A stretch of 59,330 nucleotides of DNA. Source: a bacterium (GTDB lineage: Bacteria > Sysuimicrobiota > Sysuimicrobiia > Sysuimicrobiales > Segetimicrobiaceae). The stretch is taken from NCBI GenBank assembly GCA_035308905.1, contig DATGFS010000044.1, positions 1-59,330 of the forward strand, written 5' to 3'. The translations under genes and the position numbers were made by a program. Of this stretch, positions 1 to 59,330 are shown one piece after another; positions within the stretch are counted from its first letter, which is position 1; every line of letters begins with the position of its first letter. The notes beneath the pieces were generated by a model. The model did no database searches. It saw nothing but the letters and a program-made list of their open reading frames with translations, and had not been told where the DNA came from.

Positions 1-256
1 CGCCGTCCGTCCTCCGACCGCTACCCGCGTGTCCCCCGTTCCCGGCCCCGTCCTCTGTGCCGCCCCCTCCTCTCCGGACGAGACCCGCTGCGGCCCCTGG
101 CCGCGCGGACCGGGTGACAACTCAAGAGCCATGACTGAAAAGCAAGTGACGGGAACGCGCCTGACTGCCCTTCCCACTCAAAAGACTATGCTGTGGGTGG
201 TAGCCCGGCCATATCCATACCGGTCTACGACGGTATCACCTAATGTCCTCCAGACT

Positions 257-273
257 TTGAAGAGCATCTTCAA
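257..273. repeat. Short perfect inverted repeat (7-bp arms)
   Basis: ttgaaga-gca-tcttcaa is a perfect 7-bp inverted repeat with a 3-base loop. It would fall in the leader of any transcript from the TATAAT at 308-313. It could be a small hairpin or a protein-binding site. No run of T follows, so it is not a typical terminator. Confidence 0.4.
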
Positions 274-307
274 TATTAGCACGGGCGCAGCGAAGCGTAC
301 ATCATGC

Positions 308-328
308 ATTATACCGAACATATGATCG
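308..328 (-). promoter_or_regulatory. Possible SOS-controlled leftward promoter
   Basis: On the minus strand, CGATCATATGTTCG (328 to 315) matches the Gram-positive LexA/DinR consensus CGAAC-N4-GTTCG at all but one position. It is the same 14-mer as the perfect box before imuA, with one change. It abuts a perfect -10 hexamer TATAAT (313 to 308). The matching -35 is weak, about GTAACG at 331-336. A box overlapping the promoter would let LexA block RNA polymerase. The controlled gene would lie leftwards, mostly outside the window. Confidence 0.5.
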
Positions 329-358
329 ACCGTTACAGGTTTACCCGGCTCATGTTGC

Positions 359-760
359 TCAACCTTTAACCATTCGGCGCTCCGCGATAACCATCGCCGC
401 GTAATCGTCGTACGGCTCGGGCGGGACCTGGAACGATCGAGGGACGAATCTCCTCCACCCCTTCGCCGGATGTTCGTCGAAGTAGCGACGTCTCGCGGCA
501 AGAGTGCTGCCGCGCTCTTCTTCCGCGGTCACGGGCGGCAGGCGCTCCGACCCGTCGAGCCGGGCGAGCGCGGCCATGATCGCCCGGGAGCCTGTTCCGC
601 CGCCGACCACGATCGCGTCGATCCGGTACCGGCCGGCCCATGCAACCACCGTGCGCGGCACGTCGGCCGGCGGCACGATCGTCCTTGCCAGCACCGCGCC
701 CGGCGCACAGACCGCCATCCCGCACTTGTCGCGGCCGGGATCGATGCCGAGCACCGTCAC
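359..760 (-). CDS. RuvC/YqgF-like RNase H-fold nuclease
   Basis: A small RNase H-fold protein of about 133 residues. Near the N-terminus it has VLGIDPGRDKCGMAV, the first acidic strand of the YqgF/RuvC-like family (pre-16S rRNA processing and Holliday junction resolvase relatives). The C-terminal part contains PYDDYAAMVIAERR, which could supply later acidic residues. I chose the GTG at 760, which places the first beta strand right at the start. A TTG at 796 would add 12 residues and overlap the upstream gene. It is the last gene of the long envelope operon, 7 bp after the DUF3084 gene. YqgF-like function is a family-level inference. Confidence 0.65.
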   Translation of the reverse strand: MTVLGIDPGRDKCGMAVCAPGAVLARTIVPPADVPRTVVAWAGRYRIDAIVVGGGTGSRAIMAALARLDGSERLPPVTAEEERGSTLAARRRYFDEHPAKGWRRFVPRSFQVPPEPYDDYAAMVIAERRMVKG

Positions 761-767
761 CCGGCCG

Positions 768-1688
768 TCACCGGAACGTAATAACGAGCGGCCCAACGGT
801 GTAGGTATCGATCAGCGCCACCGCCCGGACCGTCGTGACGGCGCCCGCGGTCTTGATGCGGTCCACGGTTTCCAGGACGATCGCCGGATCCAGCCGGACG
901 TCGACCGGGCTCGTCGTGAGCGCAAAGGGCGGGGAGAGGACGCCGTCGCGTTTGGCCACGGCCGCCGCCGCGGCCGCCAGATCGACGAGCGCGTTTTCGA
1001 TCTGCCCGCGGGAATCACGGCCGTTCACCGAGGCGGTCGCGATCGTTTGGCCCTCGCGAAAGACGACCGTGTTCGGGAAGACGAGAACGGTCGCGTGGAC
1101 CGGCAGTCCGCGCACGGTGTTCTCGCTCGCGATCATCCGAACCGCCATCCGCTGCGCCCGCTCCGCGATGTCGCGCGCGATGACGTCCGCGGTCAGGCCC
1201 GGAGGGGACAGAACGATCGTCGCGCCGTCCGGCCCGGGGGCCGCGCCGCGCTCGCGGGCCGCGCGGGAGGCGAGATCCACGAAGGTCTGCACCCGCCGGC
1301 GAATGTCGTCGAACGGAGCCCGGCCGTCGATCACGGTCCGCAGCACTTCCTGGTCGTTCTGATAGATGATGTCGCGGACCTGAAGCGCCCGCAACTCGCG
1401 CTGCTGCGTGGCGATCTGCGCCTCGAGCTGCCGCGTCTGCTGCTGGACCTCCTGGAGGTGGAACAGCGCCTGGCGCGCGTCCTGGCTCGCGAGCAGCACC
1501 ACCGCGAGTGTCACAACGGTGATCATCATGCCGGTGATGACGGTTACGATCTGCGCGGTGTAGCGCGGCCGCACGCCGAGCAGCGTGAGCCGTTTCCGGC
1601 CGATCGCACGACCGACCAGGTTCCCGATGAACGCGACGAGGCCGCTGACCAGGATGAGGAGCGGGATCAGAAACGCGGCGACGCTCAC
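768..1688 (-). CDS. DUF3084 membrane protein
   Basis: A protein of 306 residues. An N-terminal hydrophobic segment is followed by a GRKRLTLLGVRPRYTAQ stretch and a second hydrophobic segment. Next comes a coiled-coil region rich in Gln and Glu (about residues 65-95), then a soluble C-terminal domain. This matches the DUF3084 family in cyanobacteria and related bacteria, whose function is unknown. The GTG at 1688 overlaps the stop of the upstream glycosyltransferase as GTGA, which fixes the start and suggests coupled translation. Its place at the end of an LPS operon hints at an envelope role, which is inference only. Confidence 0.7.
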   Translation of the reverse strand: MSVAAFLIPLLILVSGLVAFIGNLVGRAIGRKRLTLLGVRPRYTAQIVTVITGMMITVVTLAVVLLASQDARQALFHLQEVQQQTRQLEAQIATQQRELRALQVRDIIYQNDQEVLRTVIDGRAPFDDIRRRVQTFVDLASRAARERGAAPGPDGATIVLSPPGLTADVIARDIAERAQRMAVRMIASENTVRGLPVHATVLVFPNTVVFREGQTIATASVNGRDSRGQIENALVDLAAAAAAVAKRDGVLSPPFALTTSPVDVRLDPAIVLETVDRIKTAGAVTTVRAVALIDTYTVGPLVITFR

Positions 1689-2482
1689 AGGCCGGCCCGC
1701 CGGCGCCCGCCCCGGCGCCCGGCGCGCAGCCGCGCCAGAAGCCGAAGGTAGTTGGCGACCTCCGCCGCGTTCAGCTTGCTGCGGCCGCCGGCACGCTCGG
1801 TGAACACGTAGGGGATTTCCACCACGGCCGCGGTCGGATGCAGCGCCAGAAGCTCGAGGAGAATCTTGTATCCGATGCCGAGGACCGGCGTGTCCTCGAA
1901 CAACCGGCGCCGCGCCGCGAAGAACCCCGACATAGGGTCCGCGACCCGCACCCCGAGCAGGCCGCGGGCCATCCATGTGGCGACCCGGCTCATCACGCGG
2001 CGCCGCCACGGCCAGCTCCGCACCCCGCCGCCCCGTGCGTACCGGGAACCGACGGCGATATCGGCGCCGCCGGCCACCGCGCGGAGCAGCGCGGCTACCA
2101 CCTCGGGTGGATGCGAGAGGTCGCTGTCCATCACGACGATGACATGCCCCCGCGCCCGCCGCACACCCTCGAGGACCGCGGACGCAAGTCCGCTCTTACC
2201 CGGGCGCGTGATGACAATGATCGGAAGAACGTCCTGGAGTTCGGCGGCCATCCCCGCCGCGACCTGCCCCGTGCCGTCGGGCGAGGAGTCGTCGATTACC
2301 AGCACCTCGCACACACCTGGGCCGCCGCCGACCGCCTCCGCCAACCCGCGCAACAACCCCGGGACGGTCGCCCGCTCGTTGTACGTCGGCACCACGATCG
2401 TCGCGTCCGGCCGGCGCTGATCGGCGAGGGGCGGCAGACCGCCGAGGTGCGCGTCGAGGCCGCCCGCTCCGGAACCGCTCAC
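1685..2482 (-). CDS. Family 2 glycosyltransferase, polyprenol-phosphate sugar synthase type
   Basis: A GT-A fold transferase of 265 residues. The nucleotide-sugar motifs are clear: ATIVVPTYNE at about 27, VLVIDDSSPDGT at about 61, and VVMDSDLSHPPE, the DxD-like metal site. A GYKILLEL stretch is typical of dolichol-phosphate mannose synthase relatives (DPM1). It lacks the C-terminal membrane segments of ArnC or GtrB, so it probably works at the inner face of the membrane on undecaprenyl phosphate. The GTG start lies directly after the GT39 stop. The pair suggests this enzyme makes a lipid-linked sugar that the GT39 enzyme then uses. Confidence 0.8.
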   Translation of the reverse strand: MSGSGAGGLDAHLGGLPPLADQRRPDATIVVPTYNERATVPGLLRGLAEAVGGGPGVCEVLVIDDSSPDGTGQVAAGMAAELQDVLPIIVITRPGKSGLASAVLEGVRRARGHVIVVMDSDLSHPPEVVAALLRAVAGGADIAVGSRYARGGGVRSWPWRRRVMSRVATWMARGLLGVRVADPMSGFFAARRRLFEDTPVLGIGYKILLELLALHPTAAVVEIPYVFTERAGGRSKLNAAEVANYLRLLARLRAGRRGGRRRAGL

Positions 2483-4099
2483 CTAGGAGCCCGCCCCGCA
2501 GGCGGCGGCCGGCTTCATTTCAACGGCGTAGGCTCCGTCCGCCGCGACCGTTTCGAGGCCGCCGGGCAGCCCCGAGGCCGCCGCCAGATCCTCCCGGCGA
2601 GCGACGACGAAGACTCGTCCGGACCCGCAGAGCCGGCGCCGGAGGCTCGCCGGGTCGCCGGCCTGCTCGACAACATGATCGGCGTAGAACACAAGCGCGG
2701 CCGGGGCCTCGATCATGTAGGCGATCACGCGATCGCCGGGCCGGAGACGCGCCGCAAGGGCCGCGGCCAGCGGTTTCATCGGTTTCTGCGTCTCGACGGC
2801 CGGGAGCGTCCCGGCGTACAGAACGCCGATGAACACCGCGGTCGCCGCCGGCAGCGAGAGGAACGCGGCCATATACCGGCGCCCGCGGAAGAGCACCGCG
2901 GTCACGCCGGTGCCGAGCACCAGCACGCCGACCGGGGCCAGCAAGAAATCCCGCACGGCGGCGAACTCGCGAGGATATCGGGCCGTCGCGAACGCCGCGG
3001 CGGCCACGACCAGCAGCACCACCACGCCGATCTGCAGGACGAATGAGGCCGCGAGCGTCCGCCGCAGCCGCCCTTCGCCTTCGAAGAGGAACTCCTCCCA
3101 CAGCCGGCCGACCGCGATCGCCGCGATCGGAAAGAGCGGCAGGACGTCGACCGGGAGCCGCTCGCCGGCCGCAAGGGCCAACGCGAAGACGAGCGCCGCC
3201 CACAGCAGGCACAGAAGGCTGCCGTCCTGCCAGCGCCGGAGGTAGTGATAGCCCGCGGCGCCGGGCAGAAAGGCGGTCCACGGCACGGCGCCGATCGCGA
3301 CGATCCCGGCGTCGGTGAGCAGGGTGTGCGCGTGCGCGCCCGCCGGGACCGTAAGCCGCGGGGCCGCGTGGCCCCAGACCGCCGCGCGGAGAAACGCGGT
3401 CCCGTGCCGCGCCGCCTCCGCCGCGTACCACGGCGCGGCCACCGCGAGAAAGACCGCCGCGGCCGGAAGCCACGGGACTTCCCGCAGGCGGCCGAGCGAC
3501 CGCCGATACGCCAGGAACACCAGCATCGTCACCGCCGGCACCACCACGGTGCCCGGGCCGCGCGTGAGCACCCCGAGGCCGAGGAAGAGGCTCGCCAACA
3601 CATAGTCGCGCCGCCGCCCGTCGCGATATCCCCGATAGCCGGCCCACATCGCGAGCAGCATCCAGGTCACGGCCGCGGTATCGGGGACCGCGAGGCGCGC
3701 CGTGACGACATACGCGAGCGTGGTCGTGAGCACGAGCGCGCTCAACACTCCCGTCCGCGGGCCGAACCACTCCCGGCCCAGCGCGTGGGTCGCGAGCACG
3801 CCGAGCACGCCGAACGCGGCCGCCCAGATGCGCGCGGACCATTCGGAGAACCCCAAGACGGCGCCGGACGCCGCCTGAAGCCACATCCACAGCGGGGCCG
3901 GCCCCAACCAGGGCGCGCCGTTCAGATGCTGCGTGATCGGGTCGCCGGTCGCCAGAATCTCCCGTCCGGCTTCGGCGTATCGCGGCTCGTCCACGTCCCA
4001 GAGGCTGCCCGCGCCGAGGTGAAACAGAAAGAACGCCGCCGCGAAGGCGAGTACGAGACCGAGGAGGACACGTTCGTGCCCGGCCTCGGGCTCTCTCAA
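2483..4099 (-). CDS. GT39/ArnT-like integral membrane glycosyltransferase
   Basis: A polytopic protein of about 538 residues. The first transmembrane segment is followed by the loop LWDVDEPRYAEAGREILATG, which carries the acidic residues typical of the PMT/ArnT (GT39) family. Ten or more hydrophobic segments come next, then a soluble C-terminal domain. ArnT-type enzymes transfer a sugar from undecaprenyl phosphate to lipid A or another acceptor on the periplasmic side. I chose a TTG at 4099 because it overlaps the lptF stop as TTGA, the same coupling seen elsewhere here. A start further upstream would extend into lptF. Placement inside the lipid A/Lpt operon makes lipid A or core the likely acceptor; the sugar is unknown. 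Confidence 0.75.
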   Translation of the reverse strand: MREPEAGHERVLLGLVLAFAAAFFLFHLGAGSLWDVDEPRYAEAGREILATGDPITQHLNGAPWLGPAPLWMWLQAASGAVLGFSEWSARIWAAAFGVLGVLATHALGREWFGPRTGVLSALVLTTTLAYVVTARLAVPDTAAVTWMLLAMWAGYRGYRDGRRRDYVLASLFLGLGVLTRGPGTVVVPAVTMLVFLAYRRSLGRLREVPWLPAAAVFLAVAAPWYAAEAARHGTAFLRAAVWGHAAPRLTVPAGAHAHTLLTDAGIVAIGAVPWTAFLPGAAGYHYLRRWQDGSLLCLLWAALVFALALAAGERLPVDVLPLFPIAAIAVGRLWEEFLFEGEGRLRRTLAASFVLQIGVVVLLVVAAAAFATARYPREFAAVRDFLLAPVGVLVLGTGVTAVLFRGRRYMAAFLSLPAATAVFIGVLYAGTLPAVETQKPMKPLAAALAARLRPGDRVIAYMIEAPAALVFYADHVVEQAGDPASLRRRLCGSGRVFVVARREDLAAASGLPGGLETVAADGAYAVEMKPAAACGAGS

Positions 4100-5175
4100 C
4101 GCGCCGCCCGCACCAACAGAATCACGCCCGCGGCGCCGACGAGCAGATCCGGCAGCCACGCCGCGAGGACGGGGGAGAGCAGATGACCGTCGGCGGCCAG
4201 CTGCATCGGGATCGCGACGAGATAATAGGCCACGAGGATCAGGATGCTCATGCCGAAGCCCATGCTCGGACCGGACCGGTGCGGCCGCAGACTGAGCGGC
4301 ACGGCCAGCAGGACGAACGCCACCGAACTCAGCGCGGTCGCGACTTTCGTGTTCAACTCCCCCACAAAGGGGCGGACGTCCCCGCCGTTACGCCGGTACC
4401 GGGCGATCTCGCCGGTGAGCTCGCGAATACTCATGTCCGCCGGCTGCTTCGGCGCGAGCGTGAAGTCCTCGGGCGACCGCGGGACGATGACGCGCAGCGT
4501 GTCGAACTTCGTCGAGACCATCTGTCCCTCGGACAGCACGTACATGTGGCCGCTCTCGAACGTCCACTGGGTCCCCTGCGCGTAGACGGCGTGGTCGGCC
4601 TCGATCACCTCGAGCGGCTGGCGCGGCGTCATATAGACCACGGTCACCGCCTGCAGCGTCCGCGACCTCGGATCATAGCGGTGTGCGCTGTAAAACGCGT
4701 TGCCCTGCGGGATCGGGGCCTGGAAGAACACGTTTTCGATCGGATGGAGCTCCGGCCCGCGCGCCATCACGTCGGCCATCGCCACCCGGTACTGATCCTC
4801 GCTCAGGCTCACGACGCCCTCAACGAACACGAGCGTGCCGGCCGCGACGACGACGCCGGCGGCGATGAGCGGCACGGCGATCCGCGGCAGGCTGACGCCC
4901 GACACCCGCAGCGCGGCGAGCTCGTTGTGATCGGCGAGCCGCCCCATGCCCCAGACCGTCGCGAGCAGCGCGCCCATCGGGGCGCTGAAGGCGATGAAGT
5001 ACGGGATCTTGTAGGCCATCAGCACGAGGGCGACTTGGATCGCGATGCCCTGCCCGATGATCAGCCGCGCCAGGTAGAACAGGTGGTTCATGACCAGCAG
5101 GACGGTGAAGAGGCCGAGCGCCACCCCGAACGAAGAGCCGACCTCCGTGACGAGCAGGCGGTCAAGCAGCGTCAT
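4096..5175 (-). CDS. lptF: LPS export permease, LptF/LptG family
   Basis: A permease of 359 residues with the YjgP/YjgQ layout: an N-terminal cytoplasmic helix (MTLLDRLLVTEVGSSF), two or three transmembrane segments, a periplasmic beta-jellyroll of about 170 residues, then three C-terminal segments. The sequence MGRLADHNELAALRVSGVS is the conserved coupling-helix region that contacts LptB. The ATG at 5175 lies 2 bp after the lptB stop. Proteobacteria use an LptF-LptG pair, but only one such gene is present here, so it may form a homodimer or pair with a copy elsewhere. I cannot tell LptF from LptG by eye. Confidence 0.85.
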   Translation of the reverse strand: MTLLDRLLVTEVGSSFGVALGLFTVLLVMNHLFYLARLIIGQGIAIQVALVLMAYKIPYFIAFSAPMGALLATVWGMGRLADHNELAALRVSGVSLPRIAVPLIAAGVVVAAGTLVFVEGVVSLSEDQYRVAMADVMARGPELHPIENVFFQAPIPQGNAFYSAHRYDPRSRTLQAVTVVYMTPRQPLEVIEADHAVYAQGTQWTFESGHMYVLSEGQMVSTKFDTLRVIVPRSPEDFTLAPKQPADMSIRELTGEIARYRRNGGDVRPFVGELNTKVATALSSVAFVLLAVPLSLRPHRSGPSMGFGMSILILVAYYLVAIPMQLAADGHLLSPVLAAWLPDLLVGAAGVILLVRAAR

Positions 5176-5177
5176 CG

Positions 5178-5930
5178 TCACAACCGGAACCCCTCGCCGA
5201 GGTACACCTGCCGCGCCTCGGGGCTCTCGAGAATCCGCTCCGGCGTTCCGCTGGCCACGATGCGCCCGTTGTGGATGATTGCCGCGCGATCGGTGATCTG
5301 CAGCGTCTCGCGGACGTTGTGGTCGGTGATGATAACGCCGAGGCCGCGCTCGCTGAGGTAGCGGACGGTGCGCTGCAGGTCCTGGATCGAGATGGGATCG
5401 ATGCCGGTGAAGGGCTCGTCGAGCAGCAGGAACGACGGATCGAGCGCGAGCGCGCGCGCGATCTCCACGCGGCGGCGCTCGCCGCCGGAGAGGGTCCACG
5501 CCGGCTGCCGGGCAAGGTCGGTCAGATGGAACTCGTCGAGCAGTTCGCCGGCACGGGCCTCGCGGGCCGCCCGCGAGGGCTCGTGCTGCTCGAGGACGAG
5601 CAGCACGTTCTCGACCACGGTCAAACGCCGGAAGATCGACGGCTCCTGGGCGAGGTAGCCTACCCCGGCGCGGATCCGGACGTCCACCGGCTCGTCCGTC
5701 AAGGCGGCCTCGCCGATCCACACGTCGCCGCCGTCCGGCCGGACGAGCCCCACGATCATGTAAAAGGTCGTCGTCTTGCCGGCGCCGTTCGGCCCAAGCA
5801 GCCCCACGATCTCCCCGGACCCGGCGGTGAGCGACACGCGGTCCACGACGGTGCGCCCGTTGTAGCGCTTGATCAGGCCTTCGGCGCGGAGCCGTCCCGC
5901 GCCCGGCTCGAACGGTACGGTGGGATTCAC
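5178..5930 (-). CDS. lptB: LPS export ABC ATPase LptB
   Basis: An ABC ATPase of 250 residues. The Walker A is GPNGAGKTTT, the Q-loop lies near YLAQEPSIFRRLT, the signature is LSGGERRRVEIARAL, the Walker B is FLLLDEPFTGIDP, and the switch histidine is in IITDHNVRETL. The last two are characteristic of LptB. It powers LPS extraction from the inner membrane with LptF/G and LptC. Its GTG start overlaps the lptA stop as GTGA. Order and spacing (lptC, lptA, lptB, lptF) support the assignment. Confidence 0.93.
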   Translation of the reverse strand: MNPTVPFEPGAGRLRAEGLIKRYNGRTVVDRVSLTAGSGEIVGLLGPNGAGKTTTFYMIVGLVRPDGGDVWIGEAALTDEPVDVRIRAGVGYLAQEPSIFRRLTVVENVLLVLEQHEPSRAAREARAGELLDEFHLTDLARQPAWTLSGGERRRVEIARALALDPSFLLLDEPFTGIDPISIQDLQRTVRYLSERGLGVIITDHNVRETLQITDRAAIIHNGRIVASGTPERILESPEARQVYLGEGFRL

Positions 5931-6925
5931 GGCGACGTGCCGGTGGGATAGGCGACGATCTTGGGGTGTCCGTCGGCCACCGCGCTGTTGTCGCGGAGGT
6001 GCACCGTGATCTGGTCGGCCTCCATGCGGTCGCGGTCGCGCGTCACAACGGCGTGGCCGATCAGCACGACCGTGTCGGCGCCGCCGGAATAGGTGGCGCG
6101 GTCCGCCGTTCCGTGCATGTGCGTCGCCGGGCGGTCGAGCACGACGTGTCCGGTCGCCTCCCCGTCCCGGGACGCCAGATTGCCCTCGATGTGGTCCGCT
6201 TCGAGCCGGTCGCCGCCGCGCAGCGCGATCGCGCGCCCCTCCACCGTCCCGTGCTGCGCCGTGCGATCGTAGACGATCCGGCTGCCGCGCAGTTCCTGAT
6301 CGCCGCGGACGACCACGGCGTCGCCGGACGCGTCCACGCGGCGAAGGTCCGGACGATCGTCGGCCTCAACCCGCGCCGCGGTCACGGTCGCCCACACACC
6401 CTGATCCAGAAACCGTCCGTGCACGCCGCCTTCGGCCAGCACGTGGCGGGTGCCCAGGTCGGCCGTGATGGCGTCGGCCTCCATGCTCATCGTCGGCGAC
6501 GACAGCATGCCGTGGCGCGGCAGCACCGCGCGGCGGTTGGCGCCGTCGTAGTGGATCTCCGGCGCTTCGAGGCGTTCGTCGCCGCGGGTGACCACGACGT
6601 GCGCGCCGATGAAGACGTACGAGGCGGTGGCCGCGTCGTACTCGATGGTCTCGGCGCCCGTCACGTCGACCGGCACCGGCGTGCGCGGCGCGGGCTCGGC
6701 CGGAGCGGCGGGGGAAACCGGGGCGGATTGCGACGTCCGCGCATCCTGCCGGCCGGCAAGCGGCCGGCCGCCGTGTAATCCAAGCGGGCCGGTCCCCGAA
6801 GAGAGGGCGGCCGCGCCGGCGGGCGCGCCGAGCGCCGGGGCGGCTCCCAGCGCGACCGCGAGGACCGCCGCCGCGCACCACACCGGACCGCCGCGCGCTT
6901 CCGCCCGGTTGTCTCGACGCCTCAT
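5927..6925 (-). CDS. lptA: OstA-like periplasmic LPS transport protein LptA
   Basis: A protein of 332 residues. An N-terminal signal peptide (hydrophobic stretch about 15-35) and a Pro/Ala-rich linker are followed by repeated beta-strand units of the OstA/LptA jellyroll. Examples are ETIEYDAATASYVFIGAHVV, LEADHIEGNLASRDGEATGH and MEADQITVHLRDN. It is about twice the length of E. coli LptA (185 residues), so it may carry extra OstA repeats and form a longer periplasmic bridge. The ATG overlaps the lptC stop by one base (TAATG), and its own stop overlaps the lptB start. Confidence 0.85.
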   Translation of the reverse strand: MRRRDNRAEARGGPVWCAAAVLAVALGAAPALGAPAGAAALSSGTGPLGLHGGRPLAGRQDARTSQSAPVSPAAPAEPAPRTPVPVDVTGAETIEYDAATASYVFIGAHVVVTRGDERLEAPEIHYDGANRRAVLPRHGMLSSPTMSMEADAITADLGTRHVLAEGGVHGRFLDQGVWATVTAARVEADDRPDLRRVDASGDAVVVRGDQELRGSRIVYDRTAQHGTVEGRAIALRGGDRLEADHIEGNLASRDGEATGHVVLDRPATHMHGTADRATYSGGADTVVLIGHAVVTRDRDRMEADQITVHLRDNSAVADGHPKIVAYPTGTSP

Positions 6926-7644
6926 TACCGCAGCGTCATGTGGACGTTGCCGAAGAACCGCGTCTGGCCGAGCGTGAGGTCCGAGACCATGCTGTCCGCG
7001 TACATGATGACGCGCTCCTGCACCACCCGAACGTGGCCCCGGCCCTCCACCTGACGCGACTGCGGCGAGTAATAGACCGTGTCGGCGAAGAGCTCGCGGC
7101 CGGCGCTCGTCACCCCGTGCACGTTTCCGCCGACCGTGACTTCCCGGGTACGCGTGTTGTAGGTGCCCGTGTCACCGTTCACCAGCATGCTCGTGCCGTC
7201 GTTGTCGAAGAACGTCGCGCGCACGCTTCTGAGGGCGACCGTCTGCTGCGCCTGCCGCAGCATCATGTCGTCGGCGAGAATCCGCCAGCGCACACGGCCC
7301 TGATCGTCGGTGCCGACCAGGTTGCCGAGCTTGATCTCGCCCGACGCGACGCCGGTGCTCGGACGCTGCGCCGTGCCGGCCGCCGCCGGCCCACCCGCCG
7401 AGAGCGGACGGGTACCGGACGGCACGCCGGCCGCGTCGGCCGGCGGCGCCTGGCTGCTCCCCGCGGGCGCCCCGGCCGCCCCGGAGGAAGAGGCGGACGG
7501 CGCGGCGGGAGCCGGCAGTGCCGGCGGCGTCACCGGTTCCCCGCCGCCGCGGGGCAGCGCGCTCCAGACCAACGCCGCCACCAGCACGATGGGAATCGCC
7601 CACAGCGCGACGCGCCGCAGATGTGTCGTCCACAGATCGCTCAT
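6925..7644 (-). CDS. lptC: LPS export protein LptC
   Basis: A protein of 239 residues with one N-terminal transmembrane helix (about 9-28), a long Pro/Ala/Gly-rich linker (about 30-100), and a C-terminal LptC/OstA-type beta domain. That domain includes GNLVGTDDQGRVRWRILADD and ends in NVHMTLR. LptC anchors the LptB-F/G complex to the LptA bridge. The linker is longer than in E. coli. The ATG at 7644 has a GGAG six bases upstream. That GGAG sits between perfect 6-bp complementary arms (CGAACG/CGTTCG), so the ribosome site may be presented in a small hairpin. Confidence 0.8.
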   Translation of the reverse strand: MSDLWTTHLRRVALWAIPIVLVAALVWSALPRGGGEPVTPPALPAPAAPSASSSGAAGAPAGSSQAPPADAAGVPSGTRPLSAGGPAAAGTAQRPSTGVASGEIKLGNLVGTDDQGRVRWRILADDMMLRQAQQTVALRSVRATFFDNDGTSMLVNGDTGTYNTRTREVTVGGNVHGVTSAGRELFADTVYYSPQSRQVEGRGHVRVVQERVIMYADSMVSDLTLGQTRFFGNVHMTLR

Positions 7645-7659
7645 CGAACGCTCCGTTCG
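7645..7659 (-). promoter_or_regulatory. Hairpin around the lptC Shine-Dalgarno
   Basis: In the mRNA sense, CGAACG-GAG-CGTTCG forms a perfect 6-bp stem with a 3-base loop directly before the lptC ATG. The GGAG ribosome-binding sequence spans the loop and the end of the stem. Such a structure could tune lptC translation. It resembles a LexA box (CGAAC/GTTCG), but the spacing is 5 rather than 4 bases. Confidence 0.4.
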
Positions 7660-7698
7660 TTCACCGCTTGATCGTACCCCAACGGCGGGCACACGGAC

Positions 7699-8868
7699 CT
7701 ATGGTATCGTGGCCTTCACCCCGCTGTCCAGCGCGGACAGGACCTCCGCCGCGGCCCGCTCGACCGCCCCCGCGGGTCCAAGACGGCGGCACACCTCGGC
7801 GAGATCCGCGCGCGTACGCGCGGCGGCCGCCGGCTCGAGCAGCCCCTCCACCTCGCGCGCGATCCTCGGCCCGCGGACCGCATCTTGCAAAAGCTCCGGG
7901 ATCGCCCGGCGGCCGAGGACGATGTTGGGGATCGAGAAACCCGAGCGATCGAGATCGGCGGTGATGACGAACCGCCGCGCGATCCACGCGGTGAGCGGCG
8001 ACACCCGGTACACGACCACCATCGGCACGCCGGCGCAGGCCGCTTCGACCGCGGCCGTGCCCGAGGCCAGCACCGCGACGTCGGCGGCCGCCAGCGTCTC
8101 CACGGCCCGGCCGTCCGCGATGCGCACCGGCACACCCGACGAGGCGATCGCGGCCGTGACGCCGGCCTCGAGGTGCGGCGACGCGAGCGGCAGCACGAAC
8201 CGCGCGCCGCGCCGCGCCGCGAGCTCCCGCGCCGCGTCGAGCATGGGCGGCAGCAGCGCGCGGATCTCCTGCGCGCGGCTGCCGGGCAGCAGCGCGACGA
8301 GCGGCCCGGCGCCTTCGGCTTCCGCCGGCGCGGCGGCGCGGCCGGCGGCCTCCACAGGACGCGCGGCCGCCTCATCGACCGCGGGATGCCCGACATAGAT
8401 CGCGTCTGCCCCGGCGCGGCGGTAGGCCTCGGCCTCGAACGGCAGCACGGCAAGCAGGCGCACCGCGGCGCGCGCCATCCGCGCCGCCGATCGTCCGCGG
8501 CGGGCGTACGTCTGCGGCGGCACGTAGTAGACGATCGGCAGGCGGCCGGAGAACCGCCGCGCCAGCTCGCGATTCATGCCCGGGAAGTCGACCAACAGAA
8601 GCAGATCGGGGCGCTCGCGCTCGATCAGACGGACCAGGCGGAAATAGCGGAGCGCGAAGAGCGGCAGCCGGATATAGGCTTCCGCGTAGCCGATCAGTCC
8701 CCACGCGGTGCTGTCGACGAGCACCCGGGCGCCGGCGGCGGCCATCCGGCCGCCGCCAGCGCCGGCGATCTCGAGATCCGGCCGCGCGCGCCGCAGCGCG
8801 CCGATGAGCCGCGCCGCCTGATGGTCCCCCGACACCTCGCCGGCGACGACGAAGACGCGGCGTCTCAC
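7699..8868 (-). CDS. lpxB: Lipid-A-disaccharide synthase LpxB
   Basis: A GT-B fold enzyme of 389 residues (GT19). It joins UDP-2,3-diacylglucosamine and lipid X to give the lipid A disaccharide. Diagnostic motifs are VAGEVSGDHQAA at the N-terminus, LLLLVDFPGMN, YYVPPQTYARR, IYVGHPAVDEA and LLPGSRAQEI. Two differ slightly from proteobacterial LpxB: DFPGMN for DxPxFN, and PPQTYAR for SPQVWAW. The GTG start follows the lpxI stop by 5 bp. The order lpxA-lpxI-lpxB matches the chemical order of the pathway. Confidence 0.95.
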   Translation of the reverse strand: MRRRVFVVAGEVSGDHQAARLIGALRRARPDLEIAGAGGGRMAAAGARVLVDSTAWGLIGYAEAYIRLPLFALRYFRLVRLIERERPDLLLLVDFPGMNRELARRFSGRLPIVYYVPPQTYARRGRSAARMARAAVRLLAVLPFEAEAYRRAGADAIYVGHPAVDEAAARPVEAAGRAAAPAEAEGAGPLVALLPGSRAQEIRALLPPMLDAARELAARRGARFVLPLASPHLEAGVTAAIASSGVPVRIADGRAVETLAAADVAVLASGTAAVEAACAGVPMVVVYRVSPLTAWIARRFVITADLDRSGFSIPNIVLGRRAIPELLQDAVRGPRIAREVEGLLEPAAAARTRADLAEVCRRLGPAGAVERAAAEVLSALDSGVKATIP

Positions 8869-8873
8869 CGCGA

Positions 8874-9713
8874 TCAGCCGCGGGGGTCCCCGTCTGGGCG
8901 GGGCGGCACGGCGACGAGCGCGATCCCGGCGTCATCGGCCTGCGCGATCAGCCGGTCGCGCTCGAACAGGAGCGTCCGCTCCGCCTCCACGGCCAGCACG
9001 GCAGCGCCGGCGGCCGCGAGCGAGGCGATGGTCTGCGGCCCAACCGCGGGGAGGTCGTAGCGCGGATCCTGCCGCGGCCGACCTGCTTTGACGATCACGG
9101 CGCCGCGGGTGTGCGCACCCGCGCGGGCGATCATCGCGTCGGTGCCCTCGACGGCCTCGACGGCGATGACCATTCCGCGCCGGACGGCCACGGCCTGACC
9201 GATGTCGAGCGCGGCGGCGGCCGCGGCGATCCGCGCGCCGAACGCGATGTCACGCTGCTCGTCGGCGGACGGCGCCCTGCGCCCAAGCACGCCGGCCGCG
9301 GCGACGAGATGCGGCACGTACCGCGCCTGCGGCGCGACGACGAACCCGGATTCTTCGAGGACCGTCACGAGCGCGTGGAGGATGCTCGCATCGCCGAAAT
9401 CCGTGAGGCGGCTCGCCACGAGGAGGCCGAGCGCGTCGAGGGAGACGGCACCCGCCGCCGCGAGCTTGTCGACCTTGCCGGCCAGCACGATCTCCCGCAC
9501 CCCGCGCGAGCGGAAGGTCTCCACCATCGCGCCGAGCTGCCCGAGCGCGACCGTCTGGTAGTCGTCCACGATCTCGCGGAGGCGGGGGTCCGCGTCGAAC
9601 ACGTCGACACAGACGACGCGGCGGCCCTCGCGGTGCGCGCCTTCGGCGATCTCCACCGGCAGGACCCCGCGTCCGGCAATCACGCCGACGGGTCCGTCCG
9701 CGGGCAGGCTCAC
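8874..9713 (-). CDS. lpxI: UDP-2,3-diacylglucosamine hydrolase LpxI
   Basis: A protein of 279 residues of the LpxI (DUF1009) family, which replaces LpxH in many bacteria. It cleaves UDP-2,3-diacylglucosamine to lipid X and UMP. Recognised stretches are VGVIAGRGVLPVEIAEGA at the N-terminus, VREIVLAGKVDKL, and the C-terminal VEAVEGTDAMIARAG followed by VIVKAGRPRQDPRYDLPA and VGPQTI, which hold the active-site aspartate. The GTG at 9713 overlaps the lpxA stop as GTGA. Confidence 0.93.
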   Translation of the reverse strand: MSLPADGPVGVIAGRGVLPVEIAEGAHREGRRVVCVDVFDADPRLREIVDDYQTVALGQLGAMVETFRSRGVREIVLAGKVDKLAAAGAVSLDALGLLVASRLTDFGDASILHALVTVLEESGFVVAPQARYVPHLVAAAGVLGRRAPSADEQRDIAFGARIAAAAAALDIGQAVAVRRGMVIAVEAVEGTDAMIARAGAHTRGAVIVKAGRPRQDPRYDLPAVGPQTIASLAAAGAAVLAVEAERTLLFERDRLIAQADDAGIALVAVPPRPDGDPRG

Positions 9714-10552
9714 CGCCGGATGCCCATCCCGCGCTCCTGGCTCGCCTGGAGGAACTCGACGAGGTGGCGGACCTCCGGACCGTCCCCGCACTCCGCGGCG
9801 ATCTTCTCGATCGCGTGCGACAGATCGAGCCCCGACCGCACGAGCAGACGGTGCGCGCGGCGCAGCTGCGCCTGGGCGTCATCCGACACCCCGGCCCGCT
9901 CGAGGCCGATCCGGTTGATCGCTACCGTCCGGTACGGGTTGCCGTTAACCAGCATGTACGGGGGCACGTCCTTGTCGATCCGCGTGAATCCGCCGATCAT
10001 CGCCAGCGTGCCGACGTGGGCGAATTGGATGACCCCTGCCATGCCGCCGATGTTGGCGAGATCCTCGACCACGACGTGGCCGGCCAGCTGACAGCCGTTG
10101 GTGATAATCACTCCGCGGCCGATCCGGCAGTTGTGGCCGGCGTGGCTGTACGCGAGGATCTGGGTGTCGTCGCCGATCGTGCTGGCCGCGTCCTCGCCGG
10201 TGGCGCGGCTGATCGAGACATACTCGCGGAGCACGACGCGGTCGCCGATGCGCAGGTAGCTGCGCTCGCCGCGAAAGTGGCGGTCCTGGGGGGTGCCGCC
10301 GAGGATCGCGCCGGCGGCGACGCGGCAGTCGCGGCCGAGCGTCGTCCACTCCTCGATCACGACGTGCGGACCGATCCACGTGCCGGGTCCGATCGCAACG
10401 TGATCGGCGATCACGGTGTAGGCGCCGATCCGCACGCCGGCGCCCAACTCGGCCGCCGGCGCGACGACCGCGGTGGGATGCACCGCCGGCGCGGGGCCCC
10501 CGGCCACGGACCCGCGCCCCGCCGGCCGGGGCGCGGACTCAGCGTCCGGCAC
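9710..10552 (-). CDS. lpxA: UDP-GlcNAc O-acyltransferase LpxA
   Basis: A left-handed beta-helix acyltransferase that performs the first step of lipid A synthesis. Hexapeptide repeats run from VHPTAVVAPAAELGAGVRIG onward. The catalytic histidine region YSHAGHNCRIG is intact, and the C-terminal helical domain is present. With the GTG at 10552 it has 280 residues; GAGG lies 9 bases upstream, inside the end of fabZ. A second GTG at 10507 would avoid the overlap and shorten the leader by 15 residues. The product of the neighbouring fabZ supplies the acyl-ACP pathway. Confidence 0.93.
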   Translation of the reverse strand: MPDAESAPRPAGRGSVAGGPAPAVHPTAVVAPAAELGAGVRIGAYTVIADHVAIGPGTWIGPHVVIEEWTTLGRDCRVAAGAILGGTPQDRHFRGERSYLRIGDRVVLREYVSISRATGEDAASTIGDDTQILAYSHAGHNCRIGRGVIITNGCQLAGHVVVEDLANIGGMAGVIQFAHVGTLAMIGGFTRIDKDVPPYMLVNGNPYRTVAINRIGLERAGVSDDAQAQLRRAHRLLVRSGLDLSHAIEKIAAECGDGPEVRHLVEFLQASQERGMGIRR

Positions 10553-11087
10553 GCGGCGTTTCCTCACGCAGCACGGAATCGGAGCCGGCGGCAGGTCCGG
10601 CGGGCTCGACGCCGCCGGGTCCCCGATCGAGCGGCGCCATCGAGTACGTGAAGGTCCCCTCGGCCACGACGACGCCGTCGACCCGCCCGGTCGCCCGCAT
10701 CTGCCCGATCCGCAAACGCGCGCGCAGCACGACGGCCTCGGTGATGAGCTGGTCGCCGGGCCGCACCGGCCGGCGGAACCGGCAGCGATCGATCGCCGCG
10801 AAATAGGCGGTGTGGCCCTCGCTGCCCGGCAGGAACGACGCCAGCACGCCGCCGACCTGCGCCATCGCCTCGACGACGAGCACTCCCGGCATGATGGGAT
10901 GGCCAGGGAAGTGCCCCTGGAAGAACGGCTCGTTCGCCGTGACGTTTTTGAGGCCGACGATCCGCCGTCCCGGCTCGATCTCGAGGATCCGGTCGACCAG
11001 CAGCAGCGGATAGCGGTGCGGAATCCGGGCCATGATGGCCTCGACGTCCATCGCACCCGGGCCGGGTCTGTCGCCGCCCACCGTCAT
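10539..11087 (-). CDS. fabZ: 3-hydroxyacyl-ACP dehydratase FabZ
   Basis: A hotdog-fold dehydratase of 182 residues. The active-site helix [19 protein letters not shown] carries the catalytic His and Glu, and [13 protein letters not shown] is the typical N-terminal motif. It dehydrates 3-hydroxyacyl-ACP for fatty acid elongation and balances the pool that LpxA and LpxD draw on. The ATG at 11087 overlaps the lpxC stop as ATGA. Compared with about 150 residues in E. coli it has a C-terminal extension of around 30 Pro/Gly-rich residues. Confidence 0.94.
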
Positions 11088-11920
11088 CCCTCCGTTCGCG
11101 TCGGCTGCGCCGCGAGCGCCCGTGCCAGCGCCACGTGCAGCGTGTGACCGGCGCGGACGGCGATCACCGCGGCCTTCAGGTCTGCGCCGAGCAGCGCGAG
11201 GTCGCCCAAGAGGTCGAGGACCTTGTGGCGCGCCGGCTCGTTGGGGAAGCGCGGCGGGTTGAGGAAGCCGCTTCCGCCGATTGCCAGCGTGTTCTCGAGC
11301 GACGCGCCGAGGGCCAGGCCGCGCGCGCGCAGCGCCGCCGCGTCGCCTTCGTATCCCCACGTTCGCGCCGGTGCGATGGTCTCCTCGTAGCCGCCCGCCC
11401 CGGCGTCGAACGTCGCCGCCTGGTCTCCCGCCGCGGGCGCGCGCAGCGTGACGACACAGGTGATGGAAAGCCGCTCCGCCGGCAGCGCGACCGCCCACCC
11501 CGCGTCCGCGTCGCCGGCCCACACCGCCGCCCGCAATCTCAAGATTGCGCGGGGCGCCTCCTGCCCGCGCAGCCCCGCGTCCCGCAGTGCCCGAACGAAC
11601 GGCAGCGCGCTGCCGTCCATGCCGGGGACTTCCGGGCCGTCGAGCTCCGCGAGCAGATTGTCCACCCCGAGCGCCCGGGCGGCCGAGAGCAGATGTTCCA
11701 CCGTCTGCACGCCGGCATCGCCGCCGAGCGCGACGCACGACGAGGTCCCGGTGACCTGGTCCAGCCGCGCGGGGATGACGGCGCCGGGCCGGTCCGTGCG
11801 GCGGAAGACGATGCCGGAATCGGGTGGAGCGGGGCGCACCACCATCCCGATCTCGCGGCCCGTGTGCAGGCCCACCCCGCGGATCGTGACCGGCGAGACG
11901 ATCGTGTGCTGCCGGGTCAC
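11084..11920 (-). CDS. lpxC: UDP-3-O-acyl-GlcNAc deacetylase LpxC
   Basis: The zinc deacetylase that commits UDP-GlcNAc to lipid A, 278 residues. All metal and catalytic motifs are visible: TVEHLLSA (His/Glu), HKVLDLLGDLALLG (His and Asp zinc ligands) and AGHTLHVAL (catalytic His). The start is GTG, overlapping the lpxD stop by one base (TAGTG). It is slightly shorter than E. coli LpxC (305 residues) and not fused to FabZ, although the two genes overlap. Confidence 0.95.
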   Translation of the reverse strand: MTRQHTIVSPVTIRGVGLHTGREIGMVVRPAPPDSGIVFRRTDRPGAVIPARLDQVTGTSSCVALGGDAGVQTVEHLLSAARALGVDNLLAELDGPEVPGMDGSALPFVRALRDAGLRGQEAPRAILRLRAAVWAGDADAGWAVALPAERLSITCVVTLRAPAAGDQAATFDAGAGGYEETIAPARTWGYEGDAAALRARGLALGASLENTLAIGGSGFLNPPRFPNEPARHKVLDLLGDLALLGADLKAAVIAVRAGHTLHVALARALAAQPTRTEG

Positions 11921-12936
11921 TACGGCTTCTCGAGCCGCTCGAGGCGCCGGCGCAGGTCCGCGAGCTCCCGGAGCGCGTCCGGCAGCCGCCGCGCCGCCGC
12001 CGCCGCGCGATGGTACTCCATCCGCGGCCGGGCCGGCCGGCCGGCGACGACGGTTCGCGGCGGCACGTCGCGCGTGACCCCGGTGTCCCCGAGCACGACG
12101 GCGTCGTCGCCGATCGTGAGGTGGTCGGCGACCCCGCTCATGCCGCCGATCAGCACGCGGTTGCCGATCCGGACGCTGCCGGCGATGAAACAGGCCGCGG
12201 CCATCGCCACGTCCTCGCCGATCTCGACGTTATGGCCGATGTGCACGTAGTTGTCGAGCTTTGTGCCCCGGCCGATGCGCGTTTCTCCCAGCGTGGCGCG
12301 GTCGACCGCGGAGTTCGCCCCGACTTCGACGTCGTCGCCGAGCACGACCGTCCCCACCTGCGGGATCGGGATGTGGCGCCGCGCGGCGTCCTGCGCGTAC
12401 CCGAAGCCGTCGCTGCCGATCACGGCCCCCGACTGGATCACCACCCGCGCGCCGAGCGTGCACCCGCGGCGAATCGTCGCGCGCGCGTGCAGCACGGCGT
12501 CCGGACCGATCCGGACGCCGTCCTCGACGATCCCGTGGGCATGGATCTGCGCGCGGTCGCCGATCTCCACGTCCGCGCCGACGACCACGTACGGGCCGAG
12601 AAAGACGCCGTCGCCGAGCCGCACGGGGCCGGCGAGGACGCAGGTCGGATGCACGCCCGGCACGGGCCGCGCGGCCGGGGTCAGCGCGCGCAGCGCGTGC
12701 GCGAGGGCCAGCCGCGGATCGCGCACCCGGATCGCCGGCCCGCTCGTCGCCGGCGCGTCCTCGGGCACGATCACCGCGGAAGCCCGGCCGTCGATGCGCG
12801 GCAGGAGGTCCGGATCGGCGACCACCACGACCGCGCCGGGCCCGGCCTCGGACGGCGGCGCCACCCGGACGACCTCCACGTCGGGGTCGCCGCTCACGGT
12901 GCCGCCGACACGTTTGGCCAGATCCGCCAGCCGCAT
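11920..12936 (-). CDS. lpxD: UDP-3-O-acylglucosamine N-acyltransferase LpxD
   Basis: An enzyme of 338 residues. An N-terminal uridine-binding domain (about 1-100) is followed by a left-handed beta-helix of hexapeptide repeats and a C-terminal helix (ELADLRRRLERLEKP). The catalytic region YVHIGHNVEIGEDV is present. It adds the N-linked acyl chain after LpxC. The ATG at 12936 is 12 bp after the stop of the smallest OmpH-like gene. Adjacency of ompH/skp and lpxD is conserved in many diderms. Confidence 0.95.
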   Translation of the reverse strand: MRLADLAKRVGGTVSGDPDVEVVRVAPPSEAGPGAVVVVADPDLLPRIDGRASAVIVPEDAPATSGPAIRVRDPRLALAHALRALTPAARPVPGVHPTCVLAGPVRLGDGVFLGPYVVVGADVEIGDRAQIHAHGIVEDGVRIGPDAVLHARATIRRGCTLGARVVIQSGAVIGSDGFGYAQDAARRHIPIPQVGTVVLGDDVEVGANSAVDRATLGETRIGRGTKLDNYVHIGHNVEIGEDVAMAAACFIAGSVRIGNRVLIGGMSGVADHLTIGDDAVVLGDTGVTRDVPPRTVVAGRPARPRMEYHRAAAAARRLPDALRELADLRRRLERLEKP

Positions 12937-12948
12937 GGATCCCGCCCC

Positions 12949-13374
12949 TTATTTGAGCTGGTCGATGACCTGCTGGGTGACGTCGCGGCCGCCGCGGAGC
13001 GACGCGCCCTTGACGATGACGATGCGCAGACCGTCCTGCCGGGCGACCCGGCCGGCAACCTGGTAGATCTCCTGGTTGAGCTGCGCCTCAAGATCGCGGC
13101 GCATCTGCGCGAGCTCAGTCAGGAGGCGGGCCCGCCTCGCGCTCAGCTCTGCCCGGCTGACCTGCGGCGCGAGCGCCGACAGTTCCGCGGCCATCTGCTT
13201 CTCGCGATCGTCGAGCTGCCGCTGATACTGCAGCGCTTTGACGCTCTCGTTCAAGACCCGCTGGCTGTCCACGACGCCGATCGTGGTTCCGCAGCCGCTG
13301 GTCAGCACCACGGCGCCCAGGACCAGGATCGCCCCCCGAAGACCCCTGCCCGTCAACAACGATGCGCTCCTCAC
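12949..13374 (-). CDS. OmpH/Skp-like lipoprotein (short)
   Basis: A protein of 141 residues. The N-terminal hydrophobic segment ends in the lipobox-like VLTSGC, suggesting a lipoprotein. Then come IGVVDSQRVLNES, the start of the OmpH fold, a Gln/Arg/Glu-rich coiled coil (about 45-105), and the closing strand LRIVIVKGASLRGGRDVTQQ. Skp family members hold unfolded outer-membrane proteins for BamA. The GTG start overlaps the previous gene as GTGA. It is the third OmpH-like gene in a row and lies just before lpxD. Confidence 0.75.
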   Translation of the reverse strand: MRSASLLTGRGLRGAILVLGAVVLTSGCGTTIGVVDSQRVLNESVKALQYQRQLDDREKQMAAELSALAPQVSRAELSARRARLLTELAQMRRDLEAQLNQEIYQVAGRVARQDGLRIVIVKGASLRGGRDVTQQVIDQLK

Positions 13375-14594
13375 TTCTTGATGCGGGCGATCAGATCACC
13401 GGTCACGTCCTGGGCGTCCGGCGCGTCGATCGCCCGGGTCAGCACGACGTCCCAGCCCTTCTGCTGCGCCAGCGCGGCGGTCTCCACGCGAAGATCCGCC
13501 ATGATCGCGGCCAAGAGGCGCACGCGCTCGGCCTGGGCCTCCGACAGCTGCGCGCGCAGCGACGTGACGCGGACCTCCAGGGTCTGCAGGGACTGTGACT
13601 GGGCCGCGGCCATCTGCGATCGCGCGCTGGAGATGATCGCCTGCTGGCGCGCGTGCATGTCCGCCTGCATGCGCGCGCTCAACTCCGCGTTAAGCTGCGC
13701 CTGCTTCGCCGTAAGGTCCGTGTGCATCCGCGCGCTGAGCTCCGCGGCCTTCTGATCGACCAGGTGCTGCCCCTCTTTGCCGAGCTGGTCTCCGAGCGCC
13801 TTGAGCTGCGCCGTGAACGAGTCCTGCTGCTCCTTCTGATAGGCTGCGAGCGCGTCCTGATTGGCTTTGTCGTGCGCCGCGATCTTGTCGTCGCGCTCCT
13901 TCGTGAGCGTCTGCAGCTGCTGCGAGAGCGCTTCCGACGCCTTCTTGTCGGACGGCGCCGCGGCGTCGAGCTTCAGGCGCAGGTTCAGCAGCGGCAGCCG
14001 GTACTGCTCGAGCGTCTGCTGCTGGAACTGCGCGGAGTCCTGCTGTAGCGCGGCGGCCTTGTCCTGCACGTTCTTCTGCACGGCCGCCTCGATCTCGAGC
14101 CGCTTCGCGTCGAACTCCCGCTGCTGATCCGCCTTGATCTTGGCGGCGTAGGCCTCGAGCTCGCGCCGGCCCGCGGCCTGCGCGTCGAGGGCCTGCGCGT
14201 CCATGCGCCGCCGGAACTCGGGCGCGAGCTGGGAGGACTCCTGCTGCGCCGCCGTCCGCAGCTGCGGCGTCAGGTCCACCGTCGGCGGCGCCGCCGTGCC
14301 GGCCGACGCCGTCACCGCGGAGAGCTGGCCGACCAGATCCTGGATGCGCTTATCCAGCGCGTCGACCTCCGCCCAGCGTGGGTGCGCCCGGCTGGCGCGG
14401 TCGAGGTCGACGATGCGGAGCAGATGGGCCGCGGGCGGAGGCGGCGCGGCGGGCCGGCCCCACGGCAGCTGTACGCCGCCGCAACCCGCGAGCGCCGCGG
14501 CCGCCGCCGCGGCGAGTGCGCCGCGCAGGAGGACGCGAAGGCGGCCGGAGGTCCTGCGCAGACGGGGCAGGAGCAGGCCGGTGCTATTTGCCAC
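13371..14594 (-). CDS. Long OmpH-like coiled-coil lipoprotein
   Basis: A protein of 407 residues. The signal segment ends in AALAGCGG, a probable lipobox. A short beta strand (HLLRIVDLDRASRAHP) is followed by about 270 residues of nearly continuous Gln/Ala/Lys/Glu-rich coiled coil. The ending KGWDVVLTRAIDAPDAQDVT resembles the closing strand of OmpH proteins. It therefore looks like an OmpH/Skp fold with much longer tentacles, tethered to a membrane. The GTG start overlaps the upstream OmpH gene by 11 bp. A role in chaperoning outer-membrane proteins, or in spanning the periplasm, is inference. Confidence 0.65.
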   Translation of the reverse strand: MANSTGLLLPRLRRTSGRLRVLLRGALAAAAAAALAGCGGVQLPWGRPAAPPPPAAHLLRIVDLDRASRAHPRWAEVDALDKRIQDLVGQLSAVTASAGTAAPPTVDLTPQLRTAAQQESSQLAPEFRRRMDAQALDAQAAGRRELEAYAAKIKADQQREFDAKRLEIEAAVQKNVQDKAAALQQDSAQFQQQTLEQYRLPLLNLRLKLDAAAPSDKKASEALSQQLQTLTKERDDKIAAHDKANQDALAAYQKEQQDSFTAQLKALGDQLGKEGQHLVDQKAAELSARMHTDLTAKQAQLNAELSARMQADMHARQQAIISSARSQMAAAQSQSLQTLEVRVTSLRAQLSEAQAERVRLLAAIMADLRVETAALAQQKGWDVVLTRAIDAPDAQDVTGDLIARIKK

Positions 14595-15036
14595 TGACGA
14601 CCTTGATCACCTGGTCCGTCAGATCGACACCGCCGTACAGCACGACGTCGCGGCTCAAGACGACGCTGACGCCCTGCTGCTTCGCGACCCTTTCAACCGC
14701 GGCCCGGATGTCCTTGTCGAGCCCGCCGAGCAGCTCGGCGCGCTTCTTGAAGATCTGCTGGTCGACCTGGCGCTGCAGGTCCTGCTTCTGCGTCGCGGAC
14801 ATGGTCTTCATCTTCTGCTGCGCGTCCGCGACCTGCGCCTGCGCGTAATCCCGCAGCGCCGACTCGGCGGACGCCCGGCCCGGGTGCGCGTCGAGCGCGC
14901 GCGCCATGTCCACGTACCCGATGGTCATCGACTGTCCAAACGCCGGGCCGGACCGCGCGGCGAAGTAGCCCGCCGTCGCCAGCACCACGATCACCGCGAT
15001 CGCGATTCCCAGCGTTCTCGTGTTCCACCGCATCAT
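14584..15036 (-). CDS. OmpH/Skp-like periplasmic chaperone
   Basis: A protein of about 150 residues with an N-terminal signal or anchor segment (about 10-30). It has the full OmpH pattern: MTIGYVDMARALDAHPGRA, a coiled coil rich in Gln and Lys, and VSVVLSRDVVLYGGVDLTDQ at the C-terminus. Of the three copies this is the most canonical Skp. I chose the ATG at 15036 because GAGGAG lies about 9 bases upstream; a TTG at 15045 would sit directly on that sequence. It begins 15 bp after bamA, as in the widespread bamA-skp-lpxD order. Confidence 0.85.
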   Translation of the reverse strand: MMRWNTRTLGIAIAVIVVLATAGYFAARSGPAFGQSMTIGYVDMARALDAHPGRASAESALRDYAQAQVADAQQKMKTMSATQKQDLQRQVDQQIFKKRAELLGGLDKDIRAAVERVAKQQGVSVVLSRDVVLYGGVDLTDQVIKVVSGK

Positions 15037-15051
15037 GCCCGTCAACTCCTC

Positions 15052-17058
15052 TCAGAATGTCACGCCGGTCGAGATCCACAACTGGTTGCCCTCGCTGCTG
15101 AATCCGTAGTCGAGCCGGAACGGTCCGAAGCCGGTCCTGATCGCGATGCCCAGGCCGTAGTCGTAATGGGGCGTGAAGTTGAAACCGCCGCCGAACGGCT
15201 CGGTGTCCCCGGCGTCGGCGAAGACGATGCCGGTTAGTCCCGTAAACGTGTGGAGCAGCGGCAGGTTGCTGATCGGAAAGTGATATTCGCCGGTGAGGAG
15301 CACCATCTCGTCGCCGCGAAACCGTCCCGACGCGTAGCCGCGCAGCGTGTTTTGTCCGCCGAGGTAGTACTGTTCTTGCAGCGGCAGCGGGCCGCTGGCC
15401 GCGCCCAGGTGGGCGTGTCCGACGATCGTGGTGCCCGGGGATACCGGGAAAAAGCGCGCGTAGTCCAGCTCGTACTTCTGGAAGCTGAAGTTGCCGCCGA
15501 GCGCGGTGAGCGCGGATTCGACGCTCAGCGTGACGTGCTCGCCCGTCGTGGGGTCGAGCGGGTCGTCGCGGGTGTCCTTGATCGCGCCCAGCACGAGCGC
15601 GGTCACGGTGCCCGGTGTGAAGACGAACGCGGCGGGCGGGCTGGTCCCGACGAACGGCTGGCCGAACGTCGTGTTCACGTACTTCAGACCGTACGACAGC
15701 GTGTACGGCGAGTTCCGCCTTCCCGTCAGCGGCTGCGCGAACGAGATGCTGCCGCCGGTCTGGTACATGTTGTAGCTGAACGCGTTGTTGAGCCCGAGCG
15801 AGTAGTCCGTCGGAATCGAGACGATGTTGTAGATCTGCAGGTCCATCGCCGTGCGCGTCCCGATGAAGTAGGGCTCGTGGAACTGCAGCGTGTAGCCGCC
15901 GCCGTTCAGCGCGCTGCTGTTGTACTGCGCCAGCACGGACTGGCCGTTGCCGCCGAAGTCGCTGTCCTTGTACGAGAGGATACCCTGCAGGCCGACCGCG
16001 GTCTGATAGCCGACGCCGAAGCCGACGGAGGCGGTCTTCTGCTCGGTCACGATGAGCGTCACGTCGACGGTGTCCGGCGTGGTGCCGGGACCCGGCTGCG
16101 CCTTCACGTCGGAGAAGTACTGCAGCTGGAAGAGCCGCTTGAGGCTCGCGTTGACCTCGTTGGCGTTGAACACGTCCCCGGGCGCAAACGACAGCTCGCG
16201 CCGCACGACGAAGTCCTTGGTCTTGTGCAGGCCCTCGATCTTCACGGCTTCGATCCGGCCCTCGGCGAGGGTGACCGTGAGGACGCCCTGGTCGCTGATC
16301 GCCACGTCGGAGACGCGGGCCAGAATGTACCCCGCGTCCTGGTAGAGCTTCTCCACGGCGCGGGCGCCTTCGCGGATCGCGACAGTGTTGAGGACCTGCC
16401 CCGTCTGCACCCCCAGCGCCTTGACGATGGCGTCCGTCGGCTCGACGGTGTTGCCCTTCACGGCGACGGACGTGACGACGGGGTTCTCCACGACGATGAA
16501 GATGACTCGCACGCCCTCGGGGACAGGCTCCAGCCGCACGACGGCGTCCGCGAACAGGCCCGTCGCCAGAATCGCCTGGACGTCGTTTCGAACCCGCTCT
16601 TCGTTCAGCGGGTCGTTCGCCTTGGTTGAGACGGCGCTCAGCACCTGCTCGGACGGCACGTGCACGTTGCCCTGCACGACCACCTCGACGACCCGCTGGG
16701 GCGGTACGACCTGCGGCGGCACGCCGGGCTGCGGCACGAACGGTGACGGCGCGACGGGCCCCGGCGGCGGCACCGGAACGGAGGGCACCGGCGATGTGGG
16801 CGTCACCGGCGCCGCGGGCGACGTCGGCGTGACGGGTGACGCCGGCGTGACGGGTGATGTCGGGGTGACCGGCGCGGCCGGCTGCGTCGGGCTCGGCGGC
16901 GCCTGGGCGCGCAGCACCGGCGCCAGCCACTGCCCGGCCGAGAGGCCGGCGAGCCCGGGCGCGAGCACCAATGCCACCCCCAGCAGCAGCGCGCGAGACG
17001 CCGCCGTCCCGAGCACGCGCATTTGTCCCTGTCTCCTGTCGTCCTTGGGTGCGGTCAC
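15052..17058 (-). CDS. bamA: Outer membrane assembly protein BamA
   Basis: An Omp85 protein of 668 residues. A signal peptide (about 13-42) is followed by a Pro/Thr/Val/Ala linker (about 51-122) with 6-residue repeats of the VTPTSP type. I count about three POTRA domains (123-345), starting VVEVVVQGNVHVPSEQ, then a 16-strand barrel of the surface-antigen type. The barrel has the L6 motif LRGYASGRF (VRGF/Y class) and ends in a terminal Phe (ISTGVTF). E. coli BamA has five POTRAs. The GTG at 17058 has GGAGG five bases upstream; an ATG at 17022, also preceded by GGAG, is an alternative. It folds outer-membrane proteins together with the OmpH-like genes downstream. Confidence 0.93.
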   Translation of the reverse strand: MTAPKDDRRQGQMRVLGTAASRALLLGVALVLAPGLAGLSAGQWLAPVLRAQAPPSPTQPAAPVTPTSPVTPASPVTPTSPAAPVTPTSPVPSVPVPPPGPVAPSPFVPQPGVPPQVVPPQRVVEVVVQGNVHVPSEQVLSAVSTKANDPLNEERVRNDVQAILATGLFADAVVRLEPVPEGVRVIFIVVENPVVTSVAVKGNTVEPTDAIVKALGVQTGQVLNTVAIREGARAVEKLYQDAGYILARVSDVAISDQGVLTVTLAEGRIEAVKIEGLHKTKDFVVRRELSFAPGDVFNANEVNASLKRLFQLQYFSDVKAQPGPGTTPDTVDVTLIVTEQKTASVGFGVGYQTAVGLQGILSYKDSDFGGNGQSVLAQYNSSALNGGGYTLQFHEPYFIGTRTAMDLQIYNIVSIPTDYSLGLNNAFSYNMYQTGGSISFAQPLTGRRNSPYTLSYGLKYVNTTFGQPFVGTSPPAAFVFTPGTVTALVLGAIKDTRDDPLDPTTGEHVTLSVESALTALGGNFSFQKYELDYARFFPVSPGTTIVGHAHLGAASGPLPLQEQYYLGGQNTLRGYASGRFRGDEMVLLTGEYHFPISNLPLLHTFTGLTGIVFADAGDTEPFGGGFNFTPHYDYGLGIAIRTGFGPFRLDYGFSSEGNQLWISTGVTF
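16786..16869 (-). repeat. 18-bp tandem repeats in the bamA linker
   Basis: Imperfect 18-bp units encode repeats such as VTPTSP, VTPASP, VTPTSP and VTPTSP, with one AAP insertion, at about residues 64-91 of BamA. They form a proline-rich flexible spacer between the signal peptide and the first POTRA. Such repeats can change in number by slippage, which would change the spacer length. Confidence 0.7.
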
Positions 17059-17123
17059 ACCGACCTCCGTCTCAAATACCGGCGTTCAGCGTCCCCGGGC
17101 ATATTGGCGCCGGGCCGCGCGTT

Positions 17124-17666
17124 CTAGAACGTCGGCGAAGGCGTCCTGAGATCCACCGGCACCGCGAATTGTGGCGGCCGGCCGTCTTGCCCCGCGGAGC
17201 CGGGATCACCCGGCCTGCCGGCGGTGGTCTGTTCACGATCAGGCATCAAGAACTCTCCCGAGTCGAGCCGCACGATCGTCCGCGAGATTCCCCCGCCGAG
17301 CGGGCCGCCTTGACCCGGGATGGCCGCCGATCCGTCCCGCGCGGCCAGCGTCTCGTGCCGCCCCAGCCCGGGCCCCAGCGAGGCATACCCGAGCCCCGCG
17401 GCGAGGACCGCCGCGGCCGCGATCGCCGCCGCGGCGCGCGGCCATCTCCCACGCCGGCTTCGATCGGCCTCCTGCCCGTCCGCGAGGGGAGCAGCGGACC
17501 TCGCGACCGCGGTTCCGGTCTCGCGGGCCTGACGGATCTCCGCCTCGGCCAGCATCAACCGGAGCAAGGCCGCCGGCGCGTTGCCGCGCCGCCAGTCGCC
17601 CCGGGCGCGCCCCAGCCATTCTTCGGCGTGGCGGATGTGGCGCAGCAGCGGGTCCGGTCGGGCCAT
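17124..17666 (-). CDS. Hypothetical single-pass membrane protein next to sigma factor
   Basis: A protein of 180 residues that I do not recognise as a named family. The N-terminal cytoplasmic part (about 1-70) is helical, with HIRHAEEWLGRARGDWRRG and ALLRLMLAEAEIRQARE. A single transmembrane helix follows (about 77-97, Ala-rich), then a Gly/Pro-rich exported tail with no clear domain. It starts 3 bp after the sigma factor stop, so the two are surely co-transcribed. Gene order and topology would suit an anti-sigma factor or membrane regulator, but no zinc or anti-sigma motif is visible, so this is speculation. Confidence 0.6.
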   Translation of the reverse strand: MARPDPLLRHIRHAEEWLGRARGDWRRGNAPAALLRLMLAEAEIRQARETGTAVARSAAPLADGQEADRSRRGRWPRAAAAIAAAAVLAAGLGYASLGPGLGRHETLAARDGSAAIPGQGGPLGGGISRTIVRLDSGEFLMPDREQTTAGRPGDPGSAGQDGRPPQFAVPVDLRTPSPTF

Positions 17667-17669
17667 CTT

Positions 17670-18299
17670 CTACTCCACCGCCGGACGCGGCCGGAGCGCC
17701 GGCGCGAACATCTCGCGGAGCTTCCGCAGCACCTGCTGCTGGAGGCGGTAGAAGTGTGACAGGCTGATCTTGAGTTCGTCGGCGATGCGACCCGGTTCCT
17801 CCGCCGCGAGAAACGCCCCGACCAGAATCCGGCGTTCGCGCGCCGGCAGCCCGTCGATCGCCGCGACGATCTGGCGCACGAGCACCGCATCCTCGACGGA
17901 CGCGAGCGCGTCCGCGGCGGCCGCATCGGGCACCTTCGCAAGCGCCTCCGCGGCGTCCTCGACGTCCGCTCCCCGCCCCCGCTCCCGCCGCAGCGCGTTG
18001 AGGATGCGGCCGCGAATGCGGTAGGTCGCAAACGTACTGAACCGCACGCCGCGATCCGGATCGAATCGCTCGACGGCCTGGATCAACCCGACGGTGCCTT
18101 CCTGGATCATGTCCATCAAGACGGCCTCGTGGAGCCGCAGCGCCATCGCCACTTTGAACACCAGCGGCTGATAGGCCTCGATCAGGCGCGCGCGGCTCCG
18201 GCGGTTCCCGCGCTGCTTGTAGGCCTGCCAGAGACGCCGCTCCTCGGCCGGGCGCAGAAGCTCGACCTGGTGCAGTTCGCGCAGGTACTCGTTCAGCAC
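17670..18299 (-). CDS. RNA polymerase sigma-70 family factor (group 3-like)
   Basis: A sigma factor of 209 residues. Region 2 is clear: LIEAYQPLVFKVA, then DMIQEGTVGLIQAVERFD and FSTFATYRIRGRILNALRRE. The YRIRG pattern recalls the FliA/WhiG/SigF group more than ECF factors. After an acidic linker, region 4 has the helix-turn-helix PGRIADELKISLSHFYRLQQ. Region 3 appears to be missing or much reduced. The GTG at 18299 is preceded by an imperfect purine-rich sequence. It heads the envelope operon (bamA, ompH, lpx, lpt) and may control envelope genes. Confidence 0.8.
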   Translation of the reverse strand: MLNEYLRELHQVELLRPAEERRLWQAYKQRGNRRSRARLIEAYQPLVFKVAMALRLHEAVLMDMIQEGTVGLIQAVERFDPDRGVRFSTFATYRIRGRILNALRRERGRGADVEDAAEALAKVPDAAAADALASVEDAVLVRQIVAAIDGLPARERRILVGAFLAAEEPGRIADELKISLSHFYRLQQQVLRKLREMFAPALRPRPAVE

Positions 18300-18381
18300 G
18301 GACGGAGCCCCATCCTTACAGTATCCACGCCGCGGGCCCGGCGTTCTCGGACCGCCCGGCGTCGCGAGTCCGGCGCGCGGG

Positions 18382-21300
18382 TTAGAACGGGAAATGCGTC
18401 AGCAGGAAGAATCCGTTGTCCCCCAATGTGTCCACGTCGTACGAGAAGGACATGCTCGGGCTCACGAGGTACTCGAGCCCGAGCACAGTATAGGACTGCC
18501 CGGCCAGCGTCGGCCGCGTGTACGGACCCGGCAGCACCGTCGGCGTCGAACCGGGCGACGTCGCCTGCGCGAACACCTCGGTCAACGTCACGTAGAACTT
18601 GGCCGTGAGAAACTTGCCGATCCGCAGCGTCACCGGGCTCTGGGTGTCATAGGAGACCGTCAGCTCGTCCAGGTGCAGGGCCCGCTGAATCGCCGAGGTC
18701 ACGGACCCGATCAGCAGCCGCCCCAGCTCCCGTCCCGCAAGCCCGGTCGGCGTTCCGGCTTCGCCGGTCGCGCCGAACACGAGCGCCAGGATGTCGCTCT
18801 GGCTCATCGGCGGCTCGGAACTCCACACCACCGACGGGTTGGAGAGCGGTCCCGCGACGTCCACGAACACGCGGGTATCGCCGATCTGACCCTGGGCCCG
18901 CGCCGTCACGAGCGGCGTGAGCCCGAGGCCTTCCGAGAACGTCGCCCGCCCCTCGAGCACCGTGAACGCGGTGCCGAAGAGGTTCACGCTGCCGCCGTCG
19001 GACCTGACCTCACCGGAGAGCTTGGGCTGGGCCAGCGTGCCGCCGGCGTGGACGCTGCCGGTGAGCGCGAGCTGTACGGGGCCCTCGCCGTACGACACGG
19101 CGGCGCCGGTCCCGACGGTGACGTCGAGATTGACGGGCGGCGCCGGCGTCTGCGCGAGCGGCGCGCCGCCGCCGGGCACCGACCCGGCGTAGGTCACGCG
19201 GCCGCCCGACACCGTCACCCCGCCCGAGAGCAGCGGGCCGCCGGCCGGTCCTTTCAGCGCGAGGTTCGCGTCGACGCGGCCGGTGTACACCCCGGGCACG
19301 TCCACGTTCAGCTGCCTGGCGGTCAGGCCCAAGTCCAGCGTCTGAGGCCGGAAGTTGCTCACCGCGGCGGTGCCCTGGATCGCCAGATGCCCGCCTCCGA
19401 TGTCGGCCGAGACGTTGTGCACTTCGACCAGATCGTGGGAAAACGTGATGTTCGCGGCGATGTTCTCGAGCGGCGTCCGCATCGGCGCCCACCGCATCCG
19501 GCCGCCCGTGGCCTGCACGGATCCGCTCATGGTCGGCTGGGCGACCGTGCCGCCGACCGACACTTCCCCGGCCACCGTGCCGGACGCATCCTGGATCGCC
19601 GGCGTCACGAGCGTCAGAAGGCTCAGGTCGGCGTCCTCGAGGTGCAGCGCGAGCCGGAGCGCGCCGTGAGGATCGAGGGCGAACCGGTCCCCGGCAACCG
19701 GCAGCGTCCCCTCCACCACCAGCCGGTGGCTGCCTTTCGCAAGCATCCCATCCTGAATCGTGATCGTGCCGTTCTTGTAGTAGGCCAGCGCCGCCACCCG
19801 GTCGACCGTCGCGCCGGGCACCCCGGCGTCGCTCGCCTCGAGGGACAGACCGGCGGTCGGATTGGCGGCCGGCCCCGTCCACTGCATCGTGAAATCCACG
19901 CTGCCGACGAGCGGCTGCTTCAGATGGAAGATCGGCACGAAGATCGCCGGGTCGAGACTGCTGGCAGACAGCTCCACCGCGCTGGTGCCGTTGAGGCTGA
20001 CCTGGCCGCGGGCCGCGATGCTGCCGCGCCCCGGATGGAGCTCAAACACCCGGATGTCGATCGCGCCGTGGCTCAGCACCAGGTCCGCGGCCCCCGTACC
20101 GGCCGGCACGCCGCCGATGCTGGCGCCGCTGAGCGCCAGTGTCAGCTGCGCCGACGGATCGCGCAATGGCCCGGCCAGCGCGACGTCCCCGTCGATCAGC
20201 CCCTCGACCTTCGCCGGCAGCCGCAGTCCCGCGGCGTCGACCAGCGTGGCGATGCGGCCGTGGGTGACGTGGAGGTTCAAATCGGCGGCCGGCTCGCCCA
20301 CCCAGGACACGCTGCCGGTCAGGCTGTAGCTCGCATCGCCCTGCACAAGATCGAGCGGCGAAAGCCGGACCTGGCCGCTGCGGTAGTCCACGATCCCGGA
20401 TGCGGAGAACGCCTGCCCCCGCATCCACAGGTCCGGCGACAGGAGACGGCCCTGGAACTCGGGGTCGGCGAGCGTGCCGGTCACGCGGCCGTCCACCGTG
20501 ACCGTGCCGTACGGCACGACGCCGAACCGGGTCAACAGGGACACGTCGGCCAACCGGATGCGATCGGCCTGGAAATTGAGATCGAGCGGTCCGCGGGGAT
20601 CCACCGTGCCGGACGCGTGCACGTACGAGCCGTTGGCCCGCGCGTCGAGCCGGGTCACCTGGATCACCCCGCCGCCGCCGGCCAGATCGGCGTCGGCCTG
20701 ATCGACGATCTGTCCGAGCACGCTGCCTCGCGTCAGCGCGACGTAACCGGCCACGGACGGACGGTCGACCGGACCGTTGACGCGCACGCGCCCGGAGAGC
20801 GTGCCGGTCACCGTGTCGATGCCGACTGTGTCGCGGAGGAAGGACTGCGCCGGCACGCCTTCCGCGTCGATCGCCACGTCCCGGGCGATCAGCGGCCGCA
20901 GCGCGAGCGCGCCGCTCACCCCATAGTATGCGCCACCGTTGTAGAGGTCCGCGTGGGTCGTCGACACGAGGCCGGAGGTCGCGTTGAGGGCGCCGGTTGC
21001 GAAGGTGTACGACAGCGGACCGAACCGGCCGTCCCAGGCCGCGACAGCACCCGACAGCGCCGGCGACGCCATGCTTCCGCCGATGTGGCCGTCGAACCGG
21101 CCGGTGCCGCTCAGTTCGGACGGCGCGAGCCCGGTCCGCGCGGCGACCGTCCCGAGGGGCAGGTCGTGGCCTTCGGCGGCCAGCGCGAGCGTCCCGTCCG
21201 GCGCGATGGACCCCGACGCGTAGACGGTCGCGGGTCCGGCTTGAACGCGGAGGTTGTCGAGAAGCAGCGACCCGTTGTCGTCCCAGAACAGCGCGGTCAG

Positions 21301-22803
21301 GCTGTCGAAGGTCTGTCCGCCGAGGCTGCCCCGGCCGAGCGAGACGTCTCCGAGAACCTGCATCCGGGAGCCCTGCCCCACGCCGGCGACCGCGCCCGAC
21401 CCGCGCGCGGTCAGGCCGTCCGCGATCGGCAGCCCCGCGCGGGGAAGCGTCGCGGCGTCCACGTTGTCCGCCGTCGCCGCAAAGGTGTAGGAAGGCTGCG
21501 CGGGCGAGAGGTTGACGACCGCGTCGCCGGCGAGGCGTCCGTCGCCCACACCGACCGACAGGTCCCGCAGTGACAGCACGCCGTCGTCATAGGCGAACCG
21601 CGTGGTGAGGCCGGCGAAGTCCTGACGATTGAAGCGGCCGTCGGCGGCCGCCACGGTGCCCGAAAACGAGGGGGCGCTGACCGGACCGGAGATCCACATG
21701 TCGCCGGTCGCCCGTCCGGCCAGCGTCATGCCGGTGCCCGGGAAGAACAGCGTGCGTGCGCGCGCGAGGTCGAGGCGCTGCGAACGGACGACGAGGTTCA
21801 GCCACGGATCGCCGGCGTACGAGACGTCGCCGCGCACCCACACCGGCGAGTCGCCGGCGACGAGCGTCAGACCGTCGGTGGAGACGTGCCCCGACGTGAC
21901 CTGCATCTCGCCGCGTACGTGCCGGAGGCCCGTCGCGGCCGGCCGGTAGAGGGTGTCCGCGTCGTCGAGCCGGATCGACGCGGTGTAGTCGACGTTGACG
22001 CCGGCCGCGGAGGGCGACGCGAGCAGGTGGACGCGGCCGGAGAACTGCCCGCCAAGCCACCGCAGCGCGCGAAGCCGGACGAGATACCCTCCCCAGTGCC
22101 GTACCGATCCCCGATCGACGGTGATGTCGAAGTCATAGGTGCCGTCGACCGCCGCATAGCGGCCGTGCACCGCGGCCTGCTCGCCGTCGGTGCTGCGGCC
22201 GCCGAGCGCGATCACCAGCCGGCCGTCGGACCCTGAGGTCAGCGTGCCGTCGATGCGTTCGAACCGCGTGACAAACGGCGGCGACTCCACCCCCCAGGAA
22301 TCCGCGTAGGCGATGACGCCGCCGTGCACGACGATCAGCCCGTGGAACGCCGGGCCGAGCGGACTCTCCTGCTGCAGGAGCAGGTCCGTGAGGTTCCAGT
22401 TTCCGCGGGTGTCACGCACGAGCTCCGCGTGCGGGGTGGTCAGGTCGGCGCGGCTGACGCTCGCCAGCACGTCCCGCGGATGCCGGACGAGATCCCACAG
22501 CGACAGGGTGAGGTGGACGCGGTCGACCGAGAACGCCGCACCGCGGCTGAAGCCGCCCCGCTCGGCGATGACCAGATCGCGCAGCTCGATGCCGTCGACG
22601 AGGTTGCCGCCGACCCCGCCGAGCGCGACCGCGCGGCCGAGCGAGTGGCCGAGACGCGAGACGATCGCCTGACGGATCGCATGCGCCATCCAGCCGCTCG
22701 AGACCACTCCGGCCCACCCGGCGCCCGCGAGGACGGCGAGCACCGCGAGCGCGGCGATGCCGCGACGGATCAGCCGGACGCGCGCAGTCGGCGGTGAGTT
22801 CAT
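18382..22803 (-). CDS. tamB: TamB-like (DUF490/AsmA-type) translocation protein
   Basis: A very large protein of 1473 residues. One N-terminal signal anchor (IRRGIAALAVLAVLAGAGWA) is followed by more than 1200 residues of repeating beta strands of the kind SLRDLSVGVGDGRLAGDAVV, a hydrophobic-groove beta-taco. It ends in a C-terminal TamB domain (SEPPMSQSDILALVFG, GRELGRLLIGSVTSAIQRAL) that closes with LTHFPF. TamB spans the periplasm and is linked to outer-membrane protein insertion and phospholipid transport. The ATG at 22803 is 34 bp downstream of an S55 gene. No tamA is in the window, so BamA could be its partner, as proposed for other phyla. Confidence 0.88.
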   Translation of the reverse strand: MNSPPTARVRLIRRGIAALAVLAVLAGAGWAGVVSSGWMAHAIRQAIVSRLGHSLGRAVALGGVGGNLVDGIELRDLVIAERGGFSRGAAFSVDRVHLTLSLWDLVRHPRDVLASVSRADLTTPHAELVRDTRGNWNLTDLLLQQESPLGPAFHGLIVVHGGVIAYADSWGVESPPFVTRFERIDGTLTSGSDGRLVIALGGRSTDGEQAAVHGRYAAVDGTYDFDITVDRGSVRHWGGYLVRLRALRWLGGQFSGRVHLLASPSAAGVNVDYTASIRLDDADTLYRPAATGLRHVRGEMQVTSGHVSTDGLTLVAGDSPVWVRGDVSYAGDPWLNLVVRSQRLDLARARTLFFPGTGMTLAGRATGDMWISGPVSAPSFSGTVAAADGRFNRQDFAGLTTRFAYDDGVLSLRDLSVGVGDGRLAGDAVVNLSPAQPSYTFAATADNVDAATLPRAGLPIADGLTARGSGAVAGVGQGSRMQVLGDVSLGRGSLGGQTFDSLTALFWDDNGSLLLDNLRVQAGPATVYASGSIAPDGTLALAAEGHDLPLGTVAARTGLAPSELSGTGRFDGHIGGSMASPALSGAVAAWDGRFGPLSYTFATGALNATSGLVSTTHADLYNGGAYYGVSGALALRPLIARDVAIDAEGVPAQSFLRDTVGIDTVTGTLSGRVRVNGPVDRPSVAGYVALTRGSVLGQIVDQADADLAGGGGVIQVTRLDARANGSYVHASGTVDPRGPLDLNFQADRIRLADVSLLTRFGVVPYGTVTVDGRVTGTLADPEFQGRLLSPDLWMRGQAFSASGIVDYRSGQVRLSPLDLVQGDASYSLTGSVSWVGEPAADLNLHVTHGRIATLVDAAGLRLPAKVEGLIDGDVALAGPLRDPSAQLTLALSGASIGGVPAGTGAADLVLSHGAIDIRVFELHPGRGSIAARGQVSLNGTSAVELSASSLDPAIFVPIFHLKQPLVGSVDFTMQWTGPAANPTAGLSLEASDAGVPGATVDRVAALAYYKNGTITIQDGMLAKGSHRLVVEGTLPVAGDRFALDPHGALRLALHLEDADLSLLTLVTPAIQDASGTVAGEVSVGGTVAQPTMSGSVQATGGRMRWAPMRTPLENIAANITFSHDLVEVHNVSADIGGGHLAIQGTAAVSNFRPQTLDLGLTARQLNVDVPGVYTGRVDANLALKGPAGGPLLSGGVTVSGGRVTYAGSVPGGGAPLAQTPAPPVNLDVTVGTGAAVSYGEGPVQLALTGSVHAGGTLAQPKLSGEVRSDGGSVNLFGTAFTVLEGRATFSEGLGLTPLVTARAQGQIGDTRVFVDVAGPLSNPSVVWSSEPPMSQSDILALVFGATGEAGTPTGLAGRELGRLLIGSVTSAIQRALHLDELTVSYDTQSPVTLRIGKFLTAKFYVTLTEVFAQATSPGSTPTVLPGPYTRPTLAGQSYTVLGLEYLVSPSMSFSYDVDTLGDNGFFLLTHFPF

Positions 22804-22837
22804 GTGGGCATCGGCGCGCCGCGCGGGGCGGAACCCG

Positions 22838-24691
22838 TCAGTGCGTCCCTCCCTTGGCGATCACGATGGGAAGCTGAACCCGGCCGCGCACGACCCACGG
22901 CGTCGTCCACTGCGCCGACGGTCTCGCCGGCGCTGCGCCGGCGCTGTCCGTCCGCGGCGGCAGCCCGCCCATCAACTCGACGACGACGTCGGTATTCTTG
23001 TCGCCGGTCTCAAAAGCCTTGACGGCGTCGGCCAGCGTGCGCACACCGGCGTTCGGGGGGCCGGGCGGAGCGGCGGCCGCGCCGGCCGGCGCTCCGCCGC
23101 CCGCCCGGACGACGATCGTCGTCGGCCCCGCGACCGCGTTCGCCGGAATGGTCAGCGCGACGTCCTGCGTCTGCGGCGCGGCGCGGAACGGACGGACCGT
23201 GACGCGGACATGCACCGTGTCACCGGGGGCCACCGGGTCGTGCGGTCCGGTCGCCTCGACGATCGACGCCGTCTCCTGCGCGGATGTCACGCGGACGTCC
23301 AGATCGATCGACGTCGGGCCGACGTCCTTGAAGTCGTTGTCGAACAGCAGGTTCATCGCCTGCGGCAGCTCGGCGAGCGCGCGCCCGGCGATCCCGCTCG
23401 AGCCGTAGAACATGTTCTCGCGGACGACCGGCTTCGACAGTCCGCGCCCGTAGAGCGCCAGGCGCACCATCGCGGTGCCCTGCCCGCTGCGGTTCAGGGC
23501 GCGCTCGATGGCGCCCTGCGAGCCGACCTGGACCACGATCGGCGCGATTTCCGTGTTCGGAATCACCTGGAAATTGTAGGTGTGATCGGCGCCGCTGTCC
23601 GCGTCGATCACGTGGACGCGGACCCCAAACATGCGCGGCAGGACGCCGATCGTGCCGCCGATCCCGGCCGGTCGGTCCTGCGATACGATGCCGACCGGCG
23701 CGCCGACGGCGCCGATCTTGATGTTCTGCTGCTGCCCCTGCACGACCTGAAAGATCTTCGCGTTCATGAGAAGGTAGCCGGCGGGCCCGATGCCGGTGAA
23801 CGGATGCCCGAACGCGAGGATCCGGTTGCCGTCCCGGTACGTCATGGTGCCGATGGCGTAGGCCGCGATGTCGCCCTTCAGCAGCGCGACGCCGATGGCG
23901 CTGCCCGGCTCGAGCGGCAGGGATGCGGGAACGTTCGCCTCCGATCCGCCGGCGACCGGCGTGAGCCCCATCGGCGCGAGGACGTTCGCCAGGGCCTGAA
24001 GGCCCGCGCCGCCGATGCCCGACACGAACAGCGGCGTCTCCGCGGGAACCGCGACGAGCGTGTCGCGGAGGAACGGGCGCGCGCCCCGCGCCGCCGCCGC
24101 GGCGCCGCCCGCGGCTGGGACGACCACGCGGCGGACGATGCGCCCGGCGAGGCGCGTGGGAGCCAGCGCGTAGACGCGCGGCACGGATGTGGCGGCCGCG
24201 AGCCGGCCGCCAACCGTGAAGCCAACGCTCGACTGGGCCGGTGCCGGCAGGACGCGCAGCATGTCTTCGATCGGGGTGAACAGCCCGACGGTTGGGTCGG
24301 ACGCCTGGAACGTATACGAGAGGGCGCCCGCAAGTTTGCCTTCGAGGTAAATGGGACTGCCGCTCATGCCCGCGGCGATTCCACCGACGCTCTGAATCGC
24401 CGGGCCCGACGCCCGAAACAATACGAGGTCGCCCGCGGGACCCGCGTTGTGCAATATCCCCAGTACCCGGACGTTGAACGGGACGACGGACGTCCCGATG
24501 ATGACGGTCTTCCCGACGCCCGTCATGCCGACCGCGATCGCGTGCGCCGGCATGATGGCGGGCGCCGCCACGCCCGGCGTGGCGATCATCCCGAGCCCAA
24601 GCACGGATACGGCAACGAGCACGGCCGCGGCGCGCGTCCCGGCGGCCATGGAATCAACGCGGGCGGCCCCTCTGGCCGGCTGTCTCGTCAC
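22838..24691 (-). CDS. SpoIVB peptidase S55-domain protein (copy 1)
   Basis: An exported protein of 617 residues with a signal peptide (about 20-43). It shows the S55 pattern: PAHAIAVGMTGVGKTVIIG, VRVLGILHNAGPAGD, GGIAAGMSGSPIYLEG with the probable catalytic serine, and downstream RILAFGHPFTGIG. The C-terminal 250 residues contain Ig-like beta segments. SpoIVB is a sporulation signalling protease; homologues of this type occur in non-sporulating diderms with unknown substrates. The GTG at 24691 overlaps the stop of the paralogous copy as GTGA. Where copy 2 has VVHG, this copy has VIIG, so the catalytic set may differ. Confidence 0.75.
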   Translation of the reverse strand: MTRQPARGAARVDSMAAGTRAAAVLVAVSVLGLGMIATPGVAAPAIMPAHAIAVGMTGVGKTVIIGTSVVPFNVRVLGILHNAGPAGDLVLFRASGPAIQSVGGIAAGMSGSPIYLEGKLAGALSYTFQASDPTVGLFTPIEDMLRVLPAPAQSSVGFTVGGRLAAATSVPRVYALAPTRLAGRIVRRVVVPAAGGAAAAARGARPFLRDTLVAVPAETPLFVSGIGGAGLQALANVLAPMGLTPVAGGSEANVPASLPLEPGSAIGVALLKGDIAAYAIGTMTYRDGNRILAFGHPFTGIGPAGYLLMNAKIFQVVQGQQQNIKIGAVGAPVGIVSQDRPAGIGGTIGVLPRMFGVRVHVIDADSGADHTYNFQVIPNTEIAPIVVQVGSQGAIERALNRSGQGTAMVRLALYGRGLSKPVVRENMFYGSSGIAGRALAELPQAMNLLFDNDFKDVGPTSIDLDVRVTSAQETASIVEATGPHDPVAPGDTVHVRVTVRPFRAAPQTQDVALTIPANAVAGPTTIVVRAGGGAPAGAAAAPPGPPNAGVRTLADAVKAFETGDKNTDVVVELMGGLPPRTDSAGAAPARPSAQWTTPWVVRGRVQLPIVIAKGGTH

Positions 24692-26505
24692 GGCACGCTC
24701 CCCTTCACGGTCATCGGAATTTGATACTTGCCGAGCACGACCCAGTCGGTCTCGAGCGTGGTGCCCGCCGGCGACTCGAAGCTGGGATTCGCGTTGGCGC
24801 CCACCGCCGTCAGCACAGCCTCCGGCACCAGCTGAATGATCAGGTCCGTGTTCTTGCCCTCATTCTCGAACTGGTCGATCGCGGCTTGGAGCGATTCGGC
24901 GCCGCTCGGCGTGCTCTCGGCCGCGACGAGCGCCTGGAACTTGTCCGCGGGCAACGACGAATCGTTGAGCGAGCCCGCGGTGCCGACGAGCAGAAACGCC
25001 GCGCCCTCCGGGAAGTCCTTGGGCACCGTAAACGTGACCGTCCGGGTCTCGGCCTGCTCGCCGCCGAACGGCCGTACCCGCACCTCGATCTGCACGCGGT
25101 CGCCGGGGTGCACCGTCCGGAGGTTCGGCCGCGCGCCCACGAGCAGCGCCATGTTGGTTTTGGTGGTCACGGCGACGTCGACCGTCATGTCGACCGGGTC
25201 GAGCTCGCTGAAGAAGTTGGTGAAGAGCAGCTGCGTCGCCGCGGGGATGTCGAGCGCAGCGGCCGTGGCGATGTCGCCGACGTCGTAGGCCAGGTCCTCC
25301 CGTACGACCGGCGATTTGAGGTTCCGGGCCCGCAGGCTGATGCGGACCGCGGCGGAGCCGCCCGCGACCCGGTCAAGCCCCCGCTGGATGAGGCTCAGCA
25401 CGGCGCTCGGCACGAGGCTCTCGGCCAAGTCCTGGCGCCGCACGACCTGCGCGCCGAACGAGTGCGCGGCACCGGTGTCGAGGTCGCGGGTATTGACCCG
25501 GATCGCAAACGCCCGCGGGAAGCGCCCGAGCACCCCGGCGATCCCGGTCGTCCGGTCCTGCGTCAGCGTGCCGGTCGCCGGCCCAAAACTACCCTCTTTA
25601 AATGGAAAGTCCAGGGAGCGCACGATCGTGTCGATCCAGGCGCTTGTCATGAACAGGGAGGCGGCGCCGGCGTTCATGAGCGGATGGCCGAAGCCGAGCA
25701 CCATGTTGCCGCGCCGGTACGTCGCCGTGCCGATCGCGCCGACTTCCACGTCGCCGCGCACGAGCTCGACGCCCAGGGACGCCCCAGGCTCCATCGGCGG
25801 CGCGGTGAAGTTCCGGCCCCCGGAGTAGCCTTGGCGCGGCACGAGGTTGAACCGCCGCAGCGCGCGCTCGAGTACCCGCATGCCGCCGGGCGTCACGCCG
25901 GCGGCGGTCATCGGCACCATCGCCGGGGCCACCGCCGCGGTCCCCGGCGCGGCGTGCGCGTTGTAGGCCGCCGCGGCGGCGGTCGATCCGACGACGATGA
26001 CGCGGCGGAGCGGACCGAACGATGTCGCGATCGGCGCGTCGCTCCGGTACTCGCGCGGCCATAACGTCTGCGGAGCCGGGACCGGCGCCGCCAGCGTCTT
26101 GAGCATCTGCTCGATCGGGGTCGCGAGGCTCAGGTCCGCGTCGGGGCCGGGAAAGTGGTAGCCGTACGAGAGCGCGCCGGCGAGACGCCCGTTGAGGTAG
26201 ATCGGGCTGCCGCTCATCCCGGACGCGGTGCCGCCCGCCCCCGTGATCAACGGGCCGCCCGCGCGGAACAAGATCAGGTCCGTGTACGTGTCGCCTTCGC
26301 CCTTCAGCACGCCGAGCACGTTGATGTCGAACCGTTGAATGGCCGTGCCGTGGACGACGGTGAGCCCGTACCCCCGCATCCCGGCGTGGACGGCGGAGAG
26401 CGGCAGCACGGCCTGCGGATCCGCGCCGGCCGGCGGCAGCCCGGCCGTCACCAGGCTCATGCCGACCGCGACCATCGCCGCCACCGCACGCATCATGCCG
26501 CGCAC
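24688..26505 (-). CDS. SpoIVB peptidase S55-domain protein (copy 2)
   Basis: An exported protein of 605 residues with a signal peptide (about 5-28). Its architecture matches the next gene: LSAVHAGMRGYGLTVVHG, INVLGVLKGEGDTYTD, GGTASGMSGSPIYLNGRLAG with the probable nucleophile serine, and MVLGFGHPLMNAG, followed by beta-rich C-terminal regions. The two proteins are paralogues from an old tandem duplication, since identity by eye is clearly partial. The GTG at 26505 has GGAGG six bases upstream; an in-frame ATG at 26496 is an alternative. Both copies sit just before tamB, which suggests an envelope quality-control or processing role, by inference. Confidence 0.75.
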   Translation of the reverse strand: MRGMMRAVAAMVAVGMSLVTAGLPPAGADPQAVLPLSAVHAGMRGYGLTVVHGTAIQRFDINVLGVLKGEGDTYTDLILFRAGGPLITGAGGTASGMSGSPIYLNGRLAGALSYGYHFPGPDADLSLATPIEQMLKTLAAPVPAPQTLWPREYRSDAPIATSFGPLRRVIVVGSTAAAAAYNAHAAPGTAAVAPAMVPMTAAGVTPGGMRVLERALRRFNLVPRQGYSGGRNFTAPPMEPGASLGVELVRGDVEVGAIGTATYRRGNMVLGFGHPLMNAGAASLFMTSAWIDTIVRSLDFPFKEGSFGPATGTLTQDRTTGIAGVLGRFPRAFAIRVNTRDLDTGAAHSFGAQVVRRQDLAESLVPSAVLSLIQRGLDRVAGGSAAVRISLRARNLKSPVVREDLAYDVGDIATAAALDIPAATQLLFTNFFSELDPVDMTVDVAVTTKTNMALLVGARPNLRTVHPGDRVQIEVRVRPFGGEQAETRTVTFTVPKDFPEGAAFLLVGTAGSLNDSSLPADKFQALVAAESTPSGAESLQAAIDQFENEGKNTDLIIQLVPEAVLTAVGANANPSFESPAGTTLETDWVVLGKYQIPMTVKGSVP

Positions 26506-26580
26506 GTCCCCCCTCCGTCCGGCCGCCCCGTCTTCGCGGGACCTCCGCCCGCCGCGTCCGCGGCGTCCGCTATAAACAAT

Positions 26581-26602
26581 ACGAGGGGGAGGCCCCCCTC
26601 GT
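26581..26602 (-). terminator. Intrinsic terminator after the lipoyl-like gene
   Basis: In the transcript sense, ACGAGGGGG-GCCT-CCCCCTCGT is a perfect 9-bp stem with a 4-base loop, followed at once by the T-rich ATTGTTTAT. It lies 24 bp after the stop of the small secreted gene and before the S55 copy 2 gene. The small gene is therefore likely its own transcription unit, with at most partial read-through. Confidence 0.8.
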
Positions 26603-26626
26603 CACCACTCCCGAGTGCGGCCCCCG

Positions 26627-26956
26627 CTATTGGGCCTCGATCACGGCCACGGGGTCGCCGATGTTGACGAAATCGCCGACCCGCACCATCATCTGAATGA
26701 CTTTACCGTTGGCCGTCGCCCGGGCCGCCGGAATGGCGCTGCCGGTCGACGTGCGCACGAACACCAGCGTGTCGCCGAGCTTCACGGCTTGACCGACGAC
26801 GGCAAGCTGCAGCGGCAGCACCGAGCCGGAGATGCCCGACCGGACCACGACGTTCGGGGCGGTCTGCGCCGACGCGGTCGTCGTGCCCAGCGGGGGCAGG
26901 CCGGCGAGAACCAGGGCCACAAGCGCGATTCCCACAACACCGGCGATCCGGCGCAT
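26627..26956 (-). CDS. Small secreted biotinyl/lipoyl-domain-like protein
   Basis: About 109 residues: a clear signal peptide (MRRIAGVVGIALVALVLAGL, cleavage near ASA-QT) and then a single barrel-sandwich (lipoyl-like) domain. The two halves are VVVRSGISGSVLPLQLAVVG with VKLGDTLVFV, and ATANGKVIQMMVRVGDFVNI with GDPVAVIEA. The hairpin that carries the modified lysine in biotin or lipoyl carriers (xxMKM) is here Thr/Ser/Gly (FVRTSTGSAIPAA), so it is probably not biotinylated or lipoylated. I chose the ATG at 26956 for its signal peptide and the AGAGGTGG before it; a GTG at 26965 is possible. It resembles stand-alone hairpin domains of membrane fusion proteins. Function unknown. Confidence 0.7.
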   Translation of the reverse strand: MRRIAGVVGIALVALVLAGLPPLGTTTASAQTAPNVVVRSGISGSVLPLQLAVVGQAVKLGDTLVFVRTSTGSAIPAARATANGKVIQMMVRVGDFVNIGDPVAVIEAQ

Positions 26957-27001
26957 GTTCACCACCTCTCAACCGCTTGAATATATGCCCGCGGCCGCAT
27001 C

Positions 27002-27031
27002 ATTATAGGCGCGGCCGGCTTTGACTGTCAA
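27002..27031 (-). promoter_or_regulatory. Consensus sigma-70 promoter
   Basis: On the minus strand TTGACA (27031 to 27026) and TATAAT (27007 to 27002) are both perfect hexamers, separated by 18 bp. The start site should fall near 26994, about 38 bp before the ATG of the lipoyl-like gene. The -35 lies within a perfect palindrome TTTGAC-T-GTCAAA (27020-27032) and overlaps the wecB stop codon. This is the strongest-looking promoter I found in the window. Confidence 0.88.
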
Positions 27032-28203
27032 ACGCGGAATTCGTCTGGTAAGTTCCGCTCGAATCCGAAGTGGTGCCGCAGCACGCCGACGATGCGCTCG
27101 GCCGCGCGGCCGTCGCCGTACGGATTCCGCGCCCGGCTCATCCGGGCGTACGCGTCCGCGTCGGTGAGCAGCTCGCGCGCCGCGGCGAGAATATCCGCCT
27201 CGCCGGTGCCGACCAGCCGGGCCGTGCCCGCGGTCACACCCTCCGGCCGCTCGGTCGTCTCGCGCAGCACGAGGACCGGCCGGCCGAGCGCCGGGGCCTC
27301 CTCTTGAATGCCGCCGGAGTCCGTCAGGATCAGCGCGGCCGCCTTCATCACCGCCACCGTCGTCGGGTAGTCGAACGGCGCGAACAGGTACGCGCGCGGA
27401 TGGCCGCCGAGGATCTCGTGCGCCGGCCGCGAGACAGTCGGGTTGAGGTGGACCGGAAAGATCAGCGAGAGGTCGCCGAACTCGTCGAGGAGGCGGCGCA
27501 CCGCGCTGAAGATGCGGCGCTGCGGCTCGCCCCAGTTCTCGCGACGGTGGGTCGTCATGAGGAGACGGCGGCCCGGGCGCGCCAGCGCCTCGCGCAGCCG
27601 CGGCTCCGCCGGCGGGGCCTCGCGGCGCGCGACCTCGAGCAGCGCGTCGATCACCGTGTTGCCGGTGACGGTGATCCGCGACCGCGGCACCCCCTCCCGC
27701 TCCAAGTTCGCGCGCGCCGCGGCGGTCGGGGCGAAATGCAGATCCGCGAGGACCGACGCCATCCGCCGGTACATCTCCTCGGGAAACGGCTGGTACTTGT
27801 CGTCCGTCCTGAGCCCCGCCTCGACGTGGGCGACGGGAATCCGGCGGTAGAACGCGGCGAGCGAGCCGAGGAAGCACGGCGCCGCGTCTCCCTGCACGAC
27901 GAGCAGGTCGGGCGCGATCGCCGGCAGCAGCTCGTCGAGCCGGGCGAGCGTGCGCACGGAGATGTCGACGAGCGACTGCTGCTCGGTCATGATGTCGAGA
28001 TCGTAGTCGGGGTGGAGGTCGAACACCTCCAGCACCTGATCGAGCATGTGCCGGTGCTGGGCGGTGACGACGACGACCGGTTTGAACTCGGACGGGACGG
28101 CGGCGAGGGCGCGAACCACCGGCGCCATCTTCACCGCGTCGGGACGCGTACCGAAGACCGCGAGCACCGTCCGGCGGGCGGACGGCCGGCCCGCTCCGCT
28201 CAC
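27028..28203 (-). CDS. wecB: UDP-N-acetylglucosamine 2-epimerase (non-hydrolysing)
   Basis: A GT-B fold epimerase of about 391 residues. It interconverts UDP-GlcNAc and UDP-ManNAc for surface polysaccharide synthesis. Motifs seen are VFGTRPDAVKMAPV, VVTAQHRHMLDQVL, IPVAHVEAGLRT, THRRENWGEP, and TDSGGIQEEAPALGRPVLVL followed by RETTERPEG. Two positions are unusual: VQGDAAPCF where GDT is normal, and FPEEMYRR where PEExNR is usual. The GTG at 28203 is one base after the stop of the WecA-type gene; an ATG at 28236 would overlap it. Together with that transferase it points to a ManNAc-containing glycan. Confidence 0.88.
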   Translation of the reverse strand: MSGAGRPSARRTVLAVFGTRPDAVKMAPVVRALAAVPSEFKPVVVVTAQHRHMLDQVLEVFDLHPDYDLDIMTEQQSLVDISVRTLARLDELLPAIAPDLLVVQGDAAPCFLGSLAAFYRRIPVAHVEAGLRTDDKYQPFPEEMYRRMASVLADLHFAPTAAARANLEREGVPRSRITVTGNTVIDALLEVARREAPPAEPRLREALARPGRRLLMTTHRRENWGEPQRRIFSAVRRLLDEFGDLSLIFPVHLNPTVSRPAHEILGGHPRAYLFAPFDYPTTVAVMKAAALILTDSGGIQEEAPALGRPVLVLRETTERPEGVTAGTARLVGTGEADILAAARELLTDADAYARMSRARNPYGDGRAAERIVGVLRHHFGFERNLPDEFRV

Positions 28204-28204
28204 T

Positions 28205-29431
28205 TCACTGCTCGTTGCTGCCGGCTTCGATGACATGGTCGCCGGCCGCCGGAGCCACCGGCCCGGCGGGAGCGAGCGGCGGGGAGACCGGCGGGCCCGC
28301 CGCCGGCTGCAGATCCGCGGCGGTGGATCCCGCCGTCGCGGCCGCGGGCGACGGGACAAGCAGTCCCGTCCTCCGCGCGCCGAGCGCCAGCAGCGCCAGC
28401 AGGAGGCCGAGGATCGCGATGATCGGGAACCGTCCGACGCCGGTCACCATGAGCGCGCCCGCGCTCAGAATTCCGGTGACGAGGTAGAGCACCGCCGTCG
28501 TCTGGCGGGGCGTCAGTCCGCGCGCGAGCAGCCGGTGATGCAGGTGCTGCGTATCCGCCTCGAAGATCGGCCGGTGGTTGCGCCACCGCCGCACGATCGC
28601 GAAGGCCGTGTCCGTGACCGGAACCCCGAGCGCGGCGAGCGCGACGAGGAGGGACAGCGCGGTGTAGCTCTTGTAGGTGCCGAGCACGGACAGCGCGCCG
28701 AGCAGATAGCCGAGCAGCATCGACCCCGTATCGCCGAGGAAGATCCGCGCGGGGTTGAAGTTGTACGGGATGAACCCCAAGGCGCCGCCGGCGAGCGCCG
28801 CGGCGAGGATCGCCGTCCCGACGTCGCCGCGATGGTAGGACGCGACGAGCAGCGTGGTGCCGGCGATCGCGGCGATCCCGGACGCGAGGCCGTCCACGCC
28901 GTCGATCAGGTTCATCACGTTGCACAGCGCCACGATCCACACCACGGTCACGATCGCGCCGAGCGGGCCGACGAAGAACATGCCGCCGAGCGGGTTCGTC
29001 AGCACGTCCATGCCGACCCCGAACGGCAGCAGGACGGCGGCCGCGGCGATCTGGCCGATGAGCTTGACCAGCGGTCGCGTCCCGCGGATGTCGTCGAACG
29101 CGCCGACCAGCGTGATCACGGTCGCCCCAAGCAGCAGCGCGACGATGGGCCGGTCGATCGCCGGCAGGTACGGCACGACGATCGTGATGCGCTGGGACTC
29201 GAACGCGACGTGAATCGGCCGTTCGACCGGCAGCCCGACGAGCACCGCCGCGACAAAGGCCAGGTAGATGGCGAGCCCGCCGAGCCGGGGCACCGGCGCG
29301 CGGTGGATGTGGCGGCCGCCCGGCCGGTCGAGGACGCCCATCTGCGTCGCGAGCCAGCCGACGACGGGCGTGAGCAGGTACGCGATGACGAGGCCGAAGG
29401 CGCCGGCCACGAGGAACGGGTAGATCGTCAC
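28205..29431 (-). CDS. Polyprenyl-phosphate GlcNAc-1-phosphate transferase (WecA/TagO type)
   Basis: An integral membrane enzyme of 408 residues of the MraY/WecA/TagO family. The catalytic motifs are intact: GAFDDIRG (paired aspartates), NVMNLIDGVDGLASG, FLGDTGSMLLG and the HLHHRL loop that marks GlcNAc-1-P transferases rather than MraY. About eleven hydrophobic segments and a Pro/Ala-rich cytoplasmic tail (about 350-408) are present. It loads GlcNAc-1-P onto undecaprenyl phosphate to start O-antigen-like or teichoic-acid-like glycans. It is followed directly by wecB. Confidence 0.88.
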   Translation of the reverse strand: MTIYPFLVAGAFGLVIAYLLTPVVGWLATQMGVLDRPGGRHIHRAPVPRLGGLAIYLAFVAAVLVGLPVERPIHVAFESQRITIVVPYLPAIDRPIVALLLGATVITLVGAFDDIRGTRPLVKLIGQIAAAAVLLPFGVGMDVLTNPLGGMFFVGPLGAIVTVVWIVALCNVMNLIDGVDGLASGIAAIAGTTLLVASYHRGDVGTAILAAALAGGALGFIPYNFNPARIFLGDTGSMLLGYLLGALSVLGTYKSYTALSLLVALAALGVPVTDTAFAIVRRWRNHRPIFEADTQHLHHRLLARGLTPRQTTAVLYLVTGILSAGALMVTGVGRFPIIAILGLLLALLALGARRTGLLVPSPAAATAGSTAADLQPAAGPPVSPPLAPAGPVAPAAGDHVIEAGSNEQ

Positions 29432-29441
29432 GGCGGCTCCG

Positions 29442-30422
29442 CTACTCGCCCTCGGTGGCGGTCTGCATCACGCGGGGGGCGCCGAACAACTCGCTCACCG
29501 ACTGCTCGGCGTGGACGCGCTGGACGGCCTCGCCGATCAACCCGGCCACCGAGATGACCGCGAGCTTGGACGTCCGCTTTTCCGCGGGCACGGGGATGCT
29601 GTCGGTGACCACGAGCTGCTCGATCGGCGACCGCTGGATGCGGGCCATCGCCGGCGGGGACAGGATCGCGTGCGTGCAGCACGCGTATACCGACCGGACG
29701 CCGCGCTTCATGAGCGCCTCGGCCGCGAGGGCCAGCGTGCCGCCGGTGTCGATGATGTCGTCGACCAAGATCGCCGTCCGGCGGTACACTTTGCCGATCA
29801 CATGCACGATCTCCGCGACTTGGTTCGGCCGGTCGCGGCGCTTGTCGATGATCGCAAGCGGCGCCCCGAGGTACTGCGCGAACTCGCGGGCCCGCTTGAC
29901 GCCGCCGATGTCCGGCGACACGATGACGGGATGCTCGAGCGCGAGCGACTTGAAGTAGTCGCCGAGGATCATCCGCGCCGGCAGATGGTCGAGCGGGATG
30001 TCGAAGAACCCCCACAACTGGCCGGTGTGGAGATCAACCGTGAGGATGCGGTCCGCCCCGGCCGTCGTCAGCAGGTTGGCGACCAGCTTCGCGGAGATCG
30101 GCTCGCGGGGCTTGATCTTGCGGTCCTGGCGCGCGTACCCGAAGTACGGGATCACCGCCGTCACGCGCGCGGCGCTGGCCCGCCGGAGCGCGTCGATGAT
30201 GATCAGCAGCTCCATGAGCGTCTCGTTTGCCGGCGGACAGGTCGACTGGACGGCGAAGACGTCGAGGCCGCGCACGCTCTCCTCGATCCGCACGCCGATC
30301 TCCCCGTCGGCGAACCGGAAGACGTGCATCGCGCCGACCGGCAGACCGAGGTAGGCCCCGATCCCCCGGGCGAGCTCCGGATTACTCGTGCCGCTGAAGA
30401 TCCGGATCTGCGGGTCGGCCAT
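29442..30422 (-). CDS. prs: Ribose-phosphate pyrophosphokinase (PRPP synthetase)
   Basis: An enzyme of 326 residues. It makes PRPP from ribose 5-phosphate and ATP for purine, pyrimidine, NAD, His and Trp synthesis. Diagnostic stretches are FRFADGEIGVRIEESVRG, GYARQDRKIKPREP (flexible and catalytic region), VSPDIGGVKRAREFAQYLG and the PRPP-binding loop VLVDDIIDTGGTLALAA. The ATG at 30422 has a strong AGGAGG 5 bases upstream. The order glmU-prs is common in Gram-positive bacteria. Confidence 0.96.
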   Translation of the reverse strand: MADPQIRIFSGTSNPELARGIGAYLGLPVGAMHVFRFADGEIGVRIEESVRGLDVFAVQSTCPPANETLMELLIIIDALRRASAARVTAVIPYFGYARQDRKIKPREPISAKLVANLLTTAGADRILTVDLHTGQLWGFFDIPLDHLPARMILGDYFKSLALEHPVIVSPDIGGVKRAREFAQYLGAPLAIIDKRRDRPNQVAEIVHVIGKVYRRTAILVDDIIDTGGTLALAAEALMKRGVRSVYACCTHAILSPPAMARIQRSPIEQLVVTDSIPVPAEKRTSKLAVISVAGLIGEAVQRVHAEQSVSELFGAPRVMQTATEGE

Positions 30423-30473
30423 CGCCCCCTCCTCTCCCTCTCTCTAGTATCCTGTTTTGCCCGGGACGCGGTG

Positions 30474-31853
30474 CTACCGGCCGCGATGGGTGCCGTTCAG
30501 CGAGCGGATCACCCGCGCCGGCACGCCGACGGCCATGCGCCTGGGCGGTACGTCCTTCGTCACGACGGAGCCGGCGCCTGTCGCCGCGTCGCGGCCGATG
30601 CGCACCGGGGCGACCAGCATCGAGTCGCTGCCGATGTAGGCGCGGTCGCCGATGGTGGTCCGGTGCTTGCGCCCGTCAAGCCCGTAGTTGCAGGTGATGG
30701 TCCCGGCGCCGATGTTGACCTCCGCGCCGATTTGGGCGTCGCCGAGATAACTCTTGTGGTGGACCTTGGTCCGGTCGCCGACCCGCGAGTTCTTCAGTTC
30801 GGCGAAGTTGCCGATCTCCACGTCACGCCCGATCACGGTGCCCGGGCGCAAATGCGCGAACGGCCCCACCCGCGAGCCTTCGCCGATCCGGCTCTCCTCG
30901 ATCCAGGAATCCCACACCCGCACGCGGCGATCCAAGACCGAGTCGCGCACGCGCGCGCCCGGCCCGACGGTGCAGCCGGGACCGATCACCGTGCGCCCGA
31001 TGAGAAACGTGCCGGGATGCAGCACCGTGTCGCGGCCGACCCTTACGGCGTCGTCGACAAACGTCGTCGCCGGATCGAGCACCGTGACGCCGGCCGCCAT
31101 CAGGCGCTCGAGCACGCGGCGGCGGAGGATCGCGTCGGCGGCCGACAGATCCGCGTGCGTGTTCACCCCGACGATCTCCTCGGGATCGGTCACCGGCACG
31201 ACGGCGACGTCGCGGCCGTCCGCGGCGAGGACGTTCACGGCGTCCGGCAGGTAGTACTCGCCCTGGCGATTCGCCGGGCGGACGCGGCGCAGCGCCTGGG
31301 CCGTCTCCGGGATGCGGACGCAGTAGAATCCCGCGTTGACCTCGCGGATCGCGGCCTCCTCCGGCGTGGCGTCGGCGTTTTCGACGATCCGGAGGAAGCG
31401 GCCGTCCGCCCCGCGCACGATCCGCCCGTAGGGCGGAGTCGGCGACGGCGTGCCCGTGGCGATCGCCGCGGCCGCGCCGTCGCGCACGCGCCTCAGCAGC
31501 GTCCGGAGGGTCTCGGGAGAGACGAGCGGCATGTCGCCGTTCACGACGTAGGCCACGGCGTGGCCGCGGAGGCGGGGCACCGCCTGGAGGAGCGCGTGCC
31601 CGCTGCCGCGGGGCTCGCGCTGAACGACGTAGTCGACGCCGTCGCCCAGGGCCTCGCGGACCGCACCGTGATCGGGCCCGATGACGACGAGCGGACGCCT
31701 CGCGCCGGCGCGCCGCAGCGCGTCGACCGCGTAGGCCACCATCGGCCGTCCGCGGAGCGGGTGCAGCATCTTCGGGAGGTCCGAGCGCATCCTCGTGCCC
31801 TTCCCCGCGGCCAGCACCACGGCCGCCGCCCGGCCCGTCCCCGCGTGCGCCAA
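30474..31853 (-). CDS. glmU: Bifunctional UDP-GlcNAc synthase GlmU
   Basis: An enzyme of 459 residues. The N-terminal uridyltransferase has VVLAAGKGTRMRSDLPKM and NGDMPLV. The C-terminal left-handed beta-helix acetyltransferase has GPFAHLRPGTVIG, EIGNFAELKNS, VHHKSYLGD and NIGAGTITCNYGLDG. It makes UDP-GlcNAc, the precursor for peptidoglycan, lipid A (LpxA) and the WecA/WecB glycan in this same window. I chose a TTG at 31853: GGGAGG lies 8 bases upstream, and the length then matches E. coli GlmU (456). Earlier in-frame starts would overlap the cobyrinate synthase gene. Confidence 0.94.
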   Translation of the reverse strand: MAHAGTGRAAAVVLAAGKGTRMRSDLPKMLHPLRGRPMVAYAVDALRRAGARRPLVVIGPDHGAVREALGDGVDYVVQREPRGSGHALLQAVPRLRGHAVAYVVNGDMPLVSPETLRTLLRRVRDGAAAAIATGTPSPTPPYGRIVRGADGRFLRIVENADATPEEAAIREVNAGFYCVRIPETAQALRRVRPANRQGEYYLPDAVNVLAADGRDVAVVPVTDPEEIVGVNTHADLSAADAILRRRVLERLMAAGVTVLDPATTFVDDAVRVGRDTVLHPGTFLIGRTVIGPGCTVGPGARVRDSVLDRRVRVWDSWIEESRIGEGSRVGPFAHLRPGTVIGRDVEIGNFAELKNSRVGDRTKVHHKSYLGDAQIGAEVNIGAGTITCNYGLDGRKHRTTIGDRAYIGSDSMLVAPVRIGRDAATGAGSVVTKDVPPRRMAVGVPARVIRSLNGTHRGR

Positions 31854-31920
31854 AAAATGAGCCTCCCGGGCGCCGCCGGTGTCGGCGGCGCGCACCCAAG
31901 ATTCGTGGCCCCGCTCCGGC

Positions 31921-33363
31921 CTACCTGCGCGCACGCGCGGCGATGGACCGGCGCCGCGCGGCGGACGCGGCGGCGACGAGGCGCGCGGCCAGCCGCGGAG
32001 CGCCGAGAAAATTCACGTGCACGTACGACGCCAGGAGGCCCGGCCGGCAATATCCGTCGAAGCGAGGCGGCGCAGAGACTCCCGCCGCATCCGTCACGCG
32101 GTACGCCGCGCCGCGGGCCCGCGGCGCCGGGACGAGCGACGACGTGTGAAATTCGTGCCCCCGCAGCACCGTACCCCGGGGCGCGAGAATCGTGTCGCGG
32201 ACGGTCTCGGCCAGCACGTACGCCACCCGCGGCCGCGGGCGCAGGCGCACCCACGCCGGAACGATGCCGGCCAGGAGCCGGCGGCCTGGCGCGATGCCGC
32301 GCGCGAGATACATGAGCCCGCCGCACTCCGCGTAGATCGGCCCTCCCCTTCCGGCAAACGCCCGCACCGCGTCGAGCGCCGCCCGGTTGTCGGCCAGCGC
32401 CGCGGCAAACAATTCGGGATACCCGCCGCCGAGCACGAGCGCCCCCGTCTCCGGCGGCAGCGCTCGATCGGCGAGCGGACTCCACGGTACGACGCGCGCG
32501 CCGAGCGCTGCCAGCAGATCGACGTTGTCGGCGTAATGGAACGTGAAAGCGTCGTCCCGTGCCCAGGCGATGACCGGCGGGGCCGCGGGCGGCGCGGCCG
32601 CGCCCCGCGGCCCCGCGAGCATCCGGGCCAGCCCGCGCGGCACCGCGGCGCCGCCCCGCCCCGCCCGTTCGCGCGTGACCTCGAGCAGCCGCGTCAGGTC
32701 GAACCGGCGCTCGACCTCGTGCGCGAGGCGCGCGAGGAGGCGGCCGAGCGAGCCGGCCTCGTGCGCCTGCACCAGACCGAGGTGCCGCTCCGGGAGCGCC
32801 AGACGCCCATCCTCCGGCAGCGAGCCGAGAACCGGCCGGCGTGTCGCGCGCTCCACCGCGTCCGTGACCCAGCGCCGGTGCGTGTCGCCGGCGACGCGGC
32901 TCAGGATCCAGCCGGCGATCCGGACGCGCGGGTCGAACACCTGGCATCCCCGCGCGACGGCGGCGACGCTCCTCGCGGCGCGCGAGGCGTCGAGCACGAC
33001 GACGACGGGCAGATCCAGCAGCCGCGCGACGTGCGCCGTGCTCCCGGTATCGTCGCGTCCGGTCAACCCGTCAAAGAGCCCCATCATCCCCTCGACGACC
33101 GCGGCGGAGGGGCCGGCGTGCCGGTCAAACACCCAGCGCACGGTCGCACCATCGAGCAGCCACGCGTCGAGGTTGCGCGCGGGACGCCCCGCGGCGCGCG
33201 ACAGAAACCCGGGATCGATGTAGTCGGGACCGACCTTGAACGGGCGCACGTCCAGCCCGCGCCGCCGGAGCGCGGCGATCAGTCCCATCGTGACGGTCGT
33301 CTTGCCGGCGCCGGTGTGCGCGGCCGCCACGACGAAACGCGACGGCGCTCCGCCGGGGCTCAG
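31921..33363 (-). CDS. cobB: Cobyrinate a,c-diamide synthase (CobB/CbiA)
   Basis: About 480 residues: an N-terminal P-loop amidation domain (VAAAHTGAGKTTVTMGL, FKVGPDYIDPGFL, VVEGMMGLFDG) and a C-terminal class I glutaminase domain (ALVLGGGYPELFA, IYAECGGLMYLARG with the nucleophile Cys, and LRGHEFHTSSL). It amidates side chains a and c of the corrin ring with ATP and Gln. The start is unusual. A CTG at 33363 overlaps the upstream stop as CTGA and keeps the first beta strand (SRFVVAAAHTG). The only nearby conventional start, a GTG at 33330, would remove that strand. No other cobalamin genes are in the window. Confidence 0.88.
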   Translation of the reverse strand: MSPGGAPSRFVVAAAHTGAGKTTVTMGLIAALRRRGLDVRPFKVGPDYIDPGFLSRAAGRPARNLDAWLLDGATVRWVFDRHAGPSAAVVEGMMGLFDGLTGRDDTGSTAHVARLLDLPVVVVLDASRAARSVAAVARGCQVFDPRVRIAGWILSRVAGDTHRRWVTDAVERATRRPVLGSLPEDGRLALPERHLGLVQAHEAGSLGRLLARLAHEVERRFDLTRLLEVTRERAGRGGAAVPRGLARMLAGPRGAAAPPAAPPVIAWARDDAFTFHYADNVDLLAALGARVVPWSPLADRALPPETGALVLGGGYPELFAAALADNRAALDAVRAFAGRGGPIYAECGGLMYLARGIAPGRRLLAGIVPAWVRLRPRPRVAYVLAETVRDTILAPRGTVLRGHEFHTSSLVPAPRARGAAYRVTDAAGVSAPPRFDGYCRPGLLASYVHVNFLGAPRLAARLVAAASAARRRSIAARARR

Positions 33364-33881
33364 GCGGACTTGGGACGCGCGAAGACGGGGATGAGGGCGC
33401 TCACCACGATCGCGGTGACGTAGTGGGCGGCGGTGAAGACCTCGAAAAACGATGCGGGCAGGTGCCCGCGGCCGAAGCCTCCGATTCCGAAGAGCGCGAG
33501 GATCTGCAGCAGCGGCGTCACGATCCCGGCGATCGGCCCGAGGCCGAGGTACCGTCCTGCCGTCGGGAAAGGCAGCATGAAGATGACGACCGTGTCGATC
33601 GTCGCGATGAGGAGGCTCGTGAGCCACAGCGCCGCCACCGGACGCGGCGAGATGCGCGTCCATGCCGCATAGACAAGCCCGGCGAGCACGCCCGCGAGCA
33701 CACTAGACCAAAACGTCGCCTGGATCGGCGGAATATGGGAGCGGGTCAGCAGTTGGAGGCCGGCCTCGATGAATCCGGCCACGATCCCCGCGGCGACGCC
33801 GGCCGCGAGGGCTGATGGGACCGACACACCGGTCGTGCCTCTCGTCCATGCCATCCTGAGACTCCCGCGCGTCCGCTCCAT
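33360..33881 (-). CDS. Hypothetical polytopic membrane protein
   Basis: A protein of 173 residues with four or five hydrophobic segments, for example LAAGVAAGIVAGFIEAGLQL, FWSSVLAGVLAGLVYAAW, LWLTSLLIATIDTVVIFM and AHYVTAIVVSALIPVFA. I do not recognise the family. The ATG at 33881 has GAGGGA just upstream; an ATG at 33854 is an alternative. Its stop overlaps the proposed CTG start of the cobyrinate synthase, so the two are coupled. A transport role linked to cobalt or cobalamin is possible but unsupported by motifs. Confidence 0.6.
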   Translation of the reverse strand: MERTRGSLRMAWTRGTTGVSVPSALAAGVAAGIVAGFIEAGLQLLTRSHIPPIQATFWSSVLAGVLAGLVYAAWTRISPRPVAALWLTSLLIATIDTVVIFMLPFPTAGRYLGLGPIAGIVTPLLQILALFGIGGFGRGHLPASFFEVFTAAHYVTAIVVSALIPVFARPKSA

Positions 33882-33949
33882 CGTCGTCCCTCGAGCCCGT
33901 AGCAGGTCAGTCGTTCGCTTGATCTGTTCCCTGCTTCGCTACTGTTCGA

Positions 33950-33971
33950 ACCAGGACCGCCCGGTCCTGGT
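33950..33971. terminator. Hairpin downstream of dnaE2
   Basis: accaggacc-gccc-ggtcctggt is a perfect 9-bp stem with a 4-base loop, located 17 bp past the dnaE2 stop. No good T run follows on the minus strand (TTCGAAC), so it may need help or act as an mRNA 3' end stabiliser. It separates the mutagenesis cassette from the membrane protein gene. Confidence 0.6.
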
Positions 33972-33988
33972 GGGGCGGCCCCTGACGA

Positions 33989-36900
33989 TCATCTGAAGTT
34001 CCGGCTCGCGACGTCCGGAACACGCGGTGCAAGACGCGGCCGCCAGAACTCCCGCACGATGACGTGCACGATCTCGTGCTGCCGCTGGATGCGGCCCGTG
34101 ACGCCGAGGAACACCACGGTGCGGGCCAGCCGCGCGAATTCATCCATCACGGCCGGCCAGACGACCAGGTTGACGAAACCGGTCTCATCTTCGAGCGTCA
34201 TGAACGTGACGCCCGACGCGGTGCCCGGCGTCTGCCGGCAGATGACGATCCCCGCGTAGCGGACGGCGGCGCCGTCCCGCATCGCCAGCACCGCCCGGGC
34301 CTCCGGCAGGCCCGCCTCGCGCAGCGCGGAGCGCATCGGCGAGAGCGGATGCCCGCGGGTGCTGTGCGCCGACGCCCGGTAGTCCCACGCGATCTCTTCG
34401 GAGGCGCCGAGCCCGTCGAACAGCGGCGACGGCTCGCGGACCTGGACGGGCAGCGCGATGTCGCGGCGGCGCGCGAGCGCCCGCGCGTCCCACAGCGCCG
34501 TCCGGCGGTCGACGCCCAGCGCCTCGAAGGCGCCGCTCTCGGCAATCTCCACGAGCGAGCCCGCGTCGAGCCGGGTACGGCGGATCAGGTCGTCGAGGGA
34601 CCGAAACGGCTGGACCGCCCGCGCCGCCGCCAGCCGCCGGCCGTCGTCTTCGGCGAGTCCCTTGACGTAGCGAAGCCCCATCCGGACGGCGTGAGCCCAC
34701 GGCCGCGCGGAGGGAGGGGCGGCAGACGTCACCGCGACGGAGCCGGACACGGGAACCGGCTCGAGCGTGCAGTCCCAGCCGCTCACCGTGACGTCGATCG
34801 GACGCACCTCGACGCCGTGCCGCTTCGCGTCGTCGACGATCGTAGACGGCGCGTAGAATCCCATCGGCTGCGCGTTGAGCAGCCCGCACGTGAACTCCGG
34901 ATGATAGTGGCACTTGAGATATCCTGAAGCGTAGGCGATCAGTGCGAAACTAGCAGCATGCGAATTATGAACGATAAGGTCGTTCGCGAGGAAATTATGA
35001 TCGCCCTCGATATGAAGGTCGTAAGTCTCCTCTTCACCGAGCGACTCGACCGCCGTGATTTCGTCCCAGTAGATATCCGAGGTTCCAAGCCGGAGAAGTG
35101 GCGGCGACTTGAAGTAATCACCGAGACGCTTGACCACCCACCTGCGAAAACCTCGCTTCTGACTCACGCGGCCATAGATTTCCCGCATACCCAAACCAGT
35201 CGCTTGAGCCACATCCTTCCATCGCACACCGCTTCGATCGTATTCGCGCCGGATCATAGCTCGCACCGCAATTGGCACGATGTCATGTGACATTCGCCCG
35301 CCGACGTTTCCATTGCGGTCTGTCTGAAATGTCGCCGCGATTTGCGCGGTTCTTCGCTTTGTAGGGTCCAGGAACAACCGGCCGATTTGCTTGTTGAAAC
35401 GGATCACATTCAATGCCCCTGTGATAAGAACAATAAAGATTGTCACAAACCGGTTTCGGTAAGGCCGTGTGTGCGTAGTCAATCGAGAGACGATTCCAAG
35501 TCTTAGCAATAGGTGCTGGACCTGTTCGGCGAGTTGCCGGGATACGGTATCGTACGTTGCGCGGGATCCATGGGTAATGGAAACATGTCCATCACCTTCC
35601 CATAGCCTCGCAAGAAGCAGAGCCAGATCGGTATTCGCCAATTCAAAAACTTCGTCCGGCAAACGCTTCTTGCGGGCCCCAATATTGCGAAGATCTAGAC
35701 GGTCGGCCCACTCAAGCGCCCCACGCCGGCGCCCCATCGACGGAAGTCGACGCGCGGAGGCGATGCGGTCGCCCGGACGCAGTTCATCCAAGCGCCGCCA
35801 CCCGTCCATGGTCAGGAACGGATGCGTTGCCGTTGCAACGACAGAACGCCCCAATGTGGTCCGAAGACAAAAGACCGGTTTCCGGCCGCTACGCATTATA
35901 TGAAGCACCTGTCGCCTACGGATCCGCAGGTCTGAATCGCAGACCAACGTCGTGTTGAGCCGATCCGAATCGCGCGCCGCCTCTTCGATTCTTATCCACC
36001 GCCCTGTAGTCGCATCAATAACCCGCGTATCTCCACCGACGCATTGCGGGAATCCATATTCGCCGAACCCTTTGATCTGAGCAAACACCCGTTCCGCCAT
36101 CTCTTGCGTCACGCCTTTGGCGATCATCGCGGACACGAGTCGGTCGTGGTGACGCTCCAGCCGTCCCGAACGCCGCCACGCCGCCATGTCGCGGCGCAAT
36201 TGATCCGCCTCGCCCGGCGAGTAATCGGCGGCCACCATCGCGATGCGGATCACCTGTTCCTGGAAAATCGGCACGCCGAGCGTTTTGGCCAGCACGGGCT
36301 CGAGCGACGGATGCGGATACTCGACCGGCTCCGCGCCGGCGCGCCGGCGGAGATACGGATGCACCATCCCGCCGACGATCGGCCCGGGCCGCACGATCGA
36401 GATCTGCACGACAAGATCGTCGTAGGTCGTAGGACGCAGGCGCGGCAGCATCGACATCTGCGCGCGGCTCTCCACCTGAAAGACGCCGATGGTGTCGGCG
36501 CGCGACATCATCTCGTACGCCTCACGGTCGCCTTCGGGCAGTGTCGCCATCGACAGCGCACGGCCGCCGGCCGTCCGAACCCCCTGGTCCTCGAGCAGCC
36601 GGAACGCGATGTCGAGGTGCGAGAGCGCCCCGAGCGCGAGCACGTCGACTTTGAAGAGGCCGATGCCTTCGACGCTGTCCTTGTCCCACTGGATCACGGT
36701 GCGACCGGGCATCGTCGCGTTCTCGACCGGCACGAGCTGCGACACCGGCTCGTGGCCGAGCAGAAAGCCGCCCGGATGGATGGAGAGATGCCGGGGCAGA
36801 TCCTGCATCTCCGCGGCGAGCCGGACAAGGTGCCGATGGGCCGGCCGCGCCGGATCGAGACCGGCGTCGCCGAGCAGCTTCGAGGTGACCTCGTCCTCGT

Positions 36901-38221
36901 GCCAGACGAGCTTCGCGACCCGGTCGAGCGCCACGAGCGGGAGCCCCAGCGCCTTGCCGGCGTCGCGCACCGCCGACCGGAACCGGTACCGGATGACGTT
37001 GGCGACCATCGCCGCGCGGTCGCGGCCGTAGGTCTCGTAGATCCACTGGATGACTTCTTCCCGCCGGTTGTGCTGGACGTCGAGGTCGATATCCGGCGGC
37101 TCGGCCCGCTCGCGCGAGAGAAAGCGTTCGAACAACAGGTCCGTCCGCACCGGGTTCACCGCCGTGATGCCGAGGCAGTAGCAGACCGCGGAGTTGGCCG
37201 CGGACCCGCGCCCCTGACAGAGGATGCCGTGCGCGCGGCAGTACCGGACGATCTCGTGCATGGTGAGAAAGTATCCGCCGTAGTCGAGGTCGCCGATGAT
37301 CACGAGCTCTCGATCGAGCTGCGCGGCGACCTCCGGCGGCACGCGGCCGCCGTACCGCTCCGCCGCGCCGGCAAACGTGAGGGTCCGCAGCCACGCCGAC
37401 GACGTCGTGCCCTCCGGCAGGCGTTCGAGCGGATACCGGTACCGCAACTCGGTAAGCGCGAACGTACACCGCTCGGCGATCTCACGGGTCCGCGCGACCG
37501 CGTCCGGATCGTCGGCGAACAGCGTTCCGAACGCGTCCGCGTCCTTGAGCGCGTGCTCGGCGTTCGGCTTGATGCGCGTGCCGGCGGACGGCAGGTCGAT
37601 CCTGTGCCGGATGCACGTGAGGACGTCTTGGAGCGGACGGCGCGACGGCGTATGGTACAGCACCTCGTGCGCCGCGACGACCGGCAGCCCGTACCGCGCC
37701 GCGCGGTCCCGCAGCCGGCGCTCCTGAGACACCTCGAGGTCCCGACGGTGCCGTGAGGCGACCGCGTACAGCCGGTCGCCGAACGCGTCGCGCAAGACGT
37801 CCGCCGCCTCATCCGGATCGGAGCCGGCGGCCGCCAGCAGGCTCGCCTCCCCGCCCCACAGCGCGACGAGCCCCGCGGCGTGCGCGGCGACTTCCCGCCA
37901 CGACACGCGGCTTTCGCCCTTCGGCGAACGCAGACGGCCCGCCGTCAAGAGACGGCAGAGGTTGGCATAGCCGCCCCGATCCGCGGCGAGGAGCAGCAGC
38001 GTCGAGTCCCCGGCGACCGTGACCTGCGCGCCCGTGATCAGCCGGACTCCGCGCTCCCGGGCGGCGAGATGCGCCTCCACGACCCCGTACACGCCGTCGC
38101 GGTCGGTCACCGCCAATGCTGTGAGGCCGTACCCGGCCGCCGCCTCGAGCAATTCTTCGGGGGACGAAGCGCCTTCGAGGAACGAAAAGTGCGTCTTGCA
38201 CCACAGCGGGGTGTAGCTCAT
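33989..38221 (-). CDS. dnaE2: Error-prone DNA polymerase DnaE2 (ImuC) containing an intein
   Basis: The precursor has 1410 residues. Without the intein (residues 727-1086) it has about 1050, normal for DnaE2. The PHP domain begins WCKTHFSFLEGASSPEELL. The polymerase core has QGRGSAANSAVCYCLGIT, PPDIDLDVQHNRREEVIQW and LFKVDVLALGALSHL, with the catalytic Asp residues in place. The C-terminal OB domain has VTFMTLEDETGFVNLVVWP. Replicative DnaE proteins are longer and carry clamp- and tau-binding tails absent here. It is the translesion polymerase of the SOS mutasome with ImuA and ImuB. The start is ATG 38221, or 38227, just after the imuB stop. Confidence 0.93.
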   Translation of the reverse strand: MSYTPLWCKTHFSFLEGASSPEELLEAAAGYGLTALAVTDRDGVYGVVEAHLAARERGVRLITGAQVTVAGDSTLLLLAADRGGYANLCRLLTAGRLRSPKGESRVSWREVAAHAAGLVALWGGEASLLAAAGSDPDEAADVLRDAFGDRLYAVASRHRRDLEVSQERRLRDRAARYGLPVVAAHEVLYHTPSRRPLQDVLTCIRHRIDLPSAGTRIKPNAEHALKDADAFGTLFADDPDAVARTREIAERCTFALTELRYRYPLERLPEGTTSSAWLRTLTFAGAAERYGGRVPPEVAAQLDRELVIIGDLDYGGYFLTMHEIVRYCRAHGILCQGRGSAANSAVCYCLGITAVNPVRTDLLFERFLSRERAEPPDIDLDVQHNRREEVIQWIYETYGRDRAAMVANVIRYRFRSAVRDAGKALGLPLVALDRVAKLVWHEDEVTSKLLGDAGLDPARPAHRHLVRLAAEMQDLPRHLSIHPGGFLLGHEPVSQLVPVENATMPGRTVIQWDKDSVEGIGLFKVDVLALGALSHLDIAFRLLEDQGVRTAGGRALSMATLPEGDREAYEMMSRADTIGVFQVESRAQMSMLPRLRPTTYDDLVVQISIVRPGPIVGGMVHPYLRRRAGAEPVEYPHPSLEPVLAKTLGVPIFQEQVIRIAMVAADYSPGEADQLRRDMAAWRRSGRLERHHDRLVSAMIAKGVTQEMAERVFAQIKGFGEYGFPQCVGGDTRVIDATTGRWIRIEEAARDSDRLNTTLVCDSDLRIRRRQVLHIMRSGRKPVFCLRTTLGRSVVATATHPFLTMDGWRRLDELRPGDRIASARRLPSMGRRRGALEWADRLDLRNIGARKKRLPDEVFELANTDLALLLARLWEGDGHVSITHGSRATYDTVSRQLAEQVQHLLLRLGIVSRLTTHTRPYRNRFVTIFIVLITGALNVIRFNKQIGRLFLDPTKRRTAQIAATFQTDRNGNVGGRMSHDIVPIAVRAMIRREYDRSGVRWKDVAQATGLGMREIYGRVSQKRGFRRWVVKRLGDYFKSPPLLRLGTSDIYWDEITAVESLGEEETYDLHIEGDHNFLANDLIVHNSHAASFALIAYASGYLKCHYHPEFTCGLLNAQPMGFYAPSTIVDDAKRHGVEVRPIDVTVSGWDCTLEPVPVSGSVAVTSAAPPSARPWAHAVRMGLRYVKGLAEDDGRRLAAARAVQPFRSLDDLIRRTRLDAGSLVEIAESGAFEALGVDRRTALWDARALARRRDIALPVQVREPSPLFDGLGASEEIAWDYRASAHSTRGHPLSPMRSALREAGLPEARAVLAMRDGAAVRYAGIVICRQTPGTASGVTFMTLEDETGFVNLVVWPAVMDEFARLARTVVFLGVTGRIQRQHEIVHVIVREFWRPRLAPRVPDVASRNFR
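34964..36043 (-). other. DnaE2 intein with LAGLIDADG-type endonuclease domain
   Basis: An in-frame insertion of 360 codons with all splicing blocks. Block A starts CVGGDTRVIDATTG with Cys1. Block B is TATHPFLTMDGW (TxxH). Blocks F and G are TYDLHIEGDHNFLANDLIVHN-like at the C-terminus, ending His-Asn, with Ser as the +1 residue. In the middle, LLLARLWEGDGHVSI followed by QHLLLRLGIVSRLT fits the first half of a LAGLIDADG (DOD) homing endonuclease; a second motif is not obvious. The host exons join as EYGFPQ/SHAASFAL, the conserved DnaE motif. GC is plainly lower (near half) than the surrounding very GC-rich DNA, a mark of recent transfer. Confidence 0.95.
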
Positions 38222-38231
38222 GCCCATCCGC

Positions 38232-39713
38232 TCATTCCACCCGCCCGTGGAGATACCAGCAGCGGCGCACCTGATCGTAGAACACCCACCACAGCTCTCC
38301 CTCTGCGCCTTCCATAAAATAGTAGGCACGATGCGCCTCGCGCACCCCGCCTTCGCGGGGCGGGGCGGCCCACCATCCGCCGGATATGATGAACGGCCCC
38401 GCGACGGGAGGTGCTTGGGCCTGAAACGGCATCGGCCGCGTGAAGATCCGCCGAACGAGCGGCCGTGTCTCGAGCCGGCGGGGCCGTGCTGAAGACAAAT
38501 GCGCCATGGGCTCCCATCCGAACCGCGCCTCGGGCAAATGCCCGTCCCGCAGCACCGCGCACCGCACTCCCTCGTCGCCGTACCGTGCGCGCAGCCGGTC
38601 GATGGCGCGGGTGCCGGCCTCGAGATTGCGCGCCGGCCGTTCGCCCCGCGCCAGACGGGGATGCTCCGCCCAGAGGGCGAGTTGCTCGGGCGCGGCAGGG
38701 ACGCCGGCGGCGTCCGCGCAGATCTCGGTGACGCCGGCGGCGATCCGGACGGTTTCCATGCGCAGGCGCACGAGGTCGGCCAGCCGCACCGCATCGAGCG
38801 TCGGGGATGCGGGACGGATGACCTGCGCGGCGGCCCACTCCTTCCCAAGCCGCAGGCGTAGATCGAGCGCGGCGAGCGCCTGTCCTCGCGACGCCAGCCG
38901 TGCCAGCAGCGGATGCAGAATGTGCTTGACGATGAACAGGAGACGCTGTGCGTCGGCCTCCGGCGCATCGAGCATCACATGACGGCGCACCGGGTCGATC
39001 GCGGGGCGCGGCGCAAGCGGCGACCACAGATCTCCGGATGCCTGCCGGTGGAGACGTTCCGCCGCCGGCCCGAAGCGCTCCATCAACCCGCCGGCCGGCA
39101 GCCGGAGCAGATCGTCCACCGTCCGCACGCCGAGCCGTCCGAGCGCCTCGAGCATCTCCGGCGGCAGGTGAAGGTCGCGCAGCAAGACACACCGGGCGGC
39201 GGTGCGCTCTTCGTCCGGATCCTTGAACACCCGGATGCCGCGGGCCGCCCGCGCCGCCGCGTACGTGCCGAAGCGCGTGAAACCCACGACGACCACCGCG
39301 TCGTACCCGGCGCGCGCCAGATCGCTCCGAATCCCCTCCGCCCATCCGTCCAGCGACGCGTGCAGACGATCGAGGCCCGACGCATCGAGCCAAAACACGC
39401 CCGGTTCGTCCGGGGCCGGCTCCACATCGGGAGAAAAACGGCGCAGTCTGCCTGCGACCGCATCGACGGCGCGGACGATGTCCGCCGGCGCAACGACCGC
39501 GGCCCGAAGGTCGGGGACGATCGCGAGCGCCGACCCGTAGCGCAGCCCCGGGGCGACGCCGCCTTCCCGCGCCGGCGCGTTGACCCAGAGCACGGGGCTC
39601 TGCGGCAGATCTTCCGCGACGACCGCGCTGGGACGCCGCCGCCACGCCGGGTGATCGCGCAACAGCAGCTGCAGCGGAAGCGCCGGGAGTTCAGCGCAGG
39701 CCAGCCGCTCCAC
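38232..39713 (-). CDS. imuB: ImuB, inactive Y-family polymerase adaptor
   Basis: About 493 residues with the Y-family (DinB/UmuC-like) fold but lacking the catalytic acids. Where active enzymes have DxDxFFAxVE it has ACAELPALPLQLLLRDHPAW, and in place of SxDExxLD it has FWLDASGLDRLH. The HhH region LGRLGVRTVDDLLRLPAG and a C-terminal tail ending YLHGRVE are typical of ImuB. It bridges ImuA, the beta clamp and DnaE2. I chose the GTG at 39713, preceded by GGAAG, overlapping imuA by 23 bp; an ATG at 39728 is the alternative. Its stop lies 4-10 bp before dnaE2. Confidence 0.9.
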   Translation of the reverse strand: MERLACAELPALPLQLLLRDHPAWRRRPSAVVAEDLPQSPVLWVNAPAREGGVAPGLRYGSALAIVPDLRAAVVAPADIVRAVDAVAGRLRRFSPDVEPAPDEPGVFWLDASGLDRLHASLDGWAEGIRSDLARAGYDAVVVVGFTRFGTYAAARAARGIRVFKDPDEERTAARCVLLRDLHLPPEMLEALGRLGVRTVDDLLRLPAGGLMERFGPAAERLHRQASGDLWSPLAPRPAIDPVRRHVMLDAPEADAQRLLFIVKHILHPLLARLASRGQALAALDLRLRLGKEWAAAQVIRPASPTLDAVRLADLVRLRMETVRIAAGVTEICADAAGVPAAPEQLALWAEHPRLARGERPARNLEAGTRAIDRLRARYGDEGVRCAVLRDGHLPEARFGWEPMAHLSSARPRRLETRPLVRRIFTRPMPFQAQAPPVAGPFIISGGWWAAPPREGGVREAHRAYYFMEGAEGELWWVFYDQVRRCWYLHGRVE

Positions 39714-40356
39714 GCCGCACTTCCACATGCTGCCAGACCGGTCCACGATGTTTGTCTTTCAGGGCCTCCACCCCGCAGTCGAATCGATCGGCGCGTGCCC
39801 GGCGCCGCCGGGCACGCGCGTAAACGGAGATGAGCGACCCAAGCGACCCGGGTGATGCCGCCGGCGGCTCGGTCAGAAACATCATCGCGGTCTGGTGACG
39901 CCGGGCGAGGCCCGCGAGGCGCGCGAGCGCCGTCGACGGGATCGCCGGAGGAACGCCAAGATCGGCGAGAATGAGGCCGAACCCGCCGGACCGCAGGAGC
40001 AGATCGGCCGCGGACAGCGCCGCGGTCACACCGGGGACCCGTACAATGGGCAGTGCCGCGAGATCGACTCCGTTGTCGTGGGCGTCGGGCGGGTAGAACA
40101 GCGACGGTGCAGCGGAACCGGCCGGCGGCCGGGCGCCCGCCGGATGGAGGGTAATCCACGCCGCCGGTTCTTCCGCTTGTTGGGCCTCGAGGATTATGGA
40201 AAACGCAAGCGTGAGCACGGCGGAGTCGCCGGCGCCTTCGAGCTGCACAAGCCGGCCGGCCAGCCGCTCGAGACACCATCCATCCTCGCGCAGAAGCGCC
40301 CCACCGGAGGCATTGAACCGAGGATCGTGAACCGGACTGGCCAGCGAGACGACCAC
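39691..40356 (-). CDS. imuA: ImuA-like RecA-fold protein of the SOS mutasome
   Basis: About 221 residues with a RecA-like core. The nucleotide-binding loop is degenerate: LVQLEGAGDSAVLTLA stands where a GxxxxGKT would be. Later strands include GFGLILADLG and HQTAMMFLTE, and the C-terminus is basic (ARARRRRARADRFD). ImuA homologues pair with ImuB and DnaE2 for damage-induced mutagenesis. The start is GTG 40356, with AAGGGG 9 bases upstream. This places the gene just downstream of the LexA-box promoter. Longer in-frame versions would run through that promoter and are rejected. Confidence 0.85.
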   Translation of the reverse strand: MVVSLASPVHDPRFNASGGALLREDGWCLERLAGRLVQLEGAGDSAVLTLAFSIILEAQQAEEPAAWITLHPAGARPPAGSAAPSLFYPPDAHDNGVDLAALPIVRVPGVTAALSAADLLLRSGGFGLILADLGVPPAIPSTALARLAGLARRHQTAMMFLTEPPAASPGSLGSLISVYARARRRRARADRFDCGVEALKDKHRGPVWQHVEVRRGAAGLR

Positions 40357-40388
40357 CGCGAAGATCCCCTTGAGATTGTGGTGCTTTG

Positions 40389-40418
40389 AGGATAGCGAAC
40401 ATATGTTCGTTATGTCAA
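40389..40418 (-). promoter_or_regulatory. imuA promoter with embedded SOS (LexA) box
   Basis: On the minus strand TTGACA (40418 to 40413) and TATCCT (40394 to 40389) are spaced 18 bp. The spacer contains a perfect palindrome CGAACATATGTTCG at 40396-40409, which fits the Gram-positive LexA/DinR consensus CGAAC-N4-GTTCG. LexA bound here would sit between the -35 and -10 and block transcription until DNA damage. It controls imuA-imuB-dnaE2 and may also affect the divergent CsbD-like gene. Confidence 0.92.
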
Positions 40419-40493
40419 CCGAACGAACAGAAGATCCTGAGCCGGGGGAAATCACCGGTAATCCATTAAATTGCCAGCCCGGAAGGTGGCGGT

Positions 40494-40688
40494 ATGGACA
40501 AAAGCCGGTTCGGATCGCGGTGGCCCGACGTGCGTTACCGGGTGAAATCCAACTGGAGCCGCTTGACCGACGAGGAACTCGATCAGGTCAAAGGCGATGC
40601 CGACACGCTCATCAGCATGATCCAGGAGAAATACGAGGAACCGCGCACATCAATTGAGATGCAGCTCGAGCGGTTGCTGGCGGCGTAG
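40494..40688 (+). CDS. CsbD-like small stress protein
   Basis: A hydrophilic protein of 64 residues. RVKSNWSRLTDEELDQVKGD followed by LISMIQEKYEEPRTSIEMQL matches the CsbD/YjbJ family pattern (VKxxWxxLTDxDLxxIxGxxxxLxGxIQExYG). These proteins are abundant in general stress or stationary phase, but their molecular role is unknown. The ATG has GGAAGG 7 bases upstream. It is one of only three plus-strand genes here and diverges from the SOS-regulated mutagenesis operon, with a 137-bp gap between the starts. Confidence 0.75.
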   Translation: MDKSRFGSRWPDVRYRVKSNWSRLTDEELDQVKGDADTLISMIQEKYEEPRTSIEMQLERLLAA

Positions 40689-40693
40689 CGTCG

Positions 40694-40716
40694 GTCCGGC
40701 CGGCCCCCGGCCGGAC
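40694..40716. terminator. Bidirectional hairpin between convergent genes
   Basis: gtccggcc (40694-40701) and ggccggac (40709-40716) form a perfect 8-bp stem with a 7-base loop. It lies between the stop of the CsbD-like gene (plus strand) and the stop of the OB-fold-like gene (minus strand), so it could end transcription from both sides. No strong T run flanks it. Confidence 0.55.
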
Positions 40717-40731
40717 TTCGCGGTACGACTG

Positions 40732-41412
40732 TTACGGCGGTCCGGTGATCGCGAGCGTCTGCAGCACCCCGGTCGCCCGGCCTTCCGATGATACGACCTC
40801 GCTGTAGAACACGCCGGTCACCTGCACCCGCAGGCCGGTTCGAAGATTGGCGGCCTGTCCACCGACGAGCACGATGATGGAGCGGTATCCGTCCACCAAC
40901 CGGAACATCAGATACAGATGGCCCCAATTGTCGACGAACGTCCCGAGGCCCGAAATCACACCGGTGACGCTCACCAGCCGCTCGTCGTACAGTTCGGGGG
41001 CGCGCGCGATGTTGTCGACGGTCTCCGCGGCGGCCGGCGGCATGTCGGCGACGGCCGAGTAGTCCGTCGAGTCCACGGCCGGCGCCGTCATCGGAACCGA
41101 GGGCAAAATCGGCGCGCCATATGGGACCGACGGGGAGAGGAACACAATGGCCGTCGGCGCGGCAAACACCTTCTTCCGAACGAGCAGGATCGGCTGGATG
41201 ATCAGGGGGAAGGTCGTCGGCCGGCCGAACAGCATGATGGGATGATCGCTGAATCCGGACGTGACGAAGAAGATCAGGCCGTCTGTGATCAGGGGAAACT
41301 GCAGCACCATCCCGCCCGCCGGCGCGGGTGAGGCGGCGGCCAACACAATACCAATCACCGTGACCGCGAGCAGCCGCCGAAGCATCACGGCGCGGCTTCT
41401 TCGTGGCTCCAC
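40732..41412 (-). CDS. Exported protein with C-terminal OB-fold-like region
   Basis: A protein of 226 residues with a signal peptide (about 10-32). The middle is hydrophobic and Pro-rich and has no recognised domain. The C-terminal region (about 130-226) reads like an OB fold: LYDERLVSVTGVISGLGTFV, LYLMFRLVDGYRSIIVLVGG, RTGLRVQVTGVFY. The start is GTG 41412, with AGGA close upstream; an ATG at 41385 would give a shorter n-region. It lies 82 bp after the SRPBCC gene. The function is unknown; an outer or periplasmic binding role is only a guess. Confidence 0.6.
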   Translation of the reverse strand: MEPRRSRAVMLRRLLAVTVIGIVLAAASPAPAGGMVLQFPLITDGLIFFVTSGFSDHPIMLFGRPTTFPLIIQPILLVRKKVFAAPTAIVFLSPSVPYGAPILPSVPMTAPAVDSTDYSAVADMPPAAAETVDNIARAPELYDERLVSVTGVISGLGTFVDNWGHLYLMFRLVDGYRSIIVLVGGQAANLRTGLRVQVTGVFYSEVVSSEGRATGVLQTLAITGPP

Positions 41413-41494
41413 CGTGATCCTGCGGGGCGCCGCCTTTTGTTACGGTTCCGGTAACGTGCCGGCGGCCCGGGATCCGTTACTTGACCGAGACAAT

Positions 41495-42007
41495 CTACGT
41501 TGCGCCTTTTCCCGCGAGGTAGGCGCGGAGTCCGCGCTCGCCGCTTGCCATCATCACGCGGTGATTCCATGCGAACAGCGGCTTGAAAACCGGCGCGAAC
41601 ACGTTCAGCAGCGGCTTCCCGGTCCGAACCGATTCGTCGAAAATGAGGCGCGTACCGGATCCGTCCGTCTCGAGCCGCCAACGCATCTCGCCGATAAGAT
41701 CGCCCCGAACCTTCACGATGGCAAGCCGGGGACGCTCCTCGACAATCGTCTCGAGGTTGAAATGCATGTGATAGGGCAGCGCGGCCTTCGCATGCACGGA
41801 CACGCGTGACCCGACCCCGTCCAAATCGTTAAGCCGTTCGACCGCCACAAACTCGTTCCACCACCGAGGATAGGCTTCGAGATCGCGGATCGCCGTCCAG
41901 GCCCGTTCGACCGGGGCGGCGACCCGCCATTCCTCGCAGAAGTAGTAGTTCCACAGTCCTCGCGGCAGCGGGGCGAATGAACGCGGGCCGGCGTGTACTT
42001 CCGGCAT
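41495..42007 (-). CDS. SRPBCC (START-like) domain protein
   Basis: A protein of 170 residues with the polyketide cyclase/dehydrase (SRPBCC) pattern: FCEEWRVAAPVERAWTAIRD, LEAYPRWWNEFVAVERL, MRWRLETDGSGTRLIFDESV and a C-terminal helix around WNHRVMMASGERGLRAYLAG. The fold makes a hydrophobic pocket for lipids or other small ligands; the ligand is unknown. The ATG overlaps the cupin stop by one base (TGATG), so the two are coupled. Confidence 0.75.
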   Translation of the reverse strand: MPEVHAGPRSFAPLPRGLWNYYFCEEWRVAAPVERAWTAIRDLEAYPRWWNEFVAVERLNDLDGVGSRVSVHAKAALPYHMHFNLETIVEERPRLAIVKVRGDLIGEMRWRLETDGSGTRLIFDESVRTGKPLLNVFAPVFKPLFAWNHRVMMASGERGLRAYLAGKGAT

Positions 42008-42483
42008 CAGCCGATCGCGGGCTCGACGCCGTACTGCCGCGCGAGCGCCCCAAGCGCTTCGAGCGCGGCCGGATCCGGCCCCGAGGCGGGGAACCCGCCG
42101 CCAAACCGCTCGGCAAGTCGGGCGACCAACGCCTCGTTGTTGGCACCCGGCGACGGAATGAGCAGCACCTGTCCCGCTTCCCGTCCGACGTTCTGAAACG
42201 CGTGCAGCGTGCCCCGAGGCACGAAGAAGACGGCGCCGGGCGCGGCCTTGTGCGTCTGGGTCCCGAGCACAAAGCTGTACGTGCCGTTGAAAATCACGTG
42301 GGTCTCGGATTCCCGGGTGTTCTTGTGGGGCGGGAGGCCGCCGTTCGGCGGAGACGTGACCTCGATCACGGCGTATGAATCATCCGTGTCGGCGGCCATG
42401 ACTTTGAGGGTGAACGTGTTGCCCAGCACGCTGAGCACGCGACCGTCTCCGGGCTGTAGCGCCTTCGCCTGTCCTCCCGCCAT
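42007..42483 (-). CDS. Cupin-domain protein
   Basis: A single cupin of 158 residues. Motif 1 is degenerate but visible: GGLPPHKNTRESETHVIFNG supplies a His and Glu in the usual HxH...E positions. Motif 2 is PGAVFFVPRGTLHAFQNVG. A short helical tail follows. Such proteins bind metals or small ligands. The ATG at 42483 has GAGGAGG upstream, and the gene is 20 bp after the anti-sigma gene, so it probably belongs to the sigma operon. Confidence 0.8.
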   Translation of the reverse strand: MAGGQAKALQPGDGRVLSVLGNTFTLKVMAADTDDSYAVIEVTSPPNGGLPPHKNTRESETHVIFNGTYSFVLGTQTHKAAPGAVFFVPRGTLHAFQNVGREAGQVLLIPSPGANNEALVARLAERFGGGFPASGPDPAALEALGALARQYGVEPAIG

Positions 42484-42503
42484 GGGGCCCCCTCCTCGAT
42501 GCG

Positions 42504-43214
42504 TTATCCTCCGCCCAGTTTGCCTACCAGCACCGGGGCGGCCGAAGGACGCGCGGCGCCGCCGGGGCCGCGCTCGACAGAAATCGCGACCGCCTGGTAG
42601 CGCGGAAAGTCGGCGCCCACGGCCACGATCACGGGAGTCCCTGACGTCGGCCGAAACACGCCGGCGCTCCGCGGTGTCGCCCCGGCCACCAGCCACAATT
42701 GGTACACGAGGTCCGGACCGGGATCGCGCAGCCCCGTGGCGACGAGCGCGCCTCGACCGGTTGCCGGATCGAAGATGAACCGGACGCTGCCTGCCGCCGA
42801 CCCGCTGAGGGTCGCGACGCGGGAGGCGGGGTCGGCCAACAACGCAAGCGCTTGGGCCTCCGACCCTACTTGGGTGCTGAGCCCGGTCAGCCGCTGTTCC
42901 AGTGAGACGACGATACCCACGAGCACGACGACGATCGCCGCAGCGACGGCCAGCGCCGTTGCCCAACCGGGGCCGGGGCGGACGGTCCGACCGCGGGGGC
43001 GCACCGCGTCGAGGACCCGGCGGCGGAGCGCCGCCGGCGGCTCATGCGGCTCGAACCCGGCGGCGAGCGAAGACGCTGCCTCCTGGAACACCGCCAGTTC
43101 GCGCCGGCACTCCACGCAGTCCGCCAGATGCGCTTCGACGTCCCGCGCCTCGTCGGGCGCGAGCGCGTGCAGCGCGTACCCTGGGATCGATTCCCGGATC
43201 TCGTCGTGGGTCAT
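42504..43214 (-). CDS. RskA-type anti-sigma factor
   Basis: A protein of 236 residues in three parts. The cytoplasmic zinc-binding anti-sigma domain has HLADCVECRRELA (HxxxCxxC) near residue 30. One transmembrane helix lies at about 88-106. The extracytoplasmic RskA C-terminal domain has FIFDPATGRGALVATGL, VYQLWLVAGATPRSAGVF and YQAVAISVERGPGG. These proteins hold an ECF sigma factor inactive until proteolysis. The ATG overlaps the sigma stop as ATGA, a classic sigma/anti-sigma pair. Confidence 0.88.
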   Translation of the reverse strand: MTHDEIRESIPGYALHALAPDEARDVEAHLADCVECRRELAVFQEAASSLAAGFEPHEPPAALRRRVLDAVRPRGRTVRPGPGWATALAVAAAIVVVLVGIVVSLEQRLTGLSTQVGSEAQALALLADPASRVATLSGSAAGSVRFIFDPATGRGALVATGLRDPGPDLVYQLWLVAGATPRSAGVFRPTSGTPVIVAVGADFPRYQAVAISVERGPGGAARPSAAPVLVGKLGGG

Positions 43215-43900
43215 TGTGCCGTCTCCGGGGCCGGCGCCGGCAGGACAGTTCGCAGGCGCAGCAGCCCGTCCCGCATCCGTGTCTTGATGGTGCCGAGCGG
43301 CACGCCCAGACGCTGGGCGATCTCCTGCTGCGTGTATCCACCGTAGTACGCCAGCACGATCGCGGCGCGCTGTTCGATCGAGAGGCCCTCGAGCGCCCGC
43401 CGGACGTGGCCGGCGTCGACGCGGGCCTGCGCCGCTTCGATCACATCCGCGGCGCCGGTCATCGTCTCGGACAGCGGCACCGTAGGATTGCGCCGCGACC
43501 GCCTCACGGCATCGACGCTCTTATGGTGCGCGACCGAAAGAATCCAGGTGCGGGCGCTGCCGCGCGCGGGATCGAACCCGCGGGCGCCCCGCCAGATCGC
43601 GAGAAAAACGTCCTGCGTAACCTCTTGCGCCTGCGCCGCGTCTCTCAGCAGGCCTATGGCCACCGAGTACGCGGCGGCGCTGTAGCGTGCATACAGCGTC
43701 TCGAAGGCGCCCGCGTCTTCGTCGGCAATACGCGCGAGGAGTGCCTGGTCATCAGCTGCGCTGAGGAGTGGGACCGTGCCCCCCGCCATCGGTCTGGTCA
43801 CACCTCCGAGGTGCGCCGTCCTTCGCTCCAATCGCGAACGTCCCCTGTCCGCCGGCCGGGACGGCGCCGGTCCGTGCCAGTCCGCGGCGGCCACGCTCAT
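43211..43900 (-). CDS. ECF RNA polymerase sigma factor (SigK-like)
   Basis: A factor of up to 229 residues. Region 2 is AFETLYARYSAAAYSVAIGL, TQDVFLAIWRGARGFDPARG and SARTWILSVAHHKSVDAVRR. Region 4 is GLSIEQRAAIVLAYYGGYTQ, EIAQRLGVPLGTIKTRMRDG. The pairing with an RskA domain fits the SigK-type ECF group. The ATG at 43900 has AGGGA upstream; an ATG at 43789 would give 192 residues, closer to the family length. It follows the HupE-like gene by 25 bp. Confidence 0.9.
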   Translation of the reverse strand: MSVAAADWHGPAPSRPADRGRSRLERRTAHLGGVTRPMAGGTVPLLSAADDQALLARIADEDAGAFETLYARYSAAAYSVAIGLLRDAAQAQEVTQDVFLAIWRGARGFDPARGSARTWILSVAHHKSVDAVRRSRRNPTVPLSETMTGAADVIEAAQARVDAGHVRRALEGLSIEQRAAIVLAYYGGYTQQEIAQRLGVPLGTIKTRMRDGLLRLRTVLPAPAPETAQ

Positions 43901-43925
43901 CGGATCCCTGCGAGGCCCGCACCGG

Positions 43926-45059
43926 CTACGACGTCAGCAGGGCGCGCTGCACGAACCACACGAGACCCGTGAGCGCGGCGGCCGCCGAAACGGACCGGCG
44001 GAACACCGGCGCCCACGCGTGCTGCCGGATGAGGTCGAGCGCCAGGGCCGCGAGCACGATCACCGACACCTGCCCGATTTCGACGCCGAGGTTGAATCCG
44101 ACAAGCGAGGCGGCCAGGTTGGCGCGCGGCAGGTGCAGTTCGGTCAGCGCGGACGCGAAACCGAGGCCGTGGACCAAGCCGAAGGCGAAAGTCACGAGCC
44201 ACCGCGAGCCGAGCGCGCCGCGGCCCCTCCAGACGTTCTCGGCCGCGACGTAGGTGATGCTCAGCGCGATGGCGCTCTCTACCCACCGCGACGGCAGGTC
44301 GACGAGGCCCAGGACCGCCAGCGACAGGGTGATCGAGTGCGCCACGGTAAACGCCGTCACGATCTTGAGCAGCTGCGGGAGTGTCGCGCCGACCATGAGC
44401 AGGCTCAGCAGGAACAGCATGTGGTCGTAGCCGGTGAGAATGTGCTCGATCCCCATCAGCACGAACCCGCCCGCCGTCTGCCACACCGCCGGCGCGCCGA
44501 GTGCGATCGTAGCGTCCTCGTGTCCCGGCGTGAACGCGACGTTGTGGACCCGGCCGTCGGCGAGGATGGTAGCCAGGCAGCTCGCCGTCGACGCGCCGGG
44601 CAGGAAGAGATCGTACCTGATTGTCAGCCTGTCGACCGGCGCCGGCCACGTGTATACCAGGGCCAGCGTGGTGTGGGTCGCCGGGGCAAGCCCGGCCGGC
44701 CCCGCCATTGCCGGCGGCCCCGCGAACGGCTGGACCGCAAGGACACCCTCGCGGACCTCGGACGCGGGAGTCCGAAGCCGCGCGGACAGCCGCAGGTGTG
44801 CCGAGAGAAACCGGCGGAGGTCTTCGCGGTGGGCCCGGATCTCGTCGTTCGTCAGGCGGCCGGCATGCGCGTCGGCGGCGAAGGCAACCAGCCCGGCCGG
44901 CAGCGTCAACGTCACACGCGCCGAGGCGCCGGCGACGGCAATCTCCGCGGCCGCCTGGTCGGCCCAATGCGCGTCGACGGGTGCGGGCGGCGCGGCGAGC
45001 CACGGCGCCAGCAGCACCGCCGCGATCAGGACTATCCATCGGGTCTTGCGTCGCGTCAT
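43926..45059 (-). CDS. HupE/UreJ-type membrane protein
   Basis: A protein of 377 residues with a signal peptide and an exported N-terminal half of about 180 residues. The membrane half starts GFVLMGIEHILTGYDHMLFL, a His/Asp-rich segment typical of HupE/UreJ_2. It continues with VTAFTVAHSITLSLA and FGLVHGLGFASALTELHLP, then FNLGVEIGQVSV. The histidines and acids in these helices suggest metal (Ni/Co) handling; this subgroup has no proven substrate. The ATG at 45059 is 17 bp after the TPR gene. Confidence 0.8.
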   Translation of the reverse strand: MTRRKTRWIVLIAAVLLAPWLAAPPAPVDAHWADQAAAEIAVAGASARVTLTLPAGLVAFAADAHAGRLTNDEIRAHREDLRRFLSAHLRLSARLRTPASEVREGVLAVQPFAGPPAMAGPAGLAPATHTTLALVYTWPAPVDRLTIRYDLFLPGASTASCLATILADGRVHNVAFTPGHEDATIALGAPAVWQTAGGFVLMGIEHILTGYDHMLFLLSLLMVGATLPQLLKIVTAFTVAHSITLSLAVLGLVDLPSRWVESAIALSITYVAAENVWRGRGALGSRWLVTFAFGLVHGLGFASALTELHLPRANLAASLVGFNLGVEIGQVSVIVLAALALDLIRQHAWAPVFRRSVSAAAALTGLVWFVQRALLTS

Positions 45060-45076
45060 CGTCCCTCCTCCCTCCG

Positions 45077-46408
45077 CTACAGACCGATCAGGCCGAGTTG
45101 CAGGGCGCGCTGGTCAAACGCGGGATCGACGGCGCGGACGAGCCGCAGATATCTGTCGGCGGCGGCGGTGTCGCCGAGCCCCTGCGCCACGAGGGCGGCG
45201 CGGTAATAGTACCTCGCGTCACGCACGCCCCAGCGCAGCGCGGCGCGGGCGAACTGCTGCGCCTCGCTCCAGCGCCCGACGCTGGACAACGCCCACGCCA
45301 TCGTGTCCAGCGTGTCGGGATCGGAGCGGACCGCAAGCTCCTGCCGCATCAGCCGAAGGACCTCGGGCAGATCGGCAGCCTGGCCGCGGGTCAGGAGAAG
45401 ACGCGCGAGTTCGCGCCGGTGGCCGTAGGCACCGGAGGCCGCGTCCTGGCGCAGCCGTGCCTCGGCGTCGGCCCAAAACCGCGCCGCCTCGGCGTGACGG
45501 CCCTGCAGATCGCGCGCCTGCGCGACGCCGCGCAGCACGACGTGGTCGTACACGTTCGGGGCGTCGCGCGTGACCGTGACGACGCGCGTCAGATGATCGA
45601 CGGCCGCGTCATACCGGCCCTGCCGCAGGTCCAGCACAGCGAGATCGGTCAGCGCGAGCGGGTACTGCGGCAGGATCCGCAGCGCCTCGGTGAACAAAGC
45701 CCTCGCCTCATCGAACCGGCCGTGCTGATAGAGAAAACGCCCGTAGAGGCTGCGCACCCAGGTGGAACTCGCGGTCTCCTCGGGCTCCTCGAGCACCAGC
45801 GCGCGGCGGTAGTCGGCCTCGGCCTCGGCGTCCCGGCCCCGCGCGATCTCGACGAGCGCGCGCAGCGCATACGCGCGCAGCGACGGATCCGCGGCCACGA
45901 GCGCCCGAACCGCCCGCGACGCCGCGGGCACGTCGCCAGTCGCAAGGCTCGACGTCACGACGATCGGCAGCGCTTCTTCGGTGGGTCCGGCCGCGTGCGC
46001 GAGGCGCATCGCCTCCGCAAAGTCGTGGCGGGCTTCGGCGACGCGGGCGAGCGCCAGAACGGCGCCGTCGTTGTTGACGGCGAGGCGCGCCAGCGATTCC
46101 CGCGCCGTCTGCTCGGCCAGCAGGTACCATCGGAGGTCGCCCGTCACGCGGGCTTCCTTGAGATAGGCCCCGGCGAGCCCGGCGCGGTCGAGGGCGCCGT
46201 CGGGGTTGCGGGTGAGCCGCTCCTCGTAGAACGCCATCTCCGCCCGAAGGAGGCTCGAGATCGCGCCCTGCGGGGGGCGCTCGAAGCGGTACCGGAAGGG
46301 CGCGTCCGCGCGTCCGGCGCCGGCGGTGTGCGCGAGACCGATGCCGGTGGCGACCAGCGCGGCGACGACGATCGCGAGCATCACTGAACGGTGCCGTCGT
46401 AAGTTCAT
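45077..46408 (-). CDS. Exported tetratricopeptide-repeat protein
   Basis: A protein of 443 residues with an N-terminal signal segment (about 8-28) and then a chain of TPR-type helix pairs: LRAYALRALVEIARGRDAEA, EADYRRALVLEEPEE, YGRFLYQHGRFDEARALFTE, ALRILPQYPLALTDLAVLDL and DTLDTMAWALSSVGRWSEAQ. TPRs bind partner proteins. The ATG at 46408 has GGAGG 9 bases upstream. Between this gene and the DUF4331 gene lies a strong 16-bp hairpin. TPR proteins beside DUF4331 and HupE-like genes form a plausible conserved module. Confidence 0.75.
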   Translation of the reverse strand: MNLRRHRSVMLAIVVAALVATGIGLAHTAGAGRADAPFRYRFERPPQGAISSLLRAEMAFYEERLTRNPDGALDRAGLAGAYLKEARVTGDLRWYLLAEQTARESLARLAVNNDGAVLALARVAEARHDFAEAMRLAHAAGPTEEALPIVVTSSLATGDVPAASRAVRALVAADPSLRAYALRALVEIARGRDAEAEADYRRALVLEEPEETASSTWVRSLYGRFLYQHGRFDEARALFTEALRILPQYPLALTDLAVLDLRQGRYDAAVDHLTRVVTVTRDAPNVYDHVVLRGVAQARDLQGRHAEAARFWADAEARLRQDAASGAYGHRRELARLLLTRGQAADLPEVLRLMRQELAVRSDPDTLDTMAWALSSVGRWSEAQQFARAALRWGVRDARYYYRAALVAQGLGDTAAADRYLRLVRAVDPAFDQRALQLGLIGL

Positions 46409-46426
46409 CCTCGGGGGCCTCCGTGA

Positions 46427-46463
46427 GTCCGGGCGCCGGCGGGTGAACCGCCGGCGCCCGGAC
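46427..46463. terminator. Strong 16-bp perfect hairpin between DUF4331 and TPR genes
   Basis: The arms at 46427-46442 and 46448-46463 are perfectly complementary over 16 bp of almost pure GC, with the 5-base loop gtgaa. It lies just past the DUF4331 stop and 18 bp before the TPR start. No T run follows on the minus strand. It could terminate part of the transcription or protect the 3' end of the DUF4331 message, giving that protein higher output than the downstream genes. Confidence 0.75.
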
Positions 46464-46469
46464 TTGGAT

Positions 46470-47666
46470 CTAGTTGGGGTCGGCCAGGTACGGGAACGAC
46501 GTGAGCAGCGGCTTGTGCGCGGTGCCGCCGCCGTTGGGTCCGGCGTACGTCACGTTGTCGGTCTTCACCGCGCCGTTCGTGACCACCGAGAGGGTCACGT
46601 GAATCACGTCGTCGGTGATCTTGCGGCCGCGGATCGGGCTGCCCTTCGCGTTGAGCGCGGCGCCGTAGCCGCTCGGGCCGGTTGTGTCGATGCGCATCAC
46701 ATCGGGCAGGAACGCGACCAGCAGCGCCGTGGCGCGCTTGTCGTCGTTGCCGAACGCCATGAGCGTATGCTTGGCCTCGGCGACGATTGGACCGGCCGCG
46801 TCCGCTTCGGGCTTGTGGCCCGCAAGCGCAGCCGCCTCGAAGTCCGGTCCCACGCCGTTGAGCGCGTTCTGGTAGGCGCTGGTGGTGAGGAGCCCTTCGC
46901 CGATCGCCGGCCGAGCGAGCCGGGCGATCTGCTTGCCGCCGGAGCTCACCGTCGTCCACGCGTCGAAGGTCGTCGCGGAGGTCGATCCCGCGAGCCACGC
47001 GCGCGGCACGCGGACCGCGATGGAGAGGACGTTGTAGCCCGCAGTGAAGTCGTACCCGGGCTCACGGAACCCGACCTTGGGCCCCATCCCGAGCGCGCCC
47101 GCGCGAACGCGGAAGAACTGCTCGACGTCGAAGAAGAACGGATCTTCCCGCAGCCCCGCGAACACGGAGATCGTCCCCCCGCCCAGGGTAACCGGGGTCA
47201 CGATCGGCGCCGCCGCGGCGGCGAGCGGCGTGGTCCGCGCCCCCATCGAGCCGGCGGTGGTGACGCCGTCGCGTATAGCCGTCACCTTAATCGGCTGCGA
47301 GCCGTCCTGCCCCGGGGCCCCGAACTGGAACCGCAGCATCGCGTCGGTCTTCCCGGTCGGCATCGCGTCGTTGTTCATCGCCCGCGTCACGTGGATGTCG
47401 TACTGCGCGTTTGTGCTGAACGCATACTCCTGGCGCGGCAGCGACCGGGGGTTTACGTTCATGACGAAGATCAGGTCGCCGGCGCCCGCGGCCGGATTCT
47501 GGTCCTGCTCACGGAAGACGAAGAAATCCGTGGTGTGCAGAGCGCGGCCTTTCAAATCGAGTTCCCCGTCGTCGTGGTTGGAAGCCACGAGCAGCCGGGG
47601 TGTGATCACCATCGCCGCCAGCGCCAGAAGCGCGAGGGCGGACAGCCACAACCTGGATCGACCCAT
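46470..47666 (-). CDS. DUF4331 family exported protein
   Basis: A protein of 398 residues with a signal peptide (about 4-28, ending VASNHDDG). Family features are the opening ASNHDDGELDLKGRALHTTD, FFVFREQDQNPAAGAGDLIF, DPFFFDVEQFFRVRAGA and YNVLSIAVRVPRAWL, plus the late NGVGPDFEAAALAGHKPEAD. Function is unknown; members are secreted and often sit by HupE-like and sigma genes. The ATG at 47666 has GGGAGG upstream. The gene is first in a run of eight co-directional genes and diverges from a plus-strand membrane protein across 227 bp, where I could not define a promoter. Confidence 0.82.
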   Translation of the reverse strand: MGRSRLWLSALALLALAAMVITPRLLVASNHDDGELDLKGRALHTTDFFVFREQDQNPAAGAGDLIFVMNVNPRSLPRQEYAFSTNAQYDIHVTRAMNNDAMPTGKTDAMLRFQFGAPGQDGSQPIKVTAIRDGVTTAGSMGARTTPLAAAAAPIVTPVTLGGGTISVFAGLREDPFFFDVEQFFRVRAGALGMGPKVGFREPGYDFTAGYNVLSIAVRVPRAWLAGSTSATTFDAWTTVSSGGKQIARLARPAIGEGLLTTSAYQNALNGVGPDFEAAALAGHKPEADAAGPIVAEAKHTLMAFGNDDKRATALLVAFLPDVMRIDTTGPSGYGAALNAKGSPIRGRKITDDVIHVTLSVVTNGAVKTDNVTYAGPNGGGTAHKPLLTSFPYLADPN

Positions 47667-47893
47667 CGAGCCACCTCCCTGTCGTCTCGGAAGCCGCCGC
47701 CCATCCCGGACGTCCGCGCGCGCTCGGCGGCATCTCTTCCGTCACCGGGATATTCGCAGTCCGGCCCGATGCGGATTGGCCGGTGCGCGCGGCTACCCAT
47801 CCGCGCGGGCCGCGCGGACGAAGGAATAGACGGGGAGCATGGTGCAGCAGTGCGTCGATCCGCTATTGCGGGCGGTTCAAGGGGGGAACGTTG

Positions 47894-48493
47894 ATGCGGG
47901 CACCGTTCGACGGGGTGGGCGGACTGTGCGCGATCCTGGCGGGAGCCGCGGGGTTCCTTTACGCGGTCAGCTTCCTCATCGTGTCGCGCGCCGCTCCCGA
48001 CGCGGGACGGCTGTGGAGCGCGATCTTTCTGATGCTGGGCGGGCTGCTGTCCACCGCTGCGCTGACGGCCGTGTACGAACGGCTTCGTAGCGTGAACGAG
48101 CCCGCCGCATTGTGGGCGCTGTTGCTCGGCATCGTCGGCGTGATGGGCGCCGCCATTCACGGCGCCTATGATTTGGCCGCCGCCGTGCATCCCGTCGCCG
48201 GCACCTCGACCGACGCGCCCAGTCAGGTCGATCCGCGGGGGTTGCTGACGTTCGGCATCACCGGCCTCGCGCTCATCGTGTTCGGCCGGCTGATTACGAG
48301 CAGCGCCGCGCTGCCTCACGGCCTTGGCTCGCTGGCCTATGTTGAGGGGGCGCTGCTGATCCTCTTGTACCTCGGCCGGCTCATCATCCTCACCCCTGCG
48401 CACCCCGTGATCGTGATCCCCGCGGTGCTCTCGGGGTTCGTGGCCGGACCCGCGTGGTACATCTGGCTCGGGCTTGTGCTTCGCCGTTCGTGA
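47894..48493 (+). CDS. Hypothetical six-helix membrane protein
   Basis: A protein of 199 residues with about six hydrophobic segments, including LCAILAGAAGFLYAVSFLIV, LWSAIFLMLGGLLSTAALTA, LWALLLGIVGVMGAAIHGAY and VIPAVLSGFVAGPAWYIWLG. It somewhat resembles DUF4386-like proteins, but I cannot assign it firmly. I chose the ATG at 47894 because a GGGGGG run lies 7 bases upstream. Frames opening further left have no Shine-Dalgarno sequence. It is followed 55 bp later by the GYD gene. Confidence 0.65.
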   Translation: MRAPFDGVGGLCAILAGAAGFLYAVSFLIVSRAAPDAGRLWSAIFLMLGGLLSTAALTAVYERLRSVNEPAALWALLLGIVGVMGAAIHGAYDLAAAVHPVAGTSTDAPSQVDPRGLLTFGITGLALIVFGRLITSSAALPHGLGSLAYVEGALLILLYLGRLIILTPAHPVIVIPAVLSGFVAGPAWYIWLGLVLRRS

Positions 48494-48548
48494 GATGCAC
48501 GCGTAATCTCGGTTGACGCGGCAATCGGCCGACAAGGAGGGGCGTGTG

Positions 48549-48842
48549 ATGGTGACCTACGTGATCCTGGGCAGCTACACCGAGCAGGGCATCCGGAACA
48601 TCAAGCAGCTGCCGCAGCTCCGGGCGGCGGCGGAACAGTTTGTCGGCGGCAAGGGCGGCCGGGTCGTCGCGAACTACACGACCTTCGGCGGGTACGATTT
48701 CGTGTTCATCGCCGAGTTTCCGAACGACGAGGCCGCGCTCGAGGGCGCGTTCCTCTTCGGGAGCCGTGGCGACGTGCGCACGCAGACGCTGCGGGCGTTT
48801 ACGGCGCAGGAGGCGGAAGCGGTGACGAAGCGGTTGCCGTAG
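48549..48842 (+). CDS. GYD-domain protein
   Basis: A small soluble protein of 97 residues. It opens with VTYVILGSYTEQGIRNIKQL and contains the family name motif in YTTFGGYDFVFIAEFPND, a ferredoxin-like alpha/beta fold. GYD proteins are widespread and uncharacterised. The ATG at 48549 has AGGAGG 8 bases upstream, and a GTG one codon earlier is also possible. It is probably co-transcribed with the membrane protein before it. Confidence 0.8.
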   Translation: MVTYVILGSYTEQGIRNIKQLPQLRAAAEQFVGGKGGRVVANYTTFGGYDFVFIAEFPNDEAALEGAFLFGSRGDVRTQTLRAFTAQEAEAVTKRLP

Positions 48843-48852
48843 GCGCAGTGCC

Positions 48853-48926
48853 TGGCTGGGGGGCCAGGATTCGAACCTGGATTCTCAGATCCAAAGTCTG
48901 ATGGCCTACCGTTGGCCGACCCCCCA
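48853..48926 (-). tRNA. tRNA-Gln (anticodon UUG)
   Basis: A 74-base cloverleaf on the minus strand. The acceptor TGGGGGG pairs with CCCCCCA; the 3' CCA is encoded. The anticodon stem TCAGA/TCTGA flanks the loop CTTTGGA, giving UUG (Gln). The T arm CCAGG-TTCGAAT-CCTGG is canonical. It lies between the plus-strand GYD gene and minus-strand ridA; no other tRNA is nearby. Confidence 0.95.
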
Positions 48927-48973
48927 ACGTCACCGCGATCGTAACGCGTCCGCTCCGGGACGGCAAGGGGCCG

Positions 48974-49357
48974 CTACTTGACGAGCGCGACCGCCTCGAT
49001 CTCGACCGCTCCGTCGCGGGGCAGCTTGGCCACCTGGACCGTCGAGCGGGCCGGCGGGTCCTCCTGAAAGTACGAACCGTAGATCTCGTTCATCGCGCCG
49101 AAGTCGTTCATGTCGCGCAGAAAAATGGTCGTCTTGACCACCTCGGCGAGCGAGGAACCGGCGCTCTCGAGAATCGCCTTGATGTTCTCCATGACGCGCT
49201 TCGTCTGTATCCGTACGTCGCCCGGTACGAGCTGTCCGGTATGAGGATCCAGCGCCAGCTGGCCGGCAGTGTACACGAACCCGGCGGCGACGACGGCCTG
49301 GGAGTACGGACCGATCGCCTGCGGCGCCTCCTCCGTCCTCACGATCCGCTTGCTCAT
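48974..49357 (-). CDS. ridA: RidA family enamine/imine deaminase
   Basis: A protein of 127 residues of the RidA/YjgF family. It has IGPYSQAVVAAGFVYTAGQL at the N-terminus, IKAILESAGSSLAEVVKTTI, the Arg of PPARSTVQVAKLPRDG, and VEIEAVAL at the end. RidA clears reactive 2-aminoacrylate by hydrolysing it to pyruvate and ammonia. The ATG at 49357 has GGGAGG 7 bases upstream. An 8-bp inverted repeat (49372-49379/49386-49393) lies just before that site. Confidence 0.94.
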   Translation of the reverse strand: MSKRIVRTEEAPQAIGPYSQAVVAAGFVYTAGQLALDPHTGQLVPGDVRIQTKRVMENIKAILESAGSSLAEVVKTTIFLRDMNDFGAMNEIYGSYFQEDPPARSTVQVAKLPRDGAVEIEAVALVK

Positions 49358-49411
49358 CTACGCGCCTCCCCGCCGGCGCACTCCGGCGCCGGCCACCATG
49401 AAATCGAACCC

Positions 49412-49912
49412 TTACGGGTCCGTCAGTCTGTGGTAACCGCGATCGTAGTACACGAGCGGGCGGCGGCCGGCAAACACCTCCGCCGCCTCGACTTCTCCCA
49501 CGAAGATCGTGTGGTCTCCGGCCGGATACTGCGCGGTCACGCGGCACTCCGCGGCGGCGACGCACCCCTCGAGGAGCGGCGCGAGACGGCCGGGCCGGTG
49601 CGGAACGCCGTCGAACGCGTGCGGCCCTTCCGGCCGCGAATCGGTCGAAAAGAAGCGCGAGAGGTGCTCCTGGCCTTCCGCGAGCACGTTCACGGCGAAG
49701 ACGCGGGAGGTCTCCAGCACCTCGAGCGAGTACCGGCCGTGCTCGATGCAGATCAGCACGAGCGGCGGCCGCAGCGACAGCGACGAGAACGCGTTGATCG
49801 TGACCCCGTGGGGCCCGTCGGGCGCGGGCGCGGTGACGACGGTGATGCCGGTGACAAACCGCGCCATCGCCTCGCGAAACTGCCTTGCGTCGACCCCGCT
49901 CATCTTCGGCAT
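49412..49912 (-). CDS. Flavin reductase-like (FMN-binding) protein
   Basis: A protein of 166 residues of the flavin reductase domain family. It has FREAMARFVTGITVVTAPAP, GVTINAFSSLSLRPPLVLIC, SRVFAVNVLAEGQEHLSRFF and HTIFVGEVEAAEVFAGRRPL, then YYDRGYHRL. These proteins bind FMN/FAD and reduce it with NAD(P)H, often for a partner monooxygenase; none is visible here. The ATG at 49912 has AGGAG upstream, and the gene is 7 bp after the ABC permease. Substrate unknown. Confidence 0.85.
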   Translation of the reverse strand: MPKMSGVDARQFREAMARFVTGITVVTAPAPDGPHGVTINAFSSLSLRPPLVLICIEHGRYSLEVLETSRVFAVNVLAEGQEHLSRFFSTDSRPEGPHAFDGVPHRPGRLAPLLEGCVAAAECRVTAQYPAGDHTIFVGEVEAAEVFAGRRPLVYYDRGYHRLTDP

Positions 49913-49919
49913 ACCGCTC

Positions 49920-51047
49920 CTAGTCCACCCGCTTCTGGAATCGGCTGATCGCCACCCCGAAGAACAACAGCCCGAGGCCTAGAAGCGGCAGAATCTGCTT
50001 CCAGAGAGCCTCGATCCCGACGCCCTTGATGAGAATCCCCCGGATTACGACCACGAAATAGGTCAGCGGAAACGCCCCGCCGATCACCTGCAGCCAGTAC
50101 GGCAGCGACTCCCTCGGGAAGATGAAGCCCGACAGCAGGATGCTCGGCAGGAGCAGCAGCTGCGCCACCTGCACCGCCTGCTGGAACGTCTTCGACACGG
50201 TCGAGATCAACACCCCGATCCCCAGGGTGCTGAAGAAGAACGCGAGCGACAGCACGTAGAGCAGCAGCAGGCTGCCTTTGATCGGCATCCCGAACCAAAG
50301 GCTGGCCAGCAGCAGCGTGATCGTGATCTCGAGATACCCAAGCCCGATGAGCGGGATGATCTTGCCCAGCAGCAGCTCGAGCCCGGTGATCGGCGTCACG
50401 ACGAGCTGTTCGATCGTCCCACGCTCCCGCTCGCGCACGATGACCGTCACGGCCTGGATGGTGGTGACGAACACCAGCACGACTGCGATCACGCCCGGGA
50501 CGATGAAGTAGACGTTGGAAAGCGTCGGATTGTACCAGGCGCGCGGGCGCACGTCGACGAGCTGGACGGGCGGCGGCAGCCCGAGGCGGCCGGCCCGCTG
50601 GATGATGAGCTGGGTCGAGAGCGACTGCCCGATCCCACCCGCCAGGCCGAGCACGACGTTCGCCGACGTCGGCTCGGAGGCGTCCACGATCACGCCGACC
50701 TGCGCCGTGCGGCCGCTGCGGAGCCGGGTCGCGTAGTCCGGCGGGATCAGGATCCCGATCTTGGCGTCGCCCCCGTCGATCAGCCGCTGGACCCCGTTGA
50801 AGCTGTCGGCGTAATACTTCATGTCGAGATACGTCGTGTTGGCGAAGGCGGCGAGCAAGGTCCGGCTCTCGGGGGTGCGGGATTGATCGAATACCGCGGT
50901 GGGAATGTGCGTGACGTCGTTGGTCAGGTATCCGTACAGAAACAACTGCATGATCGGAAGCGTGATGATCGTCGCGAGCGTCCGGCGGTCGCGCACCAGA
51001 TGCAGGATTTCCTTCCGCACCACGGCCCACAGGCGGCGGAAGTTCAT
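49920..51047 (-). CDS. ABC-2 type transport permease (YbhS/YbhR-like)
   Basis: A permease of 375 residues with the ABC2_membrane_3 layout. One N-terminal transmembrane helix follows RKEILHLVRDRRTLATIITL. A periplasmic domain of about 150 residues and five C-terminal helices come next, with the family signature RERERGTIEQLVVTPITGLE. Its start overlaps the stop of the double ATPase as ATGA. YbhGFSR systems have two permeases, while this operon has one, so a homodimer is likely. The substrate is probably a drug or other amphiphile. Confidence 0.88.
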   Translation of the reverse strand: MNFRRLWAVVRKEILHLVRDRRTLATIITLPIMQLFLYGYLTNDVTHIPTAVFDQSRTPESRTLLAAFANTTYLDMKYYADSFNGVQRLIDGGDAKIGILIPPDYATRLRSGRTAQVGVIVDASEPTSANVVLGLAGGIGQSLSTQLIIQRAGRLGLPPPVQLVDVRPRAWYNPTLSNVYFIVPGVIAVVLVFVTTIQAVTVIVRERERGTIEQLVVTPITGLELLLGKIIPLIGLGYLEITITLLLASLWFGMPIKGSLLLLYVLSLAFFFSTLGIGVLISTVSKTFQQAVQVAQLLLLPSILLSGFIFPRESLPYWLQVIGGAFPLTYFVVVIRGILIKGVGIEALWKQILPLLGLGLLFFGVAISRFQKRVD

Positions 51048-53038
51048 CGGCCCTCCTGCGCGCCGGCACCGTCGCGGGACGCGGCCACGTCCCGCTCGAC
51101 GAGTGAGACGAACGCGTCTTCCAGCGACGGCCGGACCTCCCGGATGCCTTCGACGGCGATCCCGGCGCGCGCGAGCGACGTCCGCAGCCCTTCCGCCTGA
51201 CCCGCGTCGTCCACCGTCGCGTGGATCGCCCGGCCGAACAGCGCGACGTCGCGCACGCCCGGCTCGCCGCGCACCGCCTCGAGCGCCTGCTCGATGGGCG
51301 CGGCCCGGACTTCCAGGAGGGCCCCCGACATCCGGCGTTTGATCTCCGCCGGCGTCCCGGACGCGATGATCCGGCCGCCGAAGATGAACGCGAGGGTGTC
51401 GCAGTGCTCGGCTTCATCCATGTAGTGCGTCGTCACCATGATCGTGATGCCGGCGCGCGCAAACTCGTCGATGAGATCCCAGAAGGCCCGCCGGCTCACG
51501 GGGTCCACGCCGCTCGTCGGCTCGTCGAGGAACACCATTCGCGGCCGGTGGAGGACCGCGCAGCCGAACGCGAGCCGCTGCCGGTATCCGCCCGACAGCT
51601 CCCCCGTCAGCGCGCGCTCGCGGCCCCGCAGTCCGGCGCGGGCGATCCACTCGTCGACGGTCGCGCGCGCCTCGGCGCGGCCGAGGCCGTAGACGCCGGC
51701 GTAGAACGTGAGGTTCTCTTCAACCGTGAGGTCGTCGTACAGGCTGAAGCGCTGGGACATGTAGCCGATCCGCGCCTTGATCTGCTCGGGATCGCGGGCG
51801 ACGTCGTAGCCGAGCACCGACGCGCGTCCCTCAGACGGTTCCAGGATTCCACAGAGCATGCGGATGGTGGTAGACTTCCCGGCGCCGTTGGGCCCAAGAA
51901 ACCCCCAGATTGCGCCCGACGGGATGTCGAACGTAACGTGGTCGACGGCCACGAACGAGTCGAAGCGGCGCGTCAGGCCCTCCGCGCGCACCGCGAGGGG
52001 TCCGCGATCCGCCCCGGTCGCGCCCGCGGGCTCAGGCATCGGCCGCGCCGCGCCGCGCCCCGCGGCCGCCGGCGGACGGTCCGCGGCGCCCTGTTCTTCG
52101 ATCATCGAGATGAACACGTCCTCGAGCGACGGCGGGATCGGCTCCGCCTCGAGCACCGTGCCGCCGGCCTGTGTCAGCTCCGCGCGCAGCGCCGGGATCG
52201 CCCGCGCGGCGTCCTGCACGACCACGTGGAGACGGTCGGCAAACACCATGTGCGACAGCACCTCGGACGACGCGGCGAGCACCCGGCGAACCGTCTCGCG
52301 GGGCTCGGCGAGCACCTCGACGACCTCGCCCCGCATCCGGTGGCGCATCGCGTCGGGCGGCTCGACCGAAATGAGCCGGCCCTGGTACATGAATCCGACG
52401 GTCGTCGCCCGCTCCGCTTCGTCCATGTAGGGCGTGCTCGCGATGATCGTTGCACCGTCGCGGTGGAGATCGTACAGAAGGCGCCAGAACTCGCGGCGCG
52501 AGACCGGGTCGACCCCGGTCGTCGGCTCGTCGAGCAGCAGGATGGACGGCGAGTGGATCAAGGTGCAGGCGAGCGCGAGTTTTTGCTTCATGCCGCCCGA
52601 GAGCTGCTGCGCGAGACGGCCTCGAAAGCCGGTCAAGCCCGCAAATTCGAGGAGCTGCGCATTGCGCTCGGCGCGGCCGGCCCGCGCCACGTCGAACAAG
52701 TCGGCATAGAAGTCCAGGTTTTCCTGAACCGAGAGGTCGCCGTACAAACTGAACCGCTGCGGCATGTATCCGATCCGCGCCTGCACCTCGCCCGGATCGC
52801 GGGCGATGTCCGTGCCGTCGATCGCGACGCGGCCGGCCGTCGGCTGGAGGGCGCCGCAGCACATCCGCAGCAGGGTCGTCTTGCCGGACCCGTCGGGGCC
52901 GAGCAGCGCGAACACCTCGCCGCGCGGCACCCGCAGCGTGATGCCGTCGACCGCCGTCCGCTCTCCGAACCGGCGCGTCAGGCCGGCGGCGTCCAGCGCA
53001 GGCGGGGCGCCGTCCCTCGCCGGCGCCGACGGGTTCAC
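51044..53038 (-). CDS. Fused double ABC ATPase (YbhF-like)
   Basis: A protein of 664 residues with two complete ATPase domains joined by a Pro/Ala linker (about residues 320-355). Domain 1 has LGPDGSGKTTLLR, LSGGMKQKLALA and LLLDEPTTGVDP. Domain 2 has LGPNGAGKSTTIR, LSGGYRQRLAFG and VFLDEPTSGVDP. Each is followed by a CcmA/NatA-like C-terminal region ending in PSLEDVFISM or PSLEDAFVSL. One polypeptide thus drives the neighbouring permease. The GTG at 53038 overlaps the fusion-protein stop as GTGA. Confidence 0.92.
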   Translation of the reverse strand: MNPSAPARDGAPPALDAAGLTRRFGERTAVDGITLRVPRGEVFALLGPDGSGKTTLLRMCCGALQPTAGRVAIDGTDIARDPGEVQARIGYMPQRFSLYGDLSVQENLDFYADLFDVARAGRAERNAQLLEFAGLTGFRGRLAQQLSGGMKQKLALACTLIHSPSILLLDEPTTGVDPVSRREFWRLLYDLHRDGATIIASTPYMDEAERATTVGFMYQGRLISVEPPDAMRHRMRGEVVEVLAEPRETVRRVLAASSEVLSHMVFADRLHVVVQDAARAIPALRAELTQAGGTVLEAEPIPPSLEDVFISMIEEQGAADRPPAAAGRGAARPMPEPAGATGADRGPLAVRAEGLTRRFDSFVAVDHVTFDIPSGAIWGFLGPNGAGKSTTIRMLCGILEPSEGRASVLGYDVARDPEQIKARIGYMSQRFSLYDDLTVEENLTFYAGVYGLGRAEARATVDEWIARAGLRGRERALTGELSGGYRQRLAFGCAVLHRPRMVFLDEPTSGVDPVSRRAFWDLIDEFARAGITIMVTTHYMDEAEHCDTLAFIFGGRIIASGTPAEIKRRMSGALLEVRAAPIEQALEAVRGEPGVRDVALFGRAIHATVDDAGQAEGLRTSLARAGIAVEGIREVRPSLEDAFVSLVERDVAASRDGAGAQEGR

Positions 53039-54342
53039 GGGGACGGTCGTTGCCCCGGTCCCGCGGTTCCGACGTAGATCGTCGCATCCGCCGGCATCCC
53101 GGGCTTCAGCTCTCCGTAGCGGCTGGTGATCTGCAGTTTCACGCCGTAGACGAGCTTCACGCGGTTCTCTCTGGACTGCACGTTGATCGGCGTAAACTCG
53201 GCCCGGGTAGAGATCTCGGAGACGTGGGCGGGAAACGTCCGCCCGGGATACGTGTCCACGGAGATCTCCGCCCGCTGGTTGAGGTGCACCCGCCCGATCT
53301 GATTCTCCGGAATAAACACCCGCAGCCACATGTCGCCCGGGTTCACGATCGTGTAGACGGCCCCGCCGGCCGCGACGACCTCGCCCTCCTGGTTGTTCTG
53401 GGTCAGAACGATCCCATCGATGGGCGACACGACGGTCGTGTACCCGAGGAGGATCTGCTGGTACCGGAGCGCCGCCTGAGCCTGGGCGAGCGCCGCCTGC
53501 GCCGCGGCCAGATCCTGCCGGCGCTGCGCGACGACGGTGTATCCGGCCTCCGCGTTGGCGAGCGCCTGCTGCGCCTGGACGACCGCGGCCCGGCTCGCGG
53601 TCACGCTCTGCTGCTGGATCGGAATCTGCAGCCGGTTCGCTTCCGCCGACCGCATCACCGCCTGCGCCTGCGTCACGGCGTCCCGGGCACTACGATCCGC
53701 GGCGACCGCGGCGTCATACGCGGCCCGCGCGGCGTCGACGTCCTGGGCGGCGATGGCGCCTTGGGCAAACAAAGCCTTGGCCCGCGCGTAGTCGCTCTGC
53801 GCCTTCGCCAGGTTCGACCGCGCGGCCACGGCCTGCGCCTGCGCCGCGCTCAGCTGCGCGCGTGTCTGGTTCACCGACTGCTCGACCGTCTGCCCGACGA
53901 GAGCCACGGTCGTCTGTCCCTGCGGCACGACGGTCTCGGCGGCCGCGAGCGCCGCGCGCGCCTGGCCGACCTGCGCGTCCGTCGTCAGTTGCTGCGTCTC
54001 GACCGCAGACGCCGCCTGCCTCACCTTCGCCTCCGCCGCGGTCACGTTCGCGCGCACCTGATCGACCTGTGCCTGTAGATCCCGGCTGTCGAGCCGCACC
54101 AGCACCTCACCCGCGTGCACGGTGTCGCCCTCCGCCGCGGCCAACTTGACGATGCGGCCGGTAATCTTCGGCGCGATGTCGACCTGCGTTGCTTCGATCG
54201 ACCCCGAGCCGAACAGCTGGTCCGCGGTCTCCTGTCTCAAGTAGGCCTGCCATACGTCCCAGGCGATCACCGCCAGCACGGCGACGGCGAGGGCGGCCAG
54301 CAGGAGCGGCCGGCGGTTGCGCCGCGGCGGGGAAGCGGCCAT
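53035..54342 (-). CDS. Periplasmic membrane fusion protein (HlyD/YbhG type)
   Basis: A protein of 435 residues. The N-terminal transmembrane anchor (about 12-30) is followed by a lipoyl half (SGSIEATQVDIAPKITGRIV), a long alpha-hairpin of Ala/Gln-rich coiled coil (about 100-290), the second lipoyl half (SPIDGIVLTQNNQEGEVVAA) and a beta-barrel domain (MWLRVFIPENQIGRVHLNQR). It links the ABC-2 permease and ATPase to TolC. No good Shine-Dalgarno precedes the ATG at 54342, which lies 27 bp after the tolC-like stop. Confidence 0.92.
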   Translation of the reverse strand: MAASPPRRNRRPLLLAALAVAVLAVIAWDVWQAYLRQETADQLFGSGSIEATQVDIAPKITGRIVKLAAAEGDTVHAGEVLVRLDSRDLQAQVDQVRANVTAAEAKVRQAASAVETQQLTTDAQVGQARAALAAAETVVPQGQTTVALVGQTVEQSVNQTRAQLSAAQAQAVAARSNLAKAQSDYARAKALFAQGAIAAQDVDAARAAYDAAVAADRSARDAVTQAQAVMRSAEANRLQIPIQQQSVTASRAAVVQAQQALANAEAGYTVVAQRRQDLAAAQAALAQAQAALRYQQILLGYTTVVSPIDGIVLTQNNQEGEVVAAGGAVYTIVNPGDMWLRVFIPENQIGRVHLNQRAEISVDTYPGRTFPAHVSEISTRAEFTPINVQSRENRVKLVYGVKLQITSRYGELKPGMPADATIYVGTAGPGQRPSP

Positions 54343-54369
54343 CAGGGAAGCGGCATCAGGCGCCGACCG

Positions 54370-55827
54370 TCACAGCGTGATCTGGGTCCCGACGGCCTGG
54401 TCGATCTGCGCGAGCGCGAGATTGTACTGGAACAGCGCCTGCACCAACGCGGCGTCGGCCGCCGCCAGGTTCTGGATCGCCGTCACCACCTCGAGCTGCG
54501 TCCCGACCCCGGCCTGGAACCTGACGTTCGCGATCCGCAAGGCTTCCTGGGCCGCGACGAGGCCGGCCTGGGCCGAGGCCAGCTGCTCCGCCGCCTGCTG
54601 GAGGTTGAGGTAGGCGGCGCGGACCTGCTCCTCAACGGTCTGCTGCGTCTGCTCGAGCTGGACCCGGGTGAGCGCGAGCTGCTGGCGCGCCTGCTCGACT
54701 TTGGCCCTGGTGAGGCCGCCGTCGAAGATCGCGAGCGTGAGCGCCAGCGTGCCCGCCCAGGTCACCGGCGTGCTCGACGAGAGAGTGTTCGACTGCATTT
54801 GCGGACCACCGGTCAACGTGATGTTGGGCCGCAGACCCGCCGCGGCCAGATCGACCGCGGCCTGCGCGGCCTGGATCGCGGCCTGCGCCTGTGCGACCTC
54901 CGCCCGGTTGGCGAGCCCCTGCTTCACCAGCGCCTCCACGTCCGGCGGCGGCGCGGGCAGGCCCATCGGTGTCGTCGCGGCGATCGCCGACGAGATCGGC
55001 AGATTGACCACGGCCGCGAGCTGCTGCTCGGCCAGAACGGCCGCGGCCTTGGCCTGCGTCAGCGTCCGCTGGGCCTGGGCGAGCTGTACCTGCGCCTGCA
55101 GCAGGTTGAATTCGGGCGACGTGCCGACGTTGACCTGAGCCTGCGTGACCCGCACGTTCTCCTGCGAGGCGGCAACGGCGCGCTGAGCGGCCGCCACCTG
55201 GCCTTCGCTCTGCACGTAGTTGAAGTAGGCCTGCCGGACCGCGAGGACCGTCTGCTCCGCCGTCGCCGCGAACGCGCTCTGCTGACCGCGCAGGTTCGCC
55301 TGGGCGATTGCGATCTGGTCCTGCACCGCGTTGCCGGTGTACACCGCGTAATTGACGATGCCGTGCACGTTCCACTGCGGCGGCGTCGACCCGGGCACGA
55401 TCGCCGTAAAGGGGGCGCCGGTGATCCCGGCGCTCGGAATGTTGATCGTCCCGCCCAGCGTCGAGTTGCCCGGCGGCGTCTGCTGCGTGTTGCTGGCTCC
55501 GACCGATACGGTCGGCCAGAGGCCCGCCTCGGCTTGGCCCACCTGGGCACGGGCGATCGCGACCGCCAGCGCCGCCTGCCGCACCGTCAGGTTCTGTTCC
55601 AGCGCGCGCCGGACCGCATCGAGCAGCGTGAGCGGCGCGCCGGCGCCAACCGACGGCACCGGCGGCACGGGCGGGATCTGGAGCGGCGCAGCGGGCGCGG
55701 CAGGCTGCACCGGGGCCGGTGGAACCTGCGGCGGGGTCGGCTGCGTCTGCGCGGCCGCCGTCAGCGGAAGAAGCGCCGTCGCCGCGAGCGTGATGAACGC
55801 AACCGACCGAACGAGCCGAACGGGCAT
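54370..55827 (-). CDS. TolC-family outer membrane efflux protein
   Basis: A protein of 485 residues with a signal peptide, then a Pro/Ala-rich stretch (about 28-60) and two copies of the outer-membrane efflux (OEP) repeat. Each repeat has long Ala/Gln-rich helices, for example LRGQQSAFAATAEQTVLAVR and LALTRVQLEQTQQTVEEQVR, and short beta strands between them. It forms the trimeric outer-membrane channel for the export system. The ATG at 55827 is one base after the tetR stop. Confidence 0.92.
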   Translation of the reverse strand: MPVRLVRSVAFITLAATALLPLTAAAQTQPTPPQVPPAPVQPAAPAAPLQIPPVPPVPSVGAGAPLTLLDAVRRALEQNLTVRQAALAVAIARAQVGQAEAGLWPTVSVGASNTQQTPPGNSTLGGTINIPSAGITGAPFTAIVPGSTPPQWNVHGIVNYAVYTGNAVQDQIAIAQANLRGQQSAFAATAEQTVLAVRQAYFNYVQSEGQVAAAQRAVAASQENVRVTQAQVNVGTSPEFNLLQAQVQLAQAQRTLTQAKAAAVLAEQQLAAVVNLPISSAIAATTPMGLPAPPPDVEALVKQGLANRAEVAQAQAAIQAAQAAVDLAAAGLRPNITLTGGPQMQSNTLSSSTPVTWAGTLALTLAIFDGGLTRAKVEQARQQLALTRVQLEQTQQTVEEQVRAAYLNLQQAAEQLASAQAGLVAAQEALRIANVRFQAGVGTQLEVVTAIQNLAAADAALVQALFQYNLALAQIDQAVGTQITL

Positions 55828-55828
55828 T

Positions 55829-56488
55829 TCAGTCCCCCCTCTTGAACGCTTCGGGTGCGGAGGGCGGCGCCGGGGCGCGGGCCGTCAGGCCCCGCAGAAT
55901 CAGCGCCGCCATCTCGCCCAGGTACTCCTCATCGTCGTACCGGACACCGGCGAAGCCGAGCACGTGCTGCGTCATGATGTAGCTCATGACCATGCGGAAA
56001 CAGATCGACGCGGTGACCTCGGTATTGACCGGACGGAAGGCGCCGTCGGCGATGCGCGCCTCGAGATAGGCCCGGAACCGCTGCACAAACGGTTCGTGCA
56101 GCCGCCGGAAAAACTCCCGCCGGACGTCTTCGTGCAGGTCGGCCTCATGCACGACGAGCCGGATGAACGACGCGTGCCGCGCCAGCGTCTGGACCCGCGC
56201 GCGAACGAAGGCGAGCACAAACGCTTCGTCGTCGCCGGGCGCGAACTGTTCGGGCGCGGGCGGCGCGCCGTCGTCCGCGATCACACCGATGACGCCGCGC
56301 AAGACGTCCTGCTTGCTCGGGAAGTAGAGATATATCGTGCCCTCGGCCAGACCCGCGGTCGAGGCGATCTCGCGGATCGTCGCGCCGTGGAATCCGCGGC
56401 GGCTGAACACCTCCAGCGCGGCGCGCAAGATCTGCGCGCGCCGCTCACCGGTGCGGGCTTCGCGCGCGGTTGTGCTCAAACGGGCCAT
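55829..56488 (-). CDS. TetR family transcriptional regulator
   Basis: About 219 residues. The N-terminal helix-turn-helix is RRAQILRAALEVFSRRGFHG, ATIREIASTAGLAEGTIYLY, FPSKQDVLRGVI; the ligand-binding domain follows. I chose the ATG at 56488. A start at 56542 would lie inside the predicted operator. It is first in the operon with tolC, the fusion protein, ATPase and permease, so it most likely represses them and is relieved by an efflux substrate. Confidence 0.92.
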   Translation of the reverse strand: MARLSTTAREARTGERRAQILRAALEVFSRRGFHGATIREIASTAGLAEGTIYLYFPSKQDVLRGVIGVIADDGAPPAPEQFAPGDDEAFVLAFVRARVQTLARHASFIRLVVHEADLHEDVRREFFRRLHEPFVQRFRAYLEARIADGAFRPVNTEVTASICFRMVMSYIMTQHVLGFAGVRYDDEEYLGEMAALILRGLTARAPAPPSAPEAFKRGD

Positions 56489-56527
56489 CGATTCGGGTAC
56501 GCCTCCCGGCAGTACAGCGAGGAAAGA

Positions 56528-56545
56528 TGACTGACCGCTCATTCA
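56528..56545. promoter_or_regulatory. Probable TetR operator
   Basis: tgactga-ccgc-tcattca is an imperfect palindrome with 6 of 7 arm bases paired, a size and spacing typical of TetR-family operators (TGAxTGA-N4-TCAxTCA). It sits at the predicted transcription start of the tetR operon, overlapping its -10 by one base at 56545. Binding there would block the operon's own promoter. Confidence 0.6.
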
Positions 56546-56573
56546 GCGTATCCCTCGCTTCTCTCCCCGTCAA
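56545..56573 (-). promoter_or_regulatory. Predicted promoter of the tetR-tolC-ABC operon
   Basis: On the minus strand TTGACG (56573 to 56568) and TACGCT (56550 to 56545) are separated by 17 bp. The -35 is one base off consensus and the -10 is weaker. The TetR-type operator lies directly downstream. The promoter is in the gap between the RND pump stop at 56615 and tetR. Confidence 0.6.
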
Positions 56574-56614
56574 ACGTCGATGTCGGGACCATTGATTTCA
56601 CGCGCCGGGGATCG

Positions 56615-59330
<2,716 letters not shown>

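Follow-up and report, generated by a model that had tools for sequence, protein, structure and literature searches.

The outer-membrane (OM) gene cluster of diderm Firmicutes and related phyla contains genes without a known role, and the locus described here raises the question of whether one small gene in such a cluster is a unit of its own or the partner of a neighbour. The gene, termed BSD here (26,627–26,956, minus strand), lies in a window of 59,330 nucleotides, that is, the whole stretch of DNA that was analysed, and encodes a 109-residue, apparently exported barrel-sandwich protein of the biotinyl/lipoyl fold without the attachment lysine. No description of this gene was found in the literature searched (open-licence PMC papers). 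As far as that literature shows, a stand-alone, exported, cofactor-free barrel sandwich tied to an S55 (SpoIVB-like) gene in the OM clusters of two lineages is new, the fold itself being known, and BSD would clearly exemplify the use of the biotinyl/lipoyl fold in an exported protein without a cofactor.

The reading frame comprises 109 residues from an ATG that is preceded by GAGAGGTGGTGAAC. The N-terminus is hydrophobic and ends in ASA-QT, which by eye has the look of a Sec signal peptide, probably spanning codons 1–30 (26,867–26,956, minus strand) and cut after ASA (residue 30), and from this we infer export. In the AlphaFold model, residues 1–22 have low confidence and the chain forms a barrel sandwich with block pLDDT values of 87–96 from residue 31 onward, the domain itself occupying residues 34–109 (26,630–26,857, minus strand). 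The model matches the biotin carboxyl carrier domain of Pyrococcus (5gua; Z 12.8, rmsd 1.5, 71 residues), B. subtilis BLAP (1z6h; Z 10.8), a putative efflux protein (4l8j; Z 11.0, rmsd 2.9, 87 aligned residues) and EmrA (4tko; Z 10.8, rmsd 3.2, 88 aligned). The Pfam Biotin_lipoyl profile (PF00364) scores the window protein at 22.0 bits, 0.1 bit short of its cut-off of 22.1, and of five relatives four score above the cut-off (32.4, 35.9, 30.2 and 26.0) and one below it (20.0). The predicted structure and the reading frame thus agree with the single exported-looking domain that the first-pass annotation had described, the signal peptide being called by eye. The gene is under purifying selection (dN/dS of the mature protein 0.07–0.20, 11 pairs); an RNA gene at this place was also considered and rejected, the only Rfam match in the window being a tRNA elsewhere.

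Transcription of BSD appears to start at a consensus sigma-70-type promoter (27,002–27,031, minus strand), TTGACA-18-TATAAT, which matches at 12/12 positions and whose -35 element overlaps the stop codon of the upstream gene WecB. Shuffles of the region yielded 0.1 promoter-like sites on average, and no equal site occurred in 735 other windows on the same strand of the stretch. The 4.0-Mb genome contains 10 perfect promoters (spacer 16–19) including that of BSD, compared with 0 in a reversed-pattern control. By eye, the other nine precede genes of the rpsL-rpsG-fusA, secE-nusG-ribosomal, secD-secF, rpmF-plsX and hpt-guaB type, a GNAT-like gene, two further ORF groups and a tRNA-Met, the last confirmed by ARAGORN and Rfam. 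A special regulon behind the promoter was therefore rejected, since most of the nine precede housekeeping-type genes, and transcription by the housekeeping sigma factor offers the simplest explanation; as the promoter class is common to translation, secretion and purine genes, high expression of BSD is plausible on the strength of its promoter sequence.

Downstream of BSD lies a putative intrinsic terminator (26,581–26,602, minus strand), with a 9-pair stem containing 7 G-C pairs, a loop of 4 and an interrupted T tract, ATTGTTTATA; because of this interruption, the earlier epithet "textbook" is a little strong. Both elements recur in the family of the window (f1): a perfect promoter with a spacer of exactly 18 stands 25–78 bases 5' of the BSD start at 11/11 loci (the window and ten others), no equal site being present in 2704 overlapping background windows on the same strands, and a terminator-like hairpin lies within 110 bases 3' of BSD at all 11 loci, background hairpins of equal score being seen at L057 only (2/295). 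The perfect promoter is confined to f1: it is found at none of the 22 other syntenic loci of the order that were scored, where the best site matches at 11/12 positions (L037), and at 0/50 Negativicutes loci examined. An extended -10 of the cgtatgctataat type recurs, by eye, at the BSD loci of f6; terminator-like hairpins were scored at some loci of f2, f3, f4 and f6, and at 11/50 Negativicutes loci. Thus, the search for homologues with the same promoter layout succeeded within f1 and failed in Negativicutes. The first-pass description of a self-contained unit is appropriate for transcription in f1, where the gene's own promoter and terminator uncouple BSD from the S55 gene, but misleading for function, since the neighbourhood is conserved.

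In that neighbourhood, the gene upstream of BSD is WecB, on the same minus strand, a UDP-GlcNAc 2-epimerase (27,028–28,233; TIGR00236, E 4.1e-137), and downstream, also on the minus strand, are two S55 proteins, S55a, the proposed partner (24,688–26,505, start possibly 26,493; PF05580, E 1.9e-07, 31.8 bits, cut-off 25), and S55b (22,838–24,691; PF05580, E 1.1e-09), followed by TamB (18,382–22,803; PF04357, E 1.4e-41). The region 4,096–17,058, on that strand as well, contains LptF/G, LptA, LptC, LpxI, three OmpH-like proteins and BamA, assigned by profile, and LptB, LpxB, LpxA, FabZ, LpxC and LpxD, assigned by eye; judged by this gene content, the window is an outer-membrane biogenesis cluster (Lpx, Lpt, OmpH, BamA, TamB). 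Between the BamA and TamB genes lies that of a sigma-70-family factor, in which profiles recognise regions 2 and 4 (17,670–18,299). A BSD profile detected the gene in 41/43 genomes of the order; the two genomes without it, G011 (a weak carrier-like match only) and G020 (none), also lack S55 in their assemblies. S55 is the next gene 3' of BSD at 32/33 loci of the order inspected, and the exception, L072 of G013, retains a C-terminal S55 fragment. WecB is directly 5' of BSD at the inspected loci of the order except L055, from a genome of the same genus, where an insertion of genes (9,300–12,600) parts WecB from BSD and the promoter stays with BSD. BSD had been taken to stand alone; this is not supported, as in nearly all relatives it lies in the OM cluster with WecB on one side and S55/TamB on the other. 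The S55 clade of the window includes Terrabacteria group bacterium ANGP1, which is now Candidatus Segetimicrobium genomatis (Sysuimicrobiota), so that the window probably stems from this phylum; several relatives were deposited as Bacillota or Armatimonadetes MAGs.

Outside the phylum, an S55 profile search gave at least 80 named loci. In 14 of the 80 listed loci BSD is directly 5' of S55: eight are Sysuimicrobiota-type, and six are Bacillota (a Negativicutes MAG, a Sporomusaceae MAG, Acidaminococcus, two Phascolarctobacterium and UBA5324). The other 66 lack BSD at E<1e-3; at this threshold, it was found at none of the listed loci of Halanaerobiales, Limnochordia, Synergistota, Bipolaricaulota and Atribacterota, nor at those that group with Armatimonadota in the S55 tree, leaving aside the members of the Sysuimicrobiota-type clade. 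A scan of genome contigs with the single BSD protein yielded no relative. With a joint profile, BSD scored 105–121 bits in five of seven genomes, against at most 41 for everything else there, biotin carriers included. Next, 250 genomes were sampled from the class to which the Sporomusaceae genome belongs; since the Negativicutes MAG falls in it too, we call this class Negativicutes. BSD was present in 165 of the 250 (E<=1e-12), scoring 61–121 bits among the matches listed, against at most 41 for the carriers of the seven-genome comparison. Of 53 loci inspected, three were EAMKM carriers from that comparison and 50 were BSD loci of this class (30 given by the search and 20 weaker ones chosen by hand), and at all 50 an S55 gene lies directly 3' of BSD on the same strand, about 40–290 bases away. 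The gene 5' of BSD carries a DUF2233/NAGPA motif at 23/50 loci in a simple motif test with short flanks, and one such protein was confirmed as PF09992. The S55-linked BSD family, as defined here, is marked by scores clearly above those of carriers, a short stand-alone frame and S55 directly downstream.

S55 genes also occur without BSD, being present in 19/20 BSD-less Negativicutes genomes. Fusion of BSD into their larger S55 proteins was considered and rejected, since the BSD profile stayed at noise level at 24 S55 loci of 19 genomes. In several of these genomes (L280, L284, L285 and L286), the serine half of the S55 protein is followed by a charged insert of Ala, Lys and Glu. In a tree of the S55 proteins of 49 of the 80 listed loci, BSD-linked genes fall into two clades, and well-supported branches force at least four changes; the link may be either ancestral with losses or transferred.

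The S55 proteins themselves have invariant GMSGSP and GH motifs in 12/12 aligned sequences. In S55a and S55b, the match to PF05580 is limited to the C-terminal part of the profile, which bears the serine, and lies at the N-terminus of the protein; the conserved GH motif follows about 175 residues after the serine part, so that the halves of the peptidase look permuted, or one half lost. S55a resembles the second barrel of DegP-type proteases, the one that bears the serine: residues 26–140 of its model, which is of middling confidence, align with residues 149–262 of DegP (3otp; Z 10.0, rmsd 3.2, 104 residues). The position of GH far downstream of the serine part makes peptidase activity of S55a uncertain. 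A counterpart is Vpar_0521, a SpoIVB-containing gene of the diderm Firmicutes OM cluster, which like the S55 gene of the window encodes an S55 protein near TamB/BamA/Skp and is described, in the excerpts of PMC5491611 used here, as conserved in diderm Firmicutes and of unknown role. In these excerpts, Vpar_0519 is a DUF2233 protein, and a small barrel-sandwich gene 5' of S55 is not mentioned. The COG3064 label of Vpar_0521 resembles the charged insert of the BSD-less type, and Vpar_0520 is therefore not claimed as BSD.

We give about even chances to the reading that BSD is a cofactor-free periplasmic partner of the adjacent S55 protein in OM assembly of diderm Terrabacteria. The exported protein would work in the periplasm as a dedicated partner of the S55 protein encoded beside it, would contact it physically and would act as its ligand, be it as substrate, inhibitor, activator or structural subunit; in f1 it would be made in molar excess over S55, because the terminator lies between the two genes. 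The reading is favoured by the constancy of S55 downstream in both lineages while the upstream gene differs (WecB versus a DUF2233/NAGPA-type gene), and by the absence of S55 from the two BSD-less assemblies of the order; the purifying selection on BSD, its frequency in Negativicutes, the OM genes of the cluster and the perfect f1 promoter also count in its favour. Against it stand the terminator that cuts off S55 from the strong f1 promoter, a layout absent from all 50 Negativicutes loci, the paralogues away from S55 described below and the lack of a BSD-S55 fusion at the 24 loci. It should be noted that adjacency of the genes does not amount to contact, and that S55 does not need BSD, as the BSD-less loci and genomes indicate. 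Nevertheless, the strong-looking promoter and the adjacency to S55 in two distant double-membrane groups make BSD a candidate part of OM assembly, and the conserved two-gene unit gives the S55 protein of the OM cluster a candidate partner.

The best surviving alternative, which we regard as rather unlikely, is that BSD is an abundant free-standing periplasmic structural protein, for example, an oligomer, a spacer or an envelope filler, and that its adjacency to S55 is only inherited gene order. The promoter class shared with translation genes, the terminator of its own and the ability of S55 to do without BSD would fit such a role, as would a further BSD gene outside the cluster in two f1 genomes (L064, 1,356–1,673; L065, 9,840–10,151), at which neither a promoter nor a terminator was found. 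However, inherited order by itself is an uneasy explanation for an S55 gene that is kept downstream in two lineages while the upstream neighbour changes, and a ligand or regulator role is favoured over that of a free-standing structural protein. Genomes of f2 encode a second, membrane-anchored protein of 214–229 residues with a BSD-like core (L040, 9,596–10,285; also L042, L043, L051 and L052), near genes of FtsH, TilS and histidine-utilisation type by eye; no functional hint was gained from this version or from the f1 paralogues.

SpoIVB is under control during sporulation. A more specific and decidedly speculative version of the S55 partnership, to which we attach a low probability, would make BSD and S55 a periplasmic checkpoint in the OM assembly of diderm Terrabacteria: the abundant cofactor-free lipoyl-fold ligand would engage the Deg-like, possibly permuted serine-peptidase protein and would report on or gate the work of TamB, BamA and Lpt, and S55 would be controlled as SpoIVB is, but with a different ligand.

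Improbable as well is that BSD is a minimal adaptor serving TamB, Lpt or some other machine that spans the envelope, equivalent to the barrel sandwich of a membrane-fusion protein without its helical hairpin. The structural matches to EmrA and the putative efflux protein and the presence of TamB and Lpt genes in the same cluster speak for it, and a periplasmic barrel-sandwich domain is indeed common to BSD and the HlyD/RND/EmrA proteins. Unlike these, however, BSD is one continuous small domain without further domains, and its model contains no helix and thus no helical insert between the barrel-sandwich halves, the hairpin having about 10 residues; neither an inner-membrane porter nor a TolC gene was recognised by eye among the window genes looked at, and many S55 clusters lack BSD.

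There remains the cofactor. BSD shares with biotin/lipoyl attachment domains (about 70 residues) the fold, a similar length and the glycine/valine pattern; unlike them, it has an apparent signal peptide, a hairpin apex variable in length and sequence and no attachment lysine motif, and it is linked to S55 and OM genes rather than to a carboxylase or dehydrogenase, neither a gene of that kind nor a ligase gene being recognised beside it by eye. The hairpin of the window protein contains no lysine, and 76/86 members of the family (36 Sysuimicrobiota-type, 50 Negativicutes) have none at the apex: the count is 0/50 in Negativicutes and 10/36 in Sysuimicrobiota-type members, eight of the ten having TKPRE and two a GTKAV/GLKSV type, with the lysine out of register. 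An MK[ML] or DK motif is present in no hairpin of the 86, the sole match (L235) being outside it; 11 other members have a lysine only on the strand at residue 68, and Arg79 is kept in 79/86. The absence of the modifiable lysine noted in the first pass is thereby confirmed, and homologues carrying it, which would have spoken against that view, were not found among the 86. That BSD truly carries biotin or lipoate, attached either before it is exported or afterwards, is hardly credible and largely refuted by the missing motif, in spite of the fold, the Biotin_lipoyl scores of some members above the cut-off and the lysines near the apex. Elsewhere in the window, a DNA polymerase III alpha-type reading frame (33,989–38,968) appears, by eye, to contain an intein.

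Follow-up and report, generated by a model that had tools for sequence, protein, structure and literature searches.

According to its sequence and a structure model, the window (the whole stretch of DNA analysed here, 59,330 nucleotides) contains a class 1 intein with a Hint splicing domain, located on the minus strand at 34964-36043 inside the gene of the error-prone polymerase DnaE2. It is very probably a homing-derived intein which excises itself from DnaE2 and which has lost the first motif of its endonuclease by a deletion. In every defining trait that could be tested it is a standard intein, and as an element it is an ordinary mobile one; host gene and site are without report in the open-access literature that was searched.

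Anatomy and fold of the intein

The insert comprises 360 codons with zero stops between FPQ and SHAASFA, and its boundaries read FGEYGFPQ/CVGGDTRV...FLANDLIVHN/SHAASFA (slashes mark the junctions), the N-terminal extein ending with FGEYGFPQ and the C-terminal extein resuming at SHAASFALIAYA. An initial annotation of this DNA had described an insert of 360 codons that begins with Cys, carries TxxH, DOD-type and HNF-type blocks and ends with His-Asn followed by Ser, which proved to be exact to the base. It had also noticed that the flanks join at a conserved DnaE motif, and this EYGFPx/SHAASFA junction is indeed intact around the insert. The drop in GC content it reported is equally real, the insert having 0.559, its exteins 0.704 and the window as a whole 0.706; the corresponding GC3 is 0.589 versus 0.88 in the exteins.

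The N-terminal splicing part (residues 1-104; 35732-36043, minus strand) matches the DnaB intein 1mi8 over residues 2-103 and has complete blocks A and B, namely Cys1 and the TxxH of block B (T71-x-x-H74 in ATATHP; 35822-35833, minus strand), whose H74 is invariant among 27 DnaE2 inteins. The C-terminal splicing part (residues 313-360; 34964-35107, minus strand) was delimited by translation, alignment and PDB match, and its block F/G is complete as well, with D342, HNFLAND and the terminal His359-Asn360, followed by Ser+1. Hint matches are abundant: the insert is recognized by Pfam Intein_splicing (PF14890, E = 7.6e-24) next to LAGLIDADG_3 (E = 7.2e-17), and both NCBIfam models, intein_Nterm (TIGR01445, 6e-8) and intein_Cterm (TIGR01443, 1.4e-5), exceed their cut-offs. 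Moreover, an AlphaFold2 model computed from the alignment of the 27 DnaE2 inteins reached a pLDDT of 90.6, and a Foldseek search with it retrieved 7qss, an intein with homing endonuclease, at E = 5.4e-16, besides 1dq3, 6frg and 4o1r. The model resembles inteins with homing endonuclease (7qss) and also DnaB mini-inteins (6frg, 4o1r, 1mi8). Profiles, structure model and the empty sites described below all bear out the assignment of an intein in DnaE2 that the initial annotation had made.

By sequence, the top relative in the PDB is the Synechocystis DnaB mini-intein 1mi8 (1.1e-27), and DnaB inteins (1mi8; NCBIfam PRK07773) are the nearest solved and profiled relatives for both halves of the splicing domain as well as for the endonuclease part. 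They share the Cys1 start and the HN end, but differ in host protein and site, and the P-loop DnaB inteins of the lineage form their own branch (support 100). The cyanobacterial split DnaE inteins (Ssp and Npu DnaE) reside like the window intein in a C-family polymerase, whereas in sequence they resemble it weakly (2keq, E = 0.066). Their host is the replicative DnaE, they are divided between two genes, their +1 residue is Cys and they lack an endonuclease; the insertion point, AEY/CFNKSH, precedes the position equivalent to the DnaE2 site by three residues. In some cyanobacterial papers "DnaE2" designates merely one part of the split DnaE (PMC3901139).

The imuA-imuB-dnaE2 cassette and its SOS box

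On the minus strand a frame without stop runs from 38968 to 33989, in which DnaE2 coding begins at about 38221. Summed over the extein pieces, this dnaE2 (imuC; 33989-38221) scores 1275.7 bits with the NCBIfam model PRK05672 for error-prone DNA polymerase (cut-off 939), and judged by this match DnaE2 is complete apart from the intein. Adjacent to it and on the same strand are imuB (38232-39746), which is Y-family-like (Pfam IMS, 3e-7), and an open frame for imuA (39691-40455), assigned by gene order and by an NCBIfam ImuA match of 1.7e-5 that is below the curated cut-off. All three genes of the cassette are present, DnaE2 and IMS being clear and ImuA weak but in place.

The promoter region of imuA contains a perfect CGAACATATGTTCG box (40396-40409) between TTGACA and TATCCT; this type of LexA box is that of Gram-positive bacteria. 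Upstream of the orthologous cassettes of four relatives (G001, G002, G012, G013) GAACNNNNGTTC boxes are found as well. Genome-wide, the strict box pattern occurs at 12 sites versus one for the reversed control; for the window alone, 18 of 100 shuffled sequences contain it by chance, so that it is position and recurrence which carry weight. The genome also encodes two LexA homologs. From the box in the imuA promoter region and its recurrence upstream of orthologous cassettes, the designation as an SOS polymerase made at the outset can be upheld by inference, and LexA/SOS control of the cassette is likely. The box falls inside the longest imuA open frame, and therefore the true imuA start is probably located downstream of it. 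The genome has a second, identical CGAACATATGTTCG copy at another locus, close to an agmatinase-like frame (L127; G000:C59:31449-31462, G000 being the genome of the window).

Empty and occupied sites within the phylum

The phylum sample consisted of 43 genomes, all of one order, with 14 DnaE2s above the curated cut-off. Three of these carry an insert at the exact site, namely the window, G005 (219 aa) and G013 (438 aa), and a search for the junction pattern over the phylum genomes returned the same three inserts and none further. The site is uninterrupted in the other 11 relatives, which comprise the same-genus species G001 and G002 plus nine more, and these two other species of the genus lack close kin of the window intein. 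A native DnaE2 domain, one way in which the first assignment could have failed, is ruled out by the empty sites in close relatives. The DnaE2 extein tree needs four changes of state, all forced by starred branches, which means that gain, loss or both recurred, and presence and absence among sister species argue that the host does not need the intein. The dnaE2 genes of G003 and G004 (L075, L076) have FPEAH instead of FPxSH; Ala at +1 is unable to act as splicing nucleophile, and thus these alleles may resist invasion.

DnaE2 inteins beyond the phylum

The DNA pattern FG[DE]YGFPxCxxG was searched over 84,980 species genomes and gave 28 matches, a count that is a lower bound because the pattern demands particular residues. 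All 28 (L085-L112) belong to DnaE2 genes in which an intein begins at this site, and they are distributed over Pseudomonadota (Proteobacteria), Myxococcota (Myxococcales, Deltaproteobacteria), Acidobacteriota, Rokubacteria (Rokuibacteriota) and Armatimonadota, the Armatimonadota match being the same intein as that of G013. In 25 of them the sequence can be read to the C-terminal junction HN/SH, whereas the other three run off the end of the available DNA. They agree with the window intein in site, family and junctions (FPx/C...HN/SH) and are 47-59% identical to it over aligned positions; unlike it, most of the longer ones (~420 aa) have both LAGLIDADG regions, and mini-inteins make up 12 of the 25 complete copies. 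Together with the window intein and that of G005 this makes 27 complete copies, which are orthologous by sequence comparison, with 13 endonuclease-free mini-inteins (140-219 aa) and 14 longer forms (mostly ~422 aa).

The catalytic residues C1, H74, H359, N360 and S+1 are kept in all 27 complete copies, the 13 mini-inteins included, and the dN/dS of the splicing domain is 0.09-0.38 between related pairs. In a splicing-domain tree the DnaE2 inteins occupy one side of an unstarred branch (support 77) that separates them from 15 inteins which the same lineage carries in other genes (DnaB, NrdJ, ThyX, UvrB, ATPase). The three DnaE2 inteins of the phylum cluster together (support 87). Few branches of this tree are starred; the inteins mostly cluster by host phylum. 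It is likely from these comparisons that the DnaE2 inteins are one old family specific to this gene, and their patchy occurrence over at least five phyla fits a mobile element.

Candidate sources outside the family were rejected. The DnaE2 junction pattern had no match in IMG/VR, and the matches obtained from phages and plasmids are remote inteins that occupy different genes or sites; a phage or plasmid origin was rejected accordingly. A DnaE intein on a Paenarthrobacter plasmid is inserted at a different site (GVF/C...VVHN/CFQE) and is not same-site kin. The DnaB intein of the own genome sits on a separate branch of the intein tree and was dismissed as donor. This 499-aa intein (L026; G000:C41:22618-24114) resides in the DnaB P-loop (GK/C...HN/T), and the genome has another of 448 aa in a vitamin-B12-type ribonucleotide reductase (L027; G000:C50:78903-80075). 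The lineage is intein-rich in general (L035, L037, L038, L039, L040, L041), with inteins in UvrB, ThyX, an ATPase B-type subunit, a sugar-nucleotide epimerase and two in one ribonucleotide reductase (hosts named by eye); the UvrB intein of a relative lies in the P-loop (Walker A) and apparently starts with Ser.

The endonuclease remnant

Residues 108-312 (35108-35722, minus strand) are the remnant of a homing endonuclease, which Pfam LAGLIDADG_3 recognizes over residues 141-221. The longer orthologs have two LAGLIDADG regions, with a motif 1 like VLADLIAEGN and a motif 2 like LLARLWEGDG. Compared with the full-length orthologs of ~420 aa, the window intein lacks 71 aa in a clean gap that keeps the frame and takes out motif 1, and alignment with 13 longer orthologs puts the deletion point between residues 107 and 108 (35722-35723, minus strand). 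Motif 2 (LALLLARLWEGDG, residues 140-152; 35588-35626, minus strand) and the trailing subdomain are intact, so the window copy has one motif where a complete enzyme of this type has two. The endonuclease domain announced by the initial annotation is therefore only half borne out, its first motif having gone with the deletion. A further decaying endonuclease is seen in a DnaE2 intein of 374 aa (L090:5677-6798), in which both motifs are changed (LAAWLAAGN, LWERAG).

Judged by the loss of the first motif, the endonuclease of the window intein is probably dead and this copy immobile. Related full-length pairs show a dN/dS of ~0.10-0.15 in the endonuclease part, as estimated by a rough counting method, which indicates purifying selection and suggests that the endonuclease is probably active elsewhere and was recently broken here. 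This selection in relatives, together with the acidic residues retained in the remaining motif and the frame that has stayed open, could also be read as a sign that the window intein still homes, its single motif dimerizing like one-motif homing endonucleases and cutting empty dnaE2 alleles. We consider this very unlikely, as exactly the motif 1 region is missing here, whereas all 13 other family inteins with endonuclease sequence keep it.

Proposed history and alternative readings

We propose that the intein stems from a homing intein specific to the conserved DnaE2 site EYGFPx/SHAASFA, which would have spread through DnaE2 genes by means of a two-motif LAGLIDADG endonuclease until, in this copy, the in-frame deletion removed the first motif. 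Upon expression of the imuA-imuB-dnaE2 cassette a DnaE2 precursor would be produced, from which the Hint domain is predicted to excise itself by an acyl shift at Cys1, transfer to Ser+1 and cyclization of Asn360, yielding the uninterrupted polymerase. We infer that this splicing takes place in vivo and that DnaE2 activity depends on it. The intein would persist because its loss must be exact and its splicing is good enough. Inteins are known to favour conserved positions in their hosts, at which an imprecise loss does damage (PMC2814812), and this is enough to account for persistence.

That the insert instead does not splice and inactivates DnaE2 is highly improbable: DnaE2 is generally dispensable for growth and a broken copy would be tolerable, but neither junction nor any of the splicing residues is damaged, and the profile score of the exteins is that of a full error-prone polymerase. 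An intein that splices could still have been turned into a regulatory switch, a form of the post-translational control of mutagenesis that the initial annotation had considered. Oxidative or DNA-damage conditions would then slow or release splicing, for instance via a disulfide between Cys1 and Cys35, and active DnaE2 would arise under chosen conditions only. The window intein has three cysteines (1, 35 and 59), and alignments place the non-catalytic Cys35 (35939-35941, minus strand) in 25 of the 27 DnaE2 inteins, across phyla, and in none of the 15 other inteins of the lineage. A precedent exists in DnaBi1 of Mycobacterium smegmatis, where oxidation reversibly blocks splicing via a disulfide of the catalytic cysteine (PMC6195587), and both the SOS box on the host operon and the retention of 13 of the 27 as mini-inteins, without endonuclease, agree with such a role. 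However, the two same-genus species and most relatives do with an uninterrupted DnaE2, Cys35 may simply be inherited by shared ancestry as a family residue, and two DnaE2 inteins have Ser in its place. The conservation of Cys35 is thus only a lead to a redox function, and a switch in the window intein appears unlikely. Somewhat less likely still is the wider claim that SOS mutagenesis is widely subject to a redox- or damage-gated switch formed by DnaE2 inteins, in which Cys35 would pair with the catalytic Cys1 and keep the polymerase an inactive precursor until conditions shift. The self-excising, homing-derived intein with a deleted first endonuclease motif remains our preferred reading.

Significance

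No description of a DnaE2 intein was found in the open-access literature on inteins together with DnaE2, ImuB, ImuC, mutasome or error-prone DNA polymerase; subscription literature or intein databases may list one. Two large polymerase surveys excised inteins prior to analysis and did not give their locations. Inteins usually reside in essential genes. A family in a damage-induced and generally dispensable polymerase raises the question of whether its splicing motifs have stayed intact through the host's need for DnaE2 or because the intein was put to use. If the latter applied in the form of a switch, it would explain the persistence of mini-inteins in a gene whose counterparts in sister species are uninterrupted. 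The 27 complete copies, mini and long, together with the empty alleles of sister species are a ready comparison set, and the conserved LexA-type box and Cys35 make splicing control of mutagenesis testable.
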